64,000 nucleotides of DNA, from positions 197,675 through 261,674 of the forward strand of contig NZ_NOLJ01000002.1 in NCBI RefSeq assembly GCF_002246015.1. The letters are read 5' to 3'. How positions within the stretch are numbered: the first letter of the stretch is position 1; every line of letters begins with the position of its first letter. Source of the stretch: Nostoc sp. 'Peltigera membranacea cyanobiont' 210A. Its GTDB lineage: Bacteria; Cyanobacteriota; Cyanobacteriia; Cyanobacteriales; Nostocaceae. Both the position numbers and the translations under genes were made by a program. Below are positions 1 to 64,000 of this stretch, one piece after another. Below the pieces are notes generated by a model. The model saw only the letters and a list, made by a program, of their open reading frames with translations. It was not told where the DNA came from and did not search any database.

Positions 1-38
1 TCCCCACACCTCCCACACTTCCCACTCTCCCCACACTC
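1..38. repeat. Heptamer-like short tandem repeat
   Basis: Degenerate tandem units of the type TCCCACAC/TCCCACT run through the first 38 bases. This resembles the short tandemly repeated repetitive (STRR) sequences known from heterocystous cyanobacteria. It lies downstream of the lipoprotein gene and has no coding potential that I can see. Confidence 0.55.
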
Positions 39-118
39 AAAAATCTTGTTATATCAGGGCTTTGCGATTAACTTAGTGCCATTCCCCCCCGCCCCTTATC
101 CCCACAATGCCAAGAAGT

Positions 119-745
119 CTATTGACTCAGCACAAGTTGCCATTCTCTGTTTTGGGAATTCCACTTAGGTAATTGAGTTTCGCCAATAATATAAGGGCCC
201 CAGTAACGACGGGAACCATCTTGTGCAAAAGCAACTAAAACATCTCCCTTCTCCAGCTTTAAATTATTTTGAGGTAGAGATAGAACTAGTCCCTTCTCAC
301 TACCTTCTTCGGGAGCAAAATCCCAATGTGCCGGTACATCGTAGTGAGTTTGTTTTTTACTAGCTCCTTTTGCTACTGACTGTCGTGCCAGTAGAACCAG
401 CCGCACAGGCTGATTTGTTTGATTGCTCATTCGCAAAGTCCCTCGATCCTTGGCAATGCTTGTTGATTTATCACGCTCTGCCAAGACAGGATAAGTATTC
501 TCTTTACTGCTATGTTCTACTCGATTGGTTGGGGTAGGTGCTGGAGTAGATAGACTAGCAGAAATACCTTTTTCAGGTACGACTGAAGTTGTCTGCCACT
601 CTTGAGTTTCTGTTGGTAGTTCTGAAGATGTATCTGGGTTTGTAGGCTCAAAAGATACGCTCACCCCGAAGCATCCCACCAGAGCAACAAGCAGTCCCAA
701 GCACAAAGCTGTAATACCGACGTTACGATACACTAAAGATTTCAT
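119..745 (-). CDS. Putative lipoprotein of unknown function
   Basis: The 208-residue product starts with a basic N-terminus and a hydrophobic segment ending in a lipobox (LVGC, Cys25), so it is probably exported and lipid-anchored. Residues ~30-90 are rich in Thr, Pro, Ser and Glu and look like a flexible linker. Residues ~100-208 form a probably beta-rich domain with the segments RLVLLARQSV, DVLVAF and RYWGPYIIG. I do not recognise the family. The ATG at 745 is the natural start because it gives a complete signal peptide. No neighbour suggests a role: about 800 bp of non-coding DNA lie upstream. Confidence 0.7.
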   Translation of the reverse strand: MKSLVYRNVGITALCLGLLVALVGCFGVSVSFEPTNPDTSSELPTETQEWQTTSVVPEKGISASLSTPAPTPTNRVEHSSKENTYPVLAERDKSTSIAKDRGTLRMSNQTNQPVRLVLLARQSVAKGASKKQTHYDVPAHWDFAPEEGSEKGLVLSLPQNNLKLEKGDVLVAFAQDGSRRYWGPYIIGETQLPKWNSQNREWQLVLSQ

Positions 746-1550
746 ATTGATAGTTATTTAGAAATAAATATTTTGTCTAGGCTTGACCAAATAGTAGCCT
801 ATTATCCCAAAAGATAATCACACAAAATAGCCGAATATAGACTTTCCTAAAATAAGGAATACGAATGTATGATAAATATCATTTTGATTAGAAAACATTT
901 GAAGGATATAATCTCTTTGATGTTTGAAAAACAATAGGTACAGAGATCCATGACTTTGGTTTTTGACCATAAGTATGGATAAAAACAAGATAATTCTATA
1001 CCTATTCAGCCAATTCATTTGTATAAAAAAATAAAAGTTTCCTGAAACCGTTAGCAGCCTCAACAAGGCGTCCTTTGCTAAACGTCAGATAAATCTAAGT
1101 AGTGTATTTTATCTTCTGCTATTAAAAGCACCTTAAGACGATATTTGGAAAGTACCTGGTGATATAGCCAGTGCTTAGAGATCCTCCTTCCTAAATCTAC
1201 ACAAGTCCCTTCTCCTGTTGGGAGATGCTATAAGTAGCTTACTTCCATACATGAAACAAGTCAGCAAACCCGCTTAACGAACTAGCTTCCTTAAAAAAGG
1301 GGAATTTTGAATCATTTTCCCATTTTTTAAGGCTTAAACGTGGGGATCAAACTAAATATTATTGTTTCCAAACATCCTCTAAGAAACTGTACTTCTCTGA
1401 AGATGATAGAATGGTGAAATTTGAATAAACACTGTAATTCCAGTAGATATCTACAATAGTAACAAACAAGCTGATGCTAAAACCAATATCCTTCTTACAT
1501 TAATATAGACATATTTCAAGATATCTTGACTTTTCCCAGAAGTCCCTTTG
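746..1550. other. Long intergenic region without a supported gene
   Basis: Over 800 bp between the divergent lipoprotein and ycf20 genes. It is AT-rich and contains no ORF with credible composition: an 82-codon frame on the minus strand at 818-1066 is low-complexity Phe/Leu/Ile sequence with no domain. It must hold the two promoters, but I cannot place them with confidence. Confidence 0.5.
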
Positions 1551-1883
1551 ATGCAAAACACTCGTCTCAACAACTTGTTCGATGCTATTGCTACACGCTT
1601 TGGGCAATGGTTTTTAAATCCTTGGCGACGGCTATCGTTGCTGATGATTAGTTTTTTGTTCGGTTTTTTTCTGGGAAACGCAGTTTCCACAACCGCTGGA
1701 CAAGAAGGTGTATTGGATATTGTGGTAGCAGCTTTTTTAGTATTGTTAACGGAAATTACCAGCCGGATATTTTATAGTCGCAGCTTTTTGGAAAGGCGAT
1801 CGCTTTTGGTAGACTCACTAAATCTTCTCAAAGTTGGTTTCATCTACAGCCTGTTTCTCGAAGCTTTTAAGCTGGGATCGTAG
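1551..1883 (+). CDS. Ycf20-like DUF565 membrane protein
   Basis: A 110-residue protein of the Ycf20/DUF565 family found in cyanobacteria and plastids. The N-terminal motif (TRLNNLFDAI...NPWRRLSLLMIS), a first membrane segment (~residues 29-50, SLLMISFLFGFFLGNAVS) and a second (~57-75) leading into EITSRIFYSR are typical of the family. Plant relatives have been linked to photoprotection; the biochemical role is not established. A TTG codon lies directly upstream, but the ATG at 1551 matches the usual family start. The glycerate kinase gene begins 15 bp after the stop, so the two are probably co-transcribed. Confidence 0.85.
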   Translation: MQNTRLNNLFDAIATRFGQWFLNPWRRLSLLMISFLFGFFLGNAVSTTAGQEGVLDIVVAAFLVLLTEITSRIFYSRSFLERRSLLVDSLNLLKVGFIYSLFLEAFKLGS

Positions 1884-1898
1884 TCAGATGGAGAATTT

Positions 1899-2942
1899 AT
1901 GAATTTGTGGCTGAGTGTTTTGGCAACCAATGAGGTGGGGGAAACTTGGAAGCAGGAAGCAAGAGAAGCAGCGCTGGCAGATCGGTTAAGGGCAGAAGCT
2001 TTTGGCATCGTACCGGAAAATGTTGATGAAACGATCGAAAGGCGATCGCATTTACTAAAATCTGTCTTCCCAGCTTTTAGCGAATTCTGCCAAGCTACTC
2101 TCCAAGTACAACCCCAGGAAATGTTACAGGTATTGTGGGACTTGTGGCTGCCTTTGGGGATCAAACTAGCATCGCAGCGCCAACAGTTGGGACGCCCACT
2201 GATTCAAGGAATATTGGGAGGACAAGGTACTGGTAAAACCACAATGTCCAAAATTCTCATTTTGATTCTCGATCATTTGGGATACAGGACTGTGAGTTTA
2301 TCTTTGGATGACTTGTATAAAACTTACAGCGATCGCTTACTCCTAACACAGCAAGATCCCCGCTTAATTTGGCGCGGCCCACCAGGAACCCATGATGTAA
2401 ACTTAGGCTTAAATATACTAGATCAAATCCGTGAGTTGCAAAGCCCTGTAATGCTTCCCCGCTTTGATAAATCAGCTTATGGAGGTGCTGGCGATCGCAC
2501 TAATCCAGAAATGGTCACGGGTGTAGATATTGTACTATTTGAAGGGTGGTTTGTGGGTGTGCGACCAATCGACCCAGATGTATTTAATACTGCGCCACCG
2601 CCAATTGTCACAGATGAAGATAGAGCATTCGCTTGTGAGATGAATCTTCGCCTCCACGATTATCTACCACTGTGGGAGCGATTAGACAGTTTAATTGTGC
2701 TTTATCCCACCGATTACCGCTGTTCTTTGGAGTGGCGTAAACAGGCAGAACAACAGATGATTGCTGCGGGTAAGTCGGGAATGAGTAATGCAGATATAGA
2801 GCAATTTGTCAATTATTTTTGGCGATCGCTTCACCCGGAATTATTCATCATGCCGTTGGTAAGAGATACAACAGTGGTTGATATGGTGATTGAGATTCAT
2901 CCCGATCATAGTTTTGGTCAAGTGTATTGCGATCGCACTTAG
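1899..2942 (+). CDS. D-glycerate 3-kinase (plant/cyanobacterial type)
   Basis: Phosphorylates D-glycerate to 3-phosphoglycerate, the last step of the photorespiratory cycle, in the cytoplasm. The 347-residue protein has a helical N-terminal region (1-100) and then a P-loop NTPase core: Walker A GGQGTGKTT at ~106-114, the segment SLSLDDLY and a downstream FEGWFVGVRP motif, all typical of the GLYK family related to uridine kinase-like P-loop kinases. Length agrees with cyanobacterial GLYK. It follows the ycf20-like gene by 15 bp and converges with a Uma2 gene. Function is inferred from family resemblance, with no sign of damage. Confidence 0.85.
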   Translation: MNLWLSVLATNEVGETWKQEAREAALADRLRAEAFGIVPENVDETIERRSHLLKSVFPAFSEFCQATLQVQPQEMLQVLWDLWLPLGIKLASQRQQLGRPLIQGILGGQGTGKTTMSKILILILDHLGYRTVSLSLDDLYKTYSDRLLLTQQDPRLIWRGPPGTHDVNLGLNILDQIRELQSPVMLPRFDKSAYGGAGDRTNPEMVTGVDIVLFEGWFVGVRPIDPDVFNTAPPPIVTDEDRAFACEMNLRLHDYLPLWERLDSLIVLYPTDYRCSLEWRKQAEQQMIAAGKSGMSNADIEQFVNYFWRSLHPELFIMPLVRDTTVVDMVIEIHPDHSFGQVYCDRT

Positions 2943-2964
2943 GGCGTTAAGTAGATCGGTAATT

Positions 2965-3588
2965 TTAACTACTTGGGAAACCTCCAGCTTGAAAAATCTG
3001 TTCGGCGGTTAAATTCAATTCTGGGAAAGTAGGCGAGACTATGCGATCTGTACCTCTAAATTGAGTAACTTGGTATTCACCATCGATTAATTGATAAATA
3101 GACATAGTAGGCTGTTTGGGGTTGCCAGTGAACTTTTTAGCGCCTAAACCGAGATAATCTACAATCCAATATTCGGGAATTCCAATACCCTCATACTTAC
3201 CTTGTTTTGTGTAGTAGTCATCATCCCAATTGGTACTAACTACCTCAACTACCAAGGGAATTGATGCCGGATATGATACAGTTGATTCTTTTTTCCATAA
3301 CGGCTCATTCACTAAATTAAGACGATTTAATATCAACACATCTGGGGAATAAGCTGATACCGAATTAAAAGGTTTTATCAGCGCAGTTTTAGGGATTATA
3401 TAAGGTAAATTTAATCTGTCAAATTCTACTGTTAGTTTTCTAGCGATAAAACCAACAACATCTTCATGTTCACCAGTTGGTTGGGGCATTTCAACAATCG
3501 CACCATTATGTAATTCGTATCTTCCGCCTTGAGGACGCCAAGCTGCAAAATCTTCAAAGCTTACTAGTTTGGGTATGGCTTGAGTCAT
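2965..3588 (-). CDS. Uma2 family (DUF820) putative endonuclease
   Basis: A 207-residue member of the Uma2/DUF820 family, a restriction-endonuclease-like (PD-(D/E)XK) fold greatly expanded in cyanobacteria. Visible hallmarks are an N-terminal FEDFAAWRPQGGRYELHNG segment, SPDVLIL (the Asp of the PD motif), the VVEVVS strand carrying the catalytic acid, and GIPEYWIVDYLG. These give the order D...EVVS...EYWIVD expected for the family. Biological substrate and role are unknown for most members. It ends 22 bp from the convergent glycerate kinase and lies 44 bp downstream of a second nuclease-fold gene on the same strand. Confidence 0.85.
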   Translation of the reverse strand: MTQAIPKLVSFEDFAAWRPQGGRYELHNGAIVEMPQPTGEHEDVVGFIARKLTVEFDRLNLPYIIPKTALIKPFNSVSAYSPDVLILNRLNLVNEPLWKKESTVSYPASIPLVVEVVSTNWDDDYYTKQGKYEGIGIPEYWIVDYLGLGAKKFTGNPKQPTMSIYQLIDGEYQVTQFRGTDRIVSPTFPELNLTAEQIFQAGGFPSS

Positions 3589-3632
3589 AAATTGTTACTT
3601 TGGCTTGTATGTTGCCTTAATCATCAATACTT

Positions 3633-4268
3633 TTAAAGCTGACAAATTGCTTTTAAAACTTGTAGCAGCTGACTTGAACGCTCTCTTTCCATTAAATTTA
3701 ATTCTGGTAACAGATAATAAATCGGGGGATTTCCTTGTTCAATATAGACAAACTGATAACTTCTACCATTAGTCGCTAATCCCCAAACTGATTTTTGATT
3801 ATCTAAATTTTTATAAGCATAAGTGAGAAGCTGAGGCAAACCTGTTGATATATCAATCTGACTATTCTTAGATTCAATTAACAGTACCCAAAAATATCTT
3901 TGAAGTTTTGTATGTTTAGCTTTACTAATAGCTAAAATATCAAATCTGCCTTTAATTTTGATATCCTCATCTTCAACTTCAATATCAGCAATATTCTCTT
4001 CCAAAACAATCTCGATCGGATAGCGATAAAAACCAGCTAATCTTAGTAAAGGCGCAACTGCAAGAAACTTTACCTGACCCTCAGAAACTTTACCAGCTGT
4101 CAGATAGCGTCGAAAGTCATTTCTAATTTGCAGAAGTTCCTGCTGTTCTGTTTCCGCGAGAGGTTCCAGAGATAAGTAGTTAGAAAATGAGTCACTGTAC
4201 TGTTCTTCAAAGCTAAACAGACGCTGAACTTCTTCTAAAGATAAATTACGAGCGTTGAGAATTGTCAT
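3633..4268 (-). CDS. Restriction endonuclease-like (HsdR N-domain type) protein
   Basis: A 211-residue protein resembling stand-alone cyanobacterial proteins annotated as type I restriction enzyme R-subunit-like. The central part has GRFDILAIS followed by FWVLLIESKNSQIDI, i.e. the D...ExK pattern of a PD-(D/E)XK nuclease fold (D in GRFD, ESK motif), then LPQLLTYAYKN and WGLATNGRSYQFVYI. There is no helicase domain and no methylase or specificity subunit nearby, so this is not a complete restriction system. The ATG at 4268 is the first in-frame start. It may form a transcription unit with the Uma2 gene. Confidence 0.7.
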   Translation of the reverse strand: MTILNARNLSLEEVQRLFSFEEQYSDSFSNYLSLEPLAETEQQELLQIRNDFRRYLTAGKVSEGQVKFLAVAPLLRLAGFYRYPIEIVLEENIADIEVEDEDIKIKGRFDILAISKAKHTKLQRYFWVLLIESKNSQIDISTGLPQLLTYAYKNLDNQKSVWGLATNGRSYQFVYIEQGNPPIYYLLPELNLMERERSSQLLQVLKAICQL

Positions 4269-4473
4269 ATATTTTTAGTTAATTCATACCATTTCTTTGT
4301 GAGGCTGCGCCAAATTTTCTTTCTTCTTTGTGTCCTTTGCGCCCTTTGCGGTTCGTTCCTCATATAGTTTGGCGCATCTTCATACAGAATTGGTATCAGG
4401 TGCAACTCAATCCAAATTCCCTATATAAAACCTATTTTAACCCCTGGCTGATTACATAGAAATACAAACAATT

Positions 4474-4503
4474 GGTAAGGTAGCACAGCTGTGCTACCTT
4501 ACC
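4474..4503. terminator. Perfect 30-bp palindrome, probable transcription terminator hairpin
   Basis: GGTAAGGTAGCACAG is followed directly by its exact reverse complement. As RNA it would fold into a strong hairpin with a small CAGCTG-centred loop. It lies 28 bp beyond the stop codon of the minus-strand SulP gene. On that strand only a weak T-rich stretch (AATTGTTTG) follows, so it could instead be an operator or an RNA-stabilising hairpin. Confidence 0.5.
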
Positions 4504-4531
4504 GTGAAGCAAATTCAATCTAGCTTGACTA

Positions 4532-6055
4532 CTACAGAGTAAATGGTTTGCGATTACGATCTATTAGACGATCCCATTGCATAGTTAAGGTGCTTCCCAT
4601 TTGTTGCTGTTGTTTTGCCCACACCGATAGTAAGTCTAGACAAGAGTGATCTATATAAGCCAAGTCTTGCATATAAACATGCAATTCACTTCCTGGAGGC
4701 ACAAGTTCTAAAATATTCGCTAATTTTGGTAGCCTCACAAATGTTGCCGCACCTTGTAAATAAATGTCTATTCGCTGATTATTTTCATGCTTAATAATTT
4801 GGATATTCAGCACGGACATTTTGTGAATTAGTAAAACTCCTGTCAACAGAATACCAATTAAAACACCTGTGATCAGGTCAGTAACAACAATCCCGATTAA
4901 AGTGGCAGCAAATATCATCAGAGGAAAACGTCCATACTTCTTTAACTGGCGAATATGTTCTACTTCGATTAGTTTGTAACCAGTAACAACTAAAATTGCT
5001 GCCAGACTAGAAATGGGAATTATTTTGAGTAAGGTTGGGGCTGCAATTACTAAAATTAGCAGCCATAAACCGTGAAGCATCGTTGATAATCTAGTTTTAG
5101 CACCAGCTTCTACGTTTACAGAACTGCGGGCTATCACTCCTGTCATCGGCAAAGCACCCAAGAACCCACATATAACATTGCCAATTCCTTGGGCTGTTAA
5201 TTCGCGATCGAAATCGGTTCTTGTCCCGGTATGCAGTCGATCTACTGCTACAGCTGAAAGCAAACTTTCTGTACTAGCAATGAATGCGATCGCGATCGCA
5301 TCTAGCAAAACTGTTGCCTGAATTAGGCGTGGTAAGCTGGCAAGTGTTGGTAATTGAATTGCTTGTGCCAGATTTCCAGGTACATCAACATACTGAATCG
5401 GTAATCGATACACTGTAGCTATGACGGTGGCAATTACAACGCCGACAAGCGCACCAGGTATCAACTTTAAACTATTGGGTTTAAATTTTTCCCACAGCAG
5501 AAGACTGATAATAGTTATTACACCTATGAGTGCTGCAACATGATGAACGCTACCATCTATAGGAAAGAAAGCTTTGTAAATGGTGTTGGGAATAGAAATT
5601 AAATTCTCAATGCCGTGTATACGCGGTTGGTCGTCTAGCATGACGTGAAATTGGGAAGTTAAGATTAATATCCCAATACCTGCAAGCATTCCATAGATGA
5701 CAGCCGGTGACATAGCGCGAAACAACTGGCCAAGTTTAAAAATACCTGCGAGTAATTGGATTAAACCCGCTAGCAGCAAAATTGGCCCAACCATTTCAAT
5801 GCCATATTCTTTAACTATTTCTGCAACAATCACAGCCAGCCCAGCAGCAGGGCCACTGACAAGCAAAGGTGAACCGGAAACAGCACCAACAATAATTCCG
5901 CCTACTATTCCTGTAACTAAGCCGCGAGATGGCGGAAGTCCCGAAGCGATCGCAATACCCATGCAAAGAGGAAGGGCGACAAGAAACACCACAAATGATG
6001 CCGGTACTTCACTAGTCAATGAGGATTTGTCTATGATTGCTTTCAAATTTCTCAT
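4532..6055 (-). CDS. SulP/SLC26 family inorganic anion transporter
   Basis: A 507-residue inner-membrane transporter of the SulP family, which in cyanobacteria includes sulfate carriers and the sodium-dependent bicarbonate transporter BicA. The N-terminus (PASFVVFLVALPLCMGIAIASGLPP) with its short first segment, then LLVSGPAAGLAVIV and about ten further hydrophobic segments up to residue ~410, match the transport domain. The C-terminal ~90 residues form a STAS domain (IDIYLQGAATFVRLPKLANIL, YIDHSCLDLL). The protein is slightly shorter than BicA. The substrate cannot be decided from sequence here. The gene is monocistronic, with a 413-bp upstream region holding an inverted repeat. Confidence 0.88.
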   Translation of the reverse strand: MRNLKAIIDKSSLTSEVPASFVVFLVALPLCMGIAIASGLPPSRGLVTGIVGGIIVGAVSGSPLLVSGPAAGLAVIVAEIVKEYGIEMVGPILLLAGLIQLLAGIFKLGQLFRAMSPAVIYGMLAGIGILILTSQFHVMLDDQPRIHGIENLISIPNTIYKAFFPIDGSVHHVAALIGVITIISLLLWEKFKPNSLKLIPGALVGVVIATVIATVYRLPIQYVDVPGNLAQAIQLPTLASLPRLIQATVLLDAIAIAFIASTESLLSAVAVDRLHTGTRTDFDRELTAQGIGNVICGFLGALPMTGVIARSSVNVEAGAKTRLSTMLHGLWLLILVIAAPTLLKIIPISSLAAILVVTGYKLIEVEHIRQLKKYGRFPLMIFAATLIGIVVTDLITGVLIGILLTGVLLIHKMSVLNIQIIKHENNQRIDIYLQGAATFVRLPKLANILELVPPGSELHVYMQDLAYIDHSCLDLLSVWAKQQQQMGSTLTMQWDRLIDRNRKPFTL

Positions 6056-6468
6056 TTGCTTCTCCTCTAATGAAAAGTTTTTAATTTTTGGCTGGCAAGG
6101 TGAACTGTTACAATGCAGCCGAAACTAGACTTGCATTGAATAGTTCAAACCTATTCACTGAGTTCTAATTAAAACGTTAACGTACTTACGTAATCAGCCC
6201 TCAAATAGCAAGCACGAAATCATTAAGTTAAATTGACTTACGGTTATAGTTACTATTTACATTTCTTAATGATTACAAGTACATGATAACAATAGTGTTA
6301 TCTGATTGATATTACATAACTTTTTTATTGGATTCGCCGCAGAATATTAATTAAAATTAAACAATAAATTATAATTGCTCGAAAAAAGGTATACTTTTAT
6401 CCTTGTAATTTAAATAATTATATTTATGCTCGTTCTCTAGATTTTGAGAAATTTTTTTTGAAAGTCTC
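6056..6468. other. Intergenic region upstream of the SulP gene
   Basis: 413 bp, strongly AT-rich, between the SulP start and the stop of the amino-acid ABC gene. It contains the inverted repeat annotated separately and alternating TTACG/ACGTAA motifs around 6175-6195, but no open frame of note. It presumably contains the SulP promoter. Confidence 0.5.
6285..6302. promoter_or_regulatory. Inverted repeat, candidate operator for the SulP gene
   Basis: GATAACA, a four-base spacer ATAG, then TGTTATC: a perfect 7-bp inverted repeat centred about 240 bp upstream of the SulP start. The symmetry and size suit a dimeric regulator, for example a LysR-type protein of the kind that controls inorganic carbon transport in cyanobacteria. 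No such regulator is encoded nearby, so the assignment is a guess. Confidence 0.3.
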
Positions 6469-7968
6469 TTAGCGCTTGATAGGATTCATCCAAGCTTCTA
6501 ATCGGCTAAACGCTTGGGAAGAAAGTAGCGTCAAACATAAATAAACAACTGCTACACCTGCGTAAATCTCAAAAGCGCGATAGTTGTCAGCAACAATTAA
6601 CTGTCCTTTACGTAGTAATTCTTCAAACCCAATCACAGAAACTAAGCTAGTATCTTTCAACAAACTGATAAACTCATTCCCCAAAGGTGGAATCATCCGC
6701 CGGAAAGCTTGGGGAAAAATTACATAACTCATAGTTTGCACAGAACTCAAACCTAATGATTTTGCTGCTTCTGCTTGTCCTGGTTCAATTGATTGAATCC
6801 CAGCACGAACAACTTCGGCAATGTATGCAGCACTATTCAAACTTAAGGCAATTACCCCAGCACTTAAACGATCGAAAGAAAATGTCAAACCAAGTTCTTG
6901 TAAAATTGCTGGTAAACCAAAGTAAATCATAAAAATTTGCACCAGCAAAGGCGTTCCCCGAAAAAAATCTACATACGCCCTCGCCAACCAACGCACAGGT
7001 GCAATATGAGAAAGGCGAACAATACCAATTAAGGAACCGCCAATTAAACCAAACACTACAGAAAGTATCGTCAACTGCAACGTTACCAACGCACCCTGCA
7101 ATAAGCTTGGGAAAGCCTGCAAAACCACATTAATTGAAGTTAATATTTGAGGTGTCCCAGTATTAGTTTTATTCTCAAATGGTGATTTAGCTGGTAGTGA
7201 TGGTGGTTCAACTTTAAACCATTTCTGGTAAATTTGGGTATAAGTGCCATTTTTCAGCACCCTATCCAAGCCATCATTTATCAATGTCAAATTCGGCGAG
7301 TTTTTAGCTGTAGCAATTCCATAAAACTCCTCCGTCAACAATTGCTGTACAACTTTAATTCCCTGAAGATTGCCTGTATTAATTGCATATAAAGTCACAG
7401 GTGCATCATTAATCACTGCATCCACATTACCGTTGAGCAATTCTTGCAGGGCTATGGGTGCAGAATCAAAACTGCGAATTTGCACTCCAGGAATACTCTT
7501 AGCCTTTGCAGCCCCAGTTGTGCCAATTTGTACAGCAATTTTTTTATTTTTGAGACTGTCAAAACCAGTAATATCTTGATTGTCTGCGCGAATTGCGATC
7601 GCTAACCCAGCCTTAAAATAAGGACGGGAAAAAGAAATCGTTTTCGCCCTCTCTTGAGTAATCGTAATCGAACTAATGGCCGCATCTACCGTTTTGGCTT
7701 GCAAAGCTGGGATAATGCCATCAAAAGGCAGACTTTGAAAATCAACTTTAAAGTTAGCAGAAGAAGCGATGCCATTCATCAAATCAATGGAAAACCCCTG
7801 CAACTCGCCACCTTTTCCTTGAAACTCAAAAGGTGGAAACGCTGGTTCTGTAGCAACCCGCAAAGTTTTCCTCGCGCTAGAGTTCACAGCACAGCTAATC
7901 AGTAATAAACAACTAAAACCTACGAAGACACATAAATACAGCCAACGTATAAAACCAACTTTAGCCAT
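6469..7968 (-). CDS. Amino-acid ABC transporter, fused substrate-binding protein and permease
   Basis: A 499-residue fusion. An N-terminal signal with a lipobox (LLISC, Cys26) leads into a polar-amino-acid binding domain (~35-255: LRVATEPAFPPFEFQGKGGELQGFSIDLM, TEEFYGIA), followed by a membrane permease domain (~285-495) of the HisM/GlnP type. The ATPase-contact EAA loop is visible (EAAKSLGLSS...FPQAFRRMIPP). Such fused GlnH-GlnP proteins are known; the binding domain is tethered at the outer face of the inner membrane. The partner ATPase is encoded divergently 76 bp away. The likely substrate is glutamine or another polar amino acid, not determinable from sequence. Confidence 0.92.
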   Translation of the reverse strand: MAKVGFIRWLYLCVFVGFSCLLLISCAVNSSARKTLRVATEPAFPPFEFQGKGGELQGFSIDLMNGIASSANFKVDFQSLPFDGIIPALQAKTVDAAISSITITQERAKTISFSRPYFKAGLAIAIRADNQDITGFDSLKNKKIAVQIGTTGAAKAKSIPGVQIRSFDSAPIALQELLNGNVDAVINDAPVTLYAINTGNLQGIKVVQQLLTEEFYGIATAKNSPNLTLINDGLDRVLKNGTYTQIYQKWFKVEPPSLPAKSPFENKTNTGTPQILTSINVVLQAFPSLLQGALVTLQLTILSVVFGLIGGSLIGIVRLSHIAPVRWLARAYVDFFRGTPLLVQIFMIYFGLPAILQELGLTFSFDRLSAGVIALSLNSAAYIAEVVRAGIQSIEPGQAEAAKSLGLSSVQTMSYVIFPQAFRRMIPPLGNEFISLLKDTSLVSVIGFEELLRKGQLIVADNYRAFEIYAGVAVVYLCLTLLSSQAFSRLEAWMNPIKR

Positions 7969-8044
7969 ATTATTTTCTCTCCTTCTGTGCCTTTGCGGTT
8001 TCTTAAAATATTACAATCAACTGTAGAGCAGCTTGAGATAAGTA

Positions 8045-8800
8045 ATGAATAATACCATCCCCGCGATTATTTTTGACAATATCGAAAAAAACTTTGGTTC
8101 CCTTAAAGTTCTCAAAGGAATTACCGGCGAAATCAATCGGGGAGAAGTCGTTGCAGTTATCGGTTCCTCCGGTTGTGGTAAAAGTACCTTACTACGCTGC
8201 TTCAACCGCCTAGAAGCCATTGACAAAGGGCGTTTAATCATCAACGGAATTAACTTATCTAGGCCCACTGTCAACTATAGTCAACTGCGGCAACTACGAA
8301 CACAAGTAGGCATGGTTTTCCAACAGTTCAACCTGTTTCCCCATCTCAGCGTCTTAGAAAATATGACACTTGCACCGCGTAAAGTCTTAGGTAAAACACC
8401 AAAAGAAAGCGCCCAAATAGCGAGATTATATTTAGAAAAAGTTGGCTTATCTGACAAAGCCTCTGCTTATCCCGAACAACTTTCTGGCGGACAAAAGCAA
8501 CGAGTAGCGATCGCTCGTAGTTTATGTATGAATCCCCAAATCATGCTATTTGACGAACCCACCAGCGCCCTAGATCCCGAACTCGTCGGCGAAGTTCTGC
8601 AAGTGATGCAGCAATTAGCCACAGAAGGGATGACAATGGTGGTTGTTACCCATGAAATGCAGTTTGCAAAAGAAGTAGCCCATCAGGTGATATTTTTAGA
8701 CAAAGGTATTGTGACAGAACAAGGCCCAGCCTATGAAGTACTGACCAATCCGCAAAGCGATCGCTTACGTATTTTCCTAAGTCGCCTCAACGTTAGATAG
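8045..8800 (+). CDS. Polar amino-acid ABC transporter ATP-binding protein
   Basis: A 251-residue cytoplasmic ATPase of the GlnQ/HisP type. All motifs are present: Walker A GSSGCGKST (~40-48), Q-loop (VFQQFNLFPH), signature LSGGQKQR, Walker B IMLFDEPTSALDP and the switch histidine in VVVTHE. It should energise the fused binding protein/permease encoded on the other strand. The two genes share a 76-bp divergent promoter region, an unusual arrangement compared with the usual single operon. It is followed directly by heptamer repeats. Confidence 0.93.
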   Translation: MNNTIPAIIFDNIEKNFGSLKVLKGITGEINRGEVVAVIGSSGCGKSTLLRCFNRLEAIDKGRLIINGINLSRPTVNYSQLRQLRTQVGMVFQQFNLFPHLSVLENMTLAPRKVLGKTPKESAQIARLYLEKVGLSDKASAYPEQLSGGQKQRVAIARSLCMNPQIMLFDEPTSALDPELVGEVLQVMQQLATEGMTMVVVTHEMQFAKEVAHQVIFLDKGIVTEQGPAYEVLTNPQSDRLRIFLSRLNVR

Positions 8801-8874
8801 TTAGGAGTTAGGAGTTAGGAGTTATAAATTAAAGGCTTCTTTTGAACTCATAACTCATAACTCATAACTCATCA
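8801..8874. repeat. STRR heptamer repeats forming an imperfect hairpin
   Basis: Directly after the stop codon, units of AGTTAGG (8801-8825) are followed by units of CTCATAA (8847-8873). The second block is roughly the reverse complement of the first, so the transcript can fold and may act as a terminator for the ABC ATPase gene. Confidence 0.55.
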
Positions 8875-8878
8875 CTAC

Positions 8879-9085
8879 TTAAAGATACTCGCGCAAAAAA
8901 TCAAAGGGATCGTCTTCCCAACAAGGTTCAGGTATTAGCCAAAATAAACTACCGCTAATGTCGGCTTCAATTTCATCACCGTCGTCTCTATCAAATAGTT
9001 CTATCAAAGCTGTCCAATCACGTTCTCTGAGAGATGTTATCGATGGGGCATATACCTGGAGATTATTTGAGTAATTCACACGCAA
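8879..9085 (-). CDS. Small acidic hypothetical protein
   Basis: A frame of up to 68 codons that is strongly acidic at the C-terminus (DRDDGDEIEAD, PEPCWEDDPFDFL). The listed start is a TTG; a GTG at 9079 is an alternative, and there is no ATG or convincing ribosome-binding site. The amphipathic, non-repetitive composition makes it more plausible as a real protein than most small frames here, but I do not recognise a family. Confidence 0.4.
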   Translation of the reverse strand: MRVNYSNNLQVYAPSITSLRERDWTALIELFDRDDGDEIEADISGSLFWLIPEPCWEDDPFDFLREYL

Positions 9086-9243
9086 AGTTGTGCTTAACAG
9101 CCGTAAAAAGTTAGTATAAAAATTTAGAAATAAGCAGATTCTAGCTTTGACAACCGCAGTTATACCAATTCCAAATTCAAAAAGTCTGATTTAATCTGGC
9201 TTCTCAGGTTTGTATCTATCACATTCTTTTTTCAAACGGGTAT

Positions 9244-9383
9244 TAATATGATGTCTGGATAATTAACCATAATAACCGGAACCCCACCCCGCAAAAGCTG
9301 CGCTTTAGCTCCCCTCCCCGCAAGCGGGGAGGGGTTGGGGGTGGGGTTCTTTTATTATGGGTGATTTGGCGGACATGATATAA
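9244..9383 (-). mobile_element. MITE-like element, copy A
   Basis: A 140-bp non-coding element with terminal inverted repeats of the type TAATATSATGTC...GACATGATATAA and a GC-rich centre (CCCCACCCC...GCGGGGAGGGG) that folds into a long hairpin. Its reverse complement closely matches copy C at 36153-36293, and copy B at 15843-15993 is related. No transposase is encoded, so it would need one supplied elsewhere. It accounts for most of the gap between the small acidic ORF and lipB. Confidence 0.75.
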
Positions 9384-9481
9384 ATAGTTATTTTGATACT
9401 ATTTAATATGGACTACTCTCATAAGTGTCTCACAATTTAAATAGGACTGCTATAGTATTTATTACATATTACAAGCTGAAT

Positions 9482-10174
9482 TTACTCAGACTGGAAAAAT
9501 CCTTGAGGCTGAGATTCTACTAATTCCACGCCAAAGACTTCCGCAAAAGATTCTGCTATGTAAAAACGCACTTCTTGGCAGGTGATACCTGGAATCCATT
9601 TGGCTAAACTGCCTACAGGTTTGTCAGAAATACCGCAGGGTACAATGCGCTCAAAGCCTGTCATATCTGGACAAACATTTAACGCAAAGCCGTGCATAGT
9701 AATCCAACGGCTGACTTTAATACCAATTGCGGCAACTTTTCGCCCTTGCAACCAAACGCCAGTAAAAGCCGGAATTCTTTCTCCTTGCAATCCATAAACT
9801 GCCAATACGCGAATTATTACTTCTTCGAGTTGCCGTAAGTACCAATGGAGGTCTTTACGATAACGTTGCAGATTTAAAATTGGATAGCCTACCAGTTGAC
9901 CGGGACAATGGTAAGTAACCTCGCCGCCTCGTTCAACTCGATGCACATCATACTGGCTTATGTCAATATCAAATTTGAGAAAGTCTGAGTTGCTTCCTTG
10001 TCCCAAAGTATAGACAGGAGGATGTTCTAGCAAAATTAATACGTCATCTAGACTTGGGTCATGAATGCGCTCAGTTAGAAGCGATCGCTGCCATCCATGA
10101 GCTTCCAAGTAAGGCATTAATCCTTGATTATACAGCAAACAAATGTTTTTGTGTGGTTCGCTACTATGGATCAT
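9482..10174 (-). CDS. lipB: Octanoyl-[acyl-carrier protein]-protein N-octanoyltransferase
   Basis: Transfers octanoyl from acyl carrier protein to lipoyl domains of 2-oxoacid dehydrogenases and glycine cleavage H protein, the first step of lipoate synthesis. The 230-residue protein has the LipB signatures: [15 protein letters not shown], the [19 protein letters not shown] segment, the catalytic lysine region [24 protein letters not shown] and the catalytic cysteine in [13 protein letters not shown]. The frame extends to a TTG at 10186, but the ATG at 10174 is the more usual start. It is divergent from lrtA across about 620 bp. Confidence 0.93.
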
Positions 10175-10795
10175 GCCAAAATTCAACCGTATAAAGAACT
10201 AAATATATTTCAAGTTACAGGATTAGAATCAACAATTGTCAAGCTTTGCAAAGGATTTTAAAGGAAAGTCAAGGGAACATGCATTAGAAAATACAAAGTG
10301 CTAGCTTGAATATACAACCTCAATAGGTTTTAGGAGGAATTCTCTGCCATAAGCATTATGCCAAGACAATAAGGAAGAATGTACTGGCTGATGACTTTAA
10401 TACCATTGTTTGCATTTCAAACAGAATCAAACTTCCACAAAGCCTTGTATTCTTGAGCAACAGCAAGCAAACCTCAATCGAACACAGAAGGAGCAATTAT
10501 CAACAGTTCTGTAAGCATTCCTTTAAAGGAAAAGGTAGTCATAGGAGCTACAATTTAGATTTCCTCACTCAATAGTGCTAATTGGATATACAATTAGACA
10601 TCAGCGCAGAGATGAGGAAGTAAATCAAGGCTATACTTGACAATTCCTCAGATGAAGCAAGCTGAGAGACAGCTTAACAGCAGTAAATACAATATAGTTC
10701 ACAATTTGTTTTGGCGGGAGTAATAAACCTTACCGCAATTTCTTTTCATACAAAGCAAATTCACACATCCAAAATATTCAGCGGGAGAGTATTAC
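10175..10795 (+). promoter_or_regulatory. Long divergent promoter region and probable lrtA leader
   Basis: A 621-bp gap between lipB and lrtA without any credible ORF. Just before lrtA are two similar GCGGGAG stretches (about 10713 and 10781), the second close to the ATG and so the likely ribosome-binding site. In other cyanobacteria lrtA, a light-repressed transcript, carries a long 5' untranslated leader that affects mRNA stability in light and dark. The length here fits that pattern, but the transcription start cannot be placed from sequence. Confidence 0.5.
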
Positions 10796-11443
10796 ATGAA
10801 GCTTGTCATCCACGGCAAAAATATTGAAATCACCGATGCGATTCGTGAGTATGTACATCAAAAGATTGAAAAAGCAGTTAGTCACTTTCAAAGCATTACA
10901 AATGAAGTGGATGTACATCTTAGCGTCGCTCGGAATCCCCGAATTAATCCAAGACAAGCAGCTGAAGTAACTATTTATGCTAATGGTAGCGTTATTCGTG
11001 CCGAGGAAAGCAGCGAAAGTCTATATGCCAGCATTGACTTAGTTGCAGATAAAATTGCTCGTCAACTGCGGAAATATAAAGAACGGCGTCAAGACCAGAA
11101 AACTCATGCTCTACCAACAGAAGTAGTTGTTGCAGAGTCGATAGTAACAGATTTAATTGGCGATCGCACCCCCGAATTGCCCAACGAAGTCGTCCGCACC
11201 AAATATTTTTCCATGCCGCCGATGACTGTTGCAGAAGCCCTAGAACAACTGCAACTCGTAGGACACGACTTTTATATGTTCCATAATTCGGAAACTGGAG
11301 AGATTAATGTAATTTACGAACGTAACCACGGCGGTTATGGTGTCATCCATCCCCGCAATGGTAACGGACATACTAACGGCAAAAATGGCAAGGCTAGCCA
11401 TACTAATATAGTCATGCCAGAAAAGTCCCATTCTAGTAAATAG
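10796..11443 (+). CDS. lrtA: Ribosome hibernation promoting factor, long form (light-repressed protein)
   Basis: The 215-residue protein has an N-terminal S30AE/YfiA domain (~1-105: [28 protein letters not shown]...[12 protein letters not shown]) that binds the 30S decoding region. A linker follows, then the long-HPF C-terminal dimerisation domain (~130-195: [55 protein letters not shown]). Long HPF drives formation of inactive 100S ribosome dimers when growth slows; in cyanobacteria this is LrtA, expressed in the dark. A Gly/Asn/Lys-rich tail of ~25 residues follows. It is preceded by a long leader. Confidence 0.93.
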
Positions 11444-11641
11444 GCACTGGGAATAGGGAGATGAGGGGAGCAGCACTTCGGCTCCCTTCCCTACGGGACG
11501 CTACGCGCAGCTTGCTTCAAATGCAACAAATCATAAAAGCAAATAACAGTAGTTTATAAATATGACTAGATATTTTTAATCAGAAGGAAATTGTTGCTAT
11601 AAGCCACACTATTTAACTATTCACAAGCAGCGAGGTTAAAA

Positions 11642-11893
11642 ATGTTGACTAGTGTTGAAGGAACATACCGTAATGGTCGAGTGGAACTCACCGAACAACC
11701 CACTGATATAGATGAAGGAACGCGAGTAATTGTAACTTTTATGAAGTCAGATGAAATTGACCTAGCTTCTCAGGGAATTAACAAAGCCCAGGCTGAGATT
11801 TTGCGATCGCATTTAGCAACCTTTGCAGATGATTGGGATAGCCAGGAAATGAGTATCTATGATAACTATGACGCAGCCAAAACAAACCTTTAA
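11642..11893 (+). CDS. Probable antitoxin of a type II toxin-antitoxin pair
   Basis: An 83-residue protein with a short beta-strand start (MLTSVEGTYRNGRVELTEQP...EGTRVIVTFM) and an acidic helical C-terminus (~50-83). This layout is common in small cyanobacterial antitoxins. It sits directly before, and overlaps by about 26 bp, a gene for a PemK/MazF-like toxin, the classical translationally coupled order. The toxin gene is frameshifted, so the antitoxin may now be an orphan. No DNA-binding motif is obvious. Confidence 0.7.
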   Translation: MLTSVEGTYRNGRVELTEQPTDIDEGTRVIVTFMKSDEIDLASQGINKAQAEILRSHLATFADDWDSQEMSIYDNYDAAKTNL

Positions 11894-12228
11894 GCGAGGT
11901 GATGTTGTTCTGGTACTATTTCCAAATTCTAACCTGACTACTGCTAAAACACGACCTGCTCTGATTGTACAAGCAGATAATTTGCAAACTAGGTTTGCCC
12001 CAAGTTATCGTTGCTATGATTACCAGCCAGATGTTTCGAGCAGGATATCCTAGCCGTATCACTATACTGCTAAGTTCATCAGAAGGAAAACAATCCGGGC
12101 TTTTAGCAGATTCAGTAGTAATGGCTGATAACTTAGCAACAATTACACTTTCCGCAATTTATCAAGTAATTGGCTCACTACCAACAGCAAATATTGACCA
12201 AGCATTGAGAGATACACTTGGATTGTAG
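11868..12228 (+). pseudogene. PemK/MazF-like toxin gene interrupted by a frameshift
   Basis: Two overlapping frames together make one PemK/MazF-type mRNA interferase. The first (from the ATG at 11868) reads TFKRGDVVLVLFPNSNLTTAKTRPALIVQADNLQT and then runs off-family to a stop at 12053. The second, one base later, continues with GLPQVIVAMITSQ to the end at 12228 (QALRDTLGL). Removing one base near 11991 (CTAGGT to CTGGT) restores a single frame of about 120 codons, so this is a one-base insertion or a sequencing error. If real, the protein would lose its C-terminal half and should be inactive. Confidence 0.8.
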
Positions 12229-12329
12229 TGAGAACTAATGCAGCATAACATAAAACGCCCGTCTACTTTTTTGCCATCAATGTCTACAAGCATTTTCACT
12301 TGATATTGATCTGAAGACTTTATTACGAA

Positions 12330-13028
12330 TTACTTATTGTACCAAGCTTTTCGCCACTGTTGCATTTGTTTAATCTCTATATCTTGGGCTTTGATAATTT
12401 CTTGGGCTAATTTCTTGATTTCAGGGCGTTTAGACTTACTTAAGGCATCTTTTCCCATTGTTACAGCCCCTTCGTGGTGAGGAATCATCGCATTGATAAA
12501 GCGCAAATCAAATTCAGCATCGGCTGCTCCTAAGTCTTGACTCATCATCATAGTTTGCATCTGATCAGACGACATCTCCATCATGTGACCCATTTGGCTG
12601 TTGTAAGCCATTGGTTTATCTCCCGCCTTGGGATACCAAGCTTGTCGCCACTGCTTCATCTGAGTGATTTCTTGGTTTTGCGATTTGATAATATTGTCTG
12701 CTAATTTTTTGATTTCAGGACGTTTTGATTTCTGCTGCGCAACATTCGCCATTTCCACAGCCCCTTGATGGTGCGGTATCATAGCGTCAATAAATCGTAA
12801 ATCAAAATTAGCATCGGCTGGGCCTAAATCCATTCCCATGCTGTGATTCGTCATGCCACCACCGTGGTTCATCATCTGCTTGTCTTTAGCATTGGTAGCG
12901 GTTTCCTTTGGCGCTTGGCTTTGGTTCTGGGAAGCAGTACTAGTACAGCCTGTAATTAACCCACCTGCTGAAGCGATCGCAGTAAAGGCTAGCGCTAAAA
13001 AGCCATTCCTTAAAAATAGTAGTTGCAT
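12330..13028 (-). CDS. DUF305 lipoprotein with two DUF305 modules
   Basis: A 232-residue exported protein. Residues 1-28 form a lipoprotein signal with lipobox LITGC (Cys28), followed by a Gln/Lys linker and a Met/His-rich stretch (MMNHGGGMTNHSMGMDLG). Two DUF305 repeats follow, each with DLRFI(D/N)AMIPHH(Q/E)GAV and ending in QWR(Q/K)AWY. Between them lies another Met/His-rich segment (MGHMMEMSSDQMQTMMM). The conserved HH pairs and the Met/His stretches suggest metal binding, copper being common for this family; that is an inference. A 12-bp-stem hairpin lies in the upstream region. Confidence 0.85.
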   Translation of the reverse strand: MQLLFLRNGFLALAFTAIASAGGLITGCTSTASQNQSQAPKETATNAKDKQMMNHGGGMTNHSMGMDLGPADANFDLRFIDAMIPHHQGAVEMANVAQQKSKRPEIKKLADNIIKSQNQEITQMKQWRQAWYPKAGDKPMAYNSQMGHMMEMSSDQMQTMMMSQDLGAADAEFDLRFINAMIPHHEGAVTMGKDALSKSKRPEIKKLAQEIIKAQDIEIKQMQQWRKAWYNK

Positions 13029-13094
13029 AAATCTTACCTAATATGTTTCTAATTCTAATGATCTAATGATCTAATGAAATTTAGATGAAATCTA

Positions 13095-13134
13095 AAGATC
13101 CCCGACAACTTGTTTTTACAAAGTCGGGGATCTT
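13095..13134. repeat. Inverted repeat hairpin with a 12-bp stem
   Basis: AAGATCCCCGAC pairs perfectly with GTCGGGGATCTT across a 16-base loop, followed on the plus strand by TTGTTTCTTATT. It lies between the divergent DUF305 gene and the desaturase fragment, so it does not end either gene. It may be a dispersed hairpin repeat or a terminator left from a lost gene. Confidence 0.55.
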
Positions 13135-13157
13135 GTTTCTTATTACACTGATTGCTC

Positions 13158-13373
13158 ATGCCTATACTCGGTACATGGGAGATTTATCAGGTTTACTACT
13201 GTTCACGCAGTAGCATTGCTGGCTCCTTGGTTTTCTCCTGGGGTGCATTGGGTATAGCTATGTTTCTACACTGGCTATTTGGCAGCATCGGAGTTTGTTT
13301 AGGCTACCGTCGTCTGTTGAGTCATCGTAGCTTTAAAGTACCTCGGTGGTTAGAGTATGCGATCGCCCCATGA
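13158..13373 (+). pseudogene. N-terminal fragment of an acyl-lipid (delta-9 type) fatty acid desaturase
   Basis: About 71 codons match the beginning of membrane fatty acid desaturases of the DesC/acyl-CoA desaturase type: a hydrophobic segment, then FGSIGVCLGYRRLLSHRSFKVPRWLEYAIA. It stops at a TGA just before the region where the remaining histidine boxes should follow; intact enzymes have over 270 residues. In addition the first histidine box (HRxxSH in the family) reads RRLLSH, so one metal ligand is lost. Both features indicate a dead remnant. The ATG at 13158 is preferred over a TTG two codons upstream. Confidence 0.8.
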
Positions 13374-13554
13374 GCAAGGCTTTCTGAGTAGCGAACAAAA
13401 AATGATAAGTTCTGATTGGACTAAATAAAATTAATTAATACGTATCTATCTTAGGTTATAGTTTATCTAGCTTATAAAGATTGATAGTTGATGGTTTTGA
13501 ACAGCATGATAACTACACTCATACTGGCCATGTTTTACAAAAAAATAAATCTAT

Positions 13555-15129
13555 ATGCATAGACGAGCGCCCTTATATTATTTCTTTTTAGGAGTATTAA
13601 CGAGTTCTAGCTGTTTGATCTTCAGTGTAGCAGCCCAAGTCCCATCTAATTCGCAGCAGTCCTCGACTCGGAGTGAAGCTGAAACTGCTAGTTGGTTTGA
13701 AGCCCATCGCACACAGCCAGCCGCTTTACGAGCATTTGTACAGCGAATGCCGAAGGGTGGAGATATCCACAGTCATCTAAGTGGGGCTGTGTACGCAGAA
13801 CACTATCTGGAGTGGGCTGCCACCGATGGGTATTGTGTAAATCCAAAGGCGGGGGCTTTAGTTGAACCTAAGGCTTGCGGTCAGGACAGTAGCTATTTTC
13901 CAGCCTCAGAATTGTTAAACCGAACATCTGTTTATGATTCCCTAATAAATCGTTGGTCTACTCGTAACCTCCAATTTGCTGGAAAATCAGGACACGACCA
14001 ATTTTTTGAAGCTTTTAGTGGTTTTGGGCCAATATCAGATTCTATGAGCCGTCGGGATGATATGGTCGCGTCAGTAGCAAATCGGGCAGCTTCGCAGCAT
14101 ATTACCTATCTAGAGTTAATGCTTACCGTTCAGGGTAGTGAGGTTCGACAGCTAGGGCGTGAAGTTGGTTGGAATAAAGATTTGCAAGAGATGCATAGTC
14201 AATTGCTCAAACGAGGATTAACCAAGCTAGTGACACTCGGCAACCAGCAATTTGCACAGTTGGAGCGCGAAGTCTCGAAAACACTCGGTTGTGGCACTCC
14301 ATCGGCACAGCCTGGATGTGCAGTGACGGTGCGCTATTTGCAGCAAACGACAAGAACAAAGTCGCCCGTTGAAGTGTTTGCTCAGTTAGCTTATGCCTTT
14401 GCACTAGATTCATCAGATTCGCGGGTAGTTGGCATCAATCTCGTCGCCCCAGAAGACAACCCGATTGCACTGCGCGACTACACCCTGCAAATGCAAATGC
14501 TGCAATTTTTCAAACGCCAATATCCCAATGTCAAGGTCGCGCTCCATGCCGGAGAGTTAACTCTGGGGTTGGTTCCGACAGAGGATTTACGTTTTCATAT
14601 TCGGCAAGCTGTAGAAGTGGCACAGGCATCTCGCATCGGACATGGCGTGGATATTCTTTTTGAGGAGCGTCCCTTCGAGTTGATGGAGCAAATGCGACGA
14701 CTCGGCGTGTTGGTCGAAATCTGCCTGACCAGTAATCAGGTCATTTTGAATGTCCAGGGAGATGAGCATCCTTTTAGGGAGTATTGGAAGGCTGGAGTAC
14801 CAATGACCCTTGCTTCTGATGATGAAGGCATTTCCCGCATCGATTTAAGTAATGAGTATTTGTTAGCAGCAACGAGATATGGGCTGGGATATAAAGACCT
14901 CAAGCGACTGGCTCGCAATGGCTTAGAATATAGTTTCGCTCCGGGAAATAGTCTCTGGAAGTCGTCTGAGTTTAAGGCAATGGTTCCAGCTTGTGCAAGC
15001 GATACCCCTGGTGAAACCTCTGTTTCTCAAGGGTGCAGTGCCTTTTTGAACAAAAGCGATCGCGCCCAGATTCAATGGCAGCTAGAGTCAGAATTTGCTC
15101 GGTTTGAGTCATTGCAGAACTGGCTTTGA
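13555..15129 (+). CDS. Exported adenosine deaminase family protein
   Basis: A 524-residue metal-dependent deaminase of the adenosine/AMP deaminase superfamily. An N-terminal signal peptide (hydrophobic core ~8-27, ending near VAAQVPS) suggests a periplasmic or secreted enzyme. Metal-site and catalytic motifs are present: GDIHSHLSG (His72, His74), LHAGE, RIGHGVDI, a segment ending LTSN, and LASDDEG for the metal-binding Asp. The size and signal peptide resemble extracellular ADGF-type deaminases more than cytoplasmic Add. Four Cys in the C-terminal part could form disulfides. Likely role: salvage of external nucleosides. Preceded by a desaturase remnant and followed by a strong hairpin. Confidence 0.87.
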   Translation: MHRRAPLYYFFLGVLTSSSCLIFSVAAQVPSNSQQSSTRSEAETASWFEAHRTQPAALRAFVQRMPKGGDIHSHLSGAVYAEHYLEWAATDGYCVNPKAGALVEPKACGQDSSYFPASELLNRTSVYDSLINRWSTRNLQFAGKSGHDQFFEAFSGFGPISDSMSRRDDMVASVANRAASQHITYLELMLTVQGSEVRQLGREVGWNKDLQEMHSQLLKRGLTKLVTLGNQQFAQLEREVSKTLGCGTPSAQPGCAVTVRYLQQTTRTKSPVEVFAQLAYAFALDSSDSRVVGINLVAPEDNPIALRDYTLQMQMLQFFKRQYPNVKVALHAGELTLGLVPTEDLRFHIRQAVEVAQASRIGHGVDILFEERPFELMEQMRRLGVLVEICLTSNQVILNVQGDEHPFREYWKAGVPMTLASDDEGISRIDLSNEYLLAATRYGLGYKDLKRLARNGLEYSFAPGNSLWKSSEFKAMVPACASDTPGETSVSQGCSAFLNKSDRAQIQWQLESEFARFESLQNWL

Positions 15130-15222
15130 TTGACTTTCACGAAAAATGTAGAGCAACAAATTATTTGACCACAGCGACAAATTAGAAGTCAAGTTTTTCA
15201 TACCTGCAAGCTTTACTGGAAA

Positions 15223-15272
15223 CAATACCTTTGCCAAAATTTTTCTAGGCTCTTATTTTGGCAAAGGTATTG
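15223..15272 (+). terminator. Hairpin with 18-bp perfect arms downstream of the adenosine deaminase
   Basis: CAATACCTTTGCCAAAAT at 15223-15240 is repeated in exact reverse complement at 15255-15272, with a 14-base loop. It sits about 95 bp after the deaminase stop and could terminate transcription, although no long T-run follows. The central part (GCCAAAATTTTT...TAGGCT...ATTTTGG) recurs at 45232-45282, so it is also a dispersed repeat. Confidence 0.55.
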
Positions 15273-15488
15273 GTTGAGTAACAGTTATTAGCCCATACTG
15301 CCAAAGAACCATAGGCAACAAACTTGGAGTTTGCTCAACATAACATCAAGCCAAGCTAATAGCAGCAGCAGGAATTGCCGACTACTCTAGTAAAAAGTTG
15401 ATTAATTTCGTGTATTTTCTAGATTCCATAATAAAAATACGCAAAAAATTTGAGGAACTTGTGAGGAAGTGCAAGATTATCTCTTCAA

Positions 15489-15680
15489 TCAAACATCAAC
15501 ATTTAGCTGTTCTATCTGTCTAGCGGCTTTATCCCAAAGCTTTGCTGAAGTCTCATCTTGCCAATGAGTTCTCAGATTTTCCGCTTTTTTATGACATATT
15601 CGCTCTAACATTTCTAATATTGCGGATAATGTCAATTTATTAATTAATGATTCTAATATCTCCATATATTCTTTTTGCAT
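15489..15680 (-). CDS. Small hypothetical protein with a strong ribosome-binding site
   Basis: A 63-residue, helical, charged protein (MEILESLINKLTLSAILEMLERICHKKAENLRTHWQ) with no family that I recognise. It is supported by a near-perfect Shine-Dalgarno sequence, AAGGAGG, eight bases before the ATG at 15680. The amphipathic helical pattern with Leu/Ile heptads could mediate oligomerisation. It stands alone on the minus strand. Confidence 0.6.
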   Translation of the reverse strand: MQKEYMEILESLINKLTLSAILEMLERICHKKAENLRTHWQDETSAKLWDKAARQIEQLNVDV

Positions 15681-15842
15681 GATACTTACCTCCTTAAGGT
15701 CAACTGATATATGCTGACAAAACTAATGTGCCCTCAAACTATAAATATAAATTAAGATTTGTTGCAGAGCGTGACTAATATTTTGCCAGTTTATACACGC
15801 AGTTTAGCCTATTTTGAAGACTCAATTTTGGGAATTTATTTG

Positions 15843-15993
15843 TAATATCATGTCCGTATAATTAGTTATGATTTCCTCAAGTCTTGCACCCCACCCCCAG
15901 CCCCTCCCGAAGAGCGGGGCAGGGAGACAAAGCATAGCTTTGGCGGGGTGGGGTTCTTGGGGTTTAGTAAGTAATCAAGCGGACATGACATAA
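15843..15993 (+). mobile_element. MITE-like element, copy B
   Basis: A 151-bp element with ends TAATATCATGTCCG and CGGACATGACATAA and a GC-rich core (ACCCCACCCCCAGCCCCTCC...GGCGGGGTGGGG), the same orientation as copy C at 36153. The left and right sub-terminal segments have diverged more than in copies A and C. No coding capacity. It sits between the small protein gene and the peroxiredoxin terminator. Confidence 0.75.
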
Positions 15994-16175
15994 CATAGAA
16001 AAAACCTGTTTAGTTCAAATATTTCCTGACAAGTTCCTCAAGTGTTTTATCTAAATTAAAAATAGGGTTGGATAACTAAAAAGTATGAATTGTAATGCGA
16101 TGGGCTATATTCTACCGGAGGCGATCGCTAGCCGCGCAAGCCCGGATGCCTAGCCAATTGACTATATTCTCACGC

Positions 16176-16215
16176 AAAAAAAACAAAGACGCAAAATTAT
16201 ATTTTGGCGTCTTTG
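16176..16215 (-). terminator. Rho-independent terminator of the peroxiredoxin gene
   Basis: On the minus strand CAAAGACGCC-AAAAT pairs with ATTTT-GCGTCTTTG (one bulge), followed immediately by a run of eight T. It starts 28 bp after the peroxiredoxin stop codon. This is the clearest intrinsic terminator in the window. Confidence 0.85.
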
Positions 16216-16242
16216 CTTTTTTATCAGAAATCATTCTCAGAT

Positions 16243-16881
16243 TTACTTGTTAGGCTGAGGAGTCATCCGCAGATAAGGTTTGATTTCCTCATAACCTTTG
16301 GGGAATTTCTGTTTTAGTACTTCTGGATCTTTCAGTGAGGGGACAATTACAACATCCTCTCCATCTTTCCAGTCAGCTGGTGTAGCCACGCTGTAATTAT
16401 CAGTCAATTGCAGAGAATCAATTACCCGCAAAAGTTCATCAAAGTTACGTCCCGTGCTGGGAGGATAGGTGAAACTCAGGCGGAGTTTCTTGTTGGGGTC
16501 TATTACAAAAACCGATCGCACTGTCACAGCCGCATTAGCATTGGGGTGGATCATGTCGTACAGATCGGCAACCTTGCGATCTGCATCTGCCAAAATTGGG
16601 TAGTTAAGAGTGGTGCTTTGAGTTTCTTCAATGTCTCCCACCCAGCCTTTATGGGATTCTACATCATCAACGCTGAGTGCGATCGCTTTGACATTGCGCT
16701 TGTCAAATTCTGGTTTTAGCTTGGCAACTGTGCCAAGTTCTGTTGTACAAACAGGTGTAAAATCAGCAGGGTGAGAGAACAGCACAACCCAGCTGTCACC
16801 TGCCCATTGGTAAAAATCGATGTCGCCGTGTGTTGAGGCTTGCGTAAAGTTGGGTACTGTGTCACCTAGACGGAGAGCCAT
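16243..16881 (-). CDS. 1-Cys peroxiredoxin (Prx6 type)
   Basis: A 212-residue cytoplasmic thiol peroxidase reducing peroxides. The active-site motif PADFTPVCTTE places the peroxidatic cysteine at residue 45, and the C-terminal extension (DWKDGEDVVIVPSLKDPEVLKQKFPKGYEEIKPYLRMTPQP) is typical of the Prx6 subgroup. There is no resolving cysteine, consistent with the 1-Cys mechanism. The frame continues 22 codons upstream, but the family start MALRLGDTVPNF (ATG at 16881) is clear. A TAGAAT/TATATA stretch ~30 bp upstream may be its promoter -10 region. Confidence 0.93.
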   Translation of the reverse strand: MALRLGDTVPNFTQASTHGDIDFYQWAGDSWVVLFSHPADFTPVCTTELGTVAKLKPEFDKRNVKAIALSVDDVESHKGWVGDIEETQSTTLNYPILADADRKVADLYDMIHPNANAAVTVRSVFVIDPNKKLRLSFTYPPSTGRNFDELLRVIDSLQLTDNYSVATPADWKDGEDVVIVPSLKDPEVLKQKFPKGYEEIKPYLRMTPQPNK

Positions 16882-16921
16882 GAGAGATTCCCTGTAGTTA
16901 GAAAGGCATATATATTCTAGT

Positions 16922-17125
16922 ATGCTATCATCCCATAAAACCCCCATTCCCCAATCGGGCTTTAGCAGTTTGAAACAAAATTTTAGGTTGTCAGCGCTCT
17001 CAGATAAAGGACGCTTTTCAAAAACTTATATGTTAATTGGGATTGGTTTTGTGATTGCGGATATTGTTGTCAAAGCAGTTCTAGCGCCTATTTGGCAAAA
17101 ACTGCTGTTATCTGCGTTGGGTTAA
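16922..17125 (+). CDS. Small putative membrane protein
   Basis: A 67-residue frame whose C-terminal half is one hydrophobic helix (YMLIGIGFVIADIVVKAVLAP) followed by IWQKLLLSALG. The N-terminal half is polar. It is divergent from the peroxiredoxin gene by 40 bp and converges with the glycosyltransferase block. I know no family for it. The helix makes it plausible, but the absence of a clear ribosome-binding site keeps confidence low. Confidence 0.42.
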   Translation: MLSSHKTPIPQSGFSSLKQNFRLSALSDKGRFSKTYMLIGIGFVIADIVVKAVLAPIWQKLLLSALG

Positions 17126-17168
17126 AAGAGAAGTCAGAATTCAAAAATTCAATTCTGAGTTATGAAAT

Positions 17169-18341
17169 TCATTTGTTTGCCAGAATTTTTTGGTAGGCTT
17201 GGATTGTTTGCTTTGCGATCGCATCCCAACTAAAATTTTCCAAGGCATATTTTTGGGCGTTTAATCCCCGTCGCTGGCGTTCGGCGGGATTTTGCAAAGC
17301 CTCTTGCAGTAACTCTACCAGTGCTTGAACATGTGTTGCGCCTACCCAACCCGACTCACTATCACGTATCTGTTGACAAATATGCACTTGGTCAGAAATG
17401 ACTACGGGTACACCTGCTACCATCGCTTCAGCTACAGCAATCCCAAAATTTTCGTAGTAAGAAGGCAAGACAAATAAATCAGCAGCTTGTAGTAAACTAA
17501 CTTTGAGTTCACCAGTGACAAAGCCAGTAATCGTAGTGTGCGATCGCAATGGGGAATTTTGAATTTGGGATATTATCTTTTGTTCGTAATCTGGATCTTG
17601 AGGATTAGTCCCAGCTAAGACAAAATGAAACTTATAACCAACCGCTAACAACTTCTCTAGCGCCGGAATCAACAAATTCAACCCCTTTTTCGGGTCAATT
17701 CGTGACATAAACAGCACCAACGGTACATCTTTTGGTAGTTCTAACTGACTACATACATTTTTAATAGAAGATTGACGGGGAATCACACCCAAGGGAATCA
17801 CCAAATCTGGCGTAGATACTCCAAATCGTTCTGATATTTTAGCTTCTTGGTTGCTAGTAAAATGAATAGCTGCGGCACTAGCTAAATTTTGACGTTCTAT
17901 AATTGCGACATAAAGCTGTTTTAATTGCTTTTTCTTCTGTAAATCAGCCGGATCGAGAGTACCCAAAGGACGGAAAATATAAGGTAGTTTTTGCTGACGA
18001 CACACAAGAGCAGCAGCACTAATTATTGGCGAGAATAAAGCGTGAATATGTGCTATGTCAAACTCGTGAGCATGACGTTTTAGCCAGTTTAATAAATCTA
18101 GGGAAAATTTGTAACGACGAAACGGCGCGCAACGAAAATAAATTATTTCATAGCCATCTTGTTTAATTGGGCGATTCAAAGGAACATCCAGAGGTGTTTG
18201 ACCATTATCGCCATTACTATCAGTTGTGAGAATTGTAACTTCTACTCCCTCTTTTACTAACGCTGGAGCTAATCCTAATACCATTTGACTAGGCCCACCG
18301 TAAATTAGAGAAATTGAGGGGACAATTTGTAATATTTTCAT
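17169..18341 (-). CDS. Family 4 glycosyltransferase
   Basis: A 390-residue GT-B fold glycosyltransferase. The N-terminus MKILQIVPSISLIYGGPSQMVLGLAPAL contains the glycine-rich acceptor loop. The C-terminal nucleotide-sugar domain shows VLFMSRIDPKKGLNLLIPAL, the segment DLFVLPSYYENFGIAVAEAM with the E-x7-E motif, and GVPVVIS. It probably adds a sugar to an exopolysaccharide or lipid-linked repeat at the inner face of the membrane. An upstream in-frame ATG arises only from ATGACAA tandem repeats, so the start at 18341 is preferred. It is last in a minus-strand run of four polysaccharide genes. Confidence 0.88.
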   Translation of the reverse strand: MKILQIVPSISLIYGGPSQMVLGLAPALVKEGVEVTILTTDSNGDNGQTPLDVPLNRPIKQDGYEIIYFRCAPFRRYKFSLDLLNWLKRHAHEFDIAHIHALFSPIISAAALVCRQQKLPYIFRPLGTLDPADLQKKKQLKQLYVAIIERQNLASAAAIHFTSNQEAKISERFGVSTPDLVIPLGVIPRQSSIKNVCSQLELPKDVPLVLFMSRIDPKKGLNLLIPALEKLLAVGYKFHFVLAGTNPQDPDYEQKIISQIQNSPLRSHTTITGFVTGELKVSLLQAADLFVLPSYYENFGIAVAEAMVAGVPVVISDQVHICQQIRDSESGWVGATHVQALVELLQEALQNPAERQRRGLNAQKYALENFSWDAIAKQTIQAYQKILANK

Positions 18342-18376
18342 TTTTTTGTCATTTGTCATTTGTCCTTTGCCGTTTG
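18335..18376. repeat. STRR-type tandem repeat between glycosyltransferase genes
   Basis: Repeated TTTGTCA units (TTTGTCATTTGTCATTTGTCC) fill the short gap between two glycosyltransferase genes. They add a spurious extension to the downstream gene in one frame. A related ACTAATGACTAATGAC block fills the next gap at 19567-19595. Confidence 0.6.
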
Positions 18377-19552
18377 TTATTTACTAATGACTAACTCTTT
18401 ATAAAACTCTAATTGCTGTTTAGCCAAAGCTTTATTTGTATATTGAATCATTGCTTTTTGATAACCCATTTCACCGAGAGTATGAGCAAAATCTGGTTTA
18501 TCCATTAATTGAACTAAGCAATTAGCAAGAGCTTGAACATCACCTTCAGGAAATACTAAGCCAGCATCACCAATTACATAGGGAATTTCCCCTGAATCAG
18601 AACCAATCACAGGAACTTGGCAAGCCATTGCTTCAATTAGCACATGACCAAATTGCTCTTTCCAGCCAGCAGAAGTTAAGGTTTTAAACTTGTAAGTTGT
18701 TTCTGAAGGTAATACTAAAGTACTCATTAAATTGATATAGCTTGCAACCTCATCATGGGGAACACTTTCTATCAAAACTAATCGTTCTTTAATATTGTTT
18801 TCTGCCGCAATTTTCATTAATTCACTTTGTAACTCTCCTCGTCCCAATAATAGTAATTTCCAAGGTTTATTTTTCAAAGTAGCTAAAGCTTGCAAAAGCG
18901 TTAATAAACCCTTTTCTTGCACAAATCGCCCTACAAAACCTACTACAAAATCCTCTTTTTCAATGCCCAACTTAGCTGCTAACTCTGGTTGAGCTTTGGG
19001 AGTAAATAAACTTTCATCTACACCCAGTTGTGGCATAACTTTAATTGCACCTGTATATCCCCGTTGCCGCAAAACCTCTGCTCCATCCTGATTGCCAGAA
19101 ATAATACCGTGGCTGTGGTTGAGGTTATATTTTTCTAATAAAGAAATTGGCAGTTTCAGTTCATAAGGAAGATTCCACCAGGTAAAAAATAAATTTTTTG
19201 CCTTGAGTCCTAATAGCTGATTTAAGGCAATCATTTGTGTATAAGCCAAGGCTCTAGAACCTTGTTCAACTTGGATGATTTGCGGGCGAAATTGTTTTAA
19301 TAAAGATATCAAATCAGCGCCAAATGTAAGAAGTCCCTGATGATTTTGACTAAAATTAGAAACTGGAACTATTCTAAATCTGCCTTCATCACGGTATTCT
19401 GTTTCAATAATTCTGTTTTGTACACCGCCTGGTTTCCAGCGCTTTGGGACTACAACTGTAACTTCAATGTTAGGTTCTAGTTGGGATAAAGCGCGTAATT
19501 TCTCACAGTTGAGGTCTACGATATAAGTGTGACTAGCAACTAAGATTTTCAT
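18377..19552 (-). CDS. Family 4 glycosyltransferase
   Basis: A 391-residue GT-B glycosyltransferase distinct from its neighbour. Visible are MKILVASHTYIVDLNCEKLRAL at the start and a second domain with FVVGFVGRFVQEKGLLTLLQAL, WKLLLLGRGEL and HVLIEAMACQVPVIGSDSGEIPYVIGDAGLVFPEGD, which holds the nucleotide-sugar binding residues. Substrate and linkage are unknown. It lies between a GT4 gene and a GT2 gene on the same strand, with gaps of about 40 bp or less, consistent with one polysaccharide operon. Confidence 0.88.
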   Translation of the reverse strand: MKILVASHTYIVDLNCEKLRALSQLEPNIEVTVVVPKRWKPGGVQNRIIETEYRDEGRFRIVPVSNFSQNHQGLLTFGADLISLLKQFRPQIIQVEQGSRALAYTQMIALNQLLGLKAKNLFFTWWNLPYELKLPISLLEKYNLNHSHGIISGNQDGAEVLRQRGYTGAIKVMPQLGVDESLFTPKAQPELAAKLGIEKEDFVVGFVGRFVQEKGLLTLLQALATLKNKPWKLLLLGRGELQSELMKIAAENNIKERLVLIESVPHDEVASYINLMSTLVLPSETTYKFKTLTSAGWKEQFGHVLIEAMACQVPVIGSDSGEIPYVIGDAGLVFPEGDVQALANCLVQLMDKPDFAHTLGEMGYQKAMIQYTNKALAKQQLEFYKELVISK

Positions 19553-19590
19553 CTATCCTTTGTTATTCACTAATGACTAATGACTAATAA

Positions 19591-20571
19591 CTAAACTTGT
19601 TTATCCAATCGACTGTAAATTTGACCATCATTCCATAGTGATTGGATGACAGTACCCAAGGCTTTGAAAAAACCCAAAATGTAGAAAATACCGCGAGTGG
19701 CAATTTTGATGGGGGAACCGCTTTTGTGACAAGGTGGGCGTCCCAAAACGTGACAGTCAAATAAACGACCGTATAGGCGTAAAGCTTGAGTTGCAGTCAG
19801 GTTTTTCAGCCCTAGTAGGAAATGGTTGTGATAAAAGGTGAGTTGATATTTTAGCGATCGCATACTAATATCATGACAACCCCCTGTTTCTTCGCCTAAA
19901 TGCACCAAATGGGCTTCTGGGTCGTACCAAATCTTATATCCCGTCTGTCTCACCCGCAAACAAAAATCTGACTCTTCACGTACTGCACTCCCGCCAAACC
20001 TCTCATCAAACCTCAATCCATACTTAGTAAAGATTTCGCGGCGAAATGACATATTACAGCCCCTCGCTGTCAGCACTTGTTGGGGCTTGATGGTATGTAC
20101 CAAATCAATATGATACCAAGCAATTCCTGGGTCCATAGCTTCGGGAGGCAGATATTCAATCTGTAAATCTCCTCCAGAATCACCTAATTTCATTCTGTCA
20201 AAGACCCGACCGGCTACAGCCCCCACCTCTGGGTTTTGCACATAATTTTTCGCATGGGCTGCTAACAATCCAGGGGTTAACTGAACATCATCATCAATAA
20301 ACAATATTATTTCACCAGATGACCGCCGGACAGCATAATTCCGCGCTCCTGGCAAACTTGCCCAATCTAAGCGCAACCATTTAATTTTACCTGCTTCCGC
20401 CATCTCTTCTAGATAGGCTTGAATTTCTGGTTGGTGTTTTGCAGTTTGGTCTACAACTAAAACTTCAAAATTTGGATAGTCCTGTTTTAAGACATCCACA
20501 ATGCTATCGCGTAACGCTTCCTCTCGTCCGTAGGTCGGGATAACTACAGTAACTAATGGCCAATTATTCAT
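19591..20571 (-). CDS. Family 2 glycosyltransferase
   Basis: A 326-residue GT-A fold enzyme. The N-terminus VTVVIPTYGREEALRDSI, the metal-binding DDD in ILFIDDDVQLTPG, and the GCNMSFRREIF...FDERFGGSAVREESDFCLRV block with the acceptor-site ED-like motif (EESD) match GT2. No membrane segment, though the C-terminal ~50 residues are hydrophobic/basic and may associate with the membrane. It is the third gene of the minus-strand polysaccharide block. Confidence 0.88.
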   Translation of the reverse strand: MNNWPLVTVVIPTYGREEALRDSIVDVLKQDYPNFEVLVVDQTAKHQPEIQAYLEEMAEAGKIKWLRLDWASLPGARNYAVRRSSGEIILFIDDDVQLTPGLLAAHAKNYVQNPEVGAVAGRVFDRMKLGDSGGDLQIEYLPPEAMDPGIAWYHIDLVHTIKPQQVLTARGCNMSFRREIFTKYGLRFDERFGGSAVREESDFCLRVRQTGYKIWYDPEAHLVHLGEETGGCHDISMRSLKYQLTFYHNHFLLGLKNLTATQALRLYGRLFDCHVLGRPPCHKSGSPIKIATRGIFYILGFFKALGTVIQSLWNDGQIYSRLDKQV

Positions 20572-20841
20572 AACTTTTATTAAGTAATTTTACTACTTCT
20601 ATAATAGCCTTGTAGAAATTAATTTTCATGAAATTCAGTAAGTGGCTATTGCTTTAATTTACATACTGTATTTTCACGGATTCTGAAAAATCTCGCTTCC
20701 ATGCCTCTCTCTGACTACGAAATTGTTTACCCATCAATAAGTATCATCGAAAAATAAGTTTATGGCGAGAATTTCGAGGTAGCTTTTAAATACTGAGGTC
20801 TGTTTGATCTCCAATTATATCTTTGGCCATTTTTATTTCAT

Positions 20842-22497
20842 TTAAATTGTTTTTAGACGTTTTTTCTTGTTTTTTTGCTCAGGGTTAGCATCTTCCTTAT
20901 CTTGTTTCTCCAGTTCTGGCAACTTAAAAAGAACTCCCGCAAAAAACCAATAATAGGCCGCAACAGGATCGACATCTAGAGGATAGTAATAAGTGTTGGT
21001 GCTAATAAACAATATAAACACCCACAAAGCTGCTCCAGAACTACGGAAATTACGGTTCTTTATGGAGCGATAGGTTTTAAAGCCCAGAATTGTTAAACTT
21101 GTTACCAAACTCAGAAACGCTAGTAATCCAACAATTCCCACTTCATAAAGTACTTTGGGGTAGTAGGTTTCCACAAGCTTAGTTTGACCCATCACACGGG
21201 CAGAGTTTGTTGCTCGTCCTAAGCCGCTTCCTAATGGCCCGTCTACGTTTTTCCAATTTTCTTCAAATTGCTGGATGATAAAATCTTGAGGTGGTGAAGC
21301 GTTCCAACGACTGACAAAACTCTCGGTTCTCTCTTGTACGACAGCAGGGTTAGTCACCATCGCAATTCCCAGAATGAAGGCAAGTCCCACGCCTATGGGG
21401 ATAAATCGTTTCAGGTTGCCAAGTTGTCCGGTAAGTAATAGCAAAATCCCAAAGCAGATTGGTACTAAAGCTAAGGCGATTCTCTGTCCAGAGATGACAG
21501 CATTGATAAAGACTCCCACTATAGAACCTAAACCGATGATCCGCCATATTGGCGAGGGATCGGTGAAGCCGGTGGCAAAGGTAAAAAAGGTGCTAGAAAT
21601 TAAGAACCAAGCCCACTGCCAAGGAGCTACAAATGTCCCTGGTAGGCGAATAATCCCTTCTTCGGGACTATATACTAGCGCTCCACCAAAATAACATCGG
21701 GCTTCGAGTGTTGCTCTAAATAAGGCATCTCCTTCAAGACCTCTAGTACCTTGACATACACCAGTTAGTAGTAAAAAGTATTGAATAAATCCCAGCGCGC
21801 AGCAAATCAGTGTGAGGACAATCTGGAGACGCAATAAAAATAGAAAATCCCGCTTATCGCGAATTAGATAGTAGGCACAACCAATCAGGGGGACATAGCC
21901 TAAAAATACTTTTAGTCCCAAAATTCCCATACCTAATGGTATTTCTGGGGCTGCTTTTTCTAATAGTCCTGCACTAGGAGGGTTAAATTGCTGTCCACCA
22001 TTGACAAACAACAGTGTTAGCAGACTGCAAGCCAAAACAATATAAAGTGGGATTGTAATACCTTTGGGAATAATTATAGGTAGCCCCTGTTTACGGCAAG
22101 TCTGCCAAAGTCCAATTAGGGCTGGAACGTAAAAGGCATCTTTAGCTAATTGGAGTATGGGACTATTGCCTAAGTAGTAGGTGACAGTACCTCCCACAGG
22201 TATGTAAATAATGAAGGCATATAGGGCTTGACGCGGATATTTGTAGGAAAGGGACATGACTATTATCCCTAACACGCCAGGGATTGCTGCTTTAATTCCA
22301 GCTACGAAAAAAAGTAGAATGCCAACGAAGACACCGCCAAAAATGGCGGTGGTGAGTAAGCTAGTGAGTTCTTTACGTACTTGGGCAGATTTGCGCTTTT
22401 GGGCTAACTGTTCTTTGAGGCTAAGGGTAGAAGTTTCCTTTTTAGCCTGCTTTTTCGATTTTTTAGATTGCTGAGATTTTGGTTTAAATTTTGGCAT
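20842..22497 (-). CDS. O-antigen ligase/polymerase-like membrane protein
   Basis: About 551 residues. A very basic, Lys/Ser/Gln-rich N-terminus (~1-45) is followed by roughly twelve hydrophobic segments and a large extracytoplasmic loop near 390-450, where NVDGPLGSGLGRATNSARVM and TYYPKVLYEVGIVGLLAFL occur, as in the Wzy/WaaL O-antigen ligase family. A Lys-rich tail ends the protein. It likely polymerises or transfers polysaccharide units made by the adjacent glycosyltransferases. The frame extends 13 codons further to 22536; the ATG at 22497 is my choice because the preceding residues are unlike the family. Confidence 0.78.
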   Translation of the reverse strand: MPKFKPKSQQSKKSKKQAKKETSTLSLKEQLAQKRKSAQVRKELTSLLTTAIFGGVFVGILLFFVAGIKAAIPGVLGIIVMSLSYKYPRQALYAFIIYIPVGGTVTYYLGNSPILQLAKDAFYVPALIGLWQTCRKQGLPIIIPKGITIPLYIVLACSLLTLLFVNGGQQFNPPSAGLLEKAAPEIPLGMGILGLKVFLGYVPLIGCAYYLIRDKRDFLFLLRLQIVLTLICCALGFIQYFLLLTGVCQGTRGLEGDALFRATLEARCYFGGALVYSPEEGIIRLPGTFVAPWQWAWFLISSTFFTFATGFTDPSPIWRIIGLGSIVGVFINAVISGQRIALALVPICFGILLLLTGQLGNLKRFIPIGVGLAFILGIAMVTNPAVVQERTESFVSRWNASPPQDFIIQQFEENWKNVDGPLGSGLGRATNSARVMGQTKLVETYYPKVLYEVGIVGLLAFLSLVTSLTILGFKTYRSIKNRNFRSSGAALWVFILFISTNTYYYPLDVDPVAAYYWFFAGVLFKLPELEKQDKEDANPEQKNKKKRLKTI

Positions 22498-22828
22498 AGT
22501 GGCACTGTAGCCTATCAGCCTCGCAAAATACTCCATTATATAGGACTAATATTTGATTTTAAAATACACGTAGGGGGGCAGTGCGTTGTGGAGGTTCCCG
22601 ACGCTCGATTACTCGCTCTCAGCGTTGGCGCAGCCTAAGAAGAGAAGTCCGTTGGTGTACCTTACAGGGAAGCAAGCTACGCATGGCGTATTGCAGACCA
22701 TTTCAAATTAAGCTGAAACTCCTTTAAAACTTCGTTTCTAGCCTCTGGCTGGAAATGCAACTCAAAAGCGGCTCTGCCGCCAGCAAGAGAGGCGGAGCCT
22801 CAAGGATGAGCATTCCCAGCAAAAAATT

Positions 22829-22903
22829 GTAGGTTGGGTGGAGGCTTTGCGTAACCCAACATCCTGATATGTGTTGGGTTGCGCTCCGCTCCACCCAACC
22901 TAC
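22829..22903. repeat. Nested inverted repeat
   Basis: GTAGGTTGGGTGGAG at 22829-22843 pairs exactly with CTCCACCCAACCTAC at 22889-22903. Inside it, GTAACCCAAC pairs with GTTGGGTTGC almost perfectly. The two-level hairpin is typical of a dispersed repeat family. No coding function. Confidence 0.7.
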
Positions 22904-22926
22904 GTCTACGTTTAATGCACTAGAAT

Positions 22927-22947
22927 CCCCCGTTTTTCAAACGGGGG
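22927..22947 (-). terminator. Hairpin just downstream of the glycosyltransferase stop
   Basis: CCCCCGTTT and AAACGGGGG form a 9-bp GC-rich stem with a three-base loop, seven bases after the stop codon of the minus-strand gene at 22954. There is no T-run in that direction, so its efficiency as an intrinsic terminator is uncertain. Confidence 0.5.
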
Positions 22948-22953
22948 AGTATG

Positions 22954-23730
22954 TCAAAATTCTGATAGTTGATAAATCTCTTTGGATTGCTGTAGATTGT
23001 ATAATCCAAATTCGTCTCTCAATGATTGATTTAATAATTTACGATTAAAAATACTAAATCTTAATCTTTTTGAATTTTCAAAAAGATTTTCTCCTGTTGC
23101 CAAAATATAAACCGCACCTGGAAATGGTAATGATTTAATGGATTTTCCTTTGTTCTTTAAAATCTCTCTAACTTTAGCGTGGTCTATATAATATCTATAG
23201 TATCCGTAGCCACGATTATATTCTGCGGTTTCTGGCAAATCATTCAAATCATATCGAATAATGTTACAAGTACCGCACATTTTATAAAAATTGCTTCTCT
23301 TGATATAGATGTAATTATTGCCTTCTTGATATTTATAACCTTTATTTATAAACCATCCATTAGAATCAGGGTGTTGTTGAACAAATTTCGCTAACTTTTT
23401 ACTCACACAATCGTCAGCATCAACTGTCATAGTGTGAGTGGGATAAAACTGACGAGCATACATCAATCCTTTTAAGATTTTACGCCCTTTGTCTGTGTCT
23501 CCTTTGGCTACAGGGCTAGGCTCGTTTGGAGGAGAAAAATCAACTGTAATATATGTAATATGAGGATGAGTGAATTCTATTTTGGGCTTTTCGTGACAAA
23601 CAACAATAACGTGAAAGTTAGGTGAGGTTTGATTGCAAACTGATTTAATACATCTTTCAAATAATTGTGTAACACGCTCCCAGGAATTGGAAACTTTTGC
23701 ACTTTTGAGTGGGATAACAAAAACAAGCAC
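22954..23730 (-). CDS. Putative glycosyltransferase (GT-A like)
   Basis: A 258-residue protein beginning MLVFVIPLKSAKVSNSWERVTQLFERCIKSVCNQT, followed by HVIVVCHEKP, as in family 2-like glycosyltransferases. The metal-binding DxD-type motif is seen in MTVDADDCVSKKLAKF. A GTCNIIRYDLNDLP and YYRYYIDHAKVREIL region forms the acceptor half. It is shorter than typical GT2 enzymes and lies 450 bp from the other polysaccharide genes, so co-transcription is doubtful. Donor and acceptor are unknown. Confidence 0.72.
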   Translation of the reverse strand: MLVFVIPLKSAKVSNSWERVTQLFERCIKSVCNQTSPNFHVIVVCHEKPKIEFTHPHITYITVDFSPPNEPSPVAKGDTDKGRKILKGLMYARQFYPTHTMTVDADDCVSKKLAKFVQQHPDSNGWFINKGYKYQEGNNYIYIKRSNFYKMCGTCNIIRYDLNDLPETAEYNRGYGYYRYYIDHAKVREILKNKGKSIKSLPFPGAVYILATGENLFENSKRLRFSIFNRKLLNQSLRDEFGLYNLQQSKEIYQLSEF

Positions 23731-24058
23731 TGTATTTTATCAGAACAAACAACTAGGAATCTCGAAGCAAATAATAACACGTTAAGACTGACGCTAAGAC
23801 TAAATGTCAGTAGATCGAAAAGTTTTGTAAGTTGACGAAAGAATCAGGGTTTCAGACGAGGTTTTTCTGTTGACGATCGCAATGTCTACGACGGGCTGCG
23901 CCTACGCTTGCACTCTTAAACCACCAACAACGCTCGTTCCTTGAAAAGCAGATAACAGGATTGCGGCAAATTGTGTTTCTAAACTCTAATCAACGGCTAG
24001 TAAGGGTTCTGGAAAACTTTTCGGTCTACTGACAGTAACAAAAGCCAATTACCGGATT
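23731..24058. other. Intergenic region without a supported gene
   Basis: 328 bp between a glycosyltransferase start and the stop of the SAM hydrolase-like gene, both on the minus strand. I see a CGACGGGCTGCGCCTACGC patch near 23889 that resembles dispersed repeat fragments elsewhere in the window, and no credible ORF. Confidence 0.45.
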
Positions 24059-24850
24059 TCAGGCAATTTGAGTTACTTGCTGATTCACACGGGGACGGCC
24101 AAAGCGTTCCCAAGCACTCCCTCCTCGCAAAAATAGCTCTAAAAAGCGTAATGGTTCCCCTGAATCGCCTCTTGACCAACCGGAACTACCAGGAGCAAAA
24201 GCTAAAGTTCCTTCAGACACCTTGAAACTGCCATCAGAATACACTGCATCGCTGACCACATCTCCAATTCGGATTACGATCTTGCTTTGAGGCTCCAAGT
24301 TAACTGTATGCGCCCCAATAGTTGTTTTAATGTTGCCGTAGCCATCAATCCAGGCAATGCGATCTGATGGAACATCTGGAATTTGCTCACTCTTGAGGCT
24401 ATCTCCCAGAATGCTAAAATCTTCATTCATAATCGCAGCCGCAGCCGGAGGAAATACATCTCGTGAGCGAAACTGCGATCCACCACGGGAAACGTTGACC
24501 ACTCGCAACTCCTTTGTATAGTCTTTGATAAAGGAGAGGGTGTAGCCCGCATTCACACCCACTATTTTTACACCATTGGATAGAAGGGCATAAGTTAATC
24601 CTTCACCTTCATTATCTCGACGAGCTTCAGGATCGTCCTGACGAGGCGCACAGTTGTGATAAATTAGGCGATCGCTAGGCCCTGGGTTAAGTCCTAGTTG
24701 GGCAATCCAGAATCCCGTTGCTAAGGTACTGAATGCTGGAACCGAAAGCAAATGAATTTGGGCATGGGGAAAAGTCATCAGCAGACGTTGTGTGACTTCA
24801 GTAAATGCCGGATCTCCTGTACCGTAGTCTGCAATGACGCAGATAAACAT
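24059..24850 (-). CDS. SAM hydrolase/halogenase superfamily protein (DUF62)
   Basis: A 263-residue protein of the SAM hydroxide adenosyltransferase family, which includes fluorinase and chlorinase. Family features are the early Asp-containing strand (CVIADYGTGDPAFTEVTQRLL), the central VGVNAGYTLSFI, the RDVFPPAAAAI segment in place of the usual HDIFAPVAA, and a C-terminal beta-domain with DRIAWIDGYGNIKTTI. Most members hydrolyse SAM to adenosine and methionine. The N-terminal motif differs from the common TDFG/S.D.YVG form, so the chemistry is uncertain. Single gene, divergent from the Hsp70-like operon by 95 bp. Confidence 0.78.
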   Translation of the reverse strand: MFICVIADYGTGDPAFTEVTQRLLMTFPHAQIHLLSVPAFSTLATGFWIAQLGLNPGPSDRLIYHNCAPRQDDPEARRDNEGEGLTYALLSNGVKIVGVNAGYTLSFIKDYTKELRVVNVSRGGSQFRSRDVFPPAAAAIMNEDFSILGDSLKSEQIPDVPSDRIAWIDGYGNIKTTIGAHTVNLEPQSKIVIRIGDVVSDAVYSDGSFKVSEGTLAFAPGSSGWSRGDSGEPLRFLELFLRGGSAWERFGRPRVNQQVTQIA

Positions 24851-24945
24851 TCTGCTCCTCCTTTTGATGGGTAGTAATTTGCAATCAACCTAATTCATAA
24901 TGAGAAATTATGAATTATTCCGTCATTATGTGATTACCGGGTGAA

Positions 24946-25905
24946 ATGAACAATCGTTTTTTCATTTCACTCCTAATTAATAACGTTAAAGTCTTAGTCA
25001 ATGCAATGAAAACAATCACTTCACTTTTTAGCGAAGAACGCAACCAACTCCAGATAGATATTGATAATACAATCGGCATTGAGCAAATAGTTAAACTGGT
25101 TCAAAACCGGCTCGATAATCTCGAAAGAATTTACATTGAAAAGCTTAATTTGGCTCAAGTTCGTCTGGCTTCTTTTTTCCTGGATACGCTGCGGCAGTCT
25201 ATCGCCACTCTGGCTGCGGCTAACTATCTTCAAGTTGCTCCAACCGAACAAAGGCAAATTACTAATACAGGGACAAAGTTGTTTAGCAGCAGATTCATCC
25301 TGAAACTGCTAAAGGGACTAATTTATATAGGCATCTTAGGTTCGTTGTTTTCCTTAACTAAAACTACCCCAGGTGCGTGGATGGCTATCTTATTAACCTC
25401 TCTACTTATCGGGCTAGAAATTGTACTTCAACTCGAATCAAACAACCAGCAAAATAATTCTATATCTGAAGGAGTATTGGAATTACCTCAACCGATTCTT
25501 CGGGTTGATAGCAAAGTATTTCTAGATTGCCTTGGCGATGCTCTCAACACTATCGACCTAGCAGTGGCTAGAGTAGAACAAGGGAATAAACATGAAGGCG
25601 ATTTAGCAATAGAAGAACTGCCAGAGCTATTAAATTTTCTCCAAAGACTGATGGGCGCATCCAAACTTGATAAACCCCAAATGGCTTATGAACTGGCGAA
25701 ACTTCTGCCACAGATTTTAATGTCTCAGGGAATTAACGCTCAAATTTACCGATCGAATAGCGATCGCGAATATTTTGATTTTGAGCCAAGTATCGACCCC
25801 GATACCAAAGAACACGTGACTCTAACGCCGGCTTTGTTGAAAGGCGATCGCTTGATTAGACGCGGTAGGGTAATTGAACCAGCATATTCCTCTGCTAGAG
25901 AATAA
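24946..25905 (+). CDS. Membrane protein paired with Hsp70-like protein; possible GrpE-like tail
   Basis: A 319-residue protein that I do not recognise as a named family. Residues ~20-85 are helical and charged; ~121-165 form two hydrophobic membrane segments (LIYIGILGSLF, WMAILLTSLLIGLEIVLQL); ~185-250 are helical. The tail (~270-319) reads FDFEPSIDPDTKEHVTLTPALLKGDRLIRRGRVIEPAYS, which superficially resembles the beta-domain end of GrpE. The Hsp70-like gene begins 14 bp after the stop, so they are co-transcribed and probably act together. An internal ATG at 25006 is a possible alternative start; neither has a good ribosome-binding site. Confidence 0.7.
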   Translation: MNNRFFISLLINNVKVLVNAMKTITSLFSEERNQLQIDIDNTIGIEQIVKLVQNRLDNLERIYIEKLNLAQVRLASFFLDTLRQSIATLAAANYLQVAPTEQRQITNTGTKLFSSRFILKLLKGLIYIGILGSLFSLTKTTPGAWMAILLTSLLIGLEIVLQLESNNQQNNSISEGVLELPQPILRVDSKVFLDCLGDALNTIDLAVARVEQGNKHEGDLAIEELPELLNFLQRLMGASKLDKPQMAYELAKLLPQILMSQGINAQIYRSNSDREYFDFEPSIDPDTKEHVTLTPALLKGDRLIRRGRVIEPAYSSARE

Positions 25906-25919
25906 TAGACAATAAGGGT

Positions 25920-27842
25920 ATGGAAATTTTAGAAACAATCGGTTTTGATTTGGGACACGGTGAAACGGCTATAGCTAAAGCGATCGTGGAAAGCATCGAA
26001 CCTCCCCAGATGTTGGAGATTAATAACAAGAAGAACCAAATTACAGCTCTTGGTTGGCATCCCAAACTCGGTTATCTTGTCGGCGAACAGGCATTAATTC
26101 AAGCTGGTGTTACCCAACTGACAATCTCTTTCAAGCAAAAACCCAACAACGATCCCAAATATCGAGAAACAATTAGCACTTTTGTAGCAACCTACTACCG
26201 ACTTTTGAAAGAAAGCAACCAACTTGCAGGTAGTGAAGGTAGCTATTTTTACATAGGTTGCCCTTCAGGATGGTCAGTTAGCGATCGCACCGAATACCAA
26301 AAGCTACTTCAAGAAGCTGGCATTCCCCGACTCAATGTTGTACCCGAATCGCGGGCTGCTTTCATGCAAGCCAAAGAAGCTGGGAAACTGGAGTATGACA
26401 AACTTCTAGCATCGGTGCTAATTGTCGATATTGGTTCTTCAACCACAGATTTTACTCTGGTTAAAAGCTTAGAAGAAATCCCGATAGATTTTGGGAGTAA
26501 TACTTTAGGTGCATCCCTAATTGACAAAGCTATTTTTGCCCGGACTCTCGCCAACCACGAACAAAAAGCATTACTCGAAAAAGTATTTCAGGAATATCCG
26601 CATCACCAAGCTCGTTGTGAACTTGCTTGCCGCAAAGCTAAAGAAGATTACTTTTCTAATGAACAGTTATACAGCGATCCTGAATCCTTTGCGCGTGGCT
26701 TCGAGTCGATCAACGAACAGATTTATTTTATTCCCCAAGTGAATAAATTGATGATGGAGGAAATTTTAAATCAACCCTTACCTGAACTGGAAAATCATAG
26801 TTGGATTAAATCATTTCGCAACTCTTTAAGCGAGGCGAAAGAAAAGCTGGAAAAACTTGAAATCGTGCCGAAACTTGTGCTGATGACTGGCGGTGCATCT
26901 CGCATGAAGTTCACGCACGTTCTTTGTCAAGAAATGTTTCCCGAACCAGAAACGCTGCTTCGCCCCGATCCAGAACCAGAACGGTGCATTGCACTGGGAT
27001 TAGCAAGAGTAGGAAGATGGGATCTGCGTGCTGCTGCTTTTAAGCAAGAAGTGAATAAACTATTTACCTCGAACCAGCTTAAAGGTTTGATTGAAAGGCA
27101 TATTCCAGAGTTAATCGCATCACTAACTAAGCCTTTGGCGGATGGCTTGATTGTCAACGCAGTTAAACCAGGTTTAAAAGATTGGCAAAAAAACAAAATA
27201 CGGACTTTAGCCGATTTGGAAACAGCTTTGATCGGTCGGGCAGAACAGTGGCTCAAAAGCGATCGCGCTGTGCAGATAATTAATCATCAATGCGCTTTTT
27301 GGTTTAGCAATAAAATCCAACCCGATTTAGCCGCACAAACCGATCCAATCTGTCGAAAATTTCAGATACCTAGAAGCAGCTTAAGGTTTGAGGATAGTAT
27401 TGACCCAACTTTTGTTAACCCAGAATTACAAATTGGAGATGCTATTCTGGCTGAGACAGTAGCATTTATCGTCAATGTCGTAATTGGTGGAGGCGCAGTG
27501 GCTAGCATCATCACTCTCATCCTAACTGGGCATTTAACTTGGCCGATTGCACTAGTATATGGGGCTTCGTTGATGGCAGCAGGAATGGAGCTAAATCGTA
27601 AGAGTGTTCAAGAAGTAATTAAGACAAATGTAGATGTACCTAGTTGGATTCGTTCTAATTTTTTGAGCGACAAAAAAATTGAAGATATGTGTGAGCAAAT
27701 AAAGCCGGAGTTAGAGAAAGTTCTTCAAGAACAACTGACAGCAAATCAAGAGGCTTTTGATAAACTGATTGTCAAAGTTGAGCAAGGGCTTCAAACAAGC
27801 CTTTCCACTAAGGTTCAATCTTGCATAATTCTGATCCAATAG
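25920..27842 (+). CDS. Hsp70/actin-fold ATPase with C-terminal membrane segments
   Basis: A 640-residue protein with the three nucleotide-binding motifs of the Hsp70/actin fold: phosphate-1 GFDLGHGETAIA (~8-19), phosphate-2 VLIVDIGSSTTDFTL (~166-180) and the adenosine motif LVLMTGGASRM (~319-329). It lacks a canonical DnaK substrate domain. Instead, a helical region (~390-500) leads to two hydrophobic segments (~507-555) and then a charged helical tail. It is thus predicted to be membrane-anchored, unlike DnaK. The partner upstream has a possible GrpE-like end. It may be a dedicated chaperone or a filament-type ATPase; the client is unknown. Confidence 0.82.
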   Translation: MEILETIGFDLGHGETAIAKAIVESIEPPQMLEINNKKNQITALGWHPKLGYLVGEQALIQAGVTQLTISFKQKPNNDPKYRETISTFVATYYRLLKESNQLAGSEGSYFYIGCPSGWSVSDRTEYQKLLQEAGIPRLNVVPESRAAFMQAKEAGKLEYDKLLASVLIVDIGSSTTDFTLVKSLEEIPIDFGSNTLGASLIDKAIFARTLANHEQKALLEKVFQEYPHHQARCELACRKAKEDYFSNEQLYSDPESFARGFESINEQIYFIPQVNKLMMEEILNQPLPELENHSWIKSFRNSLSEAKEKLEKLEIVPKLVLMTGGASRMKFTHVLCQEMFPEPETLLRPDPEPERCIALGLARVGRWDLRAAAFKQEVNKLFTSNQLKGLIERHIPELIASLTKPLADGLIVNAVKPGLKDWQKNKIRTLADLETALIGRAEQWLKSDRAVQIINHQCAFWFSNKIQPDLAAQTDPICRKFQIPRSSLRFEDSIDPTFVNPELQIGDAILAETVAFIVNVVIGGGAVASIITLILTGHLTWPIALVYGASLMAAGMELNRKSVQEVIKTNVDVPSWIRSNFLSDKKIEDMCEQIKPELEKVLQEQLTANQEAFDKLIVKVEQGLQTSLSTKVQSCIILIQ

Positions 27843-27927
27843 CGGTAGTTAGTGAGCCACAACAATAACAATTATTCTAAACTTTCTGCTTACCAGTGAA
27901 TTAAATATGTAAGCTGCTCAAAAGTCA

Positions 27928-28752
27928 ATGATTAAAATCATAGTTTTCTTTTCCTTCATTGGGCTGATTATCGCTGGTATTTTACTCAATCCGATTCTCG
28001 TCAAAAGACGAAGAAACCGTCTCAAACATCGTCCTTTTCCTCCTCTGTGGAATGCCATTATTGAAAATAATCTTCCCATTTATCTTTGTCTTTCTCCCGA
28101 TGAAATCAGACGACTTCAGGGACATATTCAAGTATTCTTAGCAGAAAAGCAATTTATTGGTTGTAGAGGATTACAGGTGACGGAGGAAATGAAACTAACT
28201 CTTGCTGCTGCTGCCTGTTTACTCCTACTAAATGAACGTGGGCAGTACTTCCCCAGACTTCGTTCAATTCTGGTGTATCCCAACGCTTATTTTGTTCAAG
28301 AAACAAATTCCGTCGGAAAATATGTTGTTGAGGAAAGGCGTGTAGCAAGACTAGGTGAATCGTGGACAAATGACCAAGTAGTAGTGTCTTGGGAACAGGT
28401 GAAACAAGACATTAATAACTGGAAGGATGGACGTAATGTTGTGCTTCATGAATTTGCCCATCAGTTAGATCAAGAAGATGGTAAAGCTGAAGGAGTTCCA
28501 ATACTGCAAAACAACTCAGACTATGCTATTTGGGCGAAGGTAATGACAGAAGCATATCAGCAACTTTGTAATGATGTTCTACAAGGTGCAAAGACGGTAA
28601 TGGATAGCTATGGTGCAACAAATCCCGCAGAATTTTTCGCCGTAGCAACTGAGACATTCTTTGAAAAACCGCACCAATTGCTGTCTAAGTATCCGGCACT
28701 TTATGAGCAACTGCAACGTTACTATCAATTAGATCCTGTGCAATGGGTGTGA
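27928..28752 (+). CDS. MtfA-like zinc metallopeptidase (M90 family)
   Basis: A 274-residue protein with an N-terminal membrane helix (~2-22, IVFFSFIGLIIAGILLNPILV), then the MtfA/DUF980 core. The metal site HEFAHQLDQEDG lies at ~174-185 (HExxH), with a conserved AAACLLLL segment upstream and YGATNPAEFFAVATETFFEKP downstream, where the third ligand Glu is found. E. coli MtfA (Mlc titration factor) is an aminopeptidase linked to glucose phosphotransferase control; that system is not evident here. It follows the Hsp70-like gene by 85 bp on the same strand, perhaps in the same transcript. Confidence 0.85.
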   Translation: MIKIIVFFSFIGLIIAGILLNPILVKRRRNRLKHRPFPPLWNAIIENNLPIYLCLSPDEIRRLQGHIQVFLAEKQFIGCRGLQVTEEMKLTLAAAACLLLLNERGQYFPRLRSILVYPNAYFVQETNSVGKYVVEERRVARLGESWTNDQVVVSWEQVKQDINNWKDGRNVVLHEFAHQLDQEDGKAEGVPILQNNSDYAIWAKVMTEAYQQLCNDVLQGAKTVMDSYGATNPAEFFAVATETFFEKPHQLLSKYPALYEQLQRYYQLDPVQWV

Positions 28753-28916
28753 AGTAAGTGGTCAAAAATAAATCACATTATGTTCAGTTAATCAACCTTG
28801 CTTCAAAATGTTTTACGAATTCCGAACTTGTACTGAGTTTCGACTGCGCTCAACTACCGCGTAGTCGTTGGCGCAGCTTATCGTAGAGAAGTATTACGAA
28901 TTACGAATTATTTCAA
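28753..28916. other. Intergenic region with dispersed repeat fragment
   Basis: Between convergent genes. It contains GTTGGCGCAGC (near 28867) within CGCGTAGTCGTTGGCGCAGC...CGTAGAGAAG, which resembles the patch at 22615-22655 and is followed by direct ATTACGAATTACGAATTA repeats. No gene. Confidence 0.5.
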
Positions 28917-29372
28917 CTAGGAGTTTTTCATCGCCAGAATCTTCAAAGCTACTGCTTCAGGGACAGGCATCACTGATAATCGATTTCCTTGTCTCACCAA
29001 CATTAACTCTTCGGCGCTAAACTTCTCTTTGAGTATTGATAACAAGATGGGGTTAGAAAAAGTCTCAACAAATTCCACTACAACTGTTTGCCAGCGAGGT
29101 GATTCAGAACTTGATTTCGGATCATAGTATTTACTTTCTGGCTCAAACTGGGTCGGGTCAGCAATATCTTTTTTCACTACACGCATTAACCCAGCAATAC
29201 CGGGAGGATTAGTGCCGGAGTGATAGAAAAAAGCTAAGTCTCCTTCATCCATCAGGCGTAAAAAGTTGCGAGCTTGATAATTGCGAACGCCATCCCAGAT
29301 AGTCTCGTTCTCCTGTTGAAGGTCAGCAATGCTATAGGCTTCTGGTTCTGATTTCATTAACCAATAATTCAT
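28917..29372 (-). CDS. EVE domain-containing protein
   Basis: A 151-residue single-domain protein of the EVE (PUA-like) family, as in thymocyte nuclear protein 1. The start MNYWLMKSEPEAYSIADLQQE, WDGVRNYQARNFLRLM, LAFFYHSGTNPPGIAGL and the second half PRWQTVVVEFVE are diagnostic. EVE domains bind modified bases in nucleic acids; the cyanobacterial role is not known. No restriction gene adjoins it, so a defence role is not supported here. It is monocistronic, with the methyltransferase gene 134 bp upstream on the same strand. Confidence 0.92.
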   Translation of the reverse strand: MNYWLMKSEPEAYSIADLQQENETIWDGVRNYQARNFLRLMDEGDLAFFYHSGTNPPGIAGLMRVVKKDIADPTQFEPESKYYDPKSSSESPRWQTVVVEFVETFSNPILLSILKEKFSAEELMLVRQGNRLSVMPVPEAVALKILAMKNS

Positions 29373-29506
29373 CTACACAAATTATGTATATACAAAAGCA
29401 TTTTAATTTTGAGCAGGTAAGTAAGTTCGTAGTAAGGACTTTAGTCATTATTTTCTAAGCACTAAAGTGCTTACTACAAACCCTCTTGTACTAGTGAATA
29501 TTTGAC

Positions 29507-30226
29507 TTAACTGCGGTAAGCTATGACAGCATAAAACGGATCTCCTCCAGCTGCACCCAACCACTGTAATAAATTCGGTAATGTTGATTTATGAGCTATA
29601 ACTTCCGCGGTTGTAAATCCTGGAACTGATGCGAAGTAAGCTTTGACTAATTCGACTCGCTGTGCTTCTGAAGCCTCCCGCCAAGCTTGAATCGCTTTTT
29701 CAAAAAACATCCGGTTAGAAAAGCTGATGATTGCCACACCACCGGGTTTCAGAATGCGATAAATTTCGGAAAATACTGCTTCGGGATATTGCATATATTG
29801 CACAGATACGCAATTGAGAACTGCATCAAAATCTTCATCTGGTAAAGGGAGCTGCGGATTTTCGTTAAGATTTTGGACAAAGTAATGATTTAAGCGGGCA
29901 TTACGTGCTAATTCCTCACCATTGAGTCCGTGTCCCTCTACATGGTCAAACTGCATTTCTTCTGGTAGATGCGACACCCAACTGCTCATCATATCAAAAA
30001 TGCGGGTGTTGGGTTTCAGGCGATCGCGGTATAAATCCGTTAGCTGTTGAATAAATCCTTCATCGACATGGGTGACGAAGCGAGGATAGGCGTAGAACAG
30101 TTTATCGTCTGTGTCATCTAATTTCAGGCGCTGATTCGGTCTTAACTGCATAAATCTCTGTTTTGGAGTACTGTTTCCGAAATTTGTGGCAATTTCAGAT
30201 ATTTTTTCACAAACACTATGTAACAT
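29507..30226 (-). CDS. Class I SAM-dependent methyltransferase
   Basis: A 239-residue Rossmann-fold methyltransferase. Motif I is atypical: TRIFDMMSSWVSHLP in place of the usual glycine-rich D-x-G-x-G, but the later motifs (DFDAVLNCVSVQYMQYPEAVFSEIYRILKPGGVAIISFSNRMF) are clear and match methyltransferase domain 11. The substrate is unknown. The first 25 residues look unlike the rest; the ATG at 30151 (MQLRPNQRLKLDD) may be the true start. Divergent from the GT39 gene by 53 bp. Confidence 0.8.
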   Translation of the reverse strand: MLHSVCEKISEIATNFGNSTPKQRFMQLRPNQRLKLDDTDDKLFYAYPRFVTHVDEGFIQQLTDLYRDRLKPNTRIFDMMSSWVSHLPEEMQFDHVEGHGLNGEELARNARLNHYFVQNLNENPQLPLPDEDFDAVLNCVSVQYMQYPEAVFSEIYRILKPGGVAIISFSNRMFFEKAIQAWREASEAQRVELVKAYFASVPGFTTAEVIAHKSTLPNLLQWLGAAGGDPFYAVIAYRS

Positions 30227-30279
30227 ATTTTAATAACAGCAGGATACCTAAATAGCAGTATTCAATTTTTCTCAATTCA

Positions 30280-31938
30280 ATGTTATATAAACTACACTTC
30301 TTGCAGCATATTTGGCGACAAATCCGCCTAGTCGTATCATTACCCTATTTTAGTTTGTTAGTTTGGATACTGCCCTTATTACTATTTACTTCTAGACATA
30401 ATAGCCTGATGGCACATGATGAAGGGCTTTACGCATCACGTGCCCGTCTGATGTTTGATTCTGGTAATTGGATAGCTCCTTGGAAAACAGCACATCATAA
30501 AACTCCTGGATCTTATTGGTTAATTGCCAGTTTCTACAAGCTGTTTGGTATCAGTGATACTAGTGCGCGTCTTCCTAGTATGATTGCTGGCATTTTTAGC
30601 TTGTGGCTTGTGTATGAAATTGGCAAAATTATACTAGGCAAAAAATTAGGTTGGCTAGCTGCTGCAATTTTAAGTGTAGAATTTCTCTGGCTGCAATACT
30701 CTCGCTTAAGTACACCTGATGTACCGATGGTTCTCTTGGTGCTTTTAGCTATTTTGTCTTTAATCAAAACGGAATTGCATCCCAAATATCGCTACTGGTG
30801 GAGTTTTCTAGCTGGTTTAAGTTTAGGTTTAGGCTTCTTAGTTAGAAGCTTTATGATTTTTTTGCCAATTATAGCTTTATTACCTTATTTAATTTGGGAA
30901 CATCGCCGTCATCGTCATCTTACTAACCCAATTTTATATTTAGGTTTTTTCGTAGGTTTAATACCTACCTGTGTTTGGCTCTGGTTAAGCTGGCTGCACT
31001 ACGGAAATAATAGTTTTGAGGAGTTACTCAAGTTTGTTGTACAACTAGGTTCTGAAGAGCGGGAGTCTAATGGGCCGCTATTCTATGTCTGGAATATTCC
31101 TTTAAAAGCATTTCCTTGGGCTTTTCTCGGACTTTTAGGTTTATTTTTAACTCTCCGTCGTCCCATTCCTCGTTACCAGTTAATATTAGTTGGCTTTCCA
31201 CTTGTTTTATTTGTAGAAATTAGTATTTTTAGCACTCGTTTATCTCACTATAGTCTTTGCCTTTATCCGTTCATCGCTTTGTTTGCATCTGTGGGTTTAA
31301 ACTGGCTAGGTAATATTTACCAGACAGAAATTCCCCCACAATTCCCTCTTCAAAAAAGTAAAAAAAAGATATTGAACCTTTTTGCAAGAAATAATCTCCC
31401 CCGAAACCTCAGTTATGGCTTGGGTGGATTAGGTGTTTTACTTGTTGTAGCGAGTATTGGCATTTTTAGTTGGGGTAGTTCTGATATCCGCAAGTATGCA
31501 AGTATTGGCTTGGCTATGGGCTTGGGTTGGTTAATTTTACCTGTGGTGTGGATTGCTCGTTACCACTTTGACAAAAAGTTTCTCACAGCGCGTTATTGGA
31601 TTGCAGGTTGGTTAATTCCCTGTTGGCTGGCTTTGGCGGCGATAGGTAGCATCGGTCTGTTAAGTGACTATAACTCTGGGTTAAAAACTTTTTTACAACA
31701 AAGTGCGATCGCTTCAATTCTCCAATCTCATCCTACGTACTATGTGGAGATGGACGCTAAAACAAAAGTACTGCTTAATTTCTATCTTCCTACTCGCCCT
31801 CAACCAGTAATCTCTATTTCCCAAGTACCAGCTTTGAGCTATGCTTGGATCTATGCTAACCAGTCCTCTGAATTATCTCGACCTCACCGCATTATCGGCG
31901 CTGTCAATGAGTACCAGTTGATTCAAGTTCTTCCCTAA
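30280..31938 (+). CDS. GT39/ArnT-like polyprenyl-phosphate-sugar glycosyltransferase
   Basis: A 552-residue GT-C type membrane glycosyltransferase that uses a lipid-phosphate sugar donor at the outer face. The catalytic Asp loop is in LMAHDEGLYASRARLM after the first membrane helix. The segment TPGSYWLIASFYKLFGISDTSARLPS and about eleven further helices follow, then a soluble tail from ~500. The last ~43 codons (from VISISQVPALSYAWIYA) recur as a decayed copy at 33832-33996, 1.9 kb downstream. This suggests a former tandem pair. Its sugar and acceptor are unknown. Confidence 0.85.
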   Translation: MLYKLHFLQHIWRQIRLVVSLPYFSLLVWILPLLLFTSRHNSLMAHDEGLYASRARLMFDSGNWIAPWKTAHHKTPGSYWLIASFYKLFGISDTSARLPSMIAGIFSLWLVYEIGKIILGKKLGWLAAAILSVEFLWLQYSRLSTPDVPMVLLVLLAILSLIKTELHPKYRYWWSFLAGLSLGLGFLVRSFMIFLPIIALLPYLIWEHRRHRHLTNPILYLGFFVGLIPTCVWLWLSWLHYGNNSFEELLKFVVQLGSEERESNGPLFYVWNIPLKAFPWAFLGLLGLFLTLRRPIPRYQLILVGFPLVLFVEISIFSTRLSHYSLCLYPFIALFASVGLNWLGNIYQTEIPPQFPLQKSKKKILNLFARNNLPRNLSYGLGGLGVLLVVASIGIFSWGSSDIRKYASIGLAMGLGWLILPVVWIARYHFDKKFLTARYWIAGWLIPCWLALAAIGSIGLLSDYNSGLKTFLQQSAIASILQSHPTYYVEMDAKTKVLLNFYLPTRPQPVISISQVPALSYAWIYANQSSELSRPHRIIGAVNEYQLIQVLP

Positions 31939-31948
31939 GACATTGTTT

Positions 31949-33679
31949 TTAAGTCTTCGCTACTGCTTTGATACATTCTGTTTTGAGAAGGACTAAATTA
32001 TCAGTCTCAATAACTGCACAAGAGTTAATTAATGTTGCTAAAACAGGTAGAGCCTTCTGTAAATTTGCGTTCGCTTGTTGTGCCGCTGGCTGATATTGTT
32101 GTAGCCAAGTGTTTTTAGTTATATATTCTGGAAGGAATGCAGAACGTTCTAATAACCAAAAAGTTACGTGGTATTTTTGAATAAAGTCTTTAATCTGATT
32201 AATATCATCAGTATATTGGGCATTAATAAGGTCAATCATCCGCTGGCGAAATTGAGCGTAATATTTTGTATGGATCGGTAATGCATATTCTTTACCCACC
32301 AAAATTGTTCTTTGAGCAAAGATGGGTATGTTATCTGCTTCTTGGGAAGTAGAGGCTATGACAATATTTTGCGGTTGCTTTTGCAAAAAATTATATAATG
32401 TTGGGGCTTGACCTTCTAAATAAGGGGTTTTGGGAAAAACTTTTAAGCTACTAGGGTACAAAACGAGTCCTGCACCAAGGATCGTAATAGTCCCTAAGAT
32501 TAAAATTTGTCTGCCATTTTGTCTCGACCATCGAAATGTAGCATCTAAAATTAAGGTAATAGAAATTGCTGCTGCAAGAGCAAGTACTATCTTAAAAGTA
32601 TGATGGGTGTAGCGGCTAGGCCAGTGCAGTTTAAAAGCTAAGGCATGGGCAGTAAAAAACATGATTAAACTAGCTATTACTACCTGTAGTAATAGTTTGA
32701 CTTCATCCTTTAGTTGTTTGGTTAGGGGAAAGTGAGACTGGAATTTCAGGATAACTGGTAATAATAAACCCAATAATAGTTGAGGAGGTGCAATTAAAGC
32801 AAAAAAACCGCTATCTCTACCATCAAACCAATAACTAATAATATTATGAGTAAAATACCTGAATCTTCCTCTATCCCAGTACTCTGGCATAGTTCTCGCA
32901 ACAGCAGCAGTAATTGTCGGGCCAAATTGTGATGATTGAATAGTATAAGGTAAAATTAGGATGCCAGCAGTTATAGTGGCTGCTACAAATAAAATAAAAT
33001 CTTTACGGTTATGAGAAATAGTTATCTGCCCATTCTGCCAGCGAAATAATCTCAAAAGTAAAATTAATAAATTGATAAAACCTATGATAGGGTATATTAA
33101 ACATTGAAGCGCAAATACAATTAACATACCAAATCCAGAAGACCGTATTAAATAATATATAAAAGCTAAAACCAGGGGATAAATAAAATCTCTAGGAGTA
33201 GCAGAAAATAGGTCATCATGAATGCAAAGGCTTTGATTTAAAAGTAAAGAGGCGATAAACCCTGCCATTGGTACTGGTAATATCTCCATACAAACTACAA
33301 AGCAATAGCTAGTTGTAATTAGTCCCAGTACTAATGGAAAAAGTTTGCTAAATAAAATTGGATCTATATTTAAAGCTGCAATTATTTTATAAACAATACC
33401 ATACCCAATTGGTGTCACCGATTGAAAATAATCAGCAATTAAATCCCCAGGAAATAAATCTGGGTTAAAGTAACGATAGATCCAAGAAATATATTCCCGT
33501 GCATCGTCGCTCACTATATATTTGCTGGTTAAAGCTTGTCGCAGCCCCATAAAAATATAACCAACAGCAAAAGTTAGACTGAGACTGTACCAAAAAATAA
33601 CAGTCAATCTAGATTGATTTTGTCTACTTTTTTGAGTAATAGGTGCTGTTAAAACTTTTTGTAATTGTGAAATTAGCAT
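31949..33679 (-). CDS. Large polytopic membrane protein, possibly GT-C like
   Basis: A 576-residue protein with about ten to twelve hydrophobic segments. The loop after the first helix has SDDAREYISWIYRYFNPDLFPGDLIADYF, acidic residues placed as in GT-C glycosyltransferases, and the C-terminal ~120 residues form a soluble domain (TLYNFLQKQPQNIVIASTSQEADNIPIFAQRTILVG). I recognise no named family. It lies between the GT39 gene and the GT39 remnant, converging with the former (10 bp between stops), and thus splits the two repeat copies. Involvement in surface glycan assembly is an inference from this context. Confidence 0.7.
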   Translation of the reverse strand: MLISQLQKVLTAPITQKSRQNQSRLTVIFWYSLSLTFAVGYIFMGLRQALTSKYIVSDDAREYISWIYRYFNPDLFPGDLIADYFQSVTPIGYGIVYKIIAALNIDPILFSKLFPLVLGLITTSYCFVVCMEILPVPMAGFIASLLLNQSLCIHDDLFSATPRDFIYPLVLAFIYYLIRSSGFGMLIVFALQCLIYPIIGFINLLILLLRLFRWQNGQITISHNRKDFILFVAATITAGILILPYTIQSSQFGPTITAAVARTMPEYWDRGRFRYFTHNIISYWFDGRDSGFFALIAPPQLLLGLLLPVILKFQSHFPLTKQLKDEVKLLLQVVIASLIMFFTAHALAFKLHWPSRYTHHTFKIVLALAAAISITLILDATFRWSRQNGRQILILGTITILGAGLVLYPSSLKVFPKTPYLEGQAPTLYNFLQKQPQNIVIASTSQEADNIPIFAQRTILVGKEYALPIHTKYYAQFRQRMIDLINAQYTDDINQIKDFIQKYHVTFWLLERSAFLPEYITKNTWLQQYQPAAQQANANLQKALPVLATLINSCAVIETDNLVLLKTECIKAVAKT

Positions 33680-33831
33680 TAGGCGCGTCTATGTCTGAAT
33701 AAATTATGTTAATTAGGAAAATCAAAAGCTTTTTTCAATTTTTATGATTGTACAATCTTCAAGTACTGATCGGTCATTTATAAAGCCAATCATTCTCGCA
33801 ACGCTCTGTTTTTTACCCAAAACGAAAGGTC

Positions 33832-33996
33832 ATGAAAGCCGAACTGTCTGGATTAAAAGAACAAGTAGCCTCTATTTCGCAAATACCAGTTTTGAGCTAT
33901 GCTTGGATCTATGCTGACCAGTCCCCGAAATTACCTTGGTCTTACCCTATTCTTGGTACAGTAAAAGAGTACCAGTTGATTCAAGTTCTTCCCTAA
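33832..33996 (+). pseudogene. C-terminal remnant of a second GT39 gene
   Basis: A frame of 54 codons whose last ~43 codons closely match the end of the GT39 gene at 30280-31938: SISQIPVLSYAWIYADQSPKL and ending KEYQLIQVLP against NEYQLIQVLP. DNA identity is high (the blocks TTTGAGCTATGCTTGGATCT and CCAGTTGATTCAAGTTCTTC occur in both). The catalytic and membrane parts are absent. I interpret it as the tail of a deleted tandem paralogue; its ATG at 33832 is probably fortuitous. Confidence 0.75.
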
Positions 33997-34040
33997 GATA
34001 GATGTAAAGTAACTATTGCTAAAAAATATTAATTTAGTTA

Positions 34041-34060
34041 TAATATTACGTACACTAAGT
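34041..34060. promoter_or_regulatory. Candidate MarR operator, site 1 (autoregulatory)
   Basis: TAATATTACGTACACTAAGT ends 10 bp before the marR-like start codon. The same pattern AATATTACGYAYWCTAA occurs twice upstream of the exporter gene at 34594 and 34634. The position would let the repressor block its own transcription. Confidence 0.6.
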
Positions 34061-34070
34061 ATTTTGCTAA

Positions 34071-34538
34071 ATGGTTTCTACATCTAATCACTCCCCAACC
34101 TTAGAGTCGTGGCAGCAAAATCTGGCACCATACAATTTGGGCTACAGAATCAAATTAGTCTCACAACTGCTGAGTCGCAAGTTTACTGAGAGGCTAGAAC
34201 CCTTTGGATTGACACCATTTCACTGGTTGGTGTTGTGCTGTCTTTGGCAAGAAGATGGTTTACCTACTTCTAGTATTGGGGACAAACTCAAACAAGTGGG
34301 AGGGACTTTAACAGGCGTACTAGATCGGATGGAAGAACGCGGTTTGGTGCGTCGAGAACGCGACACTCAAGATCGCCGCATCTGGCGAATCTGGCTCACG
34401 GATGCAGGAAAGGAATTAGAAGCTGTTTTACCGCCAATCGCCGCAGCCGTGCGTGATGAAGCAATGGATGGTATTTCCTTTGCCGATCGAGAACTGTTTT
34501 CCCAAATCTTGAATAGAGCGATCGCTAACCTGTCTTAA
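34071..34538 (+). CDS. MarR family transcriptional regulator
   Basis: A 155-residue winged-helix regulator. The helix-turn-helix and wing lie at ~60-110 (GLPTSSIGDKLKQVGGTLTGVLDRMEERGLVRRERDTQDRRIWRIWLTDAGKEL), flanked by N- and C-terminal dimerisation helices. MarR proteins usually repress adjacent efflux genes and release DNA on binding a small phenolic or toxic ligand. Here it stands directly before HlyD/MFS exporter genes, and three copies of one sequence lie before itself and before the HlyD gene, consistent with local repression. Ligand unknown. Confidence 0.92.
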   Translation: MVSTSNHSPTLESWQQNLAPYNLGYRIKLVSQLLSRKFTERLEPFGLTPFHWLVLCCLWQEDGLPTSSIGDKLKQVGGTLTGVLDRMEERGLVRRERDTQDRRIWRIWLTDAGKELEAVLPPIAAAVRDEAMDGISFADRELFSQILNRAIANLS

Positions 34539-34593
34539 AGATGATCCCACAATCACCCGACCGGGGGAGGTCGTGTAAAGATATGTTTTGAGA

Positions 34594-34612
34594 TAATATT
34601 ACGCATACTAAG
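34594..34612. promoter_or_regulatory. Candidate MarR operator, site 2
   Basis: TAATATTACGCATACTAAG, 89 bp upstream of the HlyD start, matches site 1 at 34041 in all but a few positions. It lies exactly 40 bp before site 3, close to four helical turns. Confidence 0.6.
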
Positions 34613-34633
34613 GAAATAAGGATTTTTTTCCGG

Positions 34634-34652
34634 GAATATTACGCATTCTAAA
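34634..34652. promoter_or_regulatory. Candidate MarR operator, site 3
   Basis: GAATATTACGCATTCTAAA, 49 bp upstream of the HlyD start, shares the AATATTACGCAT-CTAA core with site 2. Together the two sites bracket the likely promoter of the exporter genes. Confidence 0.55.
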
Positions 34653-34700
34653 TAAACGACTATTAATCAAATTATTGAACGAGCAAGCGAGGTAGCAATC

Positions 34701-36155
34701 ATGGGTGTCAACACATTTAACGGACGCAACGGACACAAAACCCCAATTTTAGAAAAAGAAGTGGTTCCCGATTTAGAGACATTAGAAACTGTTACCGCAG
34801 AGACATCCGCAACAGCAGAAGCGCCTGAGATCGAGAAAGAAGTTCCACCGAAACGGAAAAGACCGACTGGTTTAATTTTGGCAGGATTAGGCGTGGGTGC
34901 GATCGCCGCAGGTACTTTTGGTTATCACTACTGGCAATATGCCTCCACCCACCAGGAAACAGACAACGCCACCGTTGCGGGAAATATTCACCAAGTTAGT
35001 AGCCGCATTCCCGGAACAATAAGTGAAGTGCTGGTGAATGACAACCAACTGGTGCAACCGGGACAATTGTTGGTGAAATTAGATCCACGAGACTATCAAA
35101 GTAAAGTACAACAAGCACAAGCCGCCCTCGAAAATGCTCGTGGTCAAGCGCAAGCGGCTCAAGCAAATATTGCTTTAACTTCACAAACCACCACTGGTAA
35201 GACAACTCAAGCGCAAGGAGATGTCAGTGGTGCAGTAGCAGCAATTTCTACAGCCCAAGCAGCAGTCCAAGAAGCCCAAGCTGGGATTCCTGCGGCCCAA
35301 GCAGCAGTCCAAGAAGCTCAAGCTGGGATTCCTGCGGCTCAAGCGCAGGTAGCGCAAACAAACGCCAATTTGTCAAAAGCTCAAGCAGATTACAATCGTT
35401 ACAACGAATTGTATAAAACAGGTGCGATTCCTCGCCAGCAATTAGATACAGCCAAAGCTGCTTATGATGTGGCTACGGCACAGAAAAACGCCGCGATTCA
35501 GGGAGTAGAACAAGCTAAAGCCAAGTTCGCCTCCGCCAAAGTTGGTGTCGCCCAAGCCCAGTCTCAATTAGCACAAGCGCAAGAAAATGTCACCAACGCC
35601 CAAGCTAAATTGGCAGCATCTAAGGGAGGATTGCAACAAGCTACTGCTGGTGGACAAGATACCACAGTTAAGCGTAGTCAATACGAAGCGGCAAAAGCGG
35701 CGATCGCGCAATCAGAAGCATCGCTGAAAGACGCGCAATTGCAACTATCTTATGCCAATGTTACCGCCCCCAGTGCCGGACGGGTTGGTAGAAAAAACGT
35801 GGAAGTTGGCAACCGAGTCGCAGTAGGAACACCATTAATGGCGATCGTGGATAACAGCTATTGGGTAGTTGCGAACTTCAAAGAAACTCAATTAGAAAAG
35901 ATGCGGCCAGGAGAGCCTGTAGAGATCAAGTTGGATAGTTTCCCTCATCACACCTTTATCGGTCGTGTTGACAGTATTTCGCCAGCTTCCGGCGCTCAGT
36001 TTGCCTTATTGCCACCGGATAATGCTACAGGTAACTTTACTAAAGTTGTCCAACGCATTCCAGTAAAAGTAGTTTTCGATCAAAAGAGCATTCAAGGATA
36101 CGAATCGCGGATTACTCCTGGGATGTCTGCGGAAGTTGCGGTGGAAGTCAAGTAA
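34701..36155 (+). CDS. HlyD/EmrA family membrane fusion protein
   Basis: A 484-residue periplasmic adaptor for a multidrug exporter. A cytoplasmic acidic N-terminus (~1-50) precedes one membrane helix (~56-76) and the biotinyl-lipoyl-like domain (ETDNATVAGNIHQVSSRIPGTISEVLVNDNQLVQPG). A long Ala/Gln-rich coiled-coil hairpin (~130-345) and a beta-barrel end (LSYANVTAPSAGRVGRKNVEVGNRV, FAL) follow. The coiled coil contains a recent 42-bp in-frame duplication. It follows marR and precedes two MFS genes, one of EmrB type, its probable partner. The stop codon TAA coincides with the first bases of a MITE-like element. Confidence 0.92.
   Translation: MGVNTFNGRNGHKTPILEKEVVPDLETLETVTAETSATAEAPEIEKEVPPKRKRPTGLILAGLGVGAIAAGTFGYHYWQYASTHQETDNATVAGNIHQVSSRIPGTISEVLVNDNQLVQPGQLLVKLDPRDYQSKVQQAQAALENARGQAQAAQANIALTSQTTTGKTTQAQGDVSGAVAAISTAQAAVQEAQAGIPAAQAAVQEAQAGIPAAQAQVAQTNANLSKAQADYNRYNELYKTGAIPRQQLDTAKAAYDVATAQKNAAIQGVEQAKAKFASAKVGVAQAQSQLAQAQENVTNAQAKLAASKGGLQQATAGGQDTTVKRSQYEAAKAAIAQSEASLKDAQLQLSYANVTAPSAGRVGRKNVEVGNRVAVGTPLMAIVDNSYWVVANFKETQLEKMRPGEPVEIKLDSFPHHTFIGRVDSISPASGAQFALLPPDNATGNFTKVVQRIPVKVVFDQKSIQGYESRITPGMSAEVAVEVK
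35253..35336 (+). repeat. 42-bp in-frame direct repeat inside the HlyD gene
   Basis: Two nearly identical 42-bp units (35253-35294 and 35295-35336) encode AQAAVQEAQAGIPA twice in tandem. Fourteen residues is two heptads, so the coiled-coil register is kept while the hairpin is lengthened. Confidence 0.85.
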
Positions 36156-36293
36156 TATCATGTCCCCCAAATTACCCATAATCAAAGAACCCCACCCCCA
36201 GCCCCTCCCCGCCTGCGGGGAGGGGAGCTAAAAGCACAGCTTTGGCGGGGTGGGGTTGCAGGTTTTATGGTTAATTGCTCGGACATCATTAAT
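36153..36293 (+). mobile_element. MITE-like element, copy C
   Basis: A 141-bp element with ends TAATATCATGTCC and GGACATCATTAA and a GC-rich stem (CCCCACCCCCAGCCCCTCC, then GGCGGGGTGGGG). Its sequence closely matches the reverse complement of copy A at 9244-9383, including the sub-terminal ACCCATAATMAAAGAACCCC block. It lies immediately after the HlyD coding region and its first three bases are the HlyD stop codon. It separates HlyD from the MFS genes and its hairpin might reduce read-through. Confidence 0.78.
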
Positions 36294-36423
36294 ACCAAAT
36301 TGCCTGCAAAACAGATGAAAAACCTCTTTCTAACTGTGATATGTTTCTACATCTACAGAGAGGCATATAAAGATGAGGTGAGATGATATTTATGAAAGCA
36401 GATTGGTATAAAAGAAACTTGAC

Positions 36424-37683
36424 ATGAAAAAACCGCTACTACCTGCTTTAAGGTCAAGAAACTACCAGCTGTTTTTTGCCGGGCAAGGTATTTCCCTAAT
36501 TGGGACGTGGATGACGCAACTTGCCACAATTTGGCTAGTTTATGACTTGACAAAATCCCCATTAATGCTAGGAGTTGTGGGATTTTCTAGTCAAATTCCT
36601 AACTTTTTTTTAGCTCCCTTTGGCGGAGTATTTGTAGATCGCTTTTCTCGGTATCGTACTTTAATTGGTACGCAAATCTTGGCGATGATTCAATCGTTAA
36701 CATTAGCAGCGCTGGCGTTAACTGGAGTGATTGAGGTATGGCACATCATCGCCTTGAGTTTGTTGCAAGGATTTATTAATGCCTTAGATGCGCCAGCCCG
36801 TCAAGCTTTTGTGCCAGAATTGGTTGAACATAGAGAAGATTTAGCCAATGCGATCGCCATCAACTCCACGATGGTTAACGGTGCTAGATTAATTGGCCCT
36901 GCGATCGGCGGTTTATTAATTGCTGGCGTTGGAACTGGCTATTGTTTTTTAATTGATGGTTTGAGCTACATTGCTGTAATCGCCGCTTTATTGGCAATGA
37001 AAGTTAAACCTTGGAAAAATTCGCTAACTGACGGTAATCCCTTGCAAAAAGTCAAAGAGGGATTTGTATATGCCTTTAGTTTCTCACCGATTCGATCCGT
37101 CTTATTGCTATCAGCTTTAGTCAGCCTGATGGGACTGCAAAATACTATTCTCGTCCCCGTTATTGCTGAAGAAGTTCTCAAAGGTGGTGCAGAAAGTTTG
37201 GGTTTTTTGATGGCGGCATCTGGAGTTGGAGCCTTAACTGGTGGTATTTATCTAGCTACCCGCCAAACAATCTTAGGAATTGGGAAATTGATTGCCTTAG
37301 CTCCAGCAATTTTAGGAACTGGTTTAATTGCCTTTTCTTTATCTAGATTTTTACCACTCTCTTTATTTACAATGTTATTTGTTGGCTTAGGAACAATTCT
37401 CCAGATTGCGGCTAGCAACACATTTTTACAAACCATTGTTGAAGACGATAAACGCGGGCGATTGATGAGCTTATACACAATGTCATTTTTGGGCATGATT
37501 CCCGTGGGTAATTTATTAGGAGGTTTATTAGCAAGTCGTATTGGCGCTCCCAATACTTTGATTATTGATGGAATAGCTTGTATTTTAGGGTCAATCATTT
37601 TTAGCAGACAGTTGCCTGCTTTAAGGAAAATAATGCGTCCAATTTATGAGCAAAAGGGGATTATTACGACTCAAGAAGTTTAA
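36424..37683 (+). CDS. MFS transporter, EntS/MFS_3 type
   Basis: A 419-residue inner-membrane protein of the enterobactin-exporter-like MFS group. The start LRSRNYQLFFAGQGISLIGTWMTQLATIWLVYDLTKSP and the loop FVDRFSRYRTLIGTQIL (MFS motif A region) are typical, as is LLQGFINALDAPARQAFVPELV. Twelve hydrophobic segments can be counted. The substrate is unknown; siderophore or drug export is the usual role. It lies between HlyD and the EmrB-like gene, so may share MarR control if transcription passes the MITE. Confidence 0.88.
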   Translation: MKKPLLPALRSRNYQLFFAGQGISLIGTWMTQLATIWLVYDLTKSPLMLGVVGFSSQIPNFFLAPFGGVFVDRFSRYRTLIGTQILAMIQSLTLAALALTGVIEVWHIIALSLLQGFINALDAPARQAFVPELVEHREDLANAIAINSTMVNGARLIGPAIGGLLIAGVGTGYCFLIDGLSYIAVIAALLAMKVKPWKNSLTDGNPLQKVKEGFVYAFSFSPIRSVLLLSALVSLMGLQNTILVPVIAEEVLKGGAESLGFLMAASGVGALTGGIYLATRQTILGIGKLIALAPAILGTGLIAFSLSRFLPLSLFTMLFVGLGTILQIAASNTFLQTIVEDDKRGRLMSLYTMSFLGMIPVGNLLGGLLASRIGAPNTLIIDGIACILGSIIFSRQLPALRKIMRPIYEQKGIITTQEV

Positions 37684-37853
37684 GATAAATAACCGCATTT
37701 AAATTTAGATTTATGTTAACGAGGCTTTTTATAGCAATTATTTTTTAATTTTTAGCATTGCTGATTCAAGCTCACGCAGAGGCAGAGAACATATTGGTAT
37801 AAGATTTAATAATCAAGTTTTTTGTTACTTAACCTTGAAACTGGAACAAAGTT

Positions 37854-39449
37854 ATGGCTAATACAGGTGTAATTCGTCAGCAAGGGCAAAATCCTGCTTT
37901 ACCACCAGAGTATGTACCGCTAAAAACCTGGATTGGTGTATTAGCCAGTATGCTTGGTGCATTTATGGCGGTATTGGATATTCAAATAACTAATGCTTCA
38001 CTGCAAGATATTCAAGCAAGTTTAGGAGCAACTCTCGAAGAAGGTTCTTGGATTTCTACCGCATATCTTGTAGCAGAAATTGTGGTAATTCCTCTAACAG
38101 GATGGTTGTCACGAGTATTTTCTCTACAACGTTATTTATTAGTCAATACTGCACTATTTATCTTCTTTTCTATTTGCTGTGGTTGGGCATGGGATCTTAA
38201 TTCCATGATTTTCTTTCGCGCCTTACAAGGTTTTAGCGGAGGAGTATTAATTCCCACTGCTATGACAGTTGTCTTAACAACTTTACCCCAATCAAAACAA
38301 TCAGTCGGACTGGCTGCATTTGGTTTTAGTGCAGTTTTTGCACCTTCAATTGGCCCGACATTAGGAGGTTGGTTAACAGAAAATTTTGGTTGGGAATACA
38401 ACTTTTATATAAATGTAATTCCAGGGGCATTAATGCTGGCTGGTGTTTGGTACGGAATTAAGCAAGAAAAACCCCAAATCAGTTTACTCAAACAAGGTGA
38501 CTGGTGGGGAATTATTGCAATGGCTATTGGCTTAGGTTCGCTACAAGTTGTTTTAGAAGAAGGTAGCCGTAAAGATTGGTTTGGTTCAGCGTTGATTGTG
38601 CGCTTAAGTGTAATAGCGGGAATTTTCTTGGCAATATTTTTCTATATAGAATTAACTCGTAAGCAACCATTTATTAATTTACGGCTTTTGTCTAGGCGAA
38701 ACTTTGGTTTAGCCAGTATTGTCAATGTGTCGTTGGGAGTAGGATTGTATGGTTCAATTTACATTTTACCGTTGTATCTTGCCCAAATTCAAAAATACAA
38801 TGCCCTACAAATTGGTGAAGTATTGATTTGGGCTGGTATTCCGCAACTGTTTATTATTCCCCTCATCCCGAAATTGATGCAACGCATTGACGTGCGTTTC
38901 ATGGTAGCTTTTGGTGTGACTTTGTTTTCCATTAGTGCATTTATGAACTCTGGAATGACTAATGAAACAGGGTTAGATCAATTACGCTGGTCGCAATTTG
39001 TGCGTGCAATGGGACAACCCCTAATTATGGTGCCGCTTAGTTCTATTGCTACTGCTGGTTTGAGTCCGAAAGAAGCTGGTTCAGCAAGTGGTTTATTTAA
39101 TATGATGCGGAATCTGGGCGGCTCTATCGGAATTGCTTCTTTAGCGACTTTATTAGCTAATAGAGAGCAATTTCACTCGAATAGATTGGGTGATGGAGTA
39201 TCTTTATATAATCCAGAAACTCAGCAGCGAATTGACCAAATGACACAGTATTTTGTTAGTAAAGGAGCAGATTTAAGTACAGCACAAAATCAAGCGATCG
39301 CATCTATATCCAATATAGTTCGCAGAGAAGCATTTGTAATGGCTTTTAACGATTGTTTCTACTTTATTGGCATTGCATTATTACTCAGTGGGATTGCTAT
39401 TTTATTCCTCAAAAAGGTGAAGCCAATTGGTGGCGCTGTTGCTCATTAG
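37854..39449 (+). CDS. EmrB/QacA (DHA2) family MFS exporter
   Basis: A 531-residue, 14-helix drug:proton antiporter. The first helix contains the DHA2 motif MLGAFMAVLDIQITNASLQDIQ, followed by EGSWISTAYLVAEIVVIPLTGWLSRVFS and the motif C region FGFSAVFAPSIGPTLGGWL. It is the expected inner-membrane partner of the EmrA/HlyD protein encoded upstream; together with an outer-membrane TolC-like channel (not encoded here) they would expel drugs or lipophilic compounds. Separated from the preceding MFS gene by 170 bp. Confidence 0.92.
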   Translation: MANTGVIRQQGQNPALPPEYVPLKTWIGVLASMLGAFMAVLDIQITNASLQDIQASLGATLEEGSWISTAYLVAEIVVIPLTGWLSRVFSLQRYLLVNTALFIFFSICCGWAWDLNSMIFFRALQGFSGGVLIPTAMTVVLTTLPQSKQSVGLAAFGFSAVFAPSIGPTLGGWLTENFGWEYNFYINVIPGALMLAGVWYGIKQEKPQISLLKQGDWWGIIAMAIGLGSLQVVLEEGSRKDWFGSALIVRLSVIAGIFLAIFFYIELTRKQPFINLRLLSRRNFGLASIVNVSLGVGLYGSIYILPLYLAQIQKYNALQIGEVLIWAGIPQLFIIPLIPKLMQRIDVRFMVAFGVTLFSISAFMNSGMTNETGLDQLRWSQFVRAMGQPLIMVPLSSIATAGLSPKEAGSASGLFNMMRNLGGSIGIASLATLLANREQFHSNRLGDGVSLYNPETQQRIDQMTQYFVSKGADLSTAQNQAIASISNIVRREAFVMAFNDCFYFIGIALLLSGIAILFLKKVKPIGGAVAH

Positions 39450-39550
39450 ATTTGTCGTATGGGTTAAAATGTTTGATAAAACTACTAAGGTACTAAAATG
39501 GTCGTTAGCCAAAGTGAGTACTATTTGAGCCTTAACTGAACCGTATTGAT

Positions 39551-40726
39551 TTATAAAAAACTAGTAACCTGACGCAGCTCGAGGATAATTTGAACAGCAC
39601 CAACCACAGCTATAAGCCCAATCAACTGCATAGCTGACAAACCCGCGCCAGCTACAGCGAGAATCAGAATAACAGTTGCTGCCACAAAGCGATACCCCGC
39701 CCGGACTTTGCAACGTAGTCTGGTGTCAGTGCTCACACCAGTAAGATAAATGATTCCAAGGGTAAAAAAGCACAGCGCCAAGCTAACGCAAATAAGCCAG
39801 CGATCAGCAGACGCCAGCACCAGGCCTGTATCACTTGCCAGGGCGTGCTCCACCCCAACTCCGGTAGCGGCAATACCAATCACCAAGGGTAAGTGCATAT
39901 AGACCCAAGTCTGATAAGCTCTTATGTGTTGGCAGGCACGAGCAGCCTGGATTGCTGAACCACCAAGGTTGTCAAAATACAGCCACCACAAACTAAAAGC
40001 GATACTCAAGCCAAACATGGCAGTATATGCTGATGAGAAATTCCACTGCTGCTGTGCGACACCATTAACTACTGCTAAGACTGTCTCGCCTAACACAATT
40101 AAGGTAAATAAGCCAAAACGCTCAGGCAAGTGTGAAGCGTGGGGAGCCAGTTCCACATGCACAGGCTTTCCTGCTGTCAATACTATTCCAAATTCTACTG
40201 TCAGCGCTAAGATCCAAAACCCAAATCGCAGTGGCATCGGTACAAATGCCGACGCCAGCCAAACCAATGCCCCTAGTCCAGAACCGCTCGCGATTCGGGT
40301 CGTTAGTGGTCGTGCTGTAACTATATGCTTTCCAGCACGTAAGAACTCGAGGACGAGCAACACCCGAACAACAGCGTAGGAAAGGGCGAAACCAACTGAA
40401 CTTTTACCCAACCCATCGTGTACGTTCACTGCTAGTGCCGCCACTGCAAGCATTTGTAAGGCGGTCAGGAGTCGGTGTCCCAAATCATCAGTATCAAATA
40501 GATTGGCGTAGAACGTAGCGCCAATCCAAGACCACCAAATCGGCACAAAGAGCAGCAAAAAGCCAAGGAAGCCCGATAGTGAGACATCCCGATTGAGATT
40601 GTGAGCAAGCTCCGAAATCGCAACCACGAAAAATAGATCAAAAAAGAGTTCCAACCACGTCGCGTGCCGTTCTTCTTCTTTACCTTCACTAATACGTAAT
40701 TCAGGAGATTTCAACCATTTATTCAT
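39551..40726 (-). CDS. Low temperature requirement protein A (LtrA) family
   Basis: A 391-residue polytopic membrane protein with the LtrA signature near the N-terminus (ERHATWLELFFDLFFVVAISELAHNL), VPIWWSWIGATFYANLFDTDD, and PERFGLFTLIVLGETVLAVV, with about ten to twelve membrane segments. The family was named from a Listeria mutant unable to grow in the cold; its biochemical function is unresolved. I prefer the ATG at 40726 (MNKWLKSPELRISEG) over the upstream in-frame ATG at 40765. It is in the same direction as, but well separated from, the kinase/redox pair upstream. Confidence 0.85.
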   Translation of the reverse strand: MNKWLKSPELRISEGKEEERHATWLELFFDLFFVVAISELAHNLNRDVSLSGFLGFLLLFVPIWWSWIGATFYANLFDTDDLGHRLLTALQMLAVAALAVNVHDGLGKSSVGFALSYAVVRVLLVLEFLRAGKHIVTARPLTTRIASGSGLGALVWLASAFVPMPLRFGFWILALTVEFGIVLTAGKPVHVELAPHASHLPERFGLFTLIVLGETVLAVVNGVAQQQWNFSSAYTAMFGLSIAFSLWWLYFDNLGGSAIQAARACQHIRAYQTWVYMHLPLVIGIAATGVGVEHALASDTGLVLASADRWLICVSLALCFFTLGIIYLTGVSTDTRLRCKVRAGYRFVAATVILILAVAGAGLSAMQLIGLIAVVGAVQIILELRQVTSFL

Positions 40727-40786
40727 CCCACACACTCCAATACTGCTCGCTTTGTGTATTTTCAAGTATAGGAATTGGGTTCGGGG

Positions 40787-40938
40787 TAAAGGTTAAAGGT
40801 TTTTCTTTCCTCCTTTACCCTTGCCCTTTTCCCCAAAACCCGACAAGTATTAGTTCGCTAAGGAAACTTGGCGGGGGAAAGGGGAAAGGGAAATGGGTAA
40901 AGGTGTTTTATCCTTTCCCCTTTAACCTTTACCCAATC
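40787..40938. repeat. Tandem purine/pyrimidine repeats in inverted arrangement
   Basis: Runs of GGTAAAGGTTAAAGG, CCTTTACCCTTGCCC, GGGGAAAGGGGAAAGGG and CCTTTCCCCTTTAACC alternate between the strands, so several hairpins can form. This is an STRR-like array in the gap between the histidine kinase and LtrA genes. Confidence 0.55.
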
Positions 40939-40989
40939 CTCACCCAGCATTTTTGGGTTGGCAGACTAGTATTGCCACACACTCCTTAA

Positions 40990-42450
40990 TCAACTGTGTA
41001 TAAATTGCATCGTTGTATTATCAGATGGTATAAATTGGCATTGATGGCATTCAGATATTGTTTCGGCCAAAGATATGGGCAGAATAACCTGAAAACGCGT
41101 GTTTCCTGGTTCGGAGAACAAGCGGATCTCGCCTTTATGCTTTTCAACAATTCGGTAACTAATGACTAGACCTAAACCTGTTCCCTGACCCACCCCCTTA
41201 GTGGTAAAGAACGGCTCGAATATCCGCTCTTGGATCTCTGGCGGAATGGCTGGACCGTTGTTGGCAATTTCTACTAGCACACACTTATTTTCTTGTGCTG
41301 TGCGAATCCTGATTTGTCCTTGTCCACTCATTGCATCGATCGCATTGTCAATCAGGTTCGTCCATACCTGGTTGAGTTCGCTACCATACACCGAGATTAA
41401 CGGTAGGCTTTGGTCATAATCGCGTGTTAAACTAATGCCGCCCTTGAGCTTATGACCGAGAATAGTCAGCGTACTTTCAACTCCCTGGTGTATATCCACC
41501 TCCTGCATCGGAGCCTGATCCATATAGGAGTACTCTTTAATAGCTTTAACCAGTTCGGAAATGCGCCCCGAACTTTGGTCAATTTCGTCCAACAGCTCAA
41601 TTCCTGTGAGTGTGGCGTCGAGCCAAGCTAGAACTTCAGTGAGTGATTCTGGGGGTAAATGCTCCACAATGGTATCCAGGCATTGAGTATCCAGTCCTCC
41701 TCGGACTAAGGAAGAAACAATTTTCCAGCCATCAGGTACGTTGTGTAAATCCAGCCAGGCTGTCACCTCTTGCTCGCGATCGCTCTGCGCTAGTAAATCT
41801 TCTAAGTCACAGGGGGTTTCGGCATGTACAATTACTGAGTGCAGCAAGTTGTCAAGAAACAACAGTTGTTCTTTTGTCATTTGCTGGTGATTGAGTTTGA
41901 GTCCAAGGTATGGCAATTGTTGAAAGATTTTGTGCAAGTGCTTCCCACCTCGGACGACGGCTGTTGCTGGGTTGTTCAACTCGTGGGCTAGACCAGCTGC
42001 TAAAGTGCCGAGTGCAATTAGCTTTTGGTGGTGTTGTGACATAGATTCCAACATTTGCACCCGTTGCGCCGTGATGATTAAAAGGTCACGCGTAATCGAC
42101 GGACAGGTTGTCAGCATTTCCCAGAAAGTATCTGTGTCCCATTTCAACATATAGCTCGGTTTCACGGCACGCACGTTGACGAGATGGTGAGGAGCATCTA
42201 ATAGAATCAACTCATGACCTGTATATGTTCCAGCACCAAAACTCATTACGTGTTTTTCTGCATTGCCGACCTTTTTGGTAAACTCAATTTCGCCTTCTAT
42301 CAGCACATAGAAATAGTCTAGTGGTTCTCCCTCAATGGCTATGTATTCTCCCGAAACCAGACATAGTTCGCAGCCGTGTTCAGATAACCATTGGAATTGC
42401 TCATTTGTCAATTGTGCAAAAAGTGACACTTGACGCAAAGCATCTAACAT
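40990..42450 (-). CDS. Sensor histidine kinase with N-terminal cyclic-nucleotide-binding domain
   Basis: A 486-residue soluble kinase. A cNMP-binding-like fold spans ~1-115 (LFAQLTNEQFQWLSEHGCELCLVSGEYIAIEGEPLDYFYVLIEGEIEF). The dimerisation helix has the phospho-acceptor histidine near 156 in LGTLAAGLAHELNNPATAVVRGG. The ATPase domain shows the N-box NQVWTNLIDNAIDAM and the G-boxes with FFTTKGVGQGTGLGL. There is no membrane segment, so it senses an internal signal. Its start lies two bases beyond the stop of the receiver/oxidoreductase gene, so the two form a tight operon and probably one signalling pair. Confidence 0.92.
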   Translation of the reverse strand: MLDALRQVSLFAQLTNEQFQWLSEHGCELCLVSGEYIAIEGEPLDYFYVLIEGEIEFTKKVGNAEKHVMSFGAGTYTGHELILLDAPHHLVNVRAVKPSYMLKWDTDTFWEMLTTCPSITRDLLIITAQRVQMLESMSQHHQKLIALGTLAAGLAHELNNPATAVVRGGKHLHKIFQQLPYLGLKLNHQQMTKEQLLFLDNLLHSVIVHAETPCDLEDLLAQSDREQEVTAWLDLHNVPDGWKIVSSLVRGGLDTQCLDTIVEHLPPESLTEVLAWLDATLTGIELLDEIDQSSGRISELVKAIKEYSYMDQAPMQEVDIHQGVESTLTILGHKLKGGISLTRDYDQSLPLISVYGSELNQVWTNLIDNAIDAMSGQGQIRIRTAQENKCVLVEIANNGPAIPPEIQERIFEPFFTTKGVGQGTGLGLVISYRIVEKHKGEIRLFSEPGNTRFQVILPISLAETISECHQCQFIPSDNTTMQFIHS

Positions 42451-42452
42451 AA

Positions 42453-44114
42453 TTACACCTTACTTAGATATTGATGGATGAACTGAATAGCGATCGCACC
42501 CTCTCCAACGCCAGAAGCAACTCGCTTCACAGATCCATTACGCACATCTCCAGCGACAAAGATGCCTGGTACACTGGATTCAAGCAGGAAGGGTTCGCGA
42601 TCGAGTTGCCATTGCTTTGAACATCGTTTATTCGGTATCAGGCTGGGCCCGGTTAAGATAAACCCTTGTTCGTCTCTGTCGACAATCCCAGCCAGCCAAT
42701 CGGTGTGTGGCTTTGCACCGATTAAAATAAACAGCAACTTTGTGGGAATAGTTTCCTTTTCCTGGGTATTAGTGTTAGCGATCGTAATTGCTTCTAGGTT
42801 AGTCTGGCCATGAGCCTCAACGATGTGCGAGTGAAACTGTACTGTGATATTGTCTGTTGCTGAAATTTGGTCTATCAAGTACTTTGACATACTTGTAGCC
42901 AGTGTACTGCCCCGTACCAGCATAGTTACATGGCGAGCGTACTTAGAGATGTACACCGCAGCCTGTCCGGCGGAATTAGCTCCGCCAACTACATAAACAT
43001 TTTCATTTTGGCAAGAGAGTGCTTCGGTCATTGCTGCACCGTAGTACACACCAGCCCCAGTTAGATTTCCAATCCCAGGCACATTAAGCTTGCGATATGA
43101 GACACCAGTTGCAATCAGCAATGCATAACAGCTTAATTCTGTGCCATCTTTCAGCTTGATGATCCGATAAGAATCTTGCAAGCGAATGTCAATTACTTCT
43201 TGAGGCGAGAGAATCTCTACCCCGAATCGTTTCGCTTGAGTAACAGCGCGGCGAGCTAATTCCGATCCGGCAATTCCTTGGGGAAAGCCTAAATAGTTCT
43301 CGATCCGGGAACTCGTCCCTGCTTGCCCCCCTGGAGCCTCTTTTTCAATCAATACTGTGCGTAGGCCTTCAGACGCTCCATAGACTGCTGCTGCTAAACC
43401 AGCTGGGCCAGCCCCCACGATCGCCAAGTCGTAAAAGGGCATTTGGGCCTGCATCTTCAACCCAATTTTTTCAGCAATTTCGGCGTTCGTTGGCTGTGTC
43501 AGATACGAACCATCAGGGCAAACTACTAATGGCAAATGTGCGGTATTACATTGAGCATAACTAACCCACTGGCGCGCTTCTTCCTCTATCTCAATGTCCA
43601 ACCACTGATAGGGCATATAGTTGCGGGCCAAGAAGTCTTTTATATGATGACTCTTAGGCGACCAACGAGAGCCAATAACGCGGATACCTTCAAAGGGTGG
43701 GCGGTATGACGAAATCCAATCGTCTAATAAATCGCTAAGAACTGGATATAAAAGGTCTTGTGGCGGCTCCCAGGGTTTAAGAAGATAGTAATCAATCTTT
43801 GCTGTATTGATCGCAGAGATCGCAGCATCGGTGTCCGCATAAGCTGTTAGTAAAACTCGTTTTGCAGACGGAAAAATTTGCATAGCCTGTTCAAGGAACT
43901 GCACACCTGACATTTGTGGCATCCGTTGGTCTACCACACAGAGTGCAACTGTCTCATTACGTAATTTTACTTGTTGCAATACTCTCAAAGCATTTGCACC
44001 TGAGTTGGCTCTTAGTACCCGAAAGCGATCGCCATACTCATGTCGGAGATCTCGCTCTATTACTCGTAGAACTCCGGGGTCATCGTCAACAGTAAGTAGT
44101 ACAGGATTAACCAA
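42453..44114 (-). CDS. Receiver domain fused to thioredoxin-reductase-like flavoprotein
   Basis: A 553-residue fusion. Residues 1-130 are a response-regulator receiver (DDD at 10-12, phospho-acceptor Asp62 in VVDQRMP, Lys in LLKPWEPP). Residues ~144-215 are a glutaredoxin-like region whose CxxC position reads SPKS. Residues ~226-553 are a thioredoxin-reductase-like FAD/NADPH protein (AIVGAGPAGLAAAVYGASEG, VYVVGGANSAGQAAV, GIFVAGDVRNG). The redox CxxC of true thioredoxin reductases is missing: the equivalent segment is VYYGAAMTEALSC. A TTG start at 44114 is supported by AAAGGAG six to seven bases upstream. Followed directly by the histidine kinase. Confidence 0.9.
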   Translation of the reverse strand: MVNPVLLTVDDDPGVLRVIERDLRHEYGDRFRVLRANSGANALRVLQQVKLRNETVALCVVDQRMPQMSGVQFLEQAMQIFPSAKRVLLTAYADTDAAISAINTAKIDYYLLKPWEPPQDLLYPVLSDLLDDWISSYRPPFEGIRVIGSRWSPKSHHIKDFLARNYMPYQWLDIEIEEEARQWVSYAQCNTAHLPLVVCPDGSYLTQPTNAEIAEKIGLKMQAQMPFYDLAIVGAGPAGLAAAVYGASEGLRTVLIEKEAPGGQAGTSSRIENYLGFPQGIAGSELARRAVTQAKRFGVEILSPQEVIDIRLQDSYRIIKLKDGTELSCYALLIATGVSYRKLNVPGIGNLTGAGVYYGAAMTEALSCQNENVYVVGGANSAGQAAVYISKYARHVTMLVRGSTLATSMSKYLIDQISATDNITVQFHSHIVEAHGQTNLEAITIANTNTQEKETIPTKLLFILIGAKPHTDWLAGIVDRDEQGFILTGPSLIPNKRCSKQWQLDREPFLLESSVPGIFVAGDVRNGSVKRVASGVGEGAIAIQFIHQYLSKV

Positions 44115-44188
44115 AATAGCTCCTTTCTAGGAATAATGTTTTGTAATTATTTAGCTAGTCATATTGAGTTTTTATCAGTAGACCTGCC

Positions 44189-44236
44189 TTGAAAATAGGA
44201 AACATAAAACAGGGAACAGGGAACGGGGAACAGGAA
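44189..44236. repeat. STRR repeat
   Basis: Tandem AGGGAAC/CGGGGAAC units (AACAGGGAACAGGGAACGGG) between the AraC-type and receiver genes. Non-coding, heptamer periodicity. Confidence 0.55.
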
Positions 44237-44304
44237 GAAGTATTTTCATTGTTCCTTGTGAGTTCCACTCATGGAGTCTCTTGCAAAAGTCAAAAAATCA
44301 GGAA

Positions 44305-44372
44305 TGTCATTTTGAGCGGAACGCAGGGGAGAGAGGAATTTCACGAGATGTTTCGCTCCGCTCAAGATGACA
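44305..44372. repeat. Dispersed inverted repeat
   Basis: TGTCATTTTGAGCGGA at 44305-44320 pairs with TCCGCTCAAGATGACA at 44357-44372 with one mismatch. This is the TCATTxTGAGCG...CGCTC-x-TGACA hairpin type found scattered in many bacterial genomes. No coding function. Confidence 0.65.
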
Positions 44373-44410
44373 ATTTAAGCATTTGTGGAAGAAGTCTAGT
44401 ATATAAAACA

Positions 44411-45079
44411 CTACTCGCAAGTTGATACTAAGGTTATTTGTATCGAACCATTGTCTATTTTTGCAAGAGAACCATTTTCGCTTTTTAATATAAGTACTTG
44501 ATCGGGAATAGTACTCTTATTAAAAATTGCAGCAATCTCTTGGATACAGACTTGCAAACGTTGAGCTTCTGCAAAAGTCACAGTTGTGGATTCCTGATTG
44601 ATTAATTCGCTTAAGCTTGCTTTTTGTGAGACTCTTTGCCAACATGGGATGTTCTTACTCCGATGCGACCTTCGCCATGTTTGCGGGGTTGTATTGTGGA
44701 GCCGGAGAAACTGGCGACCGAAATGGCGTCTATCTAAATATCCTACTGCTTCGGCAATCTGCTCGACTGACTGGTCTGTTTCTAGAAGTAGACGGCGTGC
44801 TTCTAGCATACGACGCTCAACAATCCAACAGAGCACCGTTTTTCCAGTCTCTCGCCGAACAAGGTCGGTGAGGTAGGCAGGAGACCGATTGACCGCCTCA
44901 GCCACCTCTCTAAGACTAATTGAATTATGATAATTTGTCTCAATAAATCGAAAAACATGGTTTAGCAATGGTTGGGACTGAAGCAAGAAATGTTCAAAAT
45001 TTGTTAGTATCCCCGTATTAATAGCGATGTTAACTTTATGAGAGTCAGTGCCATTTAATAAGTAATTAGAGTCCATCAT
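44411..45079 (-). CDS. AraC family transcriptional regulator
   Basis: A 222-residue regulator. The AraC/XylS DNA-binding domain lies at ~40-135 with both helix-turn-helix units: ISLREVAEAVNRSPAYLTDLVRRETGKTVLCWIVERRMLEARRLLLETDQSVEQIAEAVGYLDRRHFGRQFLRLHNTTPQTWRR. Unusually, this domain is near the N-terminus, and the C-terminal ~75 residues (EAQRLQVCIQEIAAIFNKSTIPDQVLILKSENGSLAKIDNGSIQITLVS) would be the signal or accessory region. The frame extends to a TTG at 45103, but the ATG at 45079 is preferred. It lies between the epimerase/STAS gene and the redox signalling pair, and might regulate either. Confidence 0.88.
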   Translation of the reverse strand: MMDSNYLLNGTDSHKVNIAINTGILTNFEHFLLQSQPLLNHVFRFIETNYHNSISLREVAEAVNRSPAYLTDLVRRETGKTVLCWIVERRMLEARRLLLETDQSVEQIAEAVGYLDRRHFGRQFLRLHNTTPQTWRRSHRSKNIPCWQRVSQKASLSELINQESTTVTFAEAQRLQVCIQEIAAIFNKSTIPDQVLILKSENGSLAKIDNGSIQITLVSTCE

Positions 45080-45231
45080 TTCAGTCTCGTTTATTGTCAA
45101 CAAAGACTCACTTTTAAGTGAAGTAACTTGTGAATCTCTAGTTTCTTTTCATGGCTAGCAACATGAATTATTTAAACGGTTACATAACTTAACAAAAGGA
45201 TTTTATGATTAGTAATGCTCATATATGGGAT

Positions 45232-45282
45232 ATTTTGCCAGTTTTGCCAAATTTTTTTTAGGCTTTTATTTTGGTAAAGCTA
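45232..45282. repeat. Second copy of the GCCAAA...TTTGG hairpin repeat
   Basis: GTTTTGCCAAATTTTTTTTA, then GGCTTTTATTTTGGTAAAG, matches the core of the hairpin at 15223-15272. Here the arms are less perfect. It lies in the 325-bp gap downstream of the epimerase/STAS gene and upstream of the AraC gene, where it could act as terminator of the former. Confidence 0.5.
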
Positions 45283-45404
45283 TATGACTATTAACTGAAG
45301 TGTATTAAGCATAGTCCTAATAGCTTTGGAGAAACCACAGTTTCTTTTTTTGAACTAGGTATCTTTTATCTAATTAGGACTATTAAAATGTGTTTTAACG
45401 CAAC

Positions 45405-47576
45405 TTATACACTTGCCATCTGAACAGTTTCGTACTCATCCAAAACGGTTACACTGTCGCAAAATGCACTCATCATCAGGAATTGTTTCACGTTCTCCGG
45501 TGCGCCGACCATGTAGAGTTCAACATCAGAACCCAGTTTTTGTTTAGCGAAAATCAGAGACCGTAGACCAGCAGTAGTAATACATTCTAAGTCTTCTAGT
45601 AGTAAGACCAAACGATTGATTGGTTGTGCTGTAGCTTTAGCGATCGCTTCCTGAAAATGTACCACACCATTAGCATCCAATAACCCAGTTAAGGAGATTT
45701 TGGCAATACCATTACTGACTTCTAACAGGGTTGCGTCGAAAGATACTTGAGTCGGAAGAAGCCTGACTCTGACTTTTAGATCGTCTTGAGTAACTGGTAG
45801 TCTGACTGTTAGGTTTGCAGCATCAAAATCGACATACCTTTGCCCATTGATCCATACATCTCCAATCCGCACACTACCTGGTGGTAAGATATCTGGTGCA
45901 ACTCGCAGAATGTTGTCCTTAAAGCCACCTGGCTTTGGTTTAAAGTACAAATCCATTGGCTGTTTAGTAATCAGCAGATTCGTATAAACGCAAGCTAAGT
46001 AGGCCAATTCAAACGAGTGATAACCGCTCATTGAGTGGCTCCCTTTGCCTCGTTCTGTTCCTAACAAGTAGGGAATCCCATTTGACAGAACATTAAAGTA
46101 GATACCCCCAGCCACGTAATCGAGGAACCAAGCATTATAGAAAGCTGCCGCTTCACGGGCTTGGCGTTGATACTCAGGTTTATCAAGTGAGCCATTCAAG
46201 ATCAGGTAAGCTAAGATAGCTTGTTCTTGTTGCCACCAAGCTTTCCGGTTATGCCAGACAAAGCGGTGTACCTCTTGCCCTGGTTTTAAGGTGCGTTCGA
46301 CTACATCGTACCATCCCCCGCGCTGTTGGTCGCTACCGACTGCTGGCATGATTTCTGCAATCTTTTCTGCCAGAGTCACATAGTTTTCTTTTGGTTTCAG
46401 GTGGTTCATCCGCATTAAGTTCCAAGCAATTTTCAGGTTATGACCTACAACTGCTCGATTCTGCTGCCATCCCCAAGTTGTATCGTGAGTCCAGTCCTCA
46501 TAAAAACGTTCTTGAACAAATGGGCTATGGTCATAATCTGGGAACCGCTTTTCAATGGTGTCGAAGGTGTACTCCAGGAAATTTGCGTATTCTTCTTTGC
46601 CAGTCGCTAGCCAAAGATTGATCAAATAAGCTGGGGCATGATCGCCTACGGAGTTCCAGTTCTTCTTGGCGCGATTGTGGCCTAGAGTCTGAGAGTGGGG
46701 GCTGAGAGTAATCGGATCGATGTGAGAGAAAAATCCTCCTTTCTCTGTTTTGTCCAAGAAATACTTGTCAAACAGATTAATCGTCAACTCGATATCTTTG
46801 ATGATCCGGGGATCGCCTGTTATCCGATAGGTTTGGGTGGGACCAGCCAGCGCATAAATTTGCTCGTAAGCTGGAATAGCGTCATAATCATCCCCAAATT
46901 CTGAGGAGAATATTTTCTGCTCGCTGCCACCTGGTTTGACATCAACAGCATGATACCAATAGCAAATTCCTTCGCCTTCATCGAGAAAACGCATGTGTTG
47001 GCGGAGGTATTCGGTGCCTTTTTCCGCAGCTTCAAGATAGCGATCGTCTCCAGTCATCATGTAGGCTGTGGCAAAACCATAAACTAGACGAGAAATCGTG
47101 TCAGTTTCTTGACGAGTGCTATCTTCTTTGGAACCAACTAAACCGATACCGGTGCGATATTTCCGATAATCAATTTCGCCATCTTCAAACTGGGCTTTGA
47201 GGTAAAAATCGCCAAGACTTCGTATCTGCTTGACCCACCAATCTGGTCTTTCAAAAAGATACTCATTTTCTCTTCTACCCAGAAAAACTATGTGTTTAGC
47301 TTCAAACTTTTGCTCGCCTGCTTCAGGATAAAAAATGCCATATGCGAAAAGATAGCAATTTGGCACGAGCAGTGAATTTATTTGGCTAGTGCAATCAAAG
47401 AAAGGCTCATCTAAATTGCGTACTAGTTCAGCATAGGTCATTGAGGTCAATGCTACTTCAAATTTCCTGCCATCTGAAGTTTTGAGATCAAAAGTACCAG
47501 AATCTCCTTTACTTGAATCAAAAGCGGTAACATACCCAGCAATCAAATCTGAAAATGAAAAGTCTATATTACTCAT
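45405..47576 (-). CDS. N-acylglucosamine 2-epimerase-like (alpha/alpha toroid) protein fused to STAS domain
   Basis: A 723-residue three-part protein. Residues ~1-110 form a beta-rich domain (GYVTAFDSSKGDSGTFDLKTSDGRKFEVAL). Residues ~125-540 resemble the alpha/alpha toroid of the AGE/cellobiose epimerase group (TDTISRLVYGFATAYMMTGDDRYLEAAEKGTEYL, AGPTQTYRITGD, WQQEQAILAYLIL). Residues ~610-723 are a STAS domain (ISLTGLLDANGVVHFQEAIA, LEDLECITTAGLRSLIFAKQKLG) lacking the usual phosphorylatable Ser, with Thr-Thr at the site. The start is fixed by AGGAG eight bases before the ATG; it overlaps the glgX stop by 8 bp, so translation is coupled. Function inferred as sugar isomerisation under regulatory control. 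Confidence 0.8.
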   Translation of the reverse strand: MSNIDFSFSDLIAGYVTAFDSSKGDSGTFDLKTSDGRKFEVALTSMTYAELVRNLDEPFFDCTSQINSLLVPNCYLFAYGIFYPEAGEQKFEAKHIVFLGRRENEYLFERPDWWVKQIRSLGDFYLKAQFEDGEIDYRKYRTGIGLVGSKEDSTRQETDTISRLVYGFATAYMMTGDDRYLEAAEKGTEYLRQHMRFLDEGEGICYWYHAVDVKPGGSEQKIFSSEFGDDYDAIPAYEQIYALAGPTQTYRITGDPRIIKDIELTINLFDKYFLDKTEKGGFFSHIDPITLSPHSQTLGHNRAKKNWNSVGDHAPAYLINLWLATGKEEYANFLEYTFDTIEKRFPDYDHSPFVQERFYEDWTHDTTWGWQQNRAVVGHNLKIAWNLMRMNHLKPKENYVTLAEKIAEIMPAVGSDQQRGGWYDVVERTLKPGQEVHRFVWHNRKAWWQQEQAILAYLILNGSLDKPEYQRQAREAAAFYNAWFLDYVAGGIYFNVLSNGIPYLLGTERGKGSHSMSGYHSFELAYLACVYTNLLITKQPMDLYFKPKPGGFKDNILRVAPDILPPGSVRIGDVWINGQRYVDFDAANLTVRLPVTQDDLKVRVRLLPTQVSFDATLLEVSNGIAKISLTGLLDANGVVHFQEAIAKATAQPINRLVLLLEDLECITTAGLRSLIFAKQKLGSDVELYMVGAPENVKQFLMMSAFCDSVTVLDEYETVQMASV

Positions 47577-49734
47577 TGAATTCACTCCTGATTGGAAATT
47601 CATTAACTGGAAACCATTTAGAAACTAAAACAACAACGCTACGCTCTTTCACAGGATAGACATTACCTGAAACTACAGTTTCTTCGCCTGGTTCCGCAAT
47701 ATCAATCGGAGAAGGAAGAGCAGTATCTAAGACTCTGCACCATTTTCTACCTTTAATAGAAGGAATTTCAAAGTCCAGGTCTTCCCAGTACATGTTGAGC
47801 ATGACATGAATATCCGCTTCTCCTTCAAAGCCTCCGAGAGTAAATGCGAGAACTCTGGCATGAGAGTCGTGCCAACCCGGTTTGAATAACTTACAGCCAT
47901 GCCAAGCAATGTCTGCTAAACCGCGCTCGTTAACTTCACCAGTGAAAAAATTACTCCGGCGTAAGGCAGAATGGCAGTAGCACTTGCGGAAATTAATCAT
48001 CAGTTTGAAGAACCTGAAAATATCAGCATTCTTTTCTGCAAGATTCCAATCTAACCAACTAATTTCGTTATCTTGGCAGTAAGCGTTGTTGTTACCCTTT
48101 TGAGTCCGTCTGACTTCATCACCAGCCACAACCATTGGTACCCCTTGTGAGAGCATAAGAATGGCTGCAAAATTCTTAATCTGTCGCCGACGTAATTCAT
48201 CAATTAGTGGATTGTCAGTTTCTCCTTCAACCCCACAATTCCAACTTAAATTGTCATTGATGCCATCCCGATTGTTTTCACCATTCGCTTCATTGTGTTT
48301 GTGGTTGTACGAAACTAAATCATTGAGGGTAAATCCATCATGACAGCTAATGAAGTTGATGCTGTTAATCGGTAAATGTCTGCTCGATTGATAAAGGTCA
48401 GAACTTCCAGCAATGCGCCAAGCAACTGCCCCAACCATTCCTGCATCTCCTTTGACAAAGCGCCGGATGTCATCTCGAAAACGTCCGTTCCATTCTGCCC
48501 AACGATATCCAGGGAAATCGCCAATTTGATAAAGCCCACCGGCATCCCAAGCCTCAGCAATGATTTTGGTGTCAGCTAGTGTTTCGGATGTTTCAATGTG
48601 CCAAATCACCGGCGGATGGCTCATTGGTACCCCGTCTTGGCTGCGAGATAAGATGGAGGCTTCATCAAAGCGGAAACCATCGACATGCATCTCTTTGACC
48701 CAAAATTCCAGGCAATCTACAATTAACTTTTCTACTATGGGATGGTTGCAATTGACGGTATTGCCACACCCGGAGTAGTCCATGTAGTACTGCTTATCCC
48801 AAGGCACTAGGTGATAAAAGATATCATTAAAAAGACCTTTAAAGCTGATGGTTGGGCCTTCATGGTTGCCTTCGTCGGTGTGGTTAAAGACTACATCTAG
48901 AATGACTTCAATCCCTTCTTTGTGTAAAGCCTTGACCAAATCTCGAAACTCTCTGATATGATTTCCAACATCAGGAAAAGCACAATATGACGCTTCTGGA
49001 GCAAAGTAACTGTGTGGGTTGTATCCCCAGTAGTCTTTTAGTTGCTTGCCGTTGACTTCTCGGAGAAGGTTCTTTTCGTCAAAGTCAAATATTGGCAGTA
49101 GTTCAACAGCTGTGATTCCTAACTCTTTCAAGTAAGGAATTTTTTCGATAATTCCAGAAAAAGTGCCGGGGTATTTGCAGGCGGAAGAGGGCGATTTGGT
49201 AAATCCGCCAACGTGTACCTCATAAATGATGGTGTCACTCATTGATCGGTTGAGCGGGCGATCGCCTTCCCAGTCATAATTAGATATATCAATAACTACA
49301 CTACGCATAGATGTAGTTAGGTTGTCTTTTGACCCTAAAGCATCGTTGCGCTGCCAAAGAGTGTTGGTGTTTCCTCTAGCATAAGGGTCAAGCAGTACCT
49401 TATTTTTATTAAAGCGGTGTCCTGCTCCGTGTAAATCAGGATTACCATTAACTCGATAAGCATAGTGAGCGCCCGGTTTTAACCCTCTCACATAAACATG
49501 CCAAAAGTGGAAGGTTTTATTGAACTTTGGGTTTAACTGAATAATTTGTCTTGGCTGCGGAGCATCATCGCGATCGAACAACAAGAGTTCAACAGAGGTA
49601 GCATGTTCTGAAAAGATGGAAAAGTTTACTCCATCTTTGTCTGGTACCGCACCGAAAGGGTGTGAACATCCCGATTCTAATTGGTAATCAGGTATTTCTA
49701 GTTCAACCTGATATTTATCTGTAGTTAAAGTCAT
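47569..49734 (-). CDS. glgX: Glycogen debranching enzyme (isoamylase type)
   Basis: A 721-residue GH13 debranching enzyme that hydrolyses alpha-1,6 branch points in glycogen. An N-terminal CBM48-like domain (~20-160: HPFGAVPDKDGVNFSIFSEHATSVELLLFDR) precedes the barrel. Conserved GH13 regions are all present: DVVFNHTDEG, DGFRFDEAS (nucleophile Asp, ~355), AEAWDAGG (acid/base Glu, ~391) and SCHDGFTLND. Length fits GlgX/TreX. It is translationally coupled to the epimerase/STAS gene and preceded by a 490-bp non-coding region with the shared 28-bp element. It therefore belongs to a different transcription unit from the glucosidase gene upstream. Confidence 0.93.
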   Translation of the reverse strand: MTLTTDKYQVELEIPDYQLESGCSHPFGAVPDKDGVNFSIFSEHATSVELLLFDRDDAPQPRQIIQLNPKFNKTFHFWHVYVRGLKPGAHYAYRVNGNPDLHGAGHRFNKNKVLLDPYARGNTNTLWQRNDALGSKDNLTTSMRSVVIDISNYDWEGDRPLNRSMSDTIIYEVHVGGFTKSPSSACKYPGTFSGIIEKIPYLKELGITAVELLPIFDFDEKNLLREVNGKQLKDYWGYNPHSYFAPEASYCAFPDVGNHIREFRDLVKALHKEGIEVILDVVFNHTDEGNHEGPTISFKGLFNDIFYHLVPWDKQYYMDYSGCGNTVNCNHPIVEKLIVDCLEFWVKEMHVDGFRFDEASILSRSQDGVPMSHPPVIWHIETSETLADTKIIAEAWDAGGLYQIGDFPGYRWAEWNGRFRDDIRRFVKGDAGMVGAVAWRIAGSSDLYQSSRHLPINSINFISCHDGFTLNDLVSYNHKHNEANGENNRDGINDNLSWNCGVEGETDNPLIDELRRRQIKNFAAILMLSQGVPMVVAGDEVRRTQKGNNNAYCQDNEISWLDWNLAEKNADIFRFFKLMINFRKCYCHSALRRSNFFTGEVNERGLADIAWHGCKLFKPGWHDSHARVLAFTLGGFEGEADIHVMLNMYWEDLDFEIPSIKGRKWCRVLDTALPSPIDIAEPGEETVVSGNVYPVKERSVVVLVSKWFPVNEFPIRSEFNE

Positions 49735-50052
49735 TCTTTCTCTCTGTCCTTATAGCATTTAACTGGTGGGTCATTTAGCACGCTTTTAGCCATCAAAAAA
49801 TTATTAATGGTATTTTTAGCAATTTATTAATAGCCAAAGTTGTGTTAAATTACCCTTTAATTATTGACTACAATATTGCCCTGAAGAAGGCTTACTGATT
49901 GGAAAACCTACTTATACATCTATTCAGGAATTACTGAGTCCAAACTTTGCAACTAAAGTGAAAAATTTAAATCTACTCATTTTGGTAATTTAATTGCCTA
50001 TTAATTAGTTTATATAAATTAATTTTAATGGATGATTAATATAGTTACAATG

Positions 50053-50080
50053 GTTTAACTTTGGGATGAGGTTTGTATTC
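50053..50080 (-). promoter_or_regulatory. Shared two-box element, copy 1 (glgX)
   Basis: Reading on the minus strand: GAATAC, a 16-bp spacer starting AAACCTC, then GTTAAAC with CATTG immediately after. The same geometry (box, 16 bp, box) occurs at 60756, 63162 and 63505. It ends 318 bp before the glgX start. Spacing of the hexamers is promoter-like, so it may be recognised by an alternative sigma factor; an activator site is the other option. Confidence 0.6.
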
Positions 50081-50138
50081 TTTTGATAATAAATAAGTAA
50101 TTAATAATATTTTTAACTATTTACAATATTTAAATTTT

Positions 50139-50168
50139 AGGATGCGTTCGCTCAGGCTAACGCATCCA
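50139..50168 (-). terminator. Hairpin downstream of the glucosidase gene
   Basis: GGATGCGTT pairs with AACGCATCC around a short CGCTCAGGCT loop, a 9-bp perfect stem. On the minus strand it comes about 57 bp after the stop of the glucosidase gene and is followed by TAAAATTTAAAT. It probably separates the long operon from glgX. Confidence 0.6.
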
Positions 50169-50224
50169 GGCTTTATATACAATGTAGAAGGAAAACGAGA
50201 AGTTAGAATCAAGATACTATCAAA

Positions 50225-52885
50225 TTAATCTGATAAGACCTGTTCTGCACATTGCTGAATTAATTTGGCGATTAAACCTGTCCAACCAGTTTGATGGCTA
50301 GCACCAATACCAGCGCCATTATCTCCATGAAAGTATTCATTAAACAGAATCAGGTCGCGCCAATTCGGGTCTGTTTGGAATTTTTCTGTTCCACCATAAA
50401 AAGGTCGTCTACCAGAAGCATCTGTCAGAAAAATTTGGATCAGCCTTTGAGCTAATTCAATTGATACTTCTTTGAGCGTCATCATTTGACCTGAACCGGT
50501 AGGACACTCAACTTTGAAATCGTCGCCGAAGTACCGATAAAATTTTTGTAGCGATTCTAGCAGTAGATAATTAATGGGAAACCAAATTGGCCCGCGCCAG
50601 TTGGAATTACCGCCAAACATTCCTGTGGTAGATTCAGCAGGTTCGTAATCTACTCGATACTCCCGACCATCTACGGTCAAAGTGTAAGGATGGGACGCAT
50701 GAACTTTAGAAACAGAGCGAATACCATAAGGGCCAAAAAATTCTGTTGCATCTAACATTTTTTCTAAGATGCGACGGAGTTTATCGGGATAAGCGATCGC
50801 TAGCAGTCGGCGCTCACCAATTCCTTGTTTCTGCATACAAGCAATATTTCGGGTCAGATCTGGGCGATTTTTCAGAAACCATTGCGTCCGCTCTCTAAAA
50901 CCTGGGAGCTTCTCTAAAGTCTCTGGTTCTAAAATGCTCACGGCACATAATGGAATTAGCCCTACTAGCGATCGCACTTTCATCGGGAATTGATGACTAT
51001 CAGGTAAATGTAGAGCATCGTAGTAAAAGCCATCAGTTTCATCCCATAGCGCGATTTCAGCTTCACCAACGCCGTTCATGGCATCAGCAATGTATAAAAA
51101 ATGCTCAAAAAACTTGCTGGCGATGTCTTCGTAGGTAGAATTTTCTTTGGCTAACTCTAGGGCGATGGTCAACATATTTAGAGAATACATTGCCATCCAA
51201 CTTGTACCATCTGCTTGTTGCAGATATCCACCAGTTGGTAGTTGAACGCTGCGATCGAAAACACCAATATTATCCATACCTAAAAAGCCACCCTGAAAGA
51301 TATTTTTGCCCTCAAAATCTTTCCGGTTAACCCACCAAGTAAAGTTCAGCAGTAATTTCTGGAAGACACTCTCCAGAAATTTTTTATCCGCACGACCATA
51401 TATTTTTTGCTCAATCTGATAAACTTGCCATGCTGCCCAAGCATGAACCGGCGGATTCACATCACCAAAAGCCCATTCATAAGCTGGTAGTTGGCCGTTA
51501 GGATGCATATACCACTCTCGCGTCAAGCGACTCAGTTGCAGCTTGGCAAAGTCTGGGTCAATCATGGCGAGCGGAATTACATGAAAAGCTAAATCCCAAG
51601 CCGCAAACCAAGGGTATTCCCATTTATCGGGCATGGAGATTACATCGTCGTTAAATAAATGAAACCATTCATGGTTTCTGCCATTGAGCCGTGATGCTGG
51701 CGGGCGGGGGCCAGCCGGATCGCCTTTTAGCCATTGGTCGGCTACATAGTAGTAAAATTGTTTGCTCCACAACATGCCAGCAAATGCTTGCCGTTGGACA
51801 TTACGCCTGTCCTCTAACATCGGCAACGGACATATTCGTTGATAAAATTCATCCGCCTCGTGCTGGCGCTGTTGCCAAATTGTATCAAATTCAGTCCCGA
51901 ATGGTGCAGTTAAATTTTGCACGTCACTTAACCGCAATCGTACTGTCTTGGTTTCACCTGCACCGACGTGTAATTCGTAATGAGCCGCAAACTTAGTACC
52001 AATTCGATTCGGATTGACAGCCGTTTTTTGCCCATTCACTACATAATTATTTATGCCATCTTTAACGTATGGCGAAGCATTGCTAACCCCAAACAATCTT
52101 TGATTATTAGTCTCATTTTCTGTAAAAAGTAGTTCTGGAGTTTCATTACAATACAGCCATCGAGTTGCTAAAGAAGGGTGATAAGCTTCGATGGTGCTGA
52201 GGTCAGAGTTAGATTGGCTAATTTTTAACCACGGCTTTTCTTCTTGATTAGAAGTCCAAGACCAGGTGTTGCGGAACCAAAGCGTTGGTAACAAATGTAG
52301 CGTTTTTGCTTCTGGGCCTCGGTTAATCACACTAATTTCAATTAAAATGTCGTCGGGTGAAGCCTTAGCATACTCAACGAATACATCAAAATAGCGGTCT
52401 TGATCAAATATACCTGTGTCGATTAATTCAAACTCTGGTCTTTGGCGATCTCTGCGGTGATTTTCTTCTACCAGCTGACTGTATGGAAAAGCAGCTTGGG
52501 GATATTTATAAAGATATTTCATGTAGGAATGAGTCGGGGTGTTATCTAGGTAGAAGTAGTATTCTTTAACATCTTCTCCGTGATTCCCCTCATTCCCGGT
52601 GAGGCCGAAAAGCCTCTCTTTGAGAATTGCATCTTCACCATTCCAGAGAGCGATCGCAAAACATAGTCGCTGATGATTATCAGAAATTCCCCCAATTCCA
52701 TCTTCTCCCCAGCGATAGGCGCGGGAGCGGGCATGGTCGTGGGGAAAGAAATCCCAGGCGGTACCATCAGGGCTATAGTCTTCCCGCACCGTTCCCCACT
52801 GGCGTTCGCTCAGGTAGGAACCCCATCGTTTCCAGTAGGCTGTGCGATCGCGGTCTGCTGCTAATCTTGCTTCTTCTTGGGTCAT
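50225..52885 (-). CDS. Large glucosidase-like protein (GH63/MGH1-like fold)
   Basis: An 886-residue protein of the bacterial glucosidase group with a C-terminal (alpha/alpha)6 barrel related to GH63 mannosyl-oligosaccharide glucosidase and mannosylglycerate hydrolase. Seen are the N-terminal [28 protein letters not shown] and [34 protein letters not shown]. The barrel has [40 protein letters not shown], whose acidic residues are the likely catalytic ones, and [22 protein letters not shown]. No signal peptide, so cytoplasmic. The natural substrate may be a compatible-solute glycoside or oligosaccharide; not decidable here. Last gene of the long minus-strand run from 60566. Confidence 0.82.
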
Positions 52886-53019
52886 AGCAATTTAGGATTT
52901 TGGATTAAAAATCTTTAGCACAAGGTTGTTTTAAGTGGCTCAAACAATACTATTTATGCTGATTTTGGATGAATGCAAAACTTAAAATTCAGAATTCTCT
53001 GTGGTAGGTTCTAGTTTAC

Positions 53020-53793
53020 CTATTGCTCATGATAGTTCCGGCTCAATCCACCATCTACATAGAAGGTTGCGCCTGTGATGTAGTCAGCATCGGCTGAGGC
53101 TAAGAAAGCAACTATAGGTGCGATATCCTGTGGTTTGCCTAAGCGACCCAAGGGAATATTTTTTAATAAGGCTGCTAATTTTTCAGGGTCATTTAACAGC
53201 TTACTATTGATTGGTGTCTCAATTGCTCCAGGAGCCACGTTGTTAATTGTAATTCCCAAAGGCCCAAGCTCAACTGCTAGGTTACGCATCATCATCTTTA
53301 CACCGCCCTTGCTGGCACAGTAAGCAGTGAAGTGGGGAAATGCTATTTCCTCATGGGTAGAGCTAATATTGATGATTTTGCCGGTTCGCTTGGTTTCGAT
53401 GAAGTGCTGCACTATCGCTTGAGTGGCGAAAAATGTCCCTTTGAGGTTGAGATTAATCACTGCATCATAGTCGGCTTCGGTAATATTCCAGAAGTCAGCA
53501 TTTCGACCGTCGATACCAGCATTATTCACCAGAATGTCTAACTTGCCAAAGTATTGAATACCCTGGTTTAGAAGTTGACGGATGTCGCTAATTACACTCA
53601 AGTCAGCTTTAACAGTTAAGCCTTTGCTACCAGCAGCTTCTACTTTCGACAGAGTTTCTTGAGCGCCTTCAGGATGAGAGCGATAATCAATCACAACATC
53701 TGCACCTTGTTCAGCCAGATGTACGGCAATAGCTTGGCCAATTCCTCCACTACTACCAGTTACTAAAGCTACCTTACCTTCTAGTTTCTTCAT
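53020..53793 (-). CDS. Short-chain dehydrogenase/reductase
   Basis: A 257-residue classical SDR oxidoreductase. The cofactor motif TGSSGGIGQAIA (~12-23), the NNAGIDG strand, catalytic Ser in INISSTHEE, and YCASKGG (Tyr/Lys pair) are all intact. The C-terminal ITGATFYVDGGLSRNYH is typical of glucose 1-dehydrogenase/FabG-like members. An Arg after the second strand (DYRSH) suggests NADP preference. The start is supported by AAAAGGAGAAAG before the ATG. It sits 134 bp upstream of the glucosidase gene and downstream of the aquaporin-like gene, in the stress operon. Confidence 0.9.
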   Translation of the reverse strand: MKKLEGKVALVTGSSGGIGQAIAVHLAEQGADVVIDYRSHPEGAQETLSKVEAAGSKGLTVKADLSVISDIRQLLNQGIQYFGKLDILVNNAGIDGRNADFWNITEADYDAVINLNLKGTFFATQAIVQHFIETKRTGKIINISSTHEEIAFPHFTAYCASKGGVKMMMRNLAVELGPLGITINNVAPGAIETPINSKLLNDPEKLAALLKNIPLGRLGKPQDIAPIVAFLASADADYITGATFYVDGGLSRNYHEQ

Positions 53794-53879
53794 TAGCTTT
53801 CTCCTTTTAGAGTATTTTGATGTTTTCAGGTCTTATAAAACAGGATTCAGCAGTCAGAATTCTGGATTCTTCTTTAAAT

Positions 53880-54689
53880 CTACTGATGTTTTTGCAGATG
53901 TGGCACCTTAACATTCTTAAAAATACAACGATAATTGGGAACATGAAAAAGTTTACCAGTCAAAACTTCGCGTTCACCCATAGATATCAGTTGAAAAACT
54001 CCCACAGCAGTTAATGCCCCTAGTGGAGATGCAATACAATAAAGCCATTGATTTTGCCAAGACCATGCTAAGAAAGCAGGCCCAATACTGCGTGCTGTAT
54101 TCAAACTAGTGCCAGAAATGGGCGCTCCCAACCAAACCATAGTTGCCACTAGAAGCCACACCATTAAAGGTGTCCAACGTAATAGCTGATGATGACTCAA
54201 GAAAATAAAGATAGACAACACTAACATAAATGTCATCAAAACTTCAGCTAGAAATACATACCACAAAGGATACCCTATTCCAGGTGAAGTAATACAATAA
54301 TTGACGCTAATCAGGTAATTTCCCCACAAATTTAATGCTAAAAATGTGCCAAGAATTGCGCCCAAAAATTGACCAAAAATATATCCAATTAAGTCCTGTT
54401 TATGCATTTTGCCTTGCATCCAGAATGCCAATGATAAACAGGGGTTTAGGTGCGAACCACTCAGTTTACCTAAAGGGGAAATGCTAAATAATGCACCACT
54501 TCCAGCAAAAATAACACCATTAATTAATAAACGAGGACTCACTGCCGGGATAAGATGCTCCATAGGCAAACCTTTGCCAAAATTGAAGGTGATTATGCTA
54601 AATCCAACCAAGAGATTGAAAGCAGTTCCTAACAACTCTGCACCATATTCAGACCAATTTAGAGTTTTCCAATTTGCAAAAGTATTCAT
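53880..54689 (-). CDS. Aquaporin-like (MIP family) membrane protein with altered NPA motifs
   Basis: A 269-residue protein with six membrane segments and the two-fold MIP layout. The first half-helix signature reads SGSHLNPCLSLAFWMQGK (NPC in place of NPA) and the second SGTSLNTARSIGPAFLAW (NTA in place of NPA), with the Arg of the selectivity filter kept in TARS. NPA-variant aquaporins may have altered selectivity. A TTG at 54713 is in frame, but the ATG at 54689 is preferred. It lies among stress-related genes, where water or small-solute flux would make sense. Confidence 0.83.
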   Translation of the reverse strand: MNTFANWKTLNWSEYGAELLGTAFNLLVGFSIITFNFGKGLPMEHLIPAVSPRLLINGVIFAGSGALFSISPLGKLSGSHLNPCLSLAFWMQGKMHKQDLIGYIFGQFLGAILGTFLALNLWGNYLISVNYCITSPGIGYPLWYVFLAEVLMTFMLVLSIFIFLSHHQLLRWTPLMVWLLVATMVWLGAPISGTSLNTARSIGPAFLAWSWQNQWLYCIASPLGALTAVGVFQLISMGEREVLTGKLFHVPNYRCIFKNVKVPHLQKHQ

Positions 54690-54836
54690 GAGTTTTTTTC
54701 TGGCAATCAACAATTAAGCTTTATACAGCAATTCCGTTAAGGTTTTGAACAAAGATTAGCTACTTGATAAAATTTTTATTCTCAACTAGTTCATCTCCTA
54801 TGGAGGAATGCTGTATATAGTTAAGTTGAAATTATC

Positions 54837-55274
54837 TCAATTGAGTTGCAATGGTGGTGGATTATCCTGATCGACATATCCTTGGCTAATTTCAACAATA
54901 TTACCATCTGGATCGGATACCCAAACCGTGCGCCACCCAGGAATAAAGCCATCAAAGTTGAGTGGGCCAAGAGTCACTTTTGCATCTTTGCCGATTTCAG
55001 CGAGTTTAGCATCAACATCATCAACCTGGAAACCAAAATGACGCCAAGCCGGATAGGTAGGCCCATCTTGGCTGGCTAAAGGAACAGGGGTTTCTCCCTT
55101 GGCTTGGAAGAGTTCAAGGTACATATCACCCAATTTCAGAAAGACAATTTGCTCATTATTGCCAATTGGTGCAACCCTTGCTCGTTTAAAGCCGAAATAT
55201 TTCGTGTAGAATTTTTCAGTTGCAATCGGATCTTTGCAGCTGATTGCCATTTGTGAAACTTTTAACAAAACCAT
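54837..55274 (-). CDS. VOC superfamily (glyoxalase/dioxygenase-like) protein
   Basis: A 145-residue protein with the two beta-alpha-beta-beta-beta modules of the vicinal oxygen chelate fold: LKVSQMAISCKDPIATEKFYTKYFGFKRARV and PAWRHFGFQVDDVDAKLAEI...TVWVSDPDGNIVEISQGY. Putative metal ligands are Glu in YLELFQ, His in WRHFGF and Glu in IVEISQ. Substrate unknown. The frame extends to a GTG at 55295, but the ATG at 55274 is preceded by AAGGACTGAAG at good spacing. The next gene upstream stops 37 bp away, same operon. Confidence 0.87.
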   Translation of the reverse strand: MVLLKVSQMAISCKDPIATEKFYTKYFGFKRARVAPIGNNEQIVFLKLGDMYLELFQAKGETPVPLASQDGPTYPAWRHFGFQVDDVDAKLAEIGKDAKVTLGPLNFDGFIPGWRTVWVSDPDGNIVEISQGYVDQDNPPPLQLN

Positions 55275-55311
55275 TACTTCAGTCCTTACTGACACAAAAA
55301 AGTGAACTTAG

Positions 55312-56133
55312 TTATGCGTATGACCCATCGGGGTACTGAATTACACCAGCAAAGTGAACAGCGATTTTGCGATCGCGCAGCACCCAGTTATCATAGAAAC
55401 TCACCTCGCCAACGTCACCATTGACGCTTCTGGTCTTCAAGTTTTCGACTATCATCAGCGTGTTATCAGTTTCAGCCCACTGGTGAAGCTTGACCTCAAA
55501 ATCTTCTAGACTGAAAATGCGACTTTCAAAGAACTCTTTGAGTGCTTGACGACCACGCACGTAAATTGGTTTGCGGTTTTCAGTTAAAGTGCTAATAAGC
55601 AGGACATCTTCTGCATATTGGTTGAGTAAACCATCAACATTCTTGGCTTTAATAAAGCCGATATGCTCTTTATAGAGTTTCCCCAATGGAGATGCGGGTA
55701 CTTCTGTTTTAACTGTTTCTGCATTTACATAAGTTTTATCTGGATACTGAATTACGCCAGCAAAGTGGATAGCGATTTTTCCATTTTGCAAAAACCAGTT
55801 ATCGTAGAACTCCACACTACCGACTTCACCAGTCTTACTTGTGGTGGTTAACTCCTCCACCATCATCAGCGTGTTTTCAGTTTCAGCCCACTGATTAAGC
55901 CTGATTTCAAAATCTTCTAAACCAAAAATACGACCTTCAAAAAATTCTTTGAGTGCTTGACGGCCTTGTACGTAAATTGGTTGGCGGTCTTCGGTTAATG
56001 TGCTAATAAGCAGAGCATCATCAGCATATTGGTTGAGTAAACCATCAAGATTTTTAGCTTTGATGAAACCGATATGTTCTTTATAGAGCTTGCTGATGGG
56101 AGAAACAATCAATTGTTCTATTGGTGTACTCAT
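55312..56133 (-). CDS. Tandem double SnoaL/NTF2-like protein
   Basis: A 273-residue protein made of two NTF2-like (SnoaL/ketosteroid-isomerase-like) domains, ~10-135 and ~148-273. The halves are nearly identical: LYKEHIGFIKAKN(L/V)DGLLNQYA, GRQALKEFFE, and HFAGVIQYPD at the ends. The high identity, also at DNA level, marks a recent internal duplication. NTF2 folds bind small hydrophobic ligands and many are non-enzymatic. It precedes a VOC gene and follows two further NTF2-like genes, all probably co-transcribed. Confidence 0.87.
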   Translation of the reverse strand: MSTPIEQLIVSPISKLYKEHIGFIKAKNLDGLLNQYADDALLISTLTEDRQPIYVQGRQALKEFFEGRIFGLEDFEIRLNQWAETENTLMMVEELTTTSKTGEVGSVEFYDNWFLQNGKIAIHFAGVIQYPDKTYVNAETVKTEVPASPLGKLYKEHIGFIKAKNVDGLLNQYAEDVLLISTLTENRKPIYVRGRQALKEFFESRIFSLEDFEVKLHQWAETDNTLMIVENLKTRSVNGDVGEVSFYDNWVLRDRKIAVHFAGVIQYPDGSYA

Positions 56134-56293
56134 GGTAGTCCTATATGTAGGGGATTAAGACTGAAGGGAAGGAAGTTATAAAGAGGATAGAAATGAAGGT
56201 GAGCAGAACTAATATTAAATTGTTTATAGTTAGGGCTAGTTTATAACTACAAACAAGCCGCCATAAGCATCGCCTAAAATTAGTTCTATTCTA

Positions 56294-56665
56294 TTAAACC
56301 CAAAAACCAAAGTGATAAGCAATTTGTCCATTACGGATAGTCCAGGCATCGCCAACTGATACTTGACCAAGTTTGCAGTTGAATTTTGCTTGGAAAAAAA
56401 TAGCATTTTCTGCTTCTGTGAAATCTAGGGATTTGATATCTATATATTCAATTGCTTTTAGGTAGTCGTGAAAGAATGTTTTGATATTTTCACGCCCATT
56501 AATTGTGATTGGTGCAGGTGTGTTCTCAAAACCATTAAAGAAGGTGATTAACACAGCATCTTCTGCATAATCCCTATCCACCATTTCATCGATTTTTCCA
56601 GCAGAAATAGTTTCTATATGTTTGTCAAAGAATTGTCGTCCGGGTGAAATTGTTGAAACTGTCAT
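56294..56665 (-). CDS. SnoaL/NTF2-like single-domain protein
   Basis: A 123-residue NTF2-like protein: PGRQFFDKHIETISAGKIDEMVDRDYAEDAVLITFFNGFENTPAPITINGRENIKTFFHDYL, with the closing GQVSVGDAWTIRNGQIAYHFGFW. The pattern (residue layout, tryptophan near the end) matches the SnoaL fold and resembles the domains of the neighbouring double protein. The function is unknown. Separated by 160 bp from the double-domain gene and about 120 bp from the next NTF2-like gene. Confidence 0.82.
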   Translation of the reverse strand: MTVSTISPGRQFFDKHIETISAGKIDEMVDRDYAEDAVLITFFNGFENTPAPITINGRENIKTFFHDYLKAIEYIDIKSLDFTEAENAIFFQAKFNCKLGQVSVGDAWTIRNGQIAYHFGFWV

Positions 56666-56787
56666 TTTTCTATCTCCTGCAATTGTGATGGAACTTGTGA
56701 GTATGGAGCGCTAATCACTACAGATAATTATTTTTACGGTGGTTATATGCGCTCCAAAACTTCATTTTCTTATGGATGTCTGCAATC

Positions 56788-57237
56788 TTAGAGTTGAGCA
56801 GACCCTTCATAGTAACTAAGTGAATCAACAATGTAGGTTGCAATCACTGGCTTACCAGTGTAAGGCGATCGCTTGACTATCCAAGTTTGATAAGCATCTA
56901 AAACAATCCGTTGACTTGTGGCTGCTGGTGGATTCCACACGCTAGCTTCCCATTTGACGATGACTTGAACACTCGCCTCGTCTCCTGAAGGCTTAACGTT
57001 GACTTGCTTTAATGTATGGACTTCATCAAAGAAAATTCCGATAACGCGCTCGTACCAACCTTTAAATCCTTCAAAACCATAAACTGTAGCTTCAGGAAAG
57101 CGCATTTCTAGACCTTCTTCAGCTAGAAAAGGAATATATTCTTCTAGCGGAGCGTGAACATCTAATTTTAAATACCAATCTGTTGCCAGTTGCTTAATTT
57201 CCGAAGCTGTTAAAGGCGCTACGTTAGTTACTGTCAT
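56788..57237 (-). CDS. NTF2-like family protein
   Basis: A 149-residue protein with LTASEIKQLATDWYLKLDVHAPLEEYIPFLAEEGLEMRFPEATVYGFEGFKGWYERVIGIFFDEVHTLKQVNVKP, then a beta-sheet with VIVKWEASVWNPPAATSQRIVLDAYQTWIVKRS. This is an NTF2-fold protein more distant from its two neighbours. It follows the ThDP enzyme gene by 38 bp, so it is co-transcribed. It has no obvious catalytic Asp/His set that I can assign; a binding or small-molecule isomerase role is possible. Confidence 0.8.
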   Translation of the reverse strand: MTVTNVAPLTASEIKQLATDWYLKLDVHAPLEEYIPFLAEEGLEMRFPEATVYGFEGFKGWYERVIGIFFDEVHTLKQVNVKPSGDEASVQVIVKWEASVWNPPAATSQRIVLDAYQTWIVKRSPYTGKPVIATYIVDSLSYYEGSAQL

Positions 57238-57275
57238 GATTTTTCTCCTTGTTGATAAGTAAAAATTTCAGTTGG

Positions 57276-59024
57276 CTATTGACCACACTTAACGCCAATC
57301 TTTGTACCGACAATTTCGTTTGTTAGTACCAAATCAATTAAAAATGGGCCATTGTGTTCCAATGCTTTTTGGATAGCTGGAGCAATCTGCTCTGGCTTTT
57401 CTACCCGAACAGCTTGAACCCCTAAAGATTTTGCTAATTCAGCGAAATCGATATTCGGGTTGCACAAGTTAAAAGAAGCTGGGTAGTCGTGTTCTGGTAT
57501 TTCTTGTTCGCCCCAATAGTGCAGAATATTGAGCTTCAGGATTTGATAGCTGTGATTATTACAGATGACAAATTTGGCATCTATATTGTGGTGGGCAGCA
57601 GTCCAGAGGGCTTGGATAGTATACATACTGCCGCCATCACCCGTGAACGCAACTACAGTTTTATCTGGATTAGCCAGCTTAATACCGATCGCTCCGGGAA
57701 TACCAACACCTAGCGAACCGCCTCGTGTTTGGTAATATTGTCCTAGTTTTGTCGGTGGTATATACCGACAAAGTTCGGGAGAATTGGTAATGGCTTCATC
57801 GAAAATAATGGCATCTGCTGGGAGATGGGCAGCTAATTCTTCTGCAAAACGAGTCATGTGCAGAGGTACTGAATCCCGAACCGCTTTATCAGCTTCCAAT
57901 CGAGCCGCCGATTCCCGCTTCTTGTTTTCAGCTATCCGGCTAGCCCTAAGAGAAGCCTCTTGCTTCTGTTCAGGTGTCAAAGTTGACTCAAGAGCGATCG
58001 CTAATTTGCTCAGACTAGTTTTCGGATCGCCAAGCAGCCCCAGATCCACCGGAAAGTTCTTCGCTATTTCGTAGGTATTCAAGTCAATGTGAATTATTTT
58101 TGCTGACGGAGCAAAAACTCCAGACAGCGCCGGAAATACCTCTGGAAAAACGTAGGTTCCAGTAATCAAGATTACGTCTGCTTGTGATGTAACGCGACGG
58201 CTATCATCCCCAAACATGTGACCTAACAACCCTCCGAATAGAGGATGTGTGGCGCTCATATTCGCTTCCGATGAATCTGCTCCCCAAACTTGTGCGCCGA
58301 TGAGTTCGGCTACATCTGTCAACTCAGCCTGGGCATCGGAAAAAGCTACACCATCGCCCATAATAATTAGAGGATGTTTAGCAGCGGCCAATAAAGTTGC
58401 TGCTGTTGCCAGTTGGTCGGGTTCGGGGGCAACCCGTGTCACGGGAAAAGAAGTTGGGACAACCTCTTCATAATTAGGAGCATCAAGGATATCCATCGGT
58501 AGGGAGACGAACACCGGGCCCATAGGAGGCGTAGCAGCTATTTTGATGGCTCGGCGTAGCACACGTAACAAAGAAGAAGGATCGACTACCCTAGTTGACC
58601 ATTTTGTTACAGGCTTGGCCATACTGACTAAATCTGCTGCCATTTGGGCATCCATCGCATCGTAGCAGATGCCAGCTTCGCCAGCCAGTACTACTAACGG
58701 TGCATGACCACGCATAGCCTGATAAATCATCCCGATGCCATTGCCTAAACCGACTCCGCTATGGAGTTGCACAATAGTAGGCTTTTTGGTGGCGCGGGCA
58801 TAGCCATCACCTGCACCGACTGCGATTGTTTCTTGCAATGCAAAGATATATTTAAATTCTGGATAATAGTCTTTTAAGGCATCTAGGAACCCCTGCTCAA
58901 CAGTGCCAGGGTTGCCAAACATGTAATTTATACCATCTGCCAGAAGTTGTTCGATGATTGCAAAGCGACCATTTTTGTTAGCCATCAAAGGCTTATCGTT
59001 GCTCTGTTTAGTCAAACTTACCAT
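57276..59024 (-). CDS. Thiamine-diphosphate-dependent enzyme (acetolactate synthase/benzoylformate decarboxylase-like)
   Basis: A 582-residue three-domain ThDP enzyme. The Pyr domain has the catalytic Glu near 64 in LQETIAVGAGDGYARATKKPT. The central domain (~210-340) follows. The PP domain carries the metal/ThDP motif GDGGSMYTIQALWTAAHHNIDAKFVICNNHSY (~455-487). It lacks recognisable FAD-binding signatures of true acetolactate synthases, and no regulatory subunit is nearby, so a 2-oxoacid decarboxylase or carboligase role is likelier. It overlaps the upstream DJ-1 gene by 7 bp (ATGGTAA), so it is translationally coupled. Confidence 0.87.
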   Translation of the reverse strand: MVSLTKQSNDKPLMANKNGRFAIIEQLLADGINYMFGNPGTVEQGFLDALKDYYPEFKYIFALQETIAVGAGDGYARATKKPTIVQLHSGVGLGNGIGMIYQAMRGHAPLVVLAGEAGICYDAMDAQMAADLVSMAKPVTKWSTRVVDPSSLLRVLRRAIKIAATPPMGPVFVSLPMDILDAPNYEEVVPTSFPVTRVAPEPDQLATAATLLAAAKHPLIIMGDGVAFSDAQAELTDVAELIGAQVWGADSSEANMSATHPLFGGLLGHMFGDDSRRVTSQADVILITGTYVFPEVFPALSGVFAPSAKIIHIDLNTYEIAKNFPVDLGLLGDPKTSLSKLAIALESTLTPEQKQEASLRASRIAENKKRESAARLEADKAVRDSVPLHMTRFAEELAAHLPADAIIFDEAITNSPELCRYIPPTKLGQYYQTRGGSLGVGIPGAIGIKLANPDKTVVAFTGDGGSMYTIQALWTAAHHNIDAKFVICNNHSYQILKLNILHYWGEQEIPEHDYPASFNLCNPNIDFAELAKSLGVQAVRVEKPEQIAPAIQKALEHNGPFLIDLVLTNEIVGTKIGVKCGQ

Positions 59025-59845
59025 CCGTACCGCCTCAGTCCTTTATCCAGAACTTCCACTACCTTTTGACCAGTTGTATAAGAATCTGCGGTAGACCGAC
59101 CTGTGATAAATGGATAATCGACAATCACGGAGATTTCTTTCCCAAAATTACCGTGATATGCCCCATCTGGTCCGGTGGCATCTTGGAGAATATACTCTAG
59201 AGGATAGGGAGGTGGTCCCATATTAATGTCTGCGCCGACAAATCCGGTGCCATCCTTGTAATCATATTCTTTGCAATGGCCTGTGACGTGCTTACCCCAA
59301 ATAATGCTCTTGCGGTCTGCTAAGTCACGAGCAAAGGCGAAACAAGTTACACCGTAGCATTCTGCTGCGATCGCCTTACCCTTTCTGTAAAAGCTGAGAA
59401 TCAGGTCGTGAACGCGATGGTTATTTACTAAATCAACAATAGGGCCGCTACCACCGACTATCAGTAGCGCATCGTATTGTTCCAAATCTTTCTGTACTTC
59501 ATCGAGTGCATTGTTGTAGGCTTCCATTTCCCGGAGGAATTTTTCAGCACTCCAGTAAGGGCGATCGGGCAACCATTGTGACAGGATGATTGGATTGTCC
59601 AGTCGGGGGTTCTTAGGATCTTCCAAGTGCTTGACTTTTTCCGCCATCTCTTGGGAGACAACAGTCCGGCCTAAAGGTGGGTCAATATAAGTAGGGTCCA
59701 TGCTGGGAGGAAGCGCTACTGGTCTTTTTCCTGTTGGAGTTGCAAAGTCAACCTGATACCCCGCAGCATCGAAAGTTTCTAAAGGCCCTACCAGTTCTTC
59801 ACCCCAATAACCATATTCCGATAAAATTATGAGAATTTTTTTCAC
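59018..59845 (-). CDS. DJ-1/PfpI family protein (Hsp31-like)
   Basis: A 275-residue member of the DJ-1/PfpI superfamily. The nucleophile-elbow cysteine is in AIAAECYGVTCF (~162), the upstream glycine-rich strand is LLIVGGSGPIVDL, and the N-terminus reads KILIILSEYGYWGEELVGPLETFDAAGYQVDFATPTG. Longer DJ-1 proteins include Hsp31-type chaperone/glyoxalase III enzymes that remove methylglyoxal; that role is inferred. The start is a GTG (59845) with AGGAGA seven bases upstream. It lies 37 bp after a second DJ-1 gene and overlaps the ThDP gene. Confidence 0.87.
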   Translation of the reverse strand: MKKILIILSEYGYWGEELVGPLETFDAAGYQVDFATPTGKRPVALPPSMDPTYIDPPLGRTVVSQEMAEKVKHLEDPKNPRLDNPIILSQWLPDRPYWSAEKFLREMEAYNNALDEVQKDLEQYDALLIVGGSGPIVDLVNNHRVHDLILSFYRKGKAIAAECYGVTCFAFARDLADRKSIIWGKHVTGHCKEYDYKDGTGFVGADINMGPPPYPLEYILQDATGPDGAYHGNFGKEISVIVDYPFITGRSTADSYTTGQKVVEVLDKGLRRYGW

Positions 59846-59882
59846 AAGATTGTCTCCTAGTCATGAATTAGTTTTGAGATAA

Positions 59883-60566
59883 TTAGCTTGCAACTTTTAG
59901 TCTTGAAACAGAGGTAGTAGCCCTTCTGTTTGAGAAACGATTTGTGGCGATAGATAATTGCTGGATTTGTTCGGTAATCGCATCAATGAATGGTTCAACC
60001 TCGTGTTTTGAGCGACCAGTAACAAGGTCGCCATCCACCACAACACCTGTAGGTGATGTTGTATAAACTGCACCAGCATTGAGAATATCTGCAAGGACAA
60101 CCTCATGGCAGATAACTTGTCGGTCTTTGAGTAATTCAGGCATTGGTGTCAGTATCCAAAGACCGTGGCAGAGTGCGCCTTTAATAATTCTGGGATTTGC
60201 CATTGCCTTGGCGTAAAACTGTACAGCCGGTGAAGTACGAACTTGTTCAGCACTAATTGGCTGACCTATTGGTGGCTCAAAGTAACGCAGACGCACGCTA
60301 GTATAGTTAGCGGTCATAATCACAGCCGCGTAGTCGTTAACATCTACGTTTTGAAAATCAATGTTTACATCTATTGTTCTAGGCGTATTGCCCGTATCTT
60401 CATCACTGAAAAAACGAACACTCGGCTGATTCCAGAGCCTAGACATCAGATGTACCGTTGCTTTAAGTTCTGAGAAGCGCTTTTGATATGCTTCAATTTC
60501 TTCAGGGATGAACTCACTTTCTAGAAGAATTGCGATTTTTTTCCCACCAAGGGATCTAGGTATCAT
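59883..60566 (-). CDS. DJ-1/PfpI family protein
   Basis: A 227-residue DJ-1/PfpI protein and the first gene of the long operon. Signatures: KKIAILLESEFIPEEIEAYQKRFSELKATVHLMSRLW, VNDYAAVIMTANYTSVRLRYF and the elbow cysteine in IIKGALCHGLWIL (~132). The C-terminal VVVDGDLVTGRSKHEVEPFIDAITEQI is typical of PfpI. A positively charged tail follows. Protease, deglycase and glyoxalase activities have been claimed for relatives; none can be assigned here. A shared 28-bp element lies 189 bp upstream. Confidence 0.88.
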   Translation of the reverse strand: MIPRSLGGKKIAILLESEFIPEEIEAYQKRFSELKATVHLMSRLWNQPSVRFFSDEDTGNTPRTIDVNIDFQNVDVNDYAAVIMTANYTSVRLRYFEPPIGQPISAEQVRTSPAVQFYAKAMANPRIIKGALCHGLWILTPMPELLKDRQVICHEVVLADILNAGAVYTTSPTGVVVDGDLVTGRSKHEVEPFIDAITEQIQQLSIATNRFSNRRATTSVSRLKVAS

Positions 60567-61019
60567 ATTGGTTCAATATTCTTAGGGTCACTAGATTCTT
60601 AAATTTGGAATGTACGTGACTTATTCTTAAGCCTTTAGCAAAAAGTTTAGAGAGACTAAAACATAAATACAAGGGTGAATATTTTGCAGAAAGGTTAGTT
60701 TTTTTATTGACTGAATTTTATTTAAATTTAAAAACTATAAAATAAAATTACAATGGTTTATTTTTAGTTCTAAGGTTGTATTGTTTTGGTAATTACGGCT
60801 CGATAAATACTCAGAATCACCTTTATACTGCAAGTAATAATTCAGAACTAATAAAATTTCAATACTTAAAAATAATAAGTTTACGAAAATAAATAATCGT
60901 ATTATATTTTTATCAATTCTGAGTTTTGACTTCTGATTGCGGAATTATGTGTAATCAGAATTTTTCTCCCACTATCAATAATAATTGGCAATTTTTCACA
61001 GACTTATCTCGACTTAACT
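60567..61019. promoter_or_regulatory. Divergent regulatory region between the DJ-1 operon and the peptidase fragment
   Basis: 453 bp, very AT-rich, with no supported ORF. It contains the 28-bp element at 60756-60783 pointing toward the DJ-1 operon. The minus-strand leader between element and start codon is about 190 bp. Confidence 0.6.
60756..60783 (-). promoter_or_regulatory. Shared two-box element, copy 2 (DJ-1/ThDP operon)
   Basis: On the minus strand: CAATAC, 16 bp beginning AACCTTAG, then ATAAAC with CATTGTAAT following. Same box-16-box geometry as copies at 50053, 63162 and 63505. It ends 189 bp before the DJ-1 start codon. Confidence 0.65.
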
Positions 61020-61397
61020 ATGAATTCGATCAACCAAGAAATTTATTACAAGCTGGAGCTAATGCGAAAAGTTCTGAGCGAAACTGGTGCAATGGGCGTG
61101 CGATTGCGCGGTTCAGATTGGTTTGCTTGGGCTACTGCTGGTGGTTCTAACACTGTGTTACTCGCTAGTGAGACTGGAGTAGCGGAAGTTTTGGTAACTG
61201 TTAAAGATGCCTGGATATTGACTGATGAGATTGAAGCTCAACGCTTACAGGATGAAGAGCTTCCGGGTAAGGATGAGTCGTCAGATAGTCTCTATAAACT
61301 GCACATTAATCCTTGGGCTGATCGGGTTGCCCGCGAGTCTTTCGTCCGCGAGGCGACAAACGGGGGAAAGATTTTCAGTGATATTCCTACTGACTAA
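61020..61397 (+). pseudogene. N-terminal (creatinase-N) fragment of an M24 family peptidase
   Basis: 125 residues match the N-terminal domain of M24/creatinase-type aminopeptidases: LMRKVLSETGAMGVRLRGSDWFAWATAGGSNTVLLASETGVAEVLVTVKDAWILTDEIEAQRL, then NPWADRVARESFVREAT. The catalytic pita-bread domain that should follow is absent; the frame stops with TAA and a terminator comes straight after. I interpret a deletion that removed the C-terminal two-thirds but kept the end signal. A functional stand-alone domain cannot be excluded because the frame is undamaged. Confidence 0.72.
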
Positions 61398-61406
61398 AAT
61401 TTAGCC

Positions 61407-61448
61407 AGCCGCAAGCCTTTTGATGCGGTATCAATGGGTCTTGCGGCT
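61407..61448. terminator. Bidirectional intrinsic terminator
   Basis: AGCCGCAAG at 61407-61415 pairs exactly with CTTGCGGCT at 61440-61448. T-rich sequence follows on the plus strand (TTTGTTCTATTTT) and AAATTTTAG-type sequence on the other. It lies between the convergent M24 fragment and malQ and can serve both. Confidence 0.7.
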
Positions 61449-61461
61449 AGTTTGTTCTATT

Positions 61462-62973
61462 TTATTGGTGGTGATTCGCCCTTCCATAAGTTTCAGTCAT
61501 TGCTCTGAGGCGATCGCTAATCTCTGGCGTTAAAGCTGCGGACTGATATCGCCAACCCCAACTCCCTACATTTTTGCCAGGAAAATTCATCCTAGCTTCG
61601 GTGCCTAATCCCAAAACGTCCTGTAGAGGAATAATCGCCTGATTGGCTACAGAACTGAGTGCCAATCGAATCAAATCCCAGTGGATTCCAGACTCACTCT
61701 GACAACCCAAATAACTTAAGACTTGTGTTTTTTCTGGGGGTAACAATTGATTGAACCAGCCAACTGTCGTGTCATTATCATGAGTACCTGTATACACAAT
61801 ACAATTAGACTGATAATTGAACGGTAAAAAGCGCTTTTCAGCTTGTGAACCTTCACCAAAAGCAAACTGTAAAATTTTCATGCCGGGAAATTCAAATTTG
61901 TCTCGCAGAGCATATACCTCCGGTGAAATTTCTCCCAAATCCTCGGCGATGATTGGCAGCTTACCTAACTTTTGTTGCAGTACTTCAAAGAAAGTCTCTC
62001 CAGGGGCTTCAATCCACCTACCATCCATAGCAGTTGTTTCGCCCTGTTTTACGGCCCAGTAAGCTTGAAACCCCCGAAAATGATCGATGCGAATCAAATC
62101 TACATAATTAAGCATGGACTGGAAGCGTTGCACCCACCACTTGAAGTTCTCCTGCTGTAGCCGCACCCAGTTATAGACCGGGTTGCCCCAAAGCTGTCCA
62201 GTAGCGCTGAAGTAATCTGGCGGTGTTCCTGCCATTAGTGCTGGTTCACCTGTATGTTCATCAAGGCAAAAGTTTCCGGGATTAGCCCAAACGTCAGCGC
62301 TTTCGTGAGCCACATAAATTGCGATATCTCCTAGTATTTGAATCCCACGCTGGTTAGCATAGCGCTTCAGTTGTGTCCACTGAGAGAAAAACTCAAACTG
62401 TAGATATTTATGGTAAAAAACTTCATCTGCAAGTCGCTGCTCGTATTGCTCGATCGCTTCTGGTTTGCGTTGAGCGATCGCCATCTCCCAAGTATTCCAA
62501 CGAGCGCCCTTGTGGGCATCCTTGAGCGCCATAAACAAGGCATAATCATTTAGCCAGTAAGCTTGACTCTGACAAAACTCCTGAAATTCCTGGTGCTGAC
62601 TTGATGTTGCACTAGTTTTGAAGTTTTTGCAGGCTTTTTGTAGGATTGGTATCTTGGTTTGGATAACCTGGGAATAATCTACTCTTTCAGTGGAAAACTT
62701 TGGTAAATTTGTGAAATCTTCAGCCAGCAAGCCTTTTTTTTGCAGCAGATCTGGGCTGATTAACAGGGGATTTCCGGCGATCGCTGAATAAGAAGCATAA
62801 GGAGAATTACTATCTCCGGTAGGCCCCAATGGCAATATCTGCCAAAGCTGTTGTTTACTTTCTACTAAAAAATCAACAAAGCGATAAGCTTCCGATCCAA
62901 AGTCACCAATACCAAACTGACTAGGAAAAGAAGTAGGATGTAGCAAAATCCCGCTAGTTCTGGGAAAAGGCAT
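61462..62973 (-). CDS. malQ: 4-alpha-glucanotransferase (amylomaltase)
   Basis: A 503-residue GH77 enzyme that transfers alpha-1,4-glucan segments and recycles malto-oligosaccharides released from glycogen. Diagnostic segments: FPRTSGILLHPTSFPSQFGIGDFG at the start, WQILPLGPTGDSNSPYASYSAIAGNPLLIS, RIDHFRGFQAYW (nucleophile Asp), IAEDLGEI (acid/base Glu) and YTGTHDNDTTVGWF (transition-state Asp). Length matches bacterial MalQ. It complements GlgX and the GH63-like glucosidase encoded nearby. Its promoter region holds one of the shared 28-bp elements. Confidence 0.94.
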   Translation of the reverse strand: MPFPRTSGILLHPTSFPSQFGIGDFGSEAYRFVDFLVESKQQLWQILPLGPTGDSNSPYASYSAIAGNPLLISPDLLQKKGLLAEDFTNLPKFSTERVDYSQVIQTKIPILQKACKNFKTSATSSQHQEFQEFCQSQAYWLNDYALFMALKDAHKGARWNTWEMAIAQRKPEAIEQYEQRLADEVFYHKYLQFEFFSQWTQLKRYANQRGIQILGDIAIYVAHESADVWANPGNFCLDEHTGEPALMAGTPPDYFSATGQLWGNPVYNWVRLQQENFKWWVQRFQSMLNYVDLIRIDHFRGFQAYWAVKQGETTAMDGRWIEAPGETFFEVLQQKLGKLPIIAEDLGEISPEVYALRDKFEFPGMKILQFAFGEGSQAEKRFLPFNYQSNCIVYTGTHDNDTTVGWFNQLLPPEKTQVLSYLGCQSESGIHWDLIRLALSSVANQAIIPLQDVLGLGTEARMNFPGKNVGSWGWRYQSAALTPEISDRLRAMTETYGRANHHQ

Positions 62974-63161
62974 AATAAACCTCTATTTTAAGAAATAGGA
63001 ATCAAACAATTGATAGAAAAGATCGACAGAAGATTACGAGTCTATCTGAAACTATCTCAAGTGAAAAAACTAACGAAGTTGAAATTCGTTGTGACTATTT
63101 ATACGCATAAATTTTTGCTCTAACATCTTAAGATTAAGAGGCATGAAACATAGATGCAAAG

Positions 63162-63189
63162 GTTAATTTTTTGTAGAAAGTTTGTATTC
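63162..63189 (-). promoter_or_regulatory. Shared two-box element, copy 3 (malQ)
   Basis: On the minus strand: GAATAC, 16 bp beginning AAACTTTC, then ATTAAC with CTTTGCATC following. It ends 188 bp before the malQ start, almost the same distance as copy 2 to its gene. Confidence 0.65.
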
Positions 63190-63357
63190 TTTGGTTCTAT
63201 TTTTTGATGTTAGTTATTTTTTGAAGATAATTACTCTTATTACTTACTAAAATTTTTAAAGTTTTTCAACCGAAATTGAACGCTATATCACTATCCAAAT
63301 ACGATTGTTCAACCTCCTATAGCAATCCGATTTGATTTCTGAATCACTCGTAGAGGT

Positions 63358-63392
63358 AAGGGACTGGGGACTGGGGACTGGGGACTGGGAAG
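63358..63392. repeat. STRR heptamer array
   Basis: Four tandem units of GGGACTG (GGGACTGGGGACTGGGGACT). Typical cyanobacterial heptamer repeat, non-coding. Confidence 0.7.
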
Positions 63393-63504
63393 AAGGAATA
63401 AAGGTGTACTGAGTTTTGTTCAAAAATCAAATATGAGTCCTATAACTAATTCTTAAACTTTGAGAAGAGAGAATGATGTGTAGATAAAAACAAGCAAATC
63501 CAAA

Positions 63505-63532
63505 AAATACAACCTTTAACCAAAAATTTAAC
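63505..63532 (+). promoter_or_regulatory. Shared two-box element, copy 4 (exported protein)
   Basis: On the plus strand: AAATAC, 16 bp beginning AACCTTTA, then TTTAAC with CATTGCAGT following. It is the only plus-strand copy and precedes the only plus-strand intact gene in this part of the window, 205 bp before its start. This orientation change together with the gene is strong support for a role in transcription. Confidence 0.62.
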
Positions 63533-63737
63533 CATTGCAGTTATGTTGTATATTTGATAAATTCTTTCATGCTTAGGTTAAATTTCATCCAGGTAGGTTT
63601 TGATTTTTTAGGAAAAAGGTTTCTCCTAAAATGACTCCGTTTTCATAATTTTGATCGTAAAACAATTTCCTGATTTTTAGGTAAAAAAACCAACTATTTT
63701 GATTCGTTAGAAGCTAGCACATCTAAATCTACAAGCA

Positions 63738-64000
63738 ATGAGAAATAGTTATTTATCCTTTGCTCAAGGTGTAAGCATCCTTTGTCTGACTTTACAAAGC
63801 GCTTCTGTCCTGGCTGAAACATCACAACCTACTAACAGTTCTGAGCCAGTTGTAAACCCGACAGTTTTGAAAGTACAAACCAGCGTCATTGAACCTTTGG
63901 AACCTAGTTCAGGAATACTTACCCCGATCGCTCAGACTGCGGCTCAAGCCGTTCCTGAAGATGAAATTGCCCGGATACTTTCTTCTGAAGCCCAAGTTAC
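63738..64000 (+). CDS. Exported protein, N-terminal part (cut by window end)
   Basis: An open frame from the ATG at 63738 runs to the end of the window (87 codons). Residues 1-26 form a signal peptide (MRNSYLSFAQGVSILCLTLQ, cleavage likely after VLA in SVLAETSQ). The mature start is Ser/Thr/Pro/Val-rich, followed by EDEIARILSSEAQVT. It could be the start of a cyanobacterial outer-membrane porin or receptor, which often have such linkers, but the visible part is too short to decide. It carries its own copy of the shared upstream element. Confidence 0.65.
   Translation, partial: MRNSYLSFAQGVSILCLTLQSASVLAETSQPTNSSEPVVNPTVLKVQTSVIEPLEPSSGILTPIAQTAAQAVPEDEIARILSSEAQV

Follow-up and report, generated by a model that had tools for sequence, protein, structure and literature searches.

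The 64-kb window (the whole stretch of DNA analysed here) carries genes of an island whose function, read from the family names of its proteins, may be glucan and glucose oxidation with aldehyde handling (Table 1). Among its predicted regulatory targets are glgX and malQ, a DJ-1/TPP-enzyme operon, a porin gene and genes for oxidoreductases. The sites described below are flanked by two AraC-family genes, copy 1 inside the window and copy 2, 89% identical, beyond it at L009:8499-9173 (contig C12, ~283.5-284.2 kb). The gene cluster is plasmid-borne in other genomes, and this sugar/aldehyde metabolism island is probably mobile, travelling also on plasmids among Nostoc-like cyanobacteria.

Table 1. 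Genes and predicted regulatory features, in window coordinates
Feature	Position	Strand	Basis
AraC-family regulator, copy 1 (230 aa), proposed element binder	44411..45103	-	PF12833, AF2/Foldseek, co-occurrence
AGE epimerase with C-terminal STAS domain, second gene after glgX	45405..47603	-	Pfam
glgX, glycogen debranching protein	47569..49734	-	TIGR02100, 721 bits (cut-off 640.9)
glgX promoter, -10 box TAAAAT, 17 bp from -35	50022..50027	-	Sequence
glgX promoter, -35 box TTGTAA	50045..50050	-	Position rule from aligned sites
Predicted activator site (-70 to -33), glgX operon	50048..50085	-	Profile E 1.3e-10
GH63-type glucosidase	50225..52885	-	Pfam; "glucosidase" annotation in plasmid relatives
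SDR (glucose-1-dehydrogenase-like), MIP aquaporin, glyoxalase (VOC), two SnoaL proteins, 149-aa protein without Pfam family	53020..57237	-	
DJ-1a, DJ-1b and TPP-enzyme genes	57276..60566	-	Pfam
Proximal DJ-1/TPP promoter elements	60644..60672	-	-35 TTGTAT 60667-60672, -10 TAAACT 60644-60649
Predicted proximal activator site, DJ-1/TPP operon (fifth copy)	60670..60707	-	Profile E 2.3e-11
Distal DJ-1/TPP promoter elements	60725..60753	-	-35 TTGTAA 60748-60753, -10 TAAATT 60725-60730
Predicted distal activator site, DJ-1/TPP operon	60751..60788	-	Profile E 2.5e-11
malQ, 4-alpha-glucanotransferase	61462..62973	-	PF02446, E 1.3e-185
malQ promoter elements	63131..63159	-	-35 TTGCAT 63154-63159, -10 TAATCT 63131-63136
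Predicted malQ activator site	63157..63194	-	Profile E 1.2e-14
Predicted activator site, OprB porin gene	63500..63537	+	Profile E 3.0e-12
OprB promoter elements	63535..63563	+	-35 TTGCAG 63535-63540, -10 TAAATT 63558-63563
SLH/OprB porin gene, start (565 aa, runs past window)	63738..64000	+	

Element copies and the genes behind them

A sequence-only reading of the window had proposed a possible regulon from four copies of a 28-bp element of two boxes, at 50053-50080 (-), 60756-60783 (-), 63162-63189 (-) and 63505-63532 (+). All four were found at these positions and strands, and their distances to the start codons of glgX (318 bp), the DJ-1 operon (189 bp), malQ (188 bp) and an exported protein (205 bp) agree with the open reading frame (ORF) list. 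The pattern has four matches in the window, with the second box either widened or as originally worded, while 0.003 per 64 kb are expected analytically and neither 60 first-order Markov simulations of the window nor a reversed-pattern control gave a match; the four copies are genuine and do not arise by chance. The conserved block is longer than 28 bp: CNAAANAATRCAAACTTNCTNCNAAANATTAACCMTTGYA. The window also holds a fifth, diverged copy that had been missed, at 60668-60701 (-), 81 bp downstream of the 60749 copy and before the same DJ-1 operon, scoring 36.1 bits with the matrix and E 2.3e-11 with a profile containing no site from this genome. The exported protein is the SLH/OprB porin, whose 565 codons continue past the window, so that the plus-strand gene said to be the one intact gene on that strand is truncated by the window end; a further plus-strand ORF lies at 61020-61397.

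Scanning the 8.33-Mb genome with a profile of relatives' sites yielded 8 strong matches, all on one contig within 29 kb (C12:247694-276848) and each upstream of an island gene. Three of these start beyond the window end, at C12:263593, 268893 and 276778, and no strong site precedes the AraC genes in this whole-genome scan. Across genomes, none of 70 matrix sites falls inside an ORF matched to island proteins, and in 51 of the 70 the next downstream ORF is island-protein-like, recurrently SDR1 (11 sources, one at 35% identity), GlgX (8), DJ-1a (8) and MalQ (4). The sites occur in several families. The regulon proposal had named two outcomes that would count against it, matrix matches at random positions and absence of the element from orthologous promoters; strong matches are instead confined to one island and to positions upstream of genes, and the element recurs ahead of the corresponding genes of other genomes and families, which strongly supports a regulon.

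Site architecture and promoter

The TTG that follows the second box would be a -35 box, with TANNNT exactly 17 bp on in 45 of 54 non-redundant sites (collected with a 34-bp matrix that excludes the -10). Further stretches add 26 sites, 24 of them with this spacing. In this genome 6 of 8 sites have the 17-bp spacing, the others having 16 bp (C12:268893) and 23 bp (C12:276778). Most sites therefore carry a promoter pair, TTGYAN-N17-TAAACT, downstream of the boxes, and the start that this pair implies (a sequence-derived start) places the boxes near -64 and -43. Conservation spans ~-70 to -7 and is limited to functional columns. A CNAAA module stands at column -5 in 37 of the 54 sites, at column 16 in 47 and at both in 32, and is rare elsewhere in the element; these CNAAA parts, exactly 21 bp apart, form its sole clear repeat. 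A direct repeat of whole half-sites is weak (lag 21 was reached by 410 of 5000 permutations, and lags 20, 19 and 18 score higher). Inverted symmetry of the form TRCAA..TTGYA was considered and rejected, inverted-repeat scores being negative throughout. The boxes look like part of a site of ~38 bp, from -70 to -33, arranged as for AraC-family class II activators. In that class the operator reaches up to or into a sigma70-type -35 box, as it does here by sequence.

The AraC-family protein and its co-occurrence with the motif

The AraC-family protein matches PF12833 (E 1.7e-22), the ~100-aa DNA-binding domain with two helix-turn-helix motifs. Its AF2 model has residues 43-150 above pLDDT 50, mostly above 80, and Foldseek matches include 3lsg, 6swi, AdpA, AraC and SoxS; the modelled domain is predicted to fold like the DNA-binding domains of AraC, SoxS and RamA. 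The N-terminal 42 and C-terminal 80 residues are below pLDDT 50 and have no Pfam match, and scores against the E. coli AraC, MelR and RhaS equivalogs stay far below membership (best 64.6 bits, NCBIfam cut-off 208). An effector-binding companion domain is present in the majority of the AraC/XylS family, according to the introduction of PMC4514859.

Among 145 family genomes, 10 have an orthologue of this protein (E<=1e-50), and strong motif matches (R1 profile, E<1e-6) are present in all 10 of these versus 2 of the 135 others, a comparison that is partly circular. In the order set the figures are 10 of 14 genomes with an orthologue versus 1 of 374 without, and 7 of 11 versus 1 of 374 for genomes outside training; p-values for such counts overstate independence because the genomes are related. 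The motif was found, with up to 4 mismatches, in the fetched flanks of 8 of 10 named AraC loci and not in those of L042 and L048. Recognition helix 2 tracks the motif: by tally, 17 of 19 genomes with the signature D[RK]RHF[GS]R have strong matches, versus 1 of 22 genomes with only other helix types. G298 and G375 have the same recognition helix and no strong motif. The reverse, a motif with no orthologue at these cut-offs, is seen in G085, G106 and G155, the G085 and G106 assemblies being very fragmented.

A proposed operator, its rivals and its meaning

We propose, with a probability of about 0.8, that an AraC-family transcription activator, with a gene copy on either side of the site-bearing stretch, uses the element as its operator. 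The sites, their position relative to the -35 and -10 boxes, their confinement to the island, their conservation before orthologous genes and their co-occurrence with AraC can all be read from the DNA; from these we infer binding and dimer geometry, in which two AraC monomers would sit side by side on the ~38-bp site, each half-site beginning with a CNAAA module and the halves lying 21 bp, or two helical turns, from each other. Of these, the downstream one (-49 to -33) would overlap the -35 box TTGYAN, which with the -10 TAAACT 17 bp on would make a non-optimal promoter of housekeeping type. We further infer activation rather than repression, the bound activator recruiting RNA polymerase (class II activation) and jointly switching on the glgX-AGE, DJ-1/TPP, malQ, porin, P-type ATPase, glyoxalase/dehydrogenase and SDR units. 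The results lend no specific support to a link with osmotic, desiccation or heat stress.

Between the two options first offered for the element, an activator and an alternative sigma factor, the activator stands, and the boxes are very unlikely to be the -35/-10 of such a factor because a separate -35/-10 pair (TTGYAN-N17-TAAACT) lies downstream of them, at the frequencies given above. Their 16-bp spacing is promoter-like, but the conserved stretch exceeds what sigma boxes alone need and strong sites lie on one island with an AraC gene instead of genome-wide. The AATAC of the element resembles part of the J-box (GGGaAtacT) of SigJ promoters in Nostoc punctiforme, also a Nostocaceae element; as described in PMC6495340, however, the J-box sits at the -10 itself, whereas the element here lacks the GGG, lies upstream of the -35 and has a separate -10, and identity with the J-box was rejected. 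Chance similarity or a dispersed repeat would suit the AT-rich flanks and is nonetheless practically negligible, given the expected copy number, the reversed-pattern control, the restriction of conservation to functional columns and the spread of sites over several families.

E. coli AraC acts as activator and repressor depending on state, and sites that overlap the -35 box are compatible with occlusion; repression here, or a switch by state, is unlikely, since fixed phasing to a weak -35/-10 at most sites and the class II layout suit activation better. About equally unlikely is that AraC is simply co-inherited and that another regulator of the island binds, such as hyp282, the conserved neighbour of AraC, or a response regulator from elsewhere under the control of the cNMP-binding histidine kinase. 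The target genes, the kinase and hyp282 do co-occur with the motif, hyp282 lies near the AraC gene in 7 of 8 AraC-bearing stretches (exception G037), and hyp282 and several other island proteins fall into no Pfam family, so that one of them might be a DNA binder that went unrecognised; the structure model of hyp282 is too poor for use (mean pLDDT 44.6). On the other side, recognised DNA-binding domains among the Pfam-scanned island proteins are found in both AraC proteins and in a transposase, the kinase's neighbour is a receiver fused to an oxidoreductase without a DNA-binding domain, and it is the AraC recognition helix 2 that tracks the motif.

For the AraC-family activator as proposed, precedents exist: the AraC araI1-I2, RhaS and MelR sites have direct half-sites about two helical turns apart that end at or in the -35. 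NrrA, which controls glycogen breakdown in Anabaena, likewise includes glycogen catabolism genes among its targets, but is a response regulator, while the regulator proposed here is of the AraC family. We know of few cyanobacterial AraC-family regulons with defined sites, and no description of the motif or regulon was found in open-licence literature at title and abstract level. As described in PMC4514859, MtlR/PmtlE and XylS/Pm have the layout proposed here, in which direct half-sites separated by some two helical turns run up to or into a sigma70-type -35; the MtlR operator extends at least 37 bp upstream of the -35 (TTGTCA), with blocks at -72..-58 and -50..-36 and an adjacent A-tract. Compared with these AraC/XylS class II sites, the half-site sequence here differs, the regulator has no recognised effector domain, and one operator type would serve seven transcription units of one island. 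The putative AraC regulon is a new one of a known kind and is probably mobile.

More tentatively, and at somewhat less than even odds, the island may be a self-contained transferable regulon, in which an AraC-like activator that lacks any recognised effector domain is carried by plasmids or islands together with a fixed promoter cassette of its own, strain-specific cargo (porin, GMC oxidoreductase, RiPP precursor) is slotted behind the same operator, and one transfer would deliver a whole coordinated programme of alpha-glucan and carbonyl handling. If the proposed activation is true, an inducer of one promoter would induce the rest and loss of the regulator would silence all together, and the small operator-promoter cassette could be a potential expression tool in Nostoc. 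An unexplained motif would thereby become a testable regulator-operator pair in cyanobacteria, and a handle on the role of a patchily distributed, partly plasmid-borne island.

Sites in the window and the genome

The pattern of the 28-bp two-box element proposed in the sequence-only reading matches the window four times, bearing out all four copies; with its second box widened, it gave no match in any of 60 Markov simulations, where the analytic expectation is 0.003. When up to 3 mismatches were allowed, a corrected 34-bp pattern matched the 8.33-Mb genome seven times, all in C12:247720-276817 (C12 being the contig that holds the window), and its reversed control gave no match in the same search. 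The statement that the window holds no other copy fell to a matrix search, which added one diverged copy 81 bp downstream of the copy at 60749, both before the DJ-1 operon. A comparable tandem pair (spacing 81 or 82 bp) is present in genomes G110, G061 and G092 and on plasmid pC052_B.

R1, a sequence-only profile of 68 positions, draws on 30 of 46 sites in relatives and on none from 210A. Searched against the 210A genome, it gave eight matches at E 4.7e-8 or better, all within C12:247694-276848, one weak match (C12:263356, E 5e-5), and beyond these no match better than E 0.05. The weak match, just beyond the window, retains the upstream half and has lost CCMTTG; no minus-strand gene is seen behind it in the list of ORFs of at least 80 aa, and the match resembles a degenerated copy.

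Sites and genes (window coordinates unless prefixed; L008 and L009 are fetched stretches, L009 lying beyond the window end)
Feature	Position	Remark
Strong site		R1; upstream of glgX-AGE
Strong sites, two		R1; upstream of DJ-1
Strong site		R1; upstream of malQ
Strong site		R1; upstream of OprB porin
Strong site		R1; upstream of heavy-metal P-type ATPase, 675 bp distant
Strong site		R1; upstream of glyoxalase/dehydrogenase unit
Strong site		R1; upstream of SDR pair
Diverged copy	60668-60701 (-)	Matrix search; one of the two DJ-1 sites
Ninth copy	C12:263356-263417 (-)	Window frame 65682-65743
Tandem repeat	63361-63390	Short GGGGACT repeat, malQ-oprB intergenic region
Histidine kinase	40990-42450	cNMP-binding; beside both fusions
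Oxidoreductase fusion	42453-44114	Receiver domain, pyridine-nucleotide-disulphide oxidoreductase
AraC gene, left	44411-45103	In left operon, between AGE and oxidoreductase
AGE fusion	45405-47603	AGE epimerase, STAS domain
AraC gene, right	L009:8499-9173	89% identical to left copy
TrbI-like conjugation protein	L009:3981-5549	Adjoins right AraC copy
DDE transposase	L009:6168-7280	Adjoins right AraC copy
282-aa protein	L009:12363-13211	EExGHDxLALLDIQ signature, shared by homologues; helical in a poor model
214-aa protein	L008:12220-12864	C-terminus resembling PEP-CTERM sorting signal, judged from sequence

Promoter layout

From 849 kb of 210A and related genomes, 70 matrix matches were collected; two below 24 bits were removed, and filtering the remaining 68 to below 80% identity over 94 bp left 54 sites, with the consensus CNAAANAATRCAAACTTNCTNCNAAANATTAACCMTTGYA. 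No reversed sequence scored above 11.8 bits with the final matrix. In 45 of the 54, TANNNT follows a TTGYAN hexamer by exactly 17 bp (runner-up spacings 8 bp, n=10; 10 bp, n=8; 23 bp, n=8), and since the matrix ends within the -35 hexamer, the -10 signal is not built in. The 17-bp spacing holds for six of eight sites in 210A, with 16 and 23 bp in the others. In further stretches from nine genomes (G285, G371, G159, G155, G395, G461, G298, G375, G037), 26 sites scored 17 bits or more with the 34-bp matrix, whose reversed control peaked at 10.5; the 17-bp spacing to the -10 recurs in 24 of them, a count not fully blind because the stretches were picked by R1 or AraC matches. At C12:276778 (promoter of SDR1, an island SDR) and in loci L043 and L045, the operator-TAAACT distance exceeds that of the other sites by 6 bp, which could reflect a spacing shift within a single lineage.

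On the strength of this spacing, TTGYAN is likely the -35 and TAAACT the -10, and the two boxes likely fall within a site spanning roughly -70 to -33. The boxes had been offered either as promoter elements of an alternative sigma factor or as an activator site. A separate likely -35/-10 pair follows the boxes at most sites, leaving the sigma-factor option unsupported, and the predicted position of the site, upstream of or overlapping the -35, favors the activator, in a layout resembling AraC-family class II activators. For MtlR at its promoter PmtlE, the site covers 37 bp or more and lies upstream of a TTGTCA -35; two blocks resembling each other span -72 to -58 and -50 to -36, next to an A-tract (PMC4514859). 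CNAAA occurs here at column -5 in 37 of 54 sites, at column 16 in 47 and at both, 21 bp apart, in 32; a repeat over whole half-sites is weak, its lag-21 score being reached by 410 of 5000 permutations and exceeded at lags 20, 19 and 18. One AraC monomer per CNAAA half-site, two in all, would then recruit polymerase.

A candidate AraC-family regulator

Two AraC-family genes flank the sites. In a family set of 145 genomes, 10 have AraC orthologues, with E of 4.7e-57 or better, set off by a natural gap from the rest, where no match is better than 7.8e-40. R1 matched at E<1e-6 in 10/10 orthologue genomes versus 2/135 others (Fisher p=8e-14, partly circular because seven of the ten gave training sites; all co-occurrence p-values are optimistic, the genomes being related). 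The two exceptions, G085 and G106, carry the genus label of G120 and are assemblies of 1300 and 1010 contigs. At a looser cut-off (E<=0.01), 43 of 145 genomes have some match, mostly single and weak. Three such matches, G142:C124:44517 (E 7e-4), G134:C35:44014 (E 1e-3) and G061:C4:31845 (E 4e-3), are located roughly 5, 4 and 0.3 kb away from AraC paralogues (52-53% identity) and may be related regulator-operator pairs; 20 matches of near-equal score in G077 (E 0.003-0.006) are probably an unrelated dispersed repeat.

Among 388 genomes of the order, AraC (E<=1e-42) is found in 14, the motif (E<=1e-5) in 11 and both in 10; G155 has the motif alone, and G298, G309, G347 and G375 AraC alone, with the match in G309 and G347 confined to the DNA-binding domain. 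Excluding 210A and the training genomes G110 and G139, the motif is present in 7/11 genomes with AraC versus 1/374 without it (p=1e-11). Motif-positive genomes span five family labels (f1, f12, f16, f18, f20), and those with both span four (not f12). Fetched flanks of 8 of 10 named AraC loci contain the motif at up to 4 mismatches; the two exceptions are L042, on a 10-kb contig, and L048, at 57% identity.

Recognition helix 1 (SPAYLTDLVRRETG) is common to many paralogues. Helix 2 reads D[RK]RHF[GS]R in 20 of 43 compared loci and otherwise, e.g. with GHF[FI]R, in 23. Strong matches (R1 E<1e-6 in the family set or E<=1e-5 in the order set) occur in 17/19 genomes with this signature (exceptions G298, G375) and in 1/22 represented by the other type only (G106). 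The AraC structure model is confident for residues 43-150 only, which match AraC-type DNA-binding domains. No effector domain was recognized in the protein, so its activity may depend on its amount or on a partner, conceivably the neighboring 282-aa protein. The latter is near the AraC gene in 7 of 8 further stretches showing that gene (not G037) and matched no Pfam family above its cut-off.

Target genes and mobility

The proposal of a regulon held: strong sites are not randomly placed in the genome, lying only upstream of island genes, and sites recur before orthologues elsewhere, with GlgX, MalQ, DJ-1a and SDR1 again among the genes behind the 26 further-stretch sites. ORFs matched to island proteins contain none of the 70 matrix sites; the next downstream ORF has an island-protein match for 51 and is an unmatched ORF of at least 100 aa for 18, and one site has no ORF within 900 bp downstream. 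Of 13 sources, 12 have the nearest site 132-138 bp before the DJ-1a start codon, and G139 has it at 226 bp. The gene divergent from malQ varies: OprB in 210A and L047, a GMC oxidoreductase in G110 and an NHLP RiPP precursor on pC052_B.

Coverage of the AraC protein reaches 80% or more in two of the 96 plasmid records that match it, pNe_3 of N. edaphicum, predicted to be conjugative, and pC052_B of Nostoc sp. C052. The latter keeps the window order (malQ-DJ1-DJ1-TPP-...-glgX-AGE-oxidoreductase-kinase-LtrA), departing from it by an IS110 transposase after malQ and no AraC gene after AGE; on pNe_3, much of the gene set is present in a different order. In 210A, C12 is a 1.0-Mb contig, and the TrbI-like protein and DDE transposase fit a mobile origin. 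The two fusions are predicted to join regulatory domains to enzymes. Family names suggest that the island serves alpha-glucan breakdown, glucose oxidation and aldehyde handling. What emerges is a predicted AraC-type regulon, new but belonging to a known kind and probably mobile, whose operator is well defined.
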